27,211 nucleotides of DNA from a virus: the IMG/VR virus record IMGVR_UViG_3300030102_001215, positions 1 through 27,211 of that record. One strand, written 5' to 3'. The position numbers and the translations under genes were made by a program. The number at the start of each line of letters is the position of its first letter. The stretch's first letter is position 1. The notes beneath the pieces were generated by a model. The model saw nothing but the letters and a program-made list of their open reading frames with translations, was not told where the DNA came from and made no database searches. This document shows, in pieces, positions 1 to 27,211 of the stretch.

Positions 1-2
1 AT

Positions 3-938
3 TGTAAATATAGAAGAATACTTACAGGTTCTCCTGTAACTAAATCACCATTAGATTTATATAGTCAATGCCAGTTTCTTGATCCCTGGCTACTAGATCA
101 TCAATCTTATTATACATTCCGTGCTAGATATTCTATATGTAAAAAAATACAAGTTAATGGTCGTCAAGTAGAAATAGTAGTAGGATACAGAAATCTTGGT
201 GAGCTATCTGATAAGATAAAACCTTTTTCTAAAAGAATATTAAAAGATGATTGTTTAGATTTACCTGAAAAAAGTTATGTCAAGCATTATGTTGAGCTTA
301 CAAAAGAACAAAAGAAAGTATATGAACAAATGAAAAAAGAAGCAATAGCTTTTTTAGATGGTAAGATGCAATCTTCAGCTACAGTTATGACACAACTAAT
401 GCGATTACATCAAATTACTTGTGGACATTTTACTGCAGATGATGGCACTATAAAAGATTTACCTTGTAGTAGGCTCGCTGAATTAATGAGTATATTAGAA
501 AATGTAGAAGGTAAAACTATTATTTGGTCTCATTACACGCACGATGTAAGAAGAATAATTAAAGAAATAAAAAGAGTATATGGTGATGATGCTGTTGTAG
601 ATTATTATGGTGCAACAGATACAGACGCAAGATCAGCTAATATTAAAAAATTTCAAACAGATGATAAATGTAGATTTTTTGTAGGCACTACACATACAGG
701 TGGTTATGGTATTACATTAACTGCTGGTAGTAATATGATTTATTTCTCAAACGGTTATGATCTTGAAAAACGTCAACAATCAGAAGCACGTATTGATCGT
801 ATAGGCCAAACACAAAAAATGACATATATTGATATAATGACTCAAGATACTATTGATGAAAGAATTGTAAAAGCTTTGCGTAACAAAGTTAATATTGCAA
901 ATAAAATAATGGATGAAGATTTTAGAGAATGGATATAG
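3..938 (+). CDS. SNF2-family DNA helicase/ATPase, C-terminal part (5' end outside window)
   Basis: The reading frame is open from the left edge, so the gene is cut by the window; an internal ATG at 330 is not its true start. About 311 residues are visible. Seen: motif III LTGSP at visible residues 7-11, then the second RecA-like lobe with motif V-like TGGYGITLTAGS and motif VI QSEARIDRIGQTQ (the Q-x4-R-x2-R-x-GQ signature), followed by the usual IDERI segment. These are classic marks of the SNF2/DEAD-like superfamily 2 ATPases; phage members act in DNA replication, recombination or remodelling. The Walker A and DExH motifs must lie upstream and cannot be checked. It is the only large gene on the plus strand and converges on the virion operon, so it probably belongs to the early/middle replication module. 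The exact role is inference. Confidence 0.9.
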   Translation, partial: CKYRRILTGSPVTKSPLDLYSQCQFLDPWLLDHQSYYTFRARYSICKKIQVNGRQVEIVVGYRNLGELSDKIKPFSKRILKDDCLDLPEKSYVKHYVELTKEQKKVYEQMKKEAIAFLDGKMQSSATVMTQLMRLHQITCGHFTADDGTIKDLPCSRLAELMSILENVEGKTIIWSHYTHDVRRIIKEIKRVYGDDAVVDYYGATDTDARSANIKKFQTDDKCRFFVGTTHTGGYGITLTAGSNMIYFSNGYDLEKRQQSEARIDRIGQTQKMTYIDIMTQDTIDERIVKALRNKVNIANKIMDEDFREWI

Positions 939-984
939 CGATTATAGTCCCCACTATAATCAATCCCGGCAGCTGAGTGCCTAA
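913..984 (+). CDS. Possible 23-codon small ORF overlapping the helicase end (doubtful)
   Basis: An ATG at 913 opens a 23-codon frame (+1 relative to the helicase) that runs past the helicase stop through the inverted repeat at 940-961 and ends with TAA at 982-984. The predicted peptide is rich in Tyr, Ser, Asn and Gln. No strong Shine-Dalgarno sequence precedes it. It is listed because it reads right through an otherwise non-coding, unusually GC-rich junction; chance is a fair alternative. Confidence 0.15.
   Translation: MKILENGYSDYSPHYNQSRQLSA
940..961. repeat. Perfect 9-bp inverted repeat between convergent genes
   Basis: GATTATAGT at 940-948 and ACTATAATC at 953-961 are exact reverse complements separated by CCCC. 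The hairpin sits in the 59-bp gap between the stop codons of the plus-strand helicase and the minus-strand virion operon, the expected place for a bidirectional terminator. Neither strand has a T-run after the stem, so it is not a textbook intrinsic terminator. A second weak stem (GGCA/TGCC, about 967-981) follows in a GC-rich patch. Confidence 0.5.
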
Positions 985-997
985 CCTCCCAAAATAA

Positions 998-1195
998 CTA
1001 CAGTTTTTCGAATAGTATTACTATAATAGTAAACATACCTGCTACTAAAGCAGTCATTGCATAACGCATATGATTTTTAATTTCTTTAATATCGTTCTCT
1101 ATTCCTGAAATTTTTTGGTGAGTTTGTTTTTGCATAATACGACAAAGTTTTTCGTGTGATTCTATCTTCTCTAGTGCTAAATCTTTTCTAGGCAT
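998..1195 (-). CDS. Small coiled-coil protein with one C-terminal membrane segment (holin-like candidate)
   Basis: A 65-aa protein. Residues 1-43 are charged and predicted helical/coiled-coil (heptad-like run around residues 8-42). Residues 46-62 form one hydrophobic stretch (AMTALVAGMFTIIVILF) ending in a short charged tail. This layout matches small XhlA-like phage membrane proteins and some holins; by that analogy it may help lysis or anchor a virion or lysis factor in the inner membrane. It is the last gene of the operon, and its ATG overlaps the stop of the 1346-aa gene by one base (TAATG), which suggests coupled translation. No endolysin is visible in the window to support a lysis cassette, so the function is inference from topology and position. 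Confidence 0.7.
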   Translation of the reverse strand: MPRKDLALEKIESHEKLCRIMQKQTHQKISGIENDIKEIKNHMRYAMTALVAGMFTIIVILFEKL

Positions 1196-4100
1196 TATGC
1201 CAGTCCTCTTGATCTTAGTTTAATTTGTTTCTCTTCTTCAGATAATAGAGCATTCTCAACCGGCGTCAATCCCTGATTCATGACGCCTGCTGCTGGAATA
1301 GCCGCAGTCTGAACCACTTGTTGATTAGGCATTGGTGTATCTGGTAATGCTGATTGACCTTCTGGATCAGAGTCAGGTAAAAAATCTTCAAGCTCTAAGT
1401 CAAATTCATCAAATAAAGTTAGACTTTGCATAGCAGCATTCATCGCTCTCAATGTAGGTTCTGCTTCAAAGAATACGTTTGCAATACCTGCTCTTTGTGC
1501 AAGGTCTTGAAATCTTTCTTGTAGTCCTTCTGATGGAAAGAAAGGATCAAATACTCCAGCAGTAAGCTCGTTGTATTCAGATTTTAGATTTCTTTTATCA
1601 AATATTTCATAAGTTTTAGAAGGTGATATTCCAATAGTTCTAGCATTATCAATTGTATTTAACATTTTTTTACGTGCATTAAAGATTTGTTTATTAGCAA
1701 TATAATATCTTTCAATAACATCTTGTGCAGTTTTCATTTCAGTAGGATCAATCTCACCTGTAAATAATTTTCTAGAATCTGATATTGCTTTTTGATATTC
1801 AAATAATTTAAATCCTAAAGATTTTTCTGGATCAACTTTGATAGGTCTAAACCCAAATATACCAGCAAGCTCCTTTGGCACTTCATATATTTCACCACCT
1901 TTTCCAGGTGCTCCTGTAAATCCTTTTATAGTTCTTTGGAAAGGTTGTGTTGTAGGCATCAAAGTTTTAGATAAGTGTTGCATGATAGTTGCAATTTTTT
2001 CTGGTTCAGGTGTTTGATCGTTATATAGTTGTCTACCTTCTCTTGTTCTTCCTTCTCTAAACCATATGTCCATAAATGCTTCTGTGTAAATAGATTCAGA
2101 TATAAATGGTGATGCAGTCTGACCAGCAGCTTCTGCAATACCCTGAACAAAACCTTTCAGTAAAACTTCTTCGTCTTCTACACCTTCTTGAATACTTCTA
2201 AGTACAGTCTGAAAAGGTCTAGTTAAAGTGTCATATACATTATTCTGAGACCAGTTAATGTAATAAAGATCATCTGTTTCAGGATCTCTTATATAAATTT
2301 TTTGTGAATCTTTTGCCCACGGTGCAACAAAGTCATTAGCAGCATCTGCTTCTTCGTTAGATACACCAAACATTGCTTGTGATCCTTTAATTAATCCATA
2401 AGGTATTGCACCCATTGCAAGTGTAGTTCCAATTAATCTTTTCATAGCTAAACCTTTCATTGGATTTTTACTTGTAATAGGATTTATTTTACCAGTTAAC
2501 GGATCCTTCATATCTTTTATTATTTGTCTGAATATACCTGTACCTGTTCTAAATACTTCTGAGGGCCAAGACATGAAGTTACCAAAAGGTGACATACGTG
2601 CTGCTCTTACAAACTCACCAACCTTTGCATAGTTTGGAATTGTATCTTGCACTATTGCAGCTACTTCTTTTTTAAGTGCATCATCAGATATTTTAACACC
2701 TGATTTTTTATATGCATTACCTCTTTGTAATAACTGAGTTTCATATCCTATAATTTTCCAAATATCATCTTCAGCTACATACATATCTTGCATAAACTTT
2801 GCACCTTTTTTAATTCCTCTAGATGTTTTCTTACCTAAAGTATTAATCATAGGTTTTAAAATACTATCTGTTGCAATATTACCTTCACCAAATCTAACAT
2901 CTTTCATTAGATTTCTAAGATCACCAAGCCTTACGTTTGTATTTGTAATACCTAACTCTAAATACTCTCTATATCTTTCTTGTGATATAGGTTTTCTAGG
3001 TCCTCCTACTTGTACACTACCAAAGGCTCTATTCATTGCTTTTCCAAATCCTGGTCCAACAGTTCCATTTGCAAGTGCAAATGCACTAGAACTTAAAAAG
3101 TTTCTTATGTGTGTAGGTATAGATAAAATTGTTTTTGCATACTGTGCACCTGCTTTAGGTGTTAGTAGTAAGTTACGCCAAGCCCAAGAAAAAGTTTTAC
3201 CTAATGCACCTTGACCTTCAGCTTCACCTCTCATCCAGTTTTGAATATTACTTACGTTAGTAAAACCTTCTGCTATCTCTCTTGTAGTGAATGTGTTTGC
3301 TAATCTATTAATTAGTACACCATCTTTAAAATATTCTTTTACATAATCGTCCATCGGTACAATATCTGCTTCAGGTCCAAAAGCTCTTTTTGCAATTAGT
3401 GGACTACCATGAAAAAATCCTCTTTGACCTAATGGTGTATCTGATTTAGCTGCTGCTTTCATTGCATCATCTACATCTAATATTTCATCAAACAATTGAT
3501 TCTTTCTAGCAATAGTAGATAGTCTATTCATACCTTCAAAAATTGAGTGTCTTACATCTTCAATCTCACCAAATAATTCTCTGAATACTTTAGATCCTTT
3601 TCCTATAACTTGTAATTCTTTCTTACCACCTGGTAAATCTTTTGTTAGTGTTTGTGCAAATGTTTTTAAACCTGTAGCATCATCTGCAGCTTTAGATAAA
3701 TTTTGATATGCAAATGTAGGTAATGTATCTTTTCTTGGATCCATTTTTCTAACTTGTTTTATAATATCATTGACCATACCTTCTGCTTCTAATTCAGTAA
3801 TAGGGTTTTTATTTTTAGCTGCATATCTCATAAATAAAGCTTTAGCATTATCTATAGAATCTTGAGTTGGTTTATATTTAGAAAAGAAACCTGCTTCTGC
3901 ATCTTCAAATATTTCAAATGTATTACCAATATAGTTTTTAACTCTGTTACCCATTATCTTTCTTAAATCTCTAGTAACACCTGTTGGTAAATCTACCTTA
4001 GCACCTGGACCTGCTGCAGTTATTTCTAGTAAGTCATTAAACTCTTTTCTAGTTTTAGTTAAAACTTCTACAATATTATCAGCCACAGGGTTTCCTTTTT

Positions 4101-5235
4101 CTGCACCCATTCTTTTGGTAATTATTTTTCTAAGTTGATTTTTTAAATTAGAATCTATTGGAGCTGTTAAATCTCCTTCAAATAAAGTATTATCTAATAC
4201 TTTTAAAAATTCTTTTCTTTCTGCAACACTAGATGCATTAAAAAATTTTCTAAATTCTGGAAATACTTTATCAACTTCTGTATCTATACGAGCTACCATT
4301 TCTTCAGAAAAGTTTGTATCTCTCATTTGTCTTGCTTTTTGAGTTTGTTTAGATGCAGCAATTTCTCCAGGTTTAGTACCTCTAAATCTAAATACACTTG
4401 CTAATTTATCTAGTCCTCTTTCTATCTTTGAACTGCTGTAAGCTAATTCTTTTCCTCTTTTAGCTAATGTTTTTGCACCTGCTCCTACACCATAAACAAA
4501 TGGTGTAAGTAATATTGATTCAGATCCAAACTTTAATCTGTTTGCTAATTTTCTTGTTGCATCTTCTGCTGGATCTTCTGAAATATCTTTATCTAGTTCT
4601 GTAGGACCACCTTCAAACAAATCTCCAAACGTTCCTATTTTTTCTACATCAGCTACTAAGGTTTCTCCTGCTGCACCACCCGCAACTATTGCTGCAAATC
4701 TTTGTTTACCAGATAAATCATTTAATTGTTTTACTTTAGCTGTCCCTTTTTTAAGATTCTTACCTTTAAAATTTACATACTTACCGGCTCTTTTTGCTTT
4801 TAAGGCTCTGGCTGCCATGGTTGCTGCTTTTGCACCAGCACCACCAGGTACACCTATTTGAATTAATGCTTCTGTTAATCTTCCAACTGCTCTTTGTTCT
4901 GCAATTTCTTCAAAAGGATTTAAGTCATCAAAAAATTGTTCAACTGCTGCTGCTGTATTTGTATCTCCACCTAAGTCAATTAACTCTGCACCTAGTGATA
5001 CAACACCTTCACCAACTTTAATTGCTCCGGATGCTAGACCTGCTGCAAAAGCAGTAGCCCCACTTACTTCGTTATTATCTTCAGCTTCAGGTAATTCAAT
5101 ATCAGTTTCATCAATACCTGCTTTAACTAAGTCTTGTTTGTTTTGTTCTTGTGATTGTTTTTGTTTTTCTTTACCAGGTATAGATTTCTCTAAGACCAGT
5201 TTCCCTGTAATTGGATCTATGACTAGAGTAGCCAT
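1195..5235 (-). CDS. Very large putative internal virion / DNA-ejection protein (1346 aa)
   Basis: The largest gene of the window. Seen: a charged Gln/Lys/Glu-rich N-terminus (residues 1-60), a Gly/Ala-rich amphipathic region (about 60-110), long helical middle regions with many Lys/Arg/Glu, a hydrophobic Ala/Gly/Leu/Ile stretch near residues 925-955 that could enter a membrane, and a short conserved-looking C-terminus (LTPVENALLSEEEKQIKLRS, near residue 1320). No recognisable catalytic motif of a lytic transglycosylase or peptidase was found by eye. Size, helical nature and position after three other putative internal proteins fit the large ejection proteins of podoviruses (role of T7 gp16), which are released into the host envelope with the DNA. 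That role is inferred from position and composition. SD GGAG precedes ATG 5235; its stop overlaps the next start. Confidence 0.75.
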   Translation of the reverse strand: MATLVIDPITGKLVLEKSIPGKEKQKQSQEQNKQDLVKAGIDETDIELPEAEDNNEVSGATAFAAGLASGAIKVGEGVVSLGAELIDLGGDTNTAAAVEQFFDDLNPFEEIAEQRAVGRLTEALIQIGVPGGAGAKAATMAARALKAKRAGKYVNFKGKNLKKGTAKVKQLNDLSGKQRFAAIVAGGAAGETLVADVEKIGTFGDLFEGGPTELDKDISEDPAEDATRKLANRLKFGSESILLTPFVYGVGAGAKTLAKRGKELAYSSSKIERGLDKLASVFRFRGTKPGEIAASKQTQKARQMRDTNFSEEMVARIDTEVDKVFPEFRKFFNASSVAERKEFLKVLDNTLFEGDLTAPIDSNLKNQLRKIITKRMGAEKGNPVADNIVEVLTKTRKEFNDLLEITAAGPGAKVDLPTGVTRDLRKIMGNRVKNYIGNTFEIFEDAEAGFFSKYKPTQDSIDNAKALFMRYAAKNKNPITELEAEGMVNDIIKQVRKMDPRKDTLPTFAYQNLSKAADDATGLKTFAQTLTKDLPGGKKELQVIGKGSKVFRELFGEIEDVRHSIFEGMNRLSTIARKNQLFDEILDVDDAMKAAAKSDTPLGQRGFFHGSPLIAKRAFGPEADIVPMDDYVKEYFKDGVLINRLANTFTTREIAEGFTNVSNIQNWMRGEAEGQGALGKTFSWAWRNLLLTPKAGAQYAKTILSIPTHIRNFLSSSAFALANGTVGPGFGKAMNRAFGSVQVGGPRKPISQERYREYLELGITNTNVRLGDLRNLMKDVRFGEGNIATDSILKPMINTLGKKTSRGIKKGAKFMQDMYVAEDDIWKIIGYETQLLQRGNAYKKSGVKISDDALKKEVAAIVQDTIPNYAKVGEFVRAARMSPFGNFMSWPSEVFRTGTGIFRQIIKDMKDPLTGKINPITSKNPMKGLAMKRLIGTTLAMGAIPYGLIKGSQAMFGVSNEEADAANDFVAPWAKDSQKIYIRDPETDDLYYINWSQNNVYDTLTRPFQTVLRSIQEGVEDEEVLLKGFVQGIAEAAGQTASPFISESIYTEAFMDIWFREGRTREGRQLYNDQTPEPEKIATIMQHLSKTLMPTTQPFQRTIKGFTGAPGKGGEIYEVPKELAGIFGFRPIKVDPEKSLGFKLFEYQKAISDSRKLFTGEIDPTEMKTAQDVIERYYIANKQIFNARKKMLNTIDNARTIGISPSKTYEIFDKRNLKSEYNELTAGVFDPFFPSEGLQERFQDLAQRAGIANVFFEAEPTLRAMNAAMQSLTLFDEFDLELEDFLPDSDPEGQSALPDTPMPNQQVVQTAAIPAAGVMNQGLTPVENALLSEEEKQIKLRSRGLA

Positions 5236-5237
5236 GT

Positions 5238-5945
5238 TTACTCCGTACCATCAACGTCTAATGGTTCTAAAGTTATTGGATTTAATTCTGTAAAACTACC
5301 GTCTGAGTTTCTTCTGTAAGCTTTTCCTTCACCAGGATCATATGTTAAACCTCCTATTGGAACTGCTCCAAAATCAGGTTCATACTTTTTACTTTTTTTA
5401 CTATATTCATAACCTAGTTCGTAATAAGGTTGATTCTTATGTTTTAATCTAAAGTCAGCTAAGTTAGCTGCACCTTGTTTAATTTGTGGAATATTTGAAG
5501 TAGAATATAAATCTGTTAATACTTCAAACTGTGCTTCATCTGTTTGTGCTGCAAAGAAATCTTTATTAGATGCTTTTATTCTAGCTAGTTTTTCAGCTCT
5601 TTCTCCTTCAATATCTAATGCTTCACCCTCTAGTGCTAATTTTTTTCTTAGTTGTCCTCTTGCAGATAAGTCTTTAAATAACTGAGCTGTGGGTCCTTTT
5701 GCAGCTGTAGCTATATCACCTAATGTACTACCTGTAGATGGTTGAGACATTAAATTTAATCCACCTTGAATTAAAAATTGATTTAATGGACTGATACCTT
5801 GATCAGGAAATTCTGATGCAACTCTTTCAAGTCTTTCCCTTGCTGATCCTGTAGAATAATTTTCTCTGTCTTTTATGTTAGACATAATTCCGTTCATGTT
5901 AGTAGAACCACCTCTAAACATTGGTCTTCTAAATACTCTACTCAT
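5238..5945 (-). CDS. Putative internal virion protein (235 aa)
   Basis: Not assigned to a named family. The N-terminal 40 residues are basic and Arg/Asn/Met-rich with no signal peptide. Residues about 40-150 are predicted helical with alternating charges (run rich in Lys, Glu, Ala around 90-125), followed by a C-terminal half with Tyr/Lys-rich and Gly-rich turns and an acidic tail. It lies between the 267-aa and 1346-aa genes; its ATG overlaps the stop of the 267-aa gene (TAATG) and its stop is 2 bases from the 1346-aa start. Such a run of helical proteins after the tail hub is where podoviruses keep ejection (internal core) proteins, so a structural or ejection role is the best guess. A scaffold-like or chaperone role cannot be excluded. 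Confidence 0.65.
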   Translation of the reverse strand: MSRVFRRPMFRGGSTNMNGIMSNIKDRENYSTGSARERLERVASEFPDQGISPLNQFLIQGGLNLMSQPSTGSTLGDIATAAKGPTAQLFKDLSARGQLRKKLALEGEALDIEGERAEKLARIKASNKDFFAAQTDEAQFEVLTDLYSTSNIPQIKQGAANLADFRLKHKNQPYYELGYEYSKKSKKYEPDFGAVPIGGLTYDPGEGKAYRRNSDGSFTELNPITLEPLDVDGTE

Positions 5946-6748
5946 TATTTTAATGCTCCGTAGATACCTGCTAATGTAGAACCTGCTCCTAATAAAGATG
6001 ATAATCCACTTGGATTAGGAGTAACTTCTTGAATTGATTTACCAGGATAACCAGCTATTAAACTCGTTACACCTTGACCATATTGTTGTGCAGCTGTTAA
6101 TGGTTGATTTAAATTTTGTATATTTAATTGTTGTTGAGCAGCTAGTTCAGCTTGTCTTTGTTGTTGTAATGTACTACCCATCGTACTTAGTGCACCAATG
6201 TCTGCTCCTTGTAATGCAGGTACTTGTCCTGCTAAATTCATTTGTTGACCAAATTGTTGTGCAGCTAATTGATTAGCTTGCCCAAAACCTTGTGATAATA
6301 ATTGTGCTTGTAGTGCAGCTCTGTTTCTATTTGATGCTGCGCCAAATTCTGCTTCAGCTACGCCTTGTCTTGCACCACCAAAAGCTCCTGCTTGAATTGC
6401 ATTTTGTGCTATTCCCGGTATTCCTTTTTGTGCTTGAATATCAAACTCTTGTAAAGTTGCATCAATAACATCTTGTTGATACGGAGACATAAAAGCTTGG
6501 TAAGCTTGTGGTCCTGTTGCTGCTTCTGCTGCTTGTATGTATGGTTGATAAGAACCAATACCAGCTTGTAATTTTTTTATTGCTTCTTGTTGTAACGGAT
6601 CTTGTCCAGCTACAAATTGTGGACCATATACTTTTGAAAGATCAGCAGCTTTATAATCACCTACTGCTGTTGATAGATCACCTAAATAAGTTTTACCTGC
6701 TGCTTCTATAAACTCTGGTGGTAATACTCTTGTTTCTGAAACTGCCAT
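5945..6748 (-). CDS. Putative internal virion/ejection protein, Ala/Gln-rich (267 aa)
   Basis: Strongly Ala-, Gln- and Gly-rich with long predicted helices (about residues 45-205), including a segment FMSPYQQDVIDATLQEFD near residues 106-123 and a Gln-dense stretch LAAQQFGQQMN later. I recall similar sequences in other marine phage virion blocks, always unnamed. The composition resembles small ejection proteins of podoviruses (T7 gp14 or P22 gp7 type), which form tubes across the cell envelope; this is inference, since no motif is diagnostic. C-terminal residues about 230-267 are Gly/Ser/Ala/Leu-rich and mildly hydrophobic. It is coupled by TAATG at both ends: to the 376-aa gene upstream and the 235-aa gene downstream, consistent with fixed stoichiometry. 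Confidence 0.65.
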   Translation of the reverse strand: MAVSETRVLPPEFIEAAGKTYLGDLSTAVGDYKAADLSKVYGPQFVAGQDPLQQEAIKKLQAGIGSYQPYIQAAEAATGPQAYQAFMSPYQQDVIDATLQEFDIQAQKGIPGIAQNAIQAGAFGGARQGVAEAEFGAASNRNRAALQAQLLSQGFGQANQLAAQQFGQQMNLAGQVPALQGADIGALSTMGSTLQQQRQAELAAQQQLNIQNLNQPLTAAQQYGQGVTSLIAGYPGKSIQEVTPNPSGLSSLLGAGSTLAGIYGALK

Positions 6749-7878
6749 TATACTCTCCCGCCTTTTTCTAATTTTTTCATCATGTCATACATACGTTGTG
6801 CACCTTTGTTGACATTACCGTCACCCATTCCTCTTACAGCGTCAGCTGTAAATACAAATTCGTTGTTTGATAACATTGCAGGAATGTCATCTGCCTTTTC
6901 TTTTACACCAACTGGAGGAATAAATCCACCTGTTTCTCGTAAATCTAGCTCAGTAATTCCAGCAGGATTTTGATTTAATGGTAAGTCCATGATGCCTGAG
7001 GCCTGAACCGCGTTTTCTTCTGGATTACCCATTGCAAAACCCATTCTACCACCATTAGCCATCTTTTCTTCATATCTTTCAAAGTCTCTAGTAACACCTT
7101 CACTAGCTTCACCAAAGAATGGCATTAACATTTTGTTATATTTTTCTTTTGTAATTTGTCCTTTTTCTAAAGCTTCATCTAAATACATTTTAAACATATA
7201 CATTGTAGTTGAAGGAGAAACACCACCTTTAGTTTCTTTTACAAACTCTAAATTTTCTTTTAATGATTTTTCTGCAGGCATTGGATTAGAAGTAGTTGTG
7301 TCTATTTGTAATCCTCTTGGAAGATCTTCCATATTATTACCTGTGTATGTAGGATCACCTGTTCCTTCATTGTATCCTATTCTACCACCATCAGCTTTAT
7401 ACTCAGCCATGTTAGCTTCTACAAATTCATTGACTTCTTGATCAGTAGCATTTTTATTTAGATTTCTATAATACTGTGAAAGATAACTTCTTAAAGCTGC
7501 AGGGTTTCTTTTTATTTCTTCTGCTTGTTCACCTGAAATACCTTCTGATGCAAATATACCAGCAAGTGCGCCTGCACCTAGTATACCTGCTTTACCTGCT
7601 AATTTATCTCCTAAAAAATTTTTAGCTCCGGATAACATAGATCCAAAAGGACTTTGCATAATATCTCCACCAATGCTTAAAGCTTTTAAAGGATTTAAAC
7701 TACCTTTACCAAAAAAACCAGCTAGTCCTCCAGGCATCAATGCATTAGCACCAAAACCTAATATAGCTGCTTTACCTATAGGTGATTTAACTATTTTTTT
7801 AACAGTCTTACCAATAGACTTTACTAGACTTCCTAGTCCGTACATTTGTCTTGGCATTTGTGATCTTGAAATTGGCAT
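6748..7878 (-). CDS. Putative virion protein with GGR[IMV] motifs (376 aa)
   Basis: Residues 10-115 form a basic then hydrophobic Gly/Ala/Leu-rich N-terminal region that could be membrane-active. Three GGR motifs occur: GGRIGY (164-169), GGRMGF (276-281) and a terminal GGRV (373-376). Residues 330-355 carry a motif of the type DDIPAMLSNNEFVFTADAVR that I recognise from many marine phage virion proteins without a known job. Function is unknown; the position (before the 267-, 235- and 1346-aa genes) suggests an internal/ejection or tail-tip protein. Unlike most neighbours it has no close Shine-Dalgarno sequence; a 39-bp AT-rich gap ahead of it contains a possible promoter with a near-leaderless start. 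Its stop overlaps the following ATG by one base. Confidence 0.65.
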   Translation of the reverse strand: MPISRSQMPRQMYGLGSLVKSIGKTVKKIVKSPIGKAAILGFGANALMPGGLAGFFGKGSLNPLKALSIGGDIMQSPFGSMLSGAKNFLGDKLAGKAGILGAGALAGIFASEGISGEQAEEIKRNPAALRSYLSQYYRNLNKNATDQEVNEFVEANMAEYKADGGRIGYNEGTGDPTYTGNNMEDLPRGLQIDTTTSNPMPAEKSLKENLEFVKETKGGVSPSTTMYMFKMYLDEALEKGQITKEKYNKMLMPFFGEASEGVTRDFERYEEKMANGGRMGFAMGNPEENAVQASGIMDLPLNQNPAGITELDLRETGGFIPPVGVKEKADDIPAMLSNNEFVFTADAVRGMGDGNVNKGAQRMYDMMKKLEKGGRV

Positions 7879-7881
7879 AAT

Positions 7882-7917
7882 TTTATTAATTATATATAAT
7901 AATCCCTTGTTTTACAA
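7882..7917 (-). promoter_or_regulatory. Candidate sigma70-like promoter before the 376-aa gene
   Basis: In the 39-bp gap ahead of ATG 7878, on the minus strand, TTGTAA (7912-7917) is followed after exactly 17 bp by a perfect TATAAT (7889-7894). Transcription would start near 7882, only a few bases before the ATG, giving a nearly leaderless message; the absence of a close ribosome-binding site fits this. The region is almost pure A/T, so a chance match is quite possible. Confidence 0.3.
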
Positions 7918-8160
7918 CTAGTCTGATCCTGCACCTAAAGGTGGCATTGCTGCTACTTTTATTTTTAAAGATCTTGTTATTTCTTCTCTGACTGTAGGAG
8001 TAGATGTATTTGCAATATCATCTTCAGCCTCTTTATCAGAGTTATATTCTTGATTAGTTCTAGTATTACGTAATACTACTTCAGTTTCACATTTTACAAC
8101 AGGCACTTTTTTGCCATTTATCATTGTGTATGCTACTTCGCCTTCTTCTATAAACGCCAT
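7918..8160 (-). CDS. Small conserved-type phage protein of unknown function (80 aa)
   Basis: An 80-aa, acidic, soluble protein with no membrane segment or signal peptide. The first 35 residues look like a small beta domain (EGEVAYTMINGKKVPVVKC region), the middle is Asn/Asp/Glu/Lys-rich, and the C-terminus (about residues 58-72) is helical and followed by a Pro/Gly tail. A good Shine-Dalgarno sequence (AAGGAG, about 5 bases upstream) supports the ATG at 8160. It sits between the 109-aa virion protein and the gap with a possible promoter. I do not recognise a named family. It is probably a minor virion or assembly protein because it lies in the structural operon. Confidence 0.65.
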   Translation of the reverse strand: MAFIEEGEVAYTMINGKKVPVVKCETEVVLRNTRTNQEYNSDKEAEDDIANTSTPTVREEITRSLKIKVAAMPPLGAGSD

Positions 8161-8169
8161 ATTTTCTCC

Positions 8170-8499
8170 TTAGTCTCGGTTAATTTCAAGTATTGATGCA
8201 ACTATATGTAATTCATTTGCATCTGCTGCTTGTGCTTTTAATACTTCATTTTCTTGTAAAATTAAAGGATGAGTCAATAACTCTGTTGTTGCTTTTGAAG
8301 CTATTGATTTGTCTTTAAACAAATTAAACACTGCTGATGCAGCATTTGTTATAGTAAAACTTATTGTAGACCCTGATCCAGCATCTTCAGATACTATAAT
8401 ACTTTTAATTATAGCTCTAGAATCAGATGGTGTTGTATATACGACAGTGTTATCTGTAGTAGTTAAATCTACTAATGAATTTTTATATATATTAGCCAC
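8170..8499 (-). CDS. Small beta-rich virion protein (109 aa, GTG start)
   Basis: A 109-aa protein starting at GTG (8497-8499): the reading begins MANIYKNSLVDLTTTDNTVV. It is Thr/Ser/Ala/Val-rich and beta-like throughout (SIIVSEDAGSGSTISFTITN around residues 34-53), a composition typical of small tail, neck or decoration proteins of marine phages. No named family is assigned. The start overlaps the last 8 bases of the 55-aa gene, which explains the lack of a free ribosome-binding site and suggests coupling. An internal ATG start would remove the conserved-looking N-terminus, so GTG is preferred. A 9-bp gap with its own Shine-Dalgarno separates it from the next gene. Confidence 0.7.
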   Translation of the reverse strand: MANIYKNSLVDLTTTDNTVVYTTPSDSRAIIKSIIVSEDAGSGSTISFTITNAASAVFNLFKDKSIASKATTELLTHPLILQENEVLKAQAADANELHIVASILEINRD

Positions 8500-8659
8500 T
8501 TACAAACCAAGAAAATCTTTCTTGCTCCTGTTTCTGTTCGTTTAAAAATGTAGAATTTAATTGTTCTACAACTAAAGCTATTGCTCTATTAATTTGTTTT
8601 TGGTTAGAGACATCATACTCTTCTTTAGGTTCAGGTATTCTTACTACTACTTTAGCCAT
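8492..8659 (-). CDS. Small protein of 55 aa nested by overlaps at both ends
   Basis: The minus-strand frame from ATG 8657-8659 to TAA 8492-8494 encodes 55 residues: a short Val/Arg/Pro start (MAKVVVRIPEPKEEYDVSNQ) and a long charged helix rich in Gln, Asn and Glu (about residues 20-49), ending in aromatic residues (FSWFV). It fills what would otherwise be the largest hole in the operon (8500-8651). It overlaps the preceding 555-aa gene by 8 bases and the following 109-aa GTG gene by 8 bases. The start is preceded by a weak GTAGGTAA element. The tidy fit on both sides is the main argument that it is real. Function unknown; perhaps a small coiled-coil assembly factor. Confidence 0.7.
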   Translation of the reverse strand: MAKVVVRIPEPKEEYDVSNQKQINRAIALVVEQLNSTFLNEQKQEQERFSWFVSG

Positions 8660-10319
8660 GCTTACCTACAAAATAACAAAGTGGTTCTAGTATTTTTCTA
8701 TACACTCTACCTAGTAAATGTACCTTGCCTCTTGATTCCTGACGTATGTCTATAGTTCTGTGAACTGCAATGTGTTCTAATATTTTTTTAACTATTTTAT
8801 TTGTTTTAGCAATTTTAACTAAAGGTAAAAATAATTTGTGATAACCTTTTTGATATTCAGGTGCTAAACCTTTTGAATGTTTTAACCAAATTTTATTTCT
8901 AAAAGATCCAAAGCCATATGATTCATTCATCATGGTGCAAACTATTTTATCTCTACTATTACTACTACTGTCATTACCACCACCAGTATTTCCTCTTGTA
9001 ATAGCATCTGTGTATGCATCTTTAGCCGTAGCAGTACCTTGACCTGCCGGACCACCTAAATTACTACCTTTACCACTAGCATAACCGCTTCCAGCATTAT
9101 AACCACTACCTGTAATACCAGGTCCATCATAAGTTCCAGCATCATCAAAATCAAAAGAACTTACATCCATATCTTTATCTATTCCTATAAAACCAGAGTT
9201 TCCTGGAGTTACACCTGGATTAAAACCTGCGTTATTATCATTATTACTACTAGGTATTTCAACGTCATCTATAATTCTATTTATGCCTTTATCTGCTAAT
9301 ATACTACCTGATGTTATTGGAGCGGTTAGAGCGGTTGGAGGTCCTTTTATTCCTGTTACGTTGCTGTAATCTGGATAATTAGACATTATTCCTTCATAAT
9401 CATTTAAATTTTTTCCTTCAATAATATTATTACTTACTATACTATTATCTGTTATAAATGATGGAATTTCAGAATCTTCCTCGTCTTCACCCATTATATC
9501 TTTAATGTCATATGTAGGATAACCATCTATACCATAATTACTAGAATCACCTTCTGTAGAAAATTCTTTATCTGCATCTAAAACATTTTGTACTTGATCT
9601 TGATAATCTTTACGAGCAGCTTCTTCTCCTTTATAGAATTTTCTTTTACTTTGAATCATTGAAGTCATTTCATTAGCTTTTTTTGCACCCTTTCCAACAA
9701 AAGTTCCTAATTTATCATCCCAAGTAGCATTATATTTATCACCTAATCTATTTAAATTATCTAAAGCTTTTTCAGCTTCTACTCCAACTCTTTCAGCATA
9801 ATTACCAAAAGCAGATCTAGTGTTTAATCCAAAAGGATCTTTTGATAACCCTGAATTATTTTCACCAAATACTGTTGGACCCGTATAACCCATTCTAGAT
9901 GCAATAAATGCTTGATCAGCTCTAGGTAATTCTCCATACTTATCAGGTAACAAAGATGTTATTCCAAATTTAGATGGAGTTCTATAACCTAAATTAACAA
10001 TGTCTTCAGCTGTTTGTGGTCTTCGCATTCCTAAATTATCTATTAAAAATTTATTTATTCCTGTAGGATCTTGAGATAAACGTTTTTGTCTATCAGATGT
10101 AATTTGACTAAAATTTGTTGAAAGATCAGAAGGATTATTAGAACCACCTCCGCCGCCACCGCCTCCACTTTGTACAGGTAATAATTTTTTTATAGGTTCT
10201 GGTACTATAGGTCCTGGAACTGGAGTTGGAATTCCAATACGAGGAGTTCTATCATACTTAAAAGTTTCAGGTAGTGCTCTGTTTAAATATTGTTGTGCTA
10301 GATCAAATAAAGTTGCCAT
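8652..10319 (-). CDS. Mosaic virion-region protein: polyglycine linker, disordered middle, conserved basic C-terminal domain (555 aa)
   Basis: Three parts are visible. Residues 1-50 are a helix plus a Pro-rich stretch; residues 52-59 are eight consecutive glycines. Residues about 60-455 are polar, Asn/Asp/Ser/Gly-rich and look largely disordered or repeat-like, with an acidic patch near residue 270. Residues 457-555 are quite different: a basic, aromatic, helical domain beginning DKIVCTMMNESYGFGSFRNK and ending KILEPLCYFVGKHG. I recognise this type of C-terminal domain from other marine and alphaproteobacterial phage proteins, where it has no assigned function. The start overlaps the tail-hub stop (TAATG) and the stop overlaps the 55-aa gene. 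Position next to the hub suggests a tail or needle component; function unproven. Confidence 0.65.
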   Translation of the reverse strand: MATLFDLAQQYLNRALPETFKYDRTPRIGIPTPVPGPIVPEPIKKLLPVQSGGGGGGGGSNNPSDLSTNFSQITSDRQKRLSQDPTGINKFLIDNLGMRRPQTAEDIVNLGYRTPSKFGITSLLPDKYGELPRADQAFIASRMGYTGPTVFGENNSGLSKDPFGLNTRSAFGNYAERVGVEAEKALDNLNRLGDKYNATWDDKLGTFVGKGAKKANEMTSMIQSKRKFYKGEEAARKDYQDQVQNVLDADKEFSTEGDSSNYGIDGYPTYDIKDIMGEDEEDSEIPSFITDNSIVSNNIIEGKNLNDYEGIMSNYPDYSNVTGIKGPPTALTAPITSGSILADKGINRIIDDVEIPSSNNDNNAGFNPGVTPGNSGFIGIDKDMDVSSFDFDDAGTYDGPGITGSGYNAGSGYASGKGSNLGGPAGQGTATAKDAYTDAITRGNTGGGNDSSSNSRDKIVCTMMNESYGFGSFRNKIWLKHSKGLAPEYQKGYHKLFLPLVKIAKTNKIVKKILEHIAVHRTIDIRQESRGKVHLLGRVYRKILEPLCYFVGKHG

Positions 10320-12232
10320 TATCTACGTCCGTCTGGTTGTATATCTATTTTTAATGTACCAAAACGCCAAGACTCACTAACATCAGTATTTTCTATCTTG
10401 ATATTAACAAACCGGCCTCTGGCTCTTGTATCCTTTTTATCAGTACTTGCAGTAATTGTAAAGGGACTTAGAGAAGTAGTTGTATCTGATTGTTGAGGAT
10501 ATCGTTTAACAGCAAGGGTTACTTTTGCATTACCTTGTAAGTCTTTAAAATCAGGTATAAATCTTCTCATAGCTAAGAATACATCACCTGCAGTACCTTC
10601 ACTTTGTATATCAAAATCATACGATTTTACAAATGATGTGACAGTTGTTGTACTACCATTTGGATTTACTTGATCAGTCCCTACTTCATGTTCAAATAAA
10701 ATAGTTTGACCTAAACCCGATTGTCCAACAATTACAGGAAAAGTACCTGTAGCTGAATGATTAAATTTAGTAGCTGAAGGTTTAGGATATACACTAGCAT
10801 CAATCCAAGATGTTCTAGCTTCAGTTCCTATATACCAAACACCACCTTCTACTTTTTCTCCATAGTTTAAAACTACATATTGATCATTATAATCAGAACT
10901 AGTTGATGGATAATACCAAACAACTTCTGTAAACTGATTATTTAATCCAGCATAAATTTGTTGACCTTTAGTAGTATCTGCTTGATCATAAACATAATCT
11001 TCAACAGAACATGGTAAAGATTTAACTGTACCATCAAACATAAAGAAACCATTATTAGACATCCAAAAAGCAACACCGTCAATTTCAACAGCTGCATTTT
11101 TACCAATCAATCCACAGTTAGTACCAACTTGTTCAAAACCAAATGTAAAAGGTGCACCAATAAATTTCATTGTGTATAAAGCATTATCTGTCCAAACAAG
11201 AATTACTTCTTTTGCTTTTAATGAACCTATAATTTTTGTACCATCTTGTAGTCTTTGTGAACCTGCTGAGTTAATAGCTGTTGGTGTATAATCGTTTATA
11301 TCTTCTTGATCAGAGAATCTAATAAACATATCATCTTGCGTAGATGTATCTCCAATAGTTGTTTCAGTACCTAAATGAATCAAGTGACGTGTTGTAGGTG
11401 AAACTAAAGATACTCTAGTTGCTGTTGGATTAGCTGATGTAGAAAATCCTGAAGTTGATGTAGATGCTCTTACTGTTAATCTTGAAGCGTCCCCCGCATT
11501 CCATGTAAAAGTTTTTCCATTTGCAATTGTTGCAATTAATACTTGACCAAAATTACTTAAACTCCAGAGGCCTGGTTCCAGACTAACATCTGATGCTGAA
11601 GCTGCTTCTCCCCATGCTCCACTACCCCATGTATCAATACCCCAACCATAACCATATGATTGTTCTGCAGGTCCAACTTGTTCATAAGGTTTGACTTGTA
11701 AACTACCACCTGTTGAAACTGTTGCTGTTGCATTAGAGCTTTGTGTAATTGTAAATACACTTGTACTTGTAATAGAAGTTACTTGAAATAATTTATCTTC
11801 AAAATCAGAGTTTTGATAACCTGTACCACCTGGTAAAGTTACGTTATCTAATAATACAATATCACCAGCAGATAAACCATGATTTGATTTTGTTATAGAA
11901 CAAACAGCAGAGTTATTAGTTGTTGCAATAGTGCAAGAAGCTAATGTAGCTTTTAAAGGTGTGATGTCATAAAGTTGACCTTCAAAATATATAAGTAAAA
12001 ATTTATCTGTACCTATTGCAATATATCTATTTCCATCTAAATCTACAAAAGCAAACTGACGTCTTGCAACACCTACAATTGTATCTGTAACTAATGATGA
12101 CCAACCACCAACTTTCTCAGGTAGTCCATATCTAAATCTTGTATTATCACAATCAATCCATCTGTTTTCAGCACCAGATGCAGTGTCTTGTTTATCTATT
12201 CCAGGTAAGACTTTAAAATCAATTAGAGCCAT
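10319..12232 (-). CDS. Tail hub / packaged-DNA stabilization protein, P22 gp10-like
   Basis: A 637-aa beta-rich protein. The N-terminus (IDFKVLPGIDKQDTASGAEN, near residues 4-23, then NTRFRYGLPEKVGGW) matches the opening typical of the phage stabilization/hub family that P22 gp10 belongs to. The remainder contains repeated aromatic beta-strand blades such as GNRYIAIGTDKFLLIY and VAFWMSNNGFFMFDG, consistent with a propeller-like fold. In P22-like phages the hub follows gp4 in the tail, plugs packaged DNA and carries the needle and spikes. The presence of gp4-like and adaptor genes upstream in this operon supports the call. At 637 aa it is longer than P22 gp10 (about 470 aa). SD AGGAG lies 8 bases before ATG 12232; an out-of-frame ATG at 12239 is ignored. 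Confidence 0.7.
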   Translation of the reverse strand: MALIDFKVLPGIDKQDTASGAENRWIDCDNTRFRYGLPEKVGGWSSLVTDTIVGVARRQFAFVDLDGNRYIAIGTDKFLLIYFEGQLYDITPLKATLASCTIATTNNSAVCSITKSNHGLSAGDIVLLDNVTLPGGTGYQNSDFEDKLFQVTSITSTSVFTITQSSNATATVSTGGSLQVKPYEQVGPAEQSYGYGWGIDTWGSGAWGEAASASDVSLEPGLWSLSNFGQVLIATIANGKTFTWNAGDASRLTVRASTSTSGFSTSANPTATRVSLVSPTTRHLIHLGTETTIGDTSTQDDMFIRFSDQEDINDYTPTAINSAGSQRLQDGTKIIGSLKAKEVILVWTDNALYTMKFIGAPFTFGFEQVGTNCGLIGKNAAVEIDGVAFWMSNNGFFMFDGTVKSLPCSVEDYVYDQADTTKGQQIYAGLNNQFTEVVWYYPSTSSDYNDQYVVLNYGEKVEGGVWYIGTEARTSWIDASVYPKPSATKFNHSATGTFPVIVGQSGLGQTILFEHEVGTDQVNPNGSTTTVTSFVKSYDFDIQSEGTAGDVFLAMRRFIPDFKDLQGNAKVTLAVKRYPQQSDTTTSLSPFTITASTDKKDTRARGRFVNIKIENTDVSESWRFGTLKIDIQPDGRR

Positions 12233-12243
12233 GGTCCATGCTC

Positions 12244-12963
12244 CTATATATTATCTTTGTATATCCAGCCTCTAGTTGCATTGACATACACTAAAGTAAA
12301 TGCAGCACCATTAGCATTAACCACTAAGTTAGAAGCTGCTCCTAATATGTTTGAACTGTTTCTACCAATTGTTAAATTGTTAGATGCAAAAGCATTACCA
12401 CTGTCTATAAAATGTACTTCATTACCTATTGCAGGAGATGCCGGTAAGTTAATTGTAACTGCAGTACCAATACCACTTCCTGATGTGTTTATTAATAATT
12501 GATCACCATTAACTGCTGTATAAGTAGAAGGTGGTGTGTAGTATCCTTTTGTTTGTAATTTTCCTGTAATGTTTGTGCCATCAGAATATAAAACTGTTGT
12601 TGATCCTACCGGTAAAGTAACACCTGTTCCTGAAACTGTTTTAACTGTTAATGTAAAATTAGAAGAAGATCTAGCTGTTGCATCTTCTATAATAAAAACT
12701 CTTTCGGCACCATCAGGCATAGTAACTGTTCTAGCTGCTGTTAAAGTTCCTGTTAATTTGTAGTATAAATTTTTACCATTTGCTGTTGCATGATTAGCTA
12801 AAGATAAAGCAACGTCTGCTCCACCTACTGCAAGTGATAGATAACCACTAGCTGCTTGTTCTAAAATTTGTAAGTTTGTATTAGTAATAGTTCCCCATGT
12901 ACCAGATTTTTCACCTGTTGTTATGAGTTCTAGTTTTAAGTCTGTTGATGTACTTGATGCCAT
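12244..12963 (-). CDS. Fibre-like virion protein with SGTWG N-terminal motif (239 aa)
   Basis: The N-terminus (residues 1-40) has the motif SGTWGTITNTNLQILEQAASG, trimmed here, which is common at the start of marine cyanophage and pelagiphage tail fibre or baseplate proteins and probably forms the virion-attachment or trimerisation segment. The rest is Thr/Ser/Gly/Asn-rich beta sequence typical of a fibre shaft and tip, ending in an aromatic strand (TLVYVNATRGWIY). No enzyme motif is visible. A clear Shine-Dalgarno sequence (TAGGAG) precedes ATG 12963. It follows the repeat proteins and precedes the tail hub, which suggests a fibre or spike attached to the tail. The host-recognition role is inference. 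Confidence 0.65.
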   Translation of the reverse strand: MASSTSTDLKLELITTGEKSGTWGTITNTNLQILEQAASGYLSLAVGGADVALSLANHATANGKNLYYKLTGTLTAARTVTMPDGAERVFIIEDATARSSSNFTLTVKTVSGTGVTLPVGSTTVLYSDGTNITGKLQTKGYYTPPSTYTAVNGDQLLINTSGSGIGTAVTINLPASPAIGNEVHFIDSGNAFASNNLTIGRNSSNILGAASNLVVNANGAAFTLVYVNATRGWIYKDNI

Positions 12964-12970
12964 AATTCTC

Positions 12971-13219
12971 CTATGCGTCGGGGTCTATCGGGACCCAAAC
13001 TTGATTTACTCCTGGTGGTATTGGGTTCCATGATATCACACTTACAGGGTTATTTGCAAGGTTAATTTGTTGTCCTGTAACGTTTACAGTAGTAATTAAA
13101 TCTACTGTTGTATTACCTATTGCTATATTTAATCTATTACCGTTAGCTAATACAGTGATATTCTGTATACCGACTCCGGCAAAAGTAGTTGATGCAAAAG
13201 GTGTTGCTCCAAAAAACAT
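12971..13219 (-). CDS. Miniature paralogue of the adjacent repeat protein (82 aa)
   Basis: The start chosen is ATG 13217-13219, giving MFFGATPFASTTFAGVG, because the upstream neighbour begins MYFGATPFASAAFSDVG: the two heads align residue for residue. A longer frame to 13276 adds 19 residues that merely overlap the neighbour and look non-homologous. After the head come only two to three beta repeats (NGNRLNIAIGN and TGQQINLANN types), then a tail W-x-PIPPGVNQVWVPI matching the neighbour's W-x-x-VVPGVSQTWTRI. So head and tail are kept while about eight repeats are missing. It is coupled by TAATG to the 277-aa gene. Likely a short fibre or decoration subunit that can share the partner's docking head; the role is inferred. 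Confidence 0.7.
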   Translation of the reverse strand: MFFGATPFASTTFAGVGIQNITVLANGNRLNIAIGNTTVDLITTVNVTGQQINLANNPVSVISWNPIPPGVNQVWVPIDPDA

Positions 13220-14052
13220 TACGGTGTTTGAATCCTTGTCCAAGTTTGTGAGACGCCTGGTACTACACCGTCCCATTGTTTAATATTAATAGAAGTAGGT
13301 ACCGCTACTTCTAACTCACTACCTGTAGGTAATACAGTTGCTTTAGCTTTAATAGTTACTGTTCCTGTAGATAAGTTTTGTCTATTAGTTGTAACAATAG
13401 CTGTTGCATTAGCTTTGGTTGTAGCATTTCCAATAGCAATTTCAATGCCACTTCCTGTAGGTGTAATTGTTGCTCCTGCAACAATTGTAACATCACCTGT
13501 TTCTGCATTGATTCTTGATCCCTGAGGCAAGACTCCTGCTGCTGCAGTTGTTGTAACTGTTCCGGTATCTGCATTGATTCTTGATCCTGTTACATTGTAT
13601 TTAAATGCAAGTGTAACTGTGCCAGTAGCCTCATTGATTCTTGATCCTGTTGGAATGATTGTTGCTTTACCAACAGTTGCAACTGATCCTGTATTTAAAT
13701 TTAATCTGTTACCGGATACACCTACTACATCAATAGCTTTAGCTATTCCTGTATCAATTTCATAACCATTACCAGTAACACCAAAGTTAGCTGCTGCTGA
13801 AACAGTGACAGAACCTGTAGAGAAATTTAATCTTTGACCTGTTGGAGATACAGTTTGATTGACGTTAATTTCAACATTACCAATTGTAGTATTTAATCTA
13901 CTACCTGTAGGTAATACTAAAGCGTCTGCAATGAGTGTTGGATTGCCTGTAGACTCATTGATTCGTGAGCCAAGGACATTGACGAATGCATTGGGGTTAA
14001 AGCCTACATCTGAAAATGCAGCTGAGGCGAAAGGTGTTGCGCCAAAGTACAT
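13219..14052 (-). CDS. Tandem-repeat beta protein, probable fibre or stalk (277 aa)
   Basis: After a 17-residue head (MYFGATPFASAAFSDVG) the protein is nearly all tandem repeats of 20-23 residues with the consensus PTGSRxNxxTGxVTxxAxAxV; I count about eleven units, including clear ones with GSRINESTG, GSRLNTTIG, GQRLNFSTG, GNRLNLNTG, GSRINEATG, GSRINADTG and GSRINAETG. Such regular short beta repeats usually build a beta-solenoid or stacked fibre. The tail (residues about 256-277) ends in a W-D-G-V-VPGVSQTW motif shared with the 82-aa neighbour. The gene sits 6 bases after the last cassette C gene. It has an AAGG element 9 bases before the ATG. It belongs to no family I can name; a fibre or adhesin stalk is the likely role. 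Confidence 0.7.
   Translation of the reverse strand: MYFGATPFASAAFSDVGFNPNAFVNVLGSRINESTGNPTLIADALVLPTGSRLNTTIGNVEINVNQTVSPTGQRLNFSTGSVTVSAAANFGVTGNGYEIDTGIAKAIDVVGVSGNRLNLNTGSVATVGKATIIPTGSRINEATGTVTLAFKYNVTGSRINADTGTVTTTAAAGVLPQGSRINAETGDVTIVAGATITPTGSGIEIAIGNATTKANATAIVTTNRQNLSTGTVTIKAKATVLPTGSELEVAVPTSINIKQWDGVVPGVSQTWTRIQTP
13300..13990 (-). repeat. Coding tandem repeats of about 60-69 bp
   Basis: The DNA under the 277-aa gene shows in-frame repeats. The plus-strand word CATTGATTCTTGATCC begins at 13506, 13572 and 13632 (66 and 60 bp apart, that is 22 and 20 codons), and the second and third copies agree over 19 bp; a diverged copy lies near 13956. Near-identity at the base level in only some units points to recent local expansion, by slippage or unequal recombination. 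Confidence 0.75.
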
Positions 14053-14058
14053 GGCGGG

Positions 14059-15096
14059 CTACCTTGCCGTCGCCGGAATATTATTACTGCCAACAAGGGG
14101 TGCTTCTGCAAATGCCATGTAAATCATATTTCCACCACTTGTATTTACTCTTCCACTATTTCTTCTAATTTTAAAACCATTTGAAAGTAAATCTAAATCA
14201 TCATCTGTTGATTCAACAGCAGTATCATTTGCAAAAAGAGGATTATTATCTACATTAAAACCAGTTCTTTTGTTATCATATATAGTCCATGTATCTGTAT
14301 CATCTGTTCTTTTAATCATAATCCAAGAAGGTTTAAATCCTGTATAAACAAATGCTCCATTTGCATTTCCATTACCAGTATATTTTCCAAACTTGCTGTA
14401 ACCTTGTTTCTCTGCGAAGCAGTAGGCTATGTAATCATCTCCACTTTTATTTACTGTATTATTACTACCTACTAAAAATGTGCTTGAAGTTGGAACATTG
14501 TCAAAATTACCACTATCAGTAGCTACTGCATTAGTAGCATCAAGATATAAATATTTTGCATGACTACCTAAACTTGCATGATAAACTCCCCAATTATAAG
14601 CACCATCCATACTTTTTACTATCATCACTTTAGGAACTACACCTAAACCATGACCAATAGTAGCACCTGCATTAGCATTACCTGTATATTTAACAATACT
14701 AAATCCTGCTGCTGTGTTTGCTGATACAGTTGATGTTATATTTCCATCTGTATTAGATGAACCTGCACCATTTGCTTTCCAGTTCCAAGTGACAGGTGTT
14801 CCTGTACCACAGTCTAATTGACTGCTAGTACCATAAGTATAACCATTTGTAGCAAAAGATAAAAAATCTGAAGATGTTCCATTTCCAGTAAGTCCAGTAG
14901 AACTATTGTTACATATAAGATATTTAGTTACACCTCTAATAGCATCTAATAAACCATGGTCGCCTGTTATAGTTCTATTTTTAAACCATATAAAATCTGG
15001 TTGAAAATTTAAGTCTGAAACTGAACCTGCACCAGACGCAGAGTAAGTTCTTATATCAAAGTAATCTATAGATTTATTAATTGTTGTGTATGCCAT
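14059..15096 (-). CDS. Cassette C1: DUF7483-like fibre/adhesin protein (345 aa)
   Basis: Paralogous to C2 (17623-18669) and C3 (20795-21868): shared start MAYTTINK, shared core YIAYCFAEKQGYSKFGKYTG, shared end PATAR. Inside, one unit of about 85-100 residues occurs three times: near 30-110 (FQPDFIWFKNR ... VTWNWKANG), 150-230 (GVVPKVMIVK ... YIAYCFAEK) and 250-335 (GFKPSWIMIKR ... IYMAFAEAP). Each unit has F/G-x-P-x4-IK early, a W/Y-x-I/V-Y-D/H strand, and a Y-I-A/Y-FAE-type end, which suggests lectin-like jelly-roll folds. I place it in the DUF7483 family of marine phage tail proteins from memory. No catalytic residues are evident. It is coupled to B1 by TAATG. Host binding is inferred. Confidence 0.75.
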   Translation of the reverse strand: MAYTTINKSIDYFDIRTYSASGAGSVSDLNFQPDFIWFKNRTITGDHGLLDAIRGVTKYLICNNSSTGLTGNGTSSDFLSFATNGYTYGTSSQLDCGTGTPVTWNWKANGAGSSNTDGNITSTVSANTAAGFSIVKYTGNANAGATIGHGLGVVPKVMIVKSMDGAYNWGVYHASLGSHAKYLYLDATNAVATDSGNFDNVPTSSTFLVGSNNTVNKSGDDYIAYCFAEKQGYSKFGKYTGNGNANGAFVYTGFKPSWIMIKRTDDTDTWTIYDNKRTGFNVDNNPLFANDTAVESTDDDLDLLSNGFKIRRNSGRVNTSGGNMIYMAFAEAPLVGSNNIPATAR

Positions 15097-16463
15097 TATA
15101 AATTTAATCCTTTGGTTGATATAGCTGTGTAACCAGATGGTACATCATACTCAAAAATTCCATTATTACTAGCATTAGTTCCTGCGCTAGATACTGCTGT
15201 TGTTCCTATGTACCCATTACCAAAATTAAATTGACCTGTAGTACCATTATAATTAGAATATGCAGGTAGCATAGCAATACCACTTGTAAATGTGGCACTT
15301 ATATTAATTCCACCGGTTCCTGTTGCACCAGATGTTGGATCTCCACTTTTAAACCAAGTTCCATTTTTTCCTATGTACATAAATTTATTATCCATATCGA
15401 CAGCAAAATTAATATAATCATTTGCTGAAAATGATGTGTTTCCCATTCCTGAAGCATTCCAACCAGAAATATCTGCATTATTAAATCTTGCTCTTATTGT
15501 TCCATTATCTACATAAGCAGAATAACCCATTCCACCATAATCAATAGTATAAATACCACTCTGACTAAAATTACCATTATCAGGAACAATGCCTGGCATA
15601 TGATATGTTCCACCTACTAACTGATATTCCCAATACCATTTTCCAGAATATGCACCAATAGTACCAACACATCCTTGCCAATTAGAATTAGCATCTGCAA
15701 CTTTTGTATTACCATTAGAAAATGTTCCACTTCTTGGTGCGATACCTAAAAGATGATTAGGGTTCAGAGTACAAAAAACATTGCTTGGACAATCTTCTGT
15801 TTTTGTAAGTGTACCACCACCAACTGAAAAATTATTAGAATTAGAAGAACTGTCTGTTACTGAATTACCATCTTTTAAAATAAAATATCCCTTAGTTCCA
15901 TAAGTAACATTTGGTGCAGTATTTATTTTCCATTCTCCCGTCGTAGCATCGGTGGAACCGAATGCTGATGCGTCATAAGCAGTTCCTTGAGTGTAATGAG
16001 CATGAGACATTACACATCCTAAATACATGGCTCCATCACCTCTTTGTCCATAATGTGAAGCATAGCCTGCTCCACCATCAATACCAAGGTCAAGATTTTG
16101 AGAAGGATAACTTACTGCAGCAAGGCTAGTTTCCTGTACTCCATTAACATAAACTTTTATTCTGTTACTATCAGTTGCTTGTGTTGTATCAAATGCACAA
16201 ACTATATGATACCAAGCATTAATATCTCTAAATTTTCTATTACTTTGCCAATTTAAAGTTTGTGACGAATTAGCATATTCTTGAATTTTTAATGTATCAT
16301 CTGTGTTAAATCTAATATGAAAATAATAATTATTATTTAGTCTATGACAAAAAATAGCTCCTTCAACACCTAAGTCTGTTTTTTTTATCCATTGTGATAA
16401 AGTAAATGTTTTTCTGTTTCCTTGTGGATCTACTTCATTTCTTGTTAAATATGTATTAGCCAT
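15096..16463 (-). CDS. Cassette B1: LamG-like plus SPRY-like fibre protein (455 aa)
   Basis: Residues about 15-165 form a concanavalin A/LamG-type domain, recognised by FTLSQWIKK, the strand pair AWYHIVCAFDTT (84-95) and RIKVYVNGVQ (101-110), and MSHAHYTQGTAY. Residues about 235-445 resemble a SPRY/B30.2 domain: GKWYWEYQL (274-282), YINFAVDMDNKFMYIGKNGTW (trimmed, 350-370) and the terminal FEYDVPSGYTAISTKGLNL. Both folds bind sugars or proteins, so this is a probable receptor-binding protein at the tail or fibre. B2 (18675-20018) and B3 (21868-23202) share the same domain order and ending. Coupled by TAATG on both sides; no separate Shine-Dalgarno sequence. The actual ligand cannot be read from sequence. 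Confidence 0.75.
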   Translation of the reverse strand: MANTYLTRNEVDPQGNRKTFTLSQWIKKTDLGVEGAIFCHRLNNNYYFHIRFNTDDTLKIQEYANSSQTLNWQSNRKFRDINAWYHIVCAFDTTQATDSNRIKVYVNGVQETSLAAVSYPSQNLDLGIDGGAGYASHYGQRGDGAMYLGCVMSHAHYTQGTAYDASAFGSTDATTGEWKINTAPNVTYGTKGYFILKDGNSVTDSSSNSNNFSVGGGTLTKTEDCPSNVFCTLNPNHLLGIAPRSGTFSNGNTKVADANSNWQGCVGTIGAYSGKWYWEYQLVGGTYHMPGIVPDNGNFSQSGIYTIDYGGMGYSAYVDNGTIRARFNNADISGWNASGMGNTSFSANDYINFAVDMDNKFMYIGKNGTWFKSGDPTSGATGTGGINISATFTSGIAMLPAYSNYNGTTGQFNFGNGYIGTTAVSSAGTNASNNGIFEYDVPSGYTAISTKGLNL

Positions 16464-17620
16464 TAGTTAAATTGTCCTCCTCCAGACGCCCCGTGAGATA
16501 TTGTAATTGTAAACTGACGGTCAGCTGTTTGGCCCTGAGCGTCCGTTGCTCGTATAGTAAATGTATACGTAGTAGATGCAGTAGAGCCGGATTCAGTACC
16601 AGTAATTGCACCAGTACTTGTATTTAAACTTGCACCACCTGGAAGTGCTCCAGATTGTACTCCAAAAGTTGTAGCATTTGTTGCGGCTACTGTAAAGTTG
16701 ATAGTTCCCGCAGCGGCCACTGTTCCTAAACTGCCTGCAGCAGTTGTCCATGCAGGTGCATCTGATACAGTTAATAATGCATTAGTTGATCTTACAGCTA
16801 AACCATCATTGTTCTCTGCTCTTAAATAATAAGTACCATCTACTGATAAAGTAAATGTTGCAACAATAGTTGTTGCATTTGTAAATGCAACACTGTCTGC
16901 AGTAGTAATTGCACCTGTTGAAGAATTGATTGCATCAACTGTAGGTATTGATTGAAAGTTAGTTCCTGTAATAGTTACAGCTGTTTGTGTGTTTTCAATA
17001 ACAGTTGGACTAATAGAACCTATAGTTGGAAAAGTTACACTTGATCCAAAAGACAAAGTACCTGATCCATTAGTTTTTAATACCTGATCTGCCGTCCCAT
17101 CGGCTGTAGGTAATTTTAAAAAGAAACCTGTATTAACTGTAGGTGAAGTTGAGAAAGTATGGTTACCCATCTGACCATGATTACTACATTGGTAGTATAA
17201 AATATTTGGTGTATCGCTATCTACTGCAATCATTGTGTAAGCACCGGCTTGACCTGGTGTACCATTAGTTGTTACACCTGTTGTAAATTGTGTACTCTTA
17301 CTTGCGTTGTTGTAAAATAATAAAGGGTGCCCTGAGTTAGATGCATCTGATTGATCAAACTTATAGTGATAAGGTTTAGATGTATCATTACCTTTAATTT
17401 CAATAATAGGTGCTTCAATACCATTAATATAATAACCTTGAGAGCTACCCACACCATTATAAGGGTGATCTGCAGTTTTAGCTGCTACTGTTACAGCGTA
17501 AGTTATTGGAGTAGATGAAGATGCATAAGGACTAAGAAATCCTCCACCACCAGAATCTTTACTGATAATTAGATTACCGTTTTGGTCTTGTATCGTATCT
17601 ACTTTTAATATACTACTCAT
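16463..17620 (-). CDS. Cassette A1: Ig-like fibre protein with a cupredoxin-like insertion (385 aa)
   Basis: Residues 1-20 (MSSILKVDTIQDQNGNLIIS) are a virion-attachment type start common in marine phage fibres. Residues about 37-160 form a cupredoxin-like domain with His98 in NSGHPLLF and the loop YYQCSNHGQM giving Cys145, His148 and Met151, a C-x2-H-x2-M spacing as in amicyanin. Residues about 198-285 form an IPT/TIG-type Ig domain (ISPTVIENTQTAVTITGTNF) and about 286-376 a He_PIG/cadherin-like domain (YTFTIRATDAQGQTADRQF). It ends in QFN, as does A3. A2 and A3 lack the cupredoxin part. ATG 17620 has no Shine-Dalgarno sequence and lies 2 bases after the C2 stop, implying coupling. Copper binding is predicted from the ligand set, not shown. 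Confidence 0.75.
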   Translation of the reverse strand: MSSILKVDTIQDQNGNLIISKDSGGGGFLSPYASSSTPITYAVTVAAKTADHPYNGVGSSQGYYINGIEAPIIEIKGNDTSKPYHYKFDQSDASNSGHPLLFYNNASKSTQFTTGVTTNGTPGQAGAYTMIAVDSDTPNILYYQCSNHGQMGNHTFSTSPTVNTGFFLKLPTADGTADQVLKTNGSGTLSFGSSVTFPTIGSISPTVIENTQTAVTITGTNFQSIPTVDAINSSTGAITTADSVAFTNATTIVATFTLSVDGTYYLRAENNDGLAVRSTNALLTVSDAPAWTTAAGSLGTVAAAGTINFTVAATNATTFGVQSGALPGGASLNTSTGAITGTESGSTASTTYTFTIRATDAQGQTADRQFTITISHGASGGGQFN

Positions 17621-17622
17621 AA

Positions 17623-18669
17623 TTATCTAGCCGTTGCCGGTACTCCATCATTTCCTACGTTAGCTACTAATGGATTTTCTGCAAACGCCATATAAATGTA
17701 ATTTGACCCACTATTATTTACAGAACCACTTGTTGTTCTGACTTTCCAACCATTAGATAAAAAATCTCCTCTTGTACTTGTGCCTTCTGCGTTAGCAAGA
17801 TTAGGATTTAATTGTGCATCAATTTCATTATAAGGATCTCTTTTATTGTCAAAAATACTCCAATTATTTGTGCCATCATTTGCTCTTTTGTAAATAACCA
17901 TAGCAGGTTTGAAACCCATATAAATAAATGGTCCATCAGCATTTCCATTACCATCATAAAGTCCAAACTTACTGTAACCTTTTTTTTCTGCAAAACAGTA
18001 GGCTACTAAATTACTACCACTTTTATTTACACCATTTTCTGTATTTACTGTAAAGACACTATTAGTTGGAGATGTGTTATTCCATCTTGTAGCACTTGTA
18101 CTTGCTGCAGCTGTTGTATGTAATTGCATATATTTAGTGTTACCTAAACTTTCATGGTAAACTTCCCAGCCATTTGTTGTGCTTCTATTTTTTATTATAA
18201 TTACTTTAGGTGCAACACCTAACCCATGACCAACTGTAGCTAAACTTCCTGTACCAGTGAATGAAGATATTGAAAAACCTGCTGTTGTGTTTGCAGAAGT
18301 ATATGTTGTATTTATAGAACCATCTGTATTTGATGAACCTTGACCACCACCTGCTTTCCAATTCCATGATGCATAAGTAGAGGTATTATTATTTATATCT
18401 GTGTTATTACCTACAGTAAAACCATCTGTATCAAAAGCAGTTAAACCATTAGCTTGTGTTTGTTCTTCAGTACTTGCATTACTATAAATAGTTTTTGTTA
18501 CACCTCTAACTGCATCTGTTAACCAATTCCAATAAGTATAACTTCTTGCTTTTGTCCAAGTTAAATCTGGCTGAAAACCTACACCTGTAATGGATTGTGT
18601 TCCACCATTACCAGTATAAAGTTTAGTATTAAAGTTTAAGCTAGGTTTATTAATAGTTGCGTAGGCCAT
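17623..18669 (-). CDS. Cassette C2: DUF7483-like fibre/adhesin protein (348 aa)
   Basis: Paralogue of C1 and C3: it starts MAYATINKPSLNFNTKLYTG, keeps VAYCFAEKKGYSKFGLYDGN in the centre and ends GVPATAR. The three internal units are recognisable by FQPDLTWTKAR (N-terminal), GVAPKVIIIKNRS (middle) and GFKPAMVIYKRAN (C-terminal). The first unit closes with TYASWNWKAGG, closer to C3 than to C1. In this copy the spacer between B2 and C2 is 5 bases, so B-to-C coupling is looser than in copies 1 and 3. It probably folds like a lectin and exposes binding loops; variation between paralogues is concentrated in the polar loops between strands, as expected for a binding surface. Function is inferred from family and context. 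Confidence 0.75.
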   Translation of the reverse strand: MAYATINKPSLNFNTKLYTGNGGTQSITGVGFQPDLTWTKARSYTYWNWLTDAVRGVTKTIYSNASTEEQTQANGLTAFDTDGFTVGNNTDINNNTSTYASWNWKAGGGQGSSNTDGSINTTYTSANTTAGFSISSFTGTGSLATVGHGLGVAPKVIIIKNRSTTNGWEVYHESLGNTKYMQLHTTAAASTSATRWNNTSPTNSVFTVNTENGVNKSGSNLVAYCFAEKKGYSKFGLYDGNGNADGPFIYMGFKPAMVIYKRANDGTNNWSIFDNKRDPYNEIDAQLNPNLANAEGTSTRGDFLSNGWKVRTTSGSVNNSGSNYIYMAFAENPLVANVGNDGVPATAR

Positions 18670-18674
18670 AATTT

Positions 18675-20018
18675 TTATCCATAAGTGTTAATATTTTTTG
18701 TATTTAATCCGTAGTATCCTGATGGTACATCATATTCAAATAAACTTCCATTACCATTTGAACCTGCAGAAGTTATAGCTGTAGTACCAAAATACCCACT
18801 GCCAAAGTTTGCTTGAACTTCTCCAGCATTATATTGTTCTATCCATGGAGTGATGGAAGTACCTGCTGTCCAAGCTGCATGTGCTTGAGCACCAGAAGCA
18901 GGATTTGCTGATTCAAACCATGAACCATTTTTACCCCACCAAAGTTTTCCTGCATCAACATCTACTGCAATCATGATTATATCACCATTACCATAACCTG
19001 AAACCCAACTTGTAGATTGAGTGCCTAAAACCCATCTAGTTCCATTAGATTCAAGAGATACTGTATATGAAAAATTATGTTGTGGATTACCTGTAGCAGC
19101 CATGTGTGTAGAAATACTATCTGTAAACATAATACCTAAATCTGGCCAATCTGTAGCACTACCTTGAACACTTTTCATTTCCCAATACCATTTTCCTGCT
19201 GCTGGACAAAGAGTTCCTGTTGTAAATTGATTTGTATTTGATCCCGGGTCAAAATTAGTATTACCATCTTTAAGAGTCCAATCAACAGTACCTATTATTT
19301 TAGAAGCTAAAGGATTCCATGTAGCATAAACATTTGATGGTGTATCAAGTGCTTGTCTTCCATTACCATTAACTGTGAATGTGTTTGAGTTACCAGAACT
19401 ATCTAAACCTAAATTACCAGAGTTTTCAAATTTTAAATGAAAACCATTATTACCCCAAGTAACACCAGATGGTGATTTAAATTTCCAAATACCTGATGTA
19501 GAATCTGTTTCACCAAATACAGTTGGTGCTAATTGTTGTCCATCTACAAATGCAGCATGGCTCATGTAACCATAAAAATAATTAACTATTGATGACACAT
19601 ATCTTGCACCTATTAGTGAAGTTGTACCTTTATTCCAATATACGTCAGTATTTTGAGATGGATATGAAGCAGTATCAAATTCTGTAATTTGTTCTCCATT
19701 GACATAAATTTTAAATCTATTTGAAGCAGTTCCTTGTGTTGTATCCCAAGCAACAACTACGTGATAGTAAGCAGAGGGATCTCTAAATTTTGCAGTAGTT
19801 TGTAAATACACACTTTGAGAACCGCTGGTTGCTCCATATATTTGTAATCTATCACTTAAATATAAATAAATTTTATTATTATTATCTGTATATCCAGTAA
19901 AAATTGAATTTGTTTCACCTGCAACCATTCCTTTAATCCAAGCAGAAAATGTACCTATCTTATCGCTAGTTGACGATGATTGTGTTCTATTTAAATAACT
20001 TGTTGAATTTGTTGTCAT
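18675..20018 (-). CDS. Cassette B2: LamG-like plus SPRY-like fibre protein (447 aa)
   Basis: Same order as B1 and B3. N-terminal LamG-type domain: FSAWIKGMVAGE, then AYYHVVVAWDTTQ and RFKIYVNGEQ, then MSHAAFVDGQQLAP. C-terminal SPRY-like domain: GKWYWEMKSVQG, NGDIIMIAVDVDAGKLWWGK and FEYDVPSGYYGLNTKNIN. It starts MTTNSTSYLNRTQ rather than the MANTYLTR/MATAYLSR type of B1 and B3, and its C-terminus (NTYG) and flanking spacers also differ. It is therefore the most diverged B copy at its edges while its core is conserved. No enzymatic motif is seen. Likely a receptor-binding fibre or spike component, with the same uncertainty as its paralogues. Confidence 0.75.
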   Translation of the reverse strand: MTTNSTSYLNRTQSSSTSDKIGTFSAWIKGMVAGETNSIFTGYTDNNNKIYLYLSDRLQIYGATSGSQSVYLQTTAKFRDPSAYYHVVVAWDTTQGTASNRFKIYVNGEQITEFDTASYPSQNTDVYWNKGTTSLIGARYVSSIVNYFYGYMSHAAFVDGQQLAPTVFGETDSTSGIWKFKSPSGVTWGNNGFHLKFENSGNLGLDSSGNSNTFTVNGNGRQALDTPSNVYATWNPLASKIIGTVDWTLKDGNTNFDPGSNTNQFTTGTLCPAAGKWYWEMKSVQGSATDWPDLGIMFTDSISTHMAATGNPQHNFSYTVSLESNGTRWVLGTQSTSWVSGYGNGDIIMIAVDVDAGKLWWGKNGSWFESANPASGAQAHAAWTAGTSITPWIEQYNAGEVQANFGSGYFGTTAITSAGSNGNGSLFEYDVPSGYYGLNTKNINTYG

Positions 20019-20027
20019 AATATTATC

Positions 20028-20792
20028 CTAGTTGAAACTCATAGAGTTGTTTGCTCCTACTGTTATTTGTATAGTAAACGTTCGATCAGCAGTTTGAGCT
20101 TCAGCGTCTGTTGCTCGAACTGTAAAACTAAACAATGTGTCTGAAGTAATTCCACTTGATACAGTTCCTGTTATTGTAGCAGAACCCGATCCAGTATTCA
20201 ATGATAGACCTGTAGGTAAAGAACCTGACTGCACTGCAAAAGATGTTGCGTTAGTTGCTGTAATTGTAATTGTTGAAATAGTTACTCCAGCGTTAAATGA
20301 ACCTAATGATCCTGCTGCAGTTTGCCATGCAGGTGCGTCTGATACTGTTAATAAAGCTCCGGTTTGAACTGCGTTACCATCTGGATTCTCTACATATAGT
20401 TTGTAACTTGCATCAACTGAAATAGTAAATTTAGCTGTAATACTTGTTGAAGATGTAAATGCTACTTCATCCGCTGTAAATTGTGCACCAGTAGTTGAGT
20501 TGATTGCTGTAACTAAAGGTGTAGATACAAAATTAGTTCCTGTAATAACAACTGATGTTTGTGTATTTTCAATCGCTGAAGGACTGATACCTGATACTGT
20601 TGGTCTTGTCTCAGTTGTTAAAGTAATAGATCCACCTAATGCTACCGAAGTACCATTGATTGTAATTTGTCCTGAACCTTGTAATGCTGCGTTTGCAACA
20701 GTTTGAGAACCTGTAAAAGTATCTCCACTATCTCCTAGTGTAACAGTTGTCCCAGATCTTGGACTAATTTTATTTACTTTTACTTCACTCAT
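20028..20792 (-). CDS. Cassette A2: Ig-like (TIG plus He_PIG) fibre protein (254 aa)
   Basis: The N-terminus MSEVKVNKISPRSGTTVTLG aligns with A3 (MSTIEVDKIIPQSGTNLQVG) and is followed by an ITINGTSVALGGS spacer also present in A3. Then come a TIG/IPT-type Ig domain (ISPSAIENTQTSVVITGTNF, near residues 90-175) and a He_PIG/cadherin-like domain with FTVRATDAEAQTADRTFTIQ near the end. It lacks the cupredoxin-like insertion of A1. It ends in NSMSFN. ATG 20792 lies 2 bases after the C3 stop with no Shine-Dalgarno sequence. Ig-like domains in phage virions usually decorate fibres and give weak binding to cell-surface sugars; that role is inferred here. Confidence 0.75.
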   Translation of the reverse strand: MSEVKVNKISPRSGTTVTLGDSGDTFTGSQTVANAALQGSGQITINGTSVALGGSITLTTETRPTVSGISPSAIENTQTSVVITGTNFVSTPLVTAINSTTGAQFTADEVAFTSSTSITAKFTISVDASYKLYVENPDGNAVQTGALLTVSDAPAWQTAAGSLGSFNAGVTISTITITATNATSFAVQSGSLPTGLSLNTGSGSATITGTVSSGITSDTLFSFTVRATDAEAQTADRTFTIQITVGANNSMSFN

Positions 20793-20794
20793 AA

Positions 20795-21868
20795 TTATCT
20801 CGCCGTTGCCGGGTTATCTCCTACTAAAGGTTCTTCTGCAAATGCTATATAGATATAATCAGTAGCAGCATTATTGAAATCAGCATGACTTGTTGTTAAT
20901 TTAAATCCATTACTCAACAAATTTAATCTTACATTTGAAACTTCTGTAGAAGTAGTATTTGGATAAAGATAATCATTTAACTCATTATAACCTTCTCTTT
21001 TATTGTCAAATATATACCAATCACCAACAGCACTAGATTTTTTTAACATAATAAATGCAGGTTTAAATCCTAAATAAATAAATGGTCCATCAGCATCTCC
21101 ATTTCCTGTGTACTTTCCAACTTTTGAGTAACCTGTTTTTTCTGCAAAGGAGTAGGCTATATATTGTTGGTTATCATCATTTACAGTAGCAGAGTTTCCT
21201 AAAGTGAACACAGAAGAAGTTGGATTTGTAGTGTTAAATCCTGCGTTAAAATTAGTTCCAGCAGCAGATGAATTTAAAGAAAGAACTTTTTCTGGGTCAT
21301 TTAATGCCCCCACATGAATTATCCAATCTCCTGAATCTCCCATATTTTTTATAATTATCATTTTTGGCGTAGCACCAAGATGATGTGGAATTGTATGACC
21401 TGATGTTGAATTACCAGCATAATTAATTATTGATATACCAGCTGTAGTATTTACACGACCAGAATATGATCTTGCTGAACCTGAGCCTGTTGTTGTTCCT
21501 GAAACTCCTGTTTCAGACTTCCAGTTCCATGATGCGTAAGTATCTCCACTTGTGTTTAAGTATTCGTACTTTTCACTATTCGAACCATTTGTTGCTACAG
21601 TAAAACCACCATTTACAAAACCAGAAACATATCCATTATTTCCATGGGTTTCTTGTGCATCTGGACCATTTGAACTAAGAAGTTTTGGAGAAGATACGCC
21701 TCTAACAGCATCAAATAAAGCATGAGATTCAATATCATTTGTTCTTTTTTTAATCCATGTCCAATCTGGTTGAAAACTTATTCCTGTTTTATTTCCTGCT
21801 GAACCATTACCAGTATAAAGTAGAGTATTAAAATAATCTGTAGGTTTTTTAATTGTAGTGTAAGCCAT
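20795..21868 (-). CDS. Cassette C3: DUF7483-like fibre/adhesin protein (357 aa)
   Basis: Third paralogue of the C family. It starts MAYTTIKKPTDYFNTLLYTG, has YIAYSFAEKTGYSKVGKYTG in the middle and ends DNPATAR. Internal units: FQPDWTWIKKRTN with the HALFDAVRGV strand; GATPKMIIIKNMG; GFKPAFIMLKKSS with WYIFDNKREGYNEL. The Cys of the AYCFAEK core in C1 and C2 is Ser here, so that residue is not essential. It is slightly longer than its paralogues because of insertions in the first unit (residues about 60-130). It is coupled to B3 by TAATG. Probable lectin-like adhesin; the ligand is unknown. Confidence 0.75.
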   Translation of the reverse strand: MAYTTIKKPTDYFNTLLYTGNGSAGNKTGISFQPDWTWIKKRTNDIESHALFDAVRGVSSPKLLSSNGPDAQETHGNNGYVSGFVNGGFTVATNGSNSEKYEYLNTSGDTYASWNWKSETGVSGTTTGSGSARSYSGRVNTTAGISIINYAGNSTSGHTIPHHLGATPKMIIIKNMGDSGDWIIHVGALNDPEKVLSLNSSAAGTNFNAGFNTTNPTSSVFTLGNSATVNDDNQQYIAYSFAEKTGYSKVGKYTGNGDADGPFIYLGFKPAFIMLKKSSAVGDWYIFDNKREGYNELNDYLYPNTTSTEVSNVRLNLLSNGFKLTTSHADFNNAATDYIYIAFAEEPLVGDNPATAR

Positions 21869-23202
21869 TATAAGTTTAATCCTTTTGTTGATAGAGCAGT
21901 ATACCCTGCTGGAACGTCATATTCAAATATTCCGTTACCACTAGCATTTGCTCCTGCTGAAGTTACTGCTGTTGTTCCGAAGTAGCCATTACCGAAGTTT
22001 GCTTGATAAGTGTTTGCTGAACTACCTGCATTGTCAGCATCATTAACACCAAAGTAATAAAAACCTGTTGATGGAGTTCCTAAAGAAAATGCAGCATTTG
22101 TTCCAGATGAACCAGAAGCAGGATTACCAGAATTTATCCAACTACCATTTCTTGAAAAATAAATATAATTGTTATCTAAATCTACTGCTATTCCTATTAT
22201 ATCTCCATTATTCCAAGCTACACCTGAATAAGCAGATGTTGTATTATTATTTCTTTTTTGACCATTATTAGCCATAAAAACATATTCATCTGCTGCATTA
22301 CCAAAACCACTATTTGATGCTTGACTTCCAGAAATACCAAATCTTGCAAGTCCATTATAAATTTGTACAGCTTTTATTTCACAATAATATTTTCCACTAC
22401 TCATACCTAATGTACTCAAATTAGTTGCATAGGCAGAAGCATTAGTAACAACAGTATTATTACCATTAGAAAATGCTGCATTAGCATAAAAATTATCTAA
22501 AGAATTAAATGTATTAAAAACATTTGAAGGTGTGTCTTTAGCCTGAGTGATTGTACCATTTGTTGTAAAATTATTAGACTGACCAGATGAATCTAGGCCC
22601 ATGTTTCCGGAGTTATCCATTTTTAAAAAGAAACCATTTGTACCATATGTAACTGAAGGTGAAGGCTTTGGAATCCATACACCGTTTGAATCAGACTCTC
22701 CAAAAGTTGAAGCTGGATAAGCTGTTCCATCTGCAAGGTGGACATGGGTCATATAACCATCTAAATAGTGTGGACCTGAAGGTCTGGTTCTACCTATTTG
22801 AACAGTATGACCTACAAGATTCATAAATGCATTTACATTTTGAGAAGGATATGTTGATGTATCTAATGCAGTTTGTTGAACACCATTAATATATATTTTC
22901 ACTCTATCTGCTGTTGTTGATTGTGCAGAATCATAAGCAACAACAAGATGATAAAATCCATTAACATCTTCTTGAACGTTACTTAGTATAAGACTCATAG
23001 TAGTAGAGCCACTATCTACATTATCTATTTGTAATTTATCACTACTTCTAAATCTAATTCTAAAATAATTATTATCATTTTCATATTGATTAAATATTCC
23101 TGCATCAACACCAGTACTACATTTTTTAAACCAACAACTAAAAGTAAAAAGTTTTCTATTTCCTGCTGATGATGGTGTTCTTGATAAATATGCTGTAGCC
23201 AT
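21868..23202 (-). CDS. Cassette B3: LamG-like plus SPRY-like fibre protein (444 aa)
   Basis: Starts MATAYLSRTPSSAGNRKLFT, close to B1 (MANTYLTR ... GNRKTFT). LamG-like half: FSCWFKKCSTG, GFYHLVVAYDSAQ, RVKIYINGVQ, MTHVHLADGTAYP. SPRY-like half: GKYYCEIKAVQIYNG, NGDIIGIAVDLDNNYIYFSR and FEYDVPAGYTALSTKGLNL, the last matching B1 nearly residue for residue. It carries Cys residues in both halves (for example FSCW and KKC near the start) that B1 and B2 do not share; whether they pair is unknown. It has one-base overlaps with A3 and C3. A receptor-binding role is the natural reading of two adjacent lectin-type folds in a tail-fibre block. Confidence 0.75.
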   Translation of the reverse strand: MATAYLSRTPSSAGNRKLFTFSCWFKKCSTGVDAGIFNQYENDNNYFRIRFRSSDKLQIDNVDSGSTTMSLILSNVQEDVNGFYHLVVAYDSAQSTTADRVKIYINGVQQTALDTSTYPSQNVNAFMNLVGHTVQIGRTRPSGPHYLDGYMTHVHLADGTAYPASTFGESDSNGVWIPKPSPSVTYGTNGFFLKMDNSGNMGLDSSGQSNNFTTNGTITQAKDTPSNVFNTFNSLDNFYANAAFSNGNNTVVTNASAYATNLSTLGMSSGKYYCEIKAVQIYNGLARFGISGSQASNSGFGNAADEYVFMANNGQKRNNNTTSAYSGVAWNNGDIIGIAVDLDNNYIYFSRNGSWINSGNPASGSSGTNAAFSLGTPSTGFYYFGVNDADNAGSSANTYQANFGNGYFGTTAVTSAGANASGNGIFEYDVPAGYTALSTKGLNL

Positions 23203-23993
23203 TAGTTAAATTGTCCTGAATTAGTAATACCAACTTCTGATGTTAGAGTAAAGGCTTGATCCGCCGTTTGCCCTTCTGCATCAGTTGCTCGAACAGTAAA
23301 ACTGTATGCAGTCTCACTTGTTATAGTTGGCATTGTTCCTGATAGTACTGCTCTGTAAGTAGTACCACTAGGGTTAGTTGTAGATCCAATCGTTACACCT
23401 CCTGGTAATGCTCCTGAAACAACTGTCGTTGCAATAGTTGTAGCACTATCTGATGTAACATCTAAATTATAAGATACAGAAGCTCCTGATTCTGTATTTG
23501 CTAAACTTGTTGTAGTCCATACTGGACCATCTGAAATAACTAAATCTGTACCACTTCTAACTGCATTACCGTCTGGATTTGTTAATAAAATTCTAACGTT
23601 TTGTCCGTTTGTTAAACCTGTTGTACCTGTTGTAAAAGAAACTGATGTAGCACTTGTAAATGTAACTGACGTTGCAGTTTGAACTGCGCCATTAGTTCTT
23701 TGTAATTCTACTTTTGGTATAGATGCAAAATTAGTTCCTGTTAAAGTAACTGTTCCTCCAACGTCTGCATCAATTACAGAAGGTGAAATATTTGTAATTG
23801 TTGGTTGTGTTTCAGTTGGTATTGTAGCTGATCCACCTAGAGCAACAGCAACACCATTAATTGTAACTTGACCATTTGCTAAAGCAGAGTTTGGTATAAC
23901 ACCGTTTTGTAATGTTAAACTATCACCAGCTTCACCAACTTGTAAATTAGTTCCTGACTGTGGTATTATTTTATCTACTTCTATTGTACTCAT
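23202..23993 (-). CDS. Cassette A3: Ig-like (TIG plus He_PIG) fibre protein (263 aa)
   Basis: First A gene in transcription order. N-terminal attachment-type segment (MSTIEVDKIIPQSGTNLQVG), then VTINGVAVALGGS, a TIG/IPT-type Ig domain (ISPSVIDADVGGTVTLTGTN, near residues 88-175) and a He_PIG-like domain ending YSFTVRATDAEGQTADQAFT, then a tail NSGQFN like that of A1. No cupredoxin-like part. The start overlaps the stop of the 151-aa gene (TAATG) and the stop overlaps B3 (TAATG), so the whole block from the 151-aa gene to C3 is one coupled chain. It probably acts as a fibre base or decorated shaft that carries B and C; that assembly order is inference. Confidence 0.75.
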   Translation of the reverse strand: MSTIEVDKIIPQSGTNLQVGEAGDSLTLQNGVIPNSALANGQVTINGVAVALGGSATIPTETQPTITNISPSVIDADVGGTVTLTGTNFASIPKVELQRTNGAVQTATSVTFTSATSVSFTTGTTGLTNGQNVRILLTNPDGNAVRSGTDLVISDGPVWTTTSLANTESGASVSYNLDVTSDSATTIATTVVSGALPGGVTIGSTTNPSGTTYRAVLSGTMPTITSETAYSFTVRATDAEGQTADQAFTLTSEVGITNSGQFN

Positions 23994-24448
23994 TATAATA
24001 TAATTAAATTACCTGTTACTGTTACAGTTCCTGAAACTTGAACTGGTCCGGCTAATACTCCTGAATCCATTGTTTGAACATCAGAAATATTTGAAGCATG
24101 AGTTGTTACATAAGATGTAGCTGTCATACTTGCAGACGGCGCACGTTTTGCAGGATATGTACAAAATACAGTTTTAGTTCCTGCAGAAAAATCTACTTTG
24201 TTATCGGAGTTTGACGAAGAAATAACAGTGTCTCTTGATAAAGTATCAGGTGATGCATCTGTTACAGTTCCAGTACCAACTTCAAACTCTGCAGTTCCAT
24301 CTAGTGATATTGCATAGAAGGTACTATTAGTAGTTCCAATACCAGATACAAAAGTTTCAAAACCAACTTCTGCTCCGGCTAAACTGAACGTACCAGTCCC
24401 TGTCGTAGTAGATGTTTCTTTAACTCTATCGTTGAGTACAAATGCCAT
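23993..24448 (-). CDS. Small beta-rich virion protein (151 aa)
   Basis: Begins MAFVLNDRVKETSTTTGTGT, an opening I recognise from many marine phage structural proteins of unknown exact role. The protein is Thr/Ser/Val/Gly-rich beta sequence with a recurring FYAISLDGTAEFEVG-type strand pair and a TVFCTYPAKRAP segment near residue 95. No enzyme motif, signal peptide or membrane segment. An AAAAGGAA element precedes ATG 24448. It stands directly before the triplicated fibre block and is coupled to it by a one-base overlap, so it may be the collar or adaptor on which the fibres sit. That position-based role is a guess. Confidence 0.65.
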   Translation of the reverse strand: MAFVLNDRVKETSTTTGTGTFSLAGAEVGFETFVSGIGTTNSTFYAISLDGTAEFEVGTGTVTDASPDTLSRDTVISSSNSDNKVDFSAGTKTVFCTYPAKRAPSASMTATSYVTTHASNISDVQTMDSGVLAGPVQVSGTVTVTGNLIIL

Positions 24449-24467
24449 TACTATTTCCTTTTAATTA

Positions 24468-24899
24468 TTACGCGTCGCCAAGTCTAATGATAGCATTAGA
24501 AGAATCAGCAGTTGGAAACTGAACAACGAAATCACCGTTGGTTGCAGTTTTTGTTCCGCCGAAATCTAAAACTAATACAGCTTCATTACTTGTACCTTTA
24601 TAAATCAGTGCTCCTGTTGCTGATAACGTTACAGAACTAAAAGTAGAATCTGCAAAGTCAACGAATGCAATGTTACTTGATACTGCTACACCATTATTAG
24701 TTAAAGTATTTCCACCTGCAGTATAGTTTGTTCCAGATGAAGAAACCTCATTGGAAGTTGTATAAGCAGTTGTTGAAGTACTAAAACCAGTAATATTACT
24801 GTAGAGTGCAAGTTTAAAAGTTGATCCACCAGATGAATCAAAATCAAACACGCCACCAAGTAGGTCTGTTTTAAAAGAGTCAGGTACTATATTTGCCAT
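24468..24899 (-). CDS. Small beta-rich virion structural protein (143 aa)
   Basis: Begins MANIVPDSFKTDLLGGVFDF and continues with FKLALYSNITGFSTSTTAYT, an arrangement common in marine phage minor structural proteins. It is rich in Ser, Thr, Gly and Asn, with alternating hydrophobic residues typical of a beta sandwich, and ends NAIIRLGDA. No transmembrane segment. A strong Shine-Dalgarno sequence (AAGGAG) lies 6-7 bases before ATG 24899, so this gene can be initiated independently. Likely a tail, neck or capsid decoration protein; I cannot tell which. The 19-bp gap to the 151-aa gene shows no recognisable signal except that gene's ribosome-binding site. Confidence 0.65.
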   Translation of the reverse strand: MANIVPDSFKTDLLGGVFDFDSSGGSTFKLALYSNITGFSTSTTAYTTSNEVSSSGTNYTAGGNTLTNNGVAVSSNIAFVDFADSTFSSVTLSATGALIYKGTSNEAVLVLDFGGTKTATNGDFVVQFPTADSSNAIIRLGDA

Positions 24900-24915
24900 T
24901 TTTTATCTCCTTAGA

Positions 24916-25590
24916 TTATGATGGTGATTCAGATTTTAAAGGAGTACGAATGGTTCCATCTTCCCATTCATCCCGGCGTCTTCGACCTTGTTGTTCGATC
25001 GCATACGATTGTAAAGCTCTATTATAAGATCCTTCGTAGTATTGTAACATATCTGCAGGACCTTTCAAGTATCCATATGCTTCTACCAGACAAGCGTACA
25101 AAAGTAAATCCTGATATTTATTACTTGTGTAAGTTCCTTGTGTACTTCCTGGTGAAGCTGTTATTGAATCTGGTTGTTTTGTGTAAGCTAAAGTTATTAA
25201 ATTAGTTGCATTTGGTGTAGGTGCTACTACCCAAAAATTAGCATCCCAATTACCATAATATTTAGGTATTCCAGAAGCTGTATTTGGAGTATTATAATAT
25301 TCAGCCATAAAACTTGTATCTCTTTTTTCTAAAAAAGTTTGTTTATTATTAGAATCTGTTAATTGAACATATCTAATAAATCTTAAATCAGATGGTATAG
25401 TAACATATCTGCTTCCAGATGCTAAATTTGATGTAGCATAAAATCTATTGTCATCAGAATCTGCATCTCTGTAAATTCTGTTTTCAGCATTTTTTATAAT
25501 TGTTGTTAAAATAGTATTTGATAATACAGAGTCATCTACTTCTGTATAGTTTCTAATATCATCTTGTAAATTTACTAAAGTGTAAGCCAT
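24916..25590 (-). CDS. Adaptor/connector-type tail protein (224 aa, SU10-adaptor-like)
   Basis: The protein opens with MAYTLVNLQDDIRNYTEVDD, then TTIIKNAENRIYRDADSDDN, a helical start typical of phage head-tail adaptor proteins that dock on the portal. The middle contains VTIPSDLRFIRYVQL and FLEKRDTSFMAEYYNTPN, then GIPKYYGNWDANFWVVAPTPN, and the C-terminal third is helical (LLLYACLVEAYGYLKGPADM) and ends in a basic QQGRRRRDEWEDG segment. I place it with the adaptor family (SU10-type) from memory of this pattern. It should form a ring between portal and tail. The ATG is coupled to the 165-aa gene by TAATG. The presence of two adaptor-like genes (with 26087-26815) fits a short-tailed phage with a stacked neck. 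Confidence 0.7.
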   Translation of the reverse strand: MAYTLVNLQDDIRNYTEVDDSVLSNTILTTIIKNAENRIYRDADSDDNRFYATSNLASGSRYVTIPSDLRFIRYVQLTDSNNKQTFLEKRDTSFMAEYYNTPNTASGIPKYYGNWDANFWVVAPTPNATNLITLAYTKQPDSITASPGSTQGTYTSNKYQDLLLYACLVEAYGYLKGPADMLQYYEGSYNRALQSYAIEQQGRRRRDEWEDGTIRTPLKSESPS

Positions 25591-26087
25591 TATGGTGTTA
25601 GAGTAACTGGTCCTGCAGTTACAAACATTCCTCCTGATTTTTCTGTTACAGTTGCATTACTTCCGCAGTTAAAACTGTAACTATTTGTATCAATAACTGT
25701 TATACTAAATCCTGAGCCATTTTCAAATAAAGAATACACCAGGCCTCCTGGGCTTTCATTTACATTTCTAAATACAACAGTATCATTTGTTGTTCTTCTA
25801 TGTGCAGGTTCTGTTACAGTTACTGTAGAAGAACCAGAACTTAAACTTAAAGGATTTCCTGGTAATAAATTTTCTGTAGCAGGTTCAACTCTTGCAGGTC
25901 TTGCATTTGCTAAACCCTGTGGATCACCTGTAAATCTTGAAGGTTGGATCTGTGGTTGTTTACCTTCAAATTCTGAATTGTGTACAAAACTTCCATCCCA
26001 TTCAGTTACCATTTCATTATAAGGAAATGCCATACCTGATCTATCGGATATTGCTTGTGCATATTTTCCTCTAGATAATTTTGCCAT
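25590..26087 (-). CDS. Neck/tail-region structural protein (165 aa)
   Basis: Residues about 1-40 (LSRGKYAQAISDRSGMAFPY, then EMVTEWDGSFVHNSEF) form a short domain I recognise from neck-region proteins of several marine phages, where it is annotated only as structural. Residues about 75-165 are beta-rich (STVTVTEPAHR, GFSITVIDTNSYSFNC). Conserved aromatic and charged residues at the N-terminus suggest that it binds a partner, perhaps the adaptor ring. One-base overlaps on both sides tie it to the gp4-like gene upstream and the adaptor gene downstream, strongly suggesting one neck-assembly unit. Precise function unknown. Confidence 0.65.
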   Translation of the reverse strand: MAKLSRGKYAQAISDRSGMAFPYNEMVTEWDGSFVHNSEFEGKQPQIQPSRFTGDPQGLANARPARVEPATENLLPGNPLSLSSGSSTVTVTEPAHRRTTNDTVVFRNVNESPGGLVYSLFENGSGFSITVIDTNSYSFNCGSNATVTEKSGGMFVTAGPVTLTP

Positions 26088-26815
26088 TAGATACTCGGAT
26101 AATAAGTTTTAGGTGTTATGAAAGAACTAACAGAAGAGCCATCTTCTTGTAAAGCTCTTTGTAATTCATCTTCATATAACATTTTTAATGATTGAATTTT
26201 TTCTGGTGAATATTTAACTGCTAAATAATATGCAAGTCCAGCTACCATACAAGGTACAAATCTATAAGGTACATCTGCATCATTAGTATAGTCTCCGGCA
26301 TCTTGGATTCTTTTTACATAGTAGTAATTAAAAAATTTACCTGCTTGATCACTTCCTGGTGTTAAATATAAAGTAACTGTAATTTTATCAATAAATCTTT
26401 GTACAAAATATTGTGTGGGTTGACCTGTTGAAGTTTTATTTGATAACGCTTGATAAGTTGATCTATTTATTTTTGTAAGAGGTGTATCAATATTATCTGC
26501 ATTTCTAAAACTTGCTTCTAAAATATCATCTACACCATAAACTGCTGTTGCACTAGATGTACCATCTCCTGTAGATCTAAACATAGTATAAACAGATTGA
26601 TTATTAACTAATGTAATTGAATTGTTTGCAACTTCCCAATAATGCAAACCTCTATTAGACCATTCTTGAAACATTATGTTTAAAGAACGTCTTGCACTTT
26701 TTAATTGATAACCTGAAACGCCAGATATTCCAATTCTTTCATAAGACTCTTCTACAATGTCTGCAATAGAAAAACCTTTTTCAAAAATTGTAGTTCCAGA
26801 GGTAGTGTTAGCCAT
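26087..26815 (-). CDS. Head-tail adaptor / tail accessory factor, P22 gp4-like
   Basis: A 242-aa protein with the gp4-family pattern: an N-terminal helix (FSIADIVEESYERIGISGVS) followed by SARRSLNIMFQEWSNRGLHYWEV (trimmed: RRSLNIMFQEW, about residues 42-52), then a beta segment with ITLVNNQSVYTM, VTLYLTPGSDQAG and YYYVKRIQDAGDY, and a C-terminal helix pair (YRFVPCMVAGLAYYLAVKYS ... LKMLYEDELQRALQED). In P22 gp4 binds the portal ring and starts tail assembly, followed by the gp10 hub; a gp10-like gene at 10319-12232 completes the pair. It is longer than P22 gp4 (166 aa). A perfect AGGAGG ribosome-binding site, overlapping the stop of the 96-aa gene, precedes ATG 26815. Confidence in the family is good; the copy number in the virion is inferred. 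Confidence 0.8.
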   Translation of the reverse strand: MANTTSGTTIFEKGFSIADIVEESYERIGISGVSGYQLKSARRSLNIMFQEWSNRGLHYWEVANNSITLVNNQSVYTMFRSTGDGTSSATAVYGVDDILEASFRNADNIDTPLTKINRSTYQALSNKTSTGQPTQYFVQRFIDKITVTLYLTPGSDQAGKFFNYYYVKRIQDAGDYTNDADVPYRFVPCMVAGLAYYLAVKYSPEKIQSLKMLYEDELQRALQEDGSSVSSFITPKTYYPSI

Positions 26816-26823
26816 TTAGCCTC

Positions 26824-27114
26824 CTAGCCAGTATATCCGATAGTAACAGATCCTGATCCAGTTACATCTGCATAGATAGTATTTTGAAATCTAATTCCGT
26901 TTCCAGGTATATACATATCTAATCCTTCGCTTCCAAAAGTAGATTCAAATACAATAGCTCCAGATGCTGTTGCTGCATCATAAAGTTTTATATTTGTAAT
27001 ACCTGTAGCTTGAATGTACGTAACTCTAGCAGGACCAATATTAGTAGATCCTCCCGAAGCAGTTTTTACCTGTCCGTCAGCTGTAAGTGTTGTAAATTTT
27101 TGGTCTGATGACAT
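26824..27114 (-). CDS. Small beta-rich virion protein (96 aa)
   Basis: A 96-aa protein rich in Thr, Gly, Ser and Ala, with alternating hydrophobic strands (IGPARVTYIQATGITNIKLY, and IYADVTGSGSVTIGYTG at the end). No membrane segment or signal peptide. It has a strong Shine-Dalgarno sequence (AAGGAG) 7 bases before ATG 27114 and is the first complete gene after the UUCG hairpin. In podoviruses the slot between the major capsid gene and the gp4-like adaptor often holds a decoration or head-completion protein, so that is the leading guess; no family match is claimed. Confidence 0.65.
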   Translation of the reverse strand: MSSDQKFTTLTADGQVKTASGGSTNIGPARVTYIQATGITNIKLYDAATASGAIVFESTFGSEGLDMYIPGNGIRFQNTIYADVTGSGSVTIGYTG

Positions 27115-27137
27115 ATTGTTTTCTCCTTAAAATTTTA

Positions 27138-27157
27138 TGTGGACCCGAAGGTCCACA
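27138..27157 (-). terminator. UUCG-capped 8-bp hairpin between the upstream gene and the tail operon
   Basis: TGTGGACC (27138-27145) and GGTCCACA (27150-27157) are exact reverse complements. On the minus-strand RNA the loop is UUCG closed by C-G, the exceptionally stable cUUCGg tetraloop. Downstream on that strand comes only a weak TAAAATTTT tract, then the AAGGAG of the 96-aa gene. It could be a partial terminator lowering read-through after a highly expressed gene, or a processing/stability element. Terminator is the most likely label. Confidence 0.6.
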
Positions 27158-27161
27158 CTAA

Positions 27162-27211
27162 TTATTTATTATGATGACGCGATATTTCCAAGCGTGTCAC
27201 ATCTTTTCCAG
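27162..27211 (-). CDS. 3' end of an upstream minus-strand gene, frame uncertain (possibly major capsid)
   Basis: The right edge lies in the last codons of another minus-strand gene. Two frames stay open to the edge: one ends with TAA at 27169-27171 (reading RCDTLGNIASS) and one with TAA at 27162-27164 (reading KDVTRLEISRHHNK). The third frame stops at once. With so few codons neither can be chosen. In related gene orders the major capsid gene lies just upstream of this point, and a stable hairpin follows, as after capsid genes in other podoviruses; the capsid identity is inference only. Confidence 0.35.
   Translation of the reverse strand, partial: GKDVTRLEISRHHNK

Follow-up and report, generated by a model that had tools for sequence, protein, structure and literature searches.

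A predicted copper-binding cupredoxin domain as an interchangeable building block of marine phage fibers

Introduction

Why would the fiber of a marine phage carry a copper site? Cupredoxins are known mainly as cellular electron carriers and as domains of enzymes, and a search of the open literature for a cupredoxin in a phage fiber or a cyanophage virion found no report (subscription papers lay outside its scope). The question is raised by gene A1, an open reading frame (ORF) on the minus strand (16463–17620) of a 27,211-nucleotide stretch of viral DNA, here called the window, taken from a virus record of 27,800 bases, most of which it covers. A1 encodes a 385-residue fiber protein in which an initial annotation, made from the sequence alone, had picked out the ligands of an amicyanin-type copper site: His98 in NSGHPLLF (residues 95–102) and Cys145, His148, and Met151 in YYQCSNHGQM (residues 142–151). 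That annotation had the reading frame right while leaving its strand unstated, and all four residues sit where it had put them.

On balance, we think that A1 has a cupredoxin domain at residues 36–156 in which the type-1 ligand set is complete, and that this domain, predicted to bind one copper, serves as an interchangeable fiber building block. The fold itself is known; the novelty lies in the virion-fiber setting, the breadth of the family, and an all-or-none pattern of ligand conservation. An InterPro superfamily label or a subscription paper on the domain may exist.

Results

What kind of protein surrounds the putative site? A1 was recognized as a fiber protein from its reading frame, its He_PIG domain, and a match to phrog_30742 (“tail fiber protein”; E = 4.2e-34) over residues 33–357, i.e., most of its length. 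Its parts, all on the minus strand, begin with an N-terminal segment modeled at low confidence (residues 1–35, MSSILKVDTIQ..., 17516–17620; pLDDT < 50), followed by the cupredoxin domain (residues 36–156, 17153–17515) and a flexible linker (residues 157–194, LPTADGTADQVLKTNGSGTLSFG, 17039–17152) that is mostly of low confidence, with pLDDT < 50 over residues 154–192. Two Ig domains complete the protein. The first (residues 195–287, 16760–17038) is IPT/TIG-like, matching 3hrp in VIA (Z 13.2, 1.6 Å, 87 residues); the second (residues 288–379, 16484–16759) is He_PIG/cadherin-like, scoring 45.2 bits against a Pfam cut-off of 24 for PF05345 (He_PIG) and resembling cadherin and SraP domains in VIA (Z near 10). 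In a model of full-length A1 the Ig domains are good and their relative placement is poor (pTM 0.47); the geometry of the fiber is left unclaimed.

The structural genes in the window resemble those of SAR11 phages. A 1346-residue protein (1195–5235) is closest to one from Pelagibacter phage HTVC027P (40% identity over 95%), and the closest relatives of the C-terminal half of A1 belong to HTVC104P and HTVC103P. A1 lies in a region (14059–23993, minus strand) made up of three repeats of a fiber cassette A-B-C, each headed by an A gene; in the A1 repeat, A contributes the TIG/He_PIG Ig domains, B is a Laminin_G_3 protein (PF13385), and C is a DUF7483 protein (PF24299). Beside the cassettes, two overlapping ORFs (12971–14052, minus strand) contain the similar stretches FFGATPFAS and MYFGATPFAS, and the longer also repeats a TGSRIN-type motif, so that from its sequence the product looks like a repetitive fiber protein. 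An ORF at the window’s edge (330–938) runs on the plus strand, opposite to the structural genes, and its sequence suggests the C-terminal region of an SNF2-type helicase.

Do residues 36–156 fold as a cupredoxin? Given 41 aligned sequences, AlphaFold2 predicted a Greek key with high confidence (pLDDT 94.1, pTM 0.88). Rusticyanin was the top Foldseek match in the PDB (probability 1.00, with a modest E of 1.5e-3), and nearly all of the best 50 rows were cupredoxins, multicopper oxidases, or nitrite reductases. VIA-align matched the model to the N-terminal domain of the Hyphomicrobium nitrite reductase (Z 9.1, 2.6 Å, 100 residues) and to rusticyanin (Z 8.0). The predicted ligands are arranged as is usual in cupredoxins: His98, the first (17327–17329), stands directly before a strand; Cys145, the thiolate ligand (17186–17188) and the sole cysteine of A1, ends the penultimate strand; and His148, the second histidine (17177–17179), and Met151, the axial ligand (17168–17170), follow in the next loop, each assigned from position, model, and conservation. 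All three programs therefore point to the cupredoxin Greek key that the initial annotation had proposed to look for. With a Greek-key beta-sandwich fold and a type-1 ligand set whose cysteine ends a strand, residues 36–156 of the model belong to the cupredoxin superfamily.

Sequence searches led to copper proteins by a less direct route. The A1 domain as a single query found no match in the PDB, and NCBIfam returned nothing useful for A1. When a 19-sequence family profile was run against all PDB sequences, its three best matches (E 0.0017–0.0057) were to a copper nitrite reductase, a pseudoazurin, and a multicopper oxidase; for the nitrite reductase and the pseudoazurin, the alignment covers the Cys-His-Met loop. 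This profile also picked out a small Prochlorococcus protein with an apparent signal peptide (E = 1.3e-11), and this secreted protein scores above the cut-off for PF00127 (Copper-bind) and matches plastocyanin structures. Judged by sequence, the phage family is thus tied to plastocyanin in two steps, through secreted cellular relatives.

Existing annotation misses the domain because it falls short of the available signatures. Neither PF00127 nor PF13473 (Cupredoxin_1) matches A1 at the Pfam gathering cut-off, and no Pfam cupredoxin model recognizes the A1 domain at its own. One family member comes close (19.5 against 21.2), and two cellular relatives, P0002 and P0003, pass. The At5g54830-like domain (PF25489) matches A1 weakly, at 17.7 bits against a cut-off of 27. 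PROSITE PS00196, which has Pro or Gly between the Cys and the His (as printed in PMC517927), fits none of the 217 copies among the matches listed.

Is the site that of an amicyanin? Amicyanin binds copper through H53, C92, H95, and M98, and its C-x2-H-x2-M spacing is a proven type-1 copper loop (PMC517927). A1 has this spacing (CSNHGQM), as do 203 of the 217 copies among the matches listed. The amicyanin signature [AP]-G-[SAT]-[FVY]-D-[YF]-[FHIY]-C-[RT]-x-H-P occurs in none of those 217, and no amicyanin appears among the best 50 VIA rows, a result that carries little weight. The earlier label “amicyanin-type” therefore survives for the loop spacing and fails for the family signature and PS00196; we reject A1 as an amicyanin, only loop length being shared. 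A second precedent for the loop is the distal type-1 center T1CuC of TsNirK (6hbe), formed by His390, Cys428, His431, and Met434 and called amicyanin-like by its authors (PMC6400189).

These precedents bear on which metal would be bound. Because the same loop binds copper in amicyanin and TsNirK, and because the axial Met is kept, the metal at the predicted A1 site is quite likely copper by analogy. Zinc or iron, held instead as a structural ion, is a very doubtful substitute: His2-Cys-Met sites can take zinc in heterologous expression, as azurin does, yet an invariant Met ligand would be unusual for a structural zinc or iron site, and the known proteins with a C-x2-H-x2-M loop are copper proteins.

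If the four residues form a metal site, how are they conserved? The scan pattern Y[QY]C[SVT]xHxxMG contains the Cys, His, and Met itself, making statistics circular for those columns, which were left out. A second pattern, Y[RK]FDQ[SA]D[SNA], is keyed on a stretch that lies upstream of every ligand and ends before His98. All four ligands are kept in 49 of the 49 nonredundant copies that it found among the matches listed, one of them an intact site with a loop two residues longer. Of the 92 copies whose selection did not depend on the Cys loop (90% identity, among the matches listed), 86 have the four ligands and 6 lack three or four of them; copies short of only one or two do not occur. At the median nonligand column, 38% of this listed set deviate from the consensus. 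Clustering the listed matches at 50% leaves the pattern in place (19/24 intact, 5/24 without three or four ligands, and 0/24 between). Homologues thus do not freely replace these residues, the behavior on which the initial annotation had staked its metal site. A real metal site would be expected to show such all-or-none conservation at the sequence level, since the residues would serve one bound ion and would be lost jointly. Among the matches listed, nonligand cysteines are rare in the domain (3 in 131 copies), and a proline directly follows His98 in 121 of 134. The C-x2-H-x2-M motif arises in ~9 per 100,000 shuffles of the A1 sequence; other ORFs of the fetched loci contain it twice in 448,318 residues, and never with a His 35–60 residues upstream.

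The ligand-poor copies are found at residues 981 and 1707 of L029, at residue 896 of L039, and in L040, all multidomain phage proteins, and in L217 and L218, which are Flavobacteriaceae surface proteins. An apparent lone loss of His98 at residue 1221 of L029 was a MAFFT alignment artefact that disappeared with hmmalign. As the six seem to keep the domain, copper would not be strictly needed for the fold. Could the A1 domain then be an idle spacer, a cupredoxin-like beta-sandwich whose inherited ligands are now unused? The copies of L029, L039, L217, and L218 that have lost the ligands within multidomain proteins and the weak match to the At5g54830-like Pfam domain fit such a reading, but decay would be expected to proceed one residue at a time, and the absence of copies lacking one or two ligands (0/92 among the matches listed) makes it highly improbable.

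Is the domain shared by the paralogues of A1? A2 (20028–20792, minus strand) and A3 (23202–23993, minus strand) carry the same two C-terminal Ig domains, with 63% and 45% identity to A1 over them, respectively, and the A3 counterpart of the IPT/TIG-like domain scores above the cut-off for TIG (PF01833). Their alignment with A1 also reveals a common N-terminal outline, MSxI-xVDxI. Where A1 has the cupredoxin domain, A2 and A3 have only a short spacer of the form ITINGxxVALGGS, and neither contains a cysteine. A search of the window with the domain profile (E ≤ 10) matched A1 alone, so that among the three cassette repeats only the A1 copy has the module; both this search and the alignment uphold the earlier observation that the paralogues lack the domain and carry another spacer. 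The initial annotation had left undecided whether one copy gained the module or two lost it. A single gain looks likelier than two losses, because HTVC103P and HTVC104P, which have the A-type C-terminal half, lack a domain match. Close relatives with several A genes (G001, G003, G004, G012, and G013) likewise have the domain in one copy, as read from alignment ranges. In another genome, G009 (record L021, near 6966–8122), the A1 homologue is broken over several frames, reflecting either a pseudogene or sequencing errors; the other copies are intact.

How far does the domain extend beyond this one phage? The domain matched 92 of 50,697 phage records at E ≤ 1, the weakest matches being only 30 residues long, and all 92 are named as Synechococcus, Prochlorococcus, Pelagibacter, Methylophilales, cyanophage, or seawater phages. 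Scans of IMG/VR confirmed at least 491 stretches with the loop-keyed pattern and at least 304 with the upstream-keyed one. As far as sequence can tell, hundreds of marine viruses share the domain, with its ligands all kept or nearly all lost. The initial annotation had pointed to similar segments in marine cyanophage virion proteins, and they are indeed there, in a family that proves broader: it includes podophages, myophages, and some bacterial surface proteins, and the hosts of the phages include SAR11, OM43, Prochlorococcus, and Synechococcus. Among the carriers are fibers of podophages and of myophages as well as proteins whose annotation is baseplate wedge gp7 or gp9. In two cyanomyophages the domain lies inside such annotated baseplate proteins, P-HM2 gp7 (L039, baseplate wedge initiator) and ACG-2014d gp9 (L041, baseplate wedge tail fiber connector). 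Two IMG/VR loci (L028 and L029) have ORFs of >2,000 residues with six domain copies per protein. Some of these copies are intact and others have lost the ligand set, so that nature provides a series in which copper dependence could be probed.

The flanks of the domain change from protein to protein. L010–L012 are alike in their N-terminal half as well as in the cupredoxin domain and end in unrelated C termini, and L047 and L056 join the cupredoxin domain and an A-type C-terminal part to a different N terminus. Because the flanking parts differ in this way, the domain can be read from these sequences as an exchangeable fiber module with swapped neighbors.

Cellular homologues comprise very long Bacteroidetes proteins and small secreted proteins. 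Matches occurred in 5 of 149 genomes of a Bacteroidetes class, in which the domain is not common. Two single-cell genomes, of a Prochlorococcus (L244:196–600) and a Bacteroidetes (L245:214–609), each encode a small protein that has cupredoxin ligands and an apparent signal peptide; the Prochlorococcus one scores above the PF00127 cut-off and has a plastocyanin-like loop. Judging from their sequences, such proteins are a possible cellular source of the module. By predicted fold, a “beta-sandwich protein” of Pithovirus LCPAC302 (BFVD A0A481Z6J5) also matches the domain model (TM 0.73), the match taking in almost the whole length, and “beta-sandwich proteins” of the giant viruses LCMAC201/202 (marseilleviruses) match it as well.

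Discussion

What would a copper site do in a fiber? One answer is that it serves binding to the host surface, either through a receptor that docks copper or cupredoxins, with copper as bait, or through a glycan or protein recognized by the domain’s surface. The domain does sit in a fiber protein with Ig domains, next to LamG and DUF7483 fiber genes, and copper as bait would be a copper version of the ferrojan-horse idea, in which siderophore receptors are proposed to be exploited by iron-loaded tails (Bonnain et al. 2016, cited in PMC5797145). Nevertheless, the loop is kept over phages of SAR11, OM43, Prochlorococcus, and Synechococcus, which would be unexpected for a receptor-specific tip, and the presence of the domain in the gp7 and gp9 baseplate wedge proteins of cyanophages speaks against a purely receptor-specific role. 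The metal, moreover, would be buried, as it is in the cupredoxin fold generally. We regard host binding as unlikely.

A redox-active site, exchanging electrons at the host surface or sensing redox state to trigger a change of the fiber during adsorption, seems to us quite improbable. Conservation of the ligands by itself fits a structural as well as a redox role. The site retains the full set of four type-1 ligands, axial Met included, as electron-transfer cupredoxins do, and His98-Pro resembles the HP motif of the copper oxidase aligned to it in the profile search. Against this, the domain in A1 is adjoined by neither a redox partner nor a second copper nor an enzyme domain, the same site recurs in phages of very different hosts, and the proline between Cys and His that typifies electron-transfer cupredoxins is absent.

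We tentatively favor a third role, in which copper would organize and stabilize the domain rather than transfer electrons or bind a receptor; the reasoning is that the site is the same across phages of unrelated hosts and also in baseplate proteins, with both flanks swapped. The computed fold of A1 residues 36–156, with its complete type-1 ligand set, would bind a single copper ion, which would hold the Cys-His-Met loop against the strand of His98 and make the domain stiffer. So stiffened, the domain would be exposed to sea water, flanked by the virion-end segment on one side and by the two Ig domains on the other. Free copper is scarce in the cytoplasm, in which virion proteins are synthesized, and the copper would therefore have to be loaded later, probably from sea water after release of the virion. 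We consider it probable that virions carry the copper. The bolder proposition, that marine phage virions are copper proteins, with one or more working type-1 centers in their fibers and baseplates that serve redox sensing at the host surface or exploitation of host copper handling during adsorption, appears rather unlikely.

If abundant marine phages do carry a modular cupredoxin, its site intact, in the apparatus by which they adhere, a classic metal site would have been put to a new use. Virions may then be one of the forms in which copper is bound in the ocean, and the site would offer a spectroscopic handle on fiber function. The claim is testable with a domain of ~125 residues, which should turn blue or green.

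How does the A1 domain compare with known systems? The tail fiber-like proteins of P-SSM2 and P-TIM68, phrog_30742, and Bellamy gp121 have the same domain with its ligands intact, and predicted structures in BFVD match the A1 domain model closely (TM 0.91 for P-SSM2 and 0.86 for P-TIM68); the P-SSM2, P-TIM68, and Bellamy proteins differ in being longer, with other flanking modules, and their annotations do not mention a cupredoxin. Rusticyanin and the N-terminal domain of the Hyphomicrobium nitrite reductase have the closest folds, yet share only ~10–12% identity in the aligned part and, unlike the role that we favor for A1, act in electron transfer. The distal domain of TsNirK, the top PDB profile match, has the same C-x2-H-x2-M loop as A1 but belongs to a nitrite reductase and has further copper centers close by, which the phage protein lacks. 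Amicyanin works with methylamine dehydrogenase, for which no gene was recognized among the window genes scanned. The plastocyanin/azurin family (PF00127) shares the fold and the order of a His followed by a Cys-His-Met loop, although the Cys loop of A1 is without the Pro and two residues shorter than that of plastocyanin. PF00127 proteins are free electron carriers, whereas the A1 domain is built into a phage fiber.
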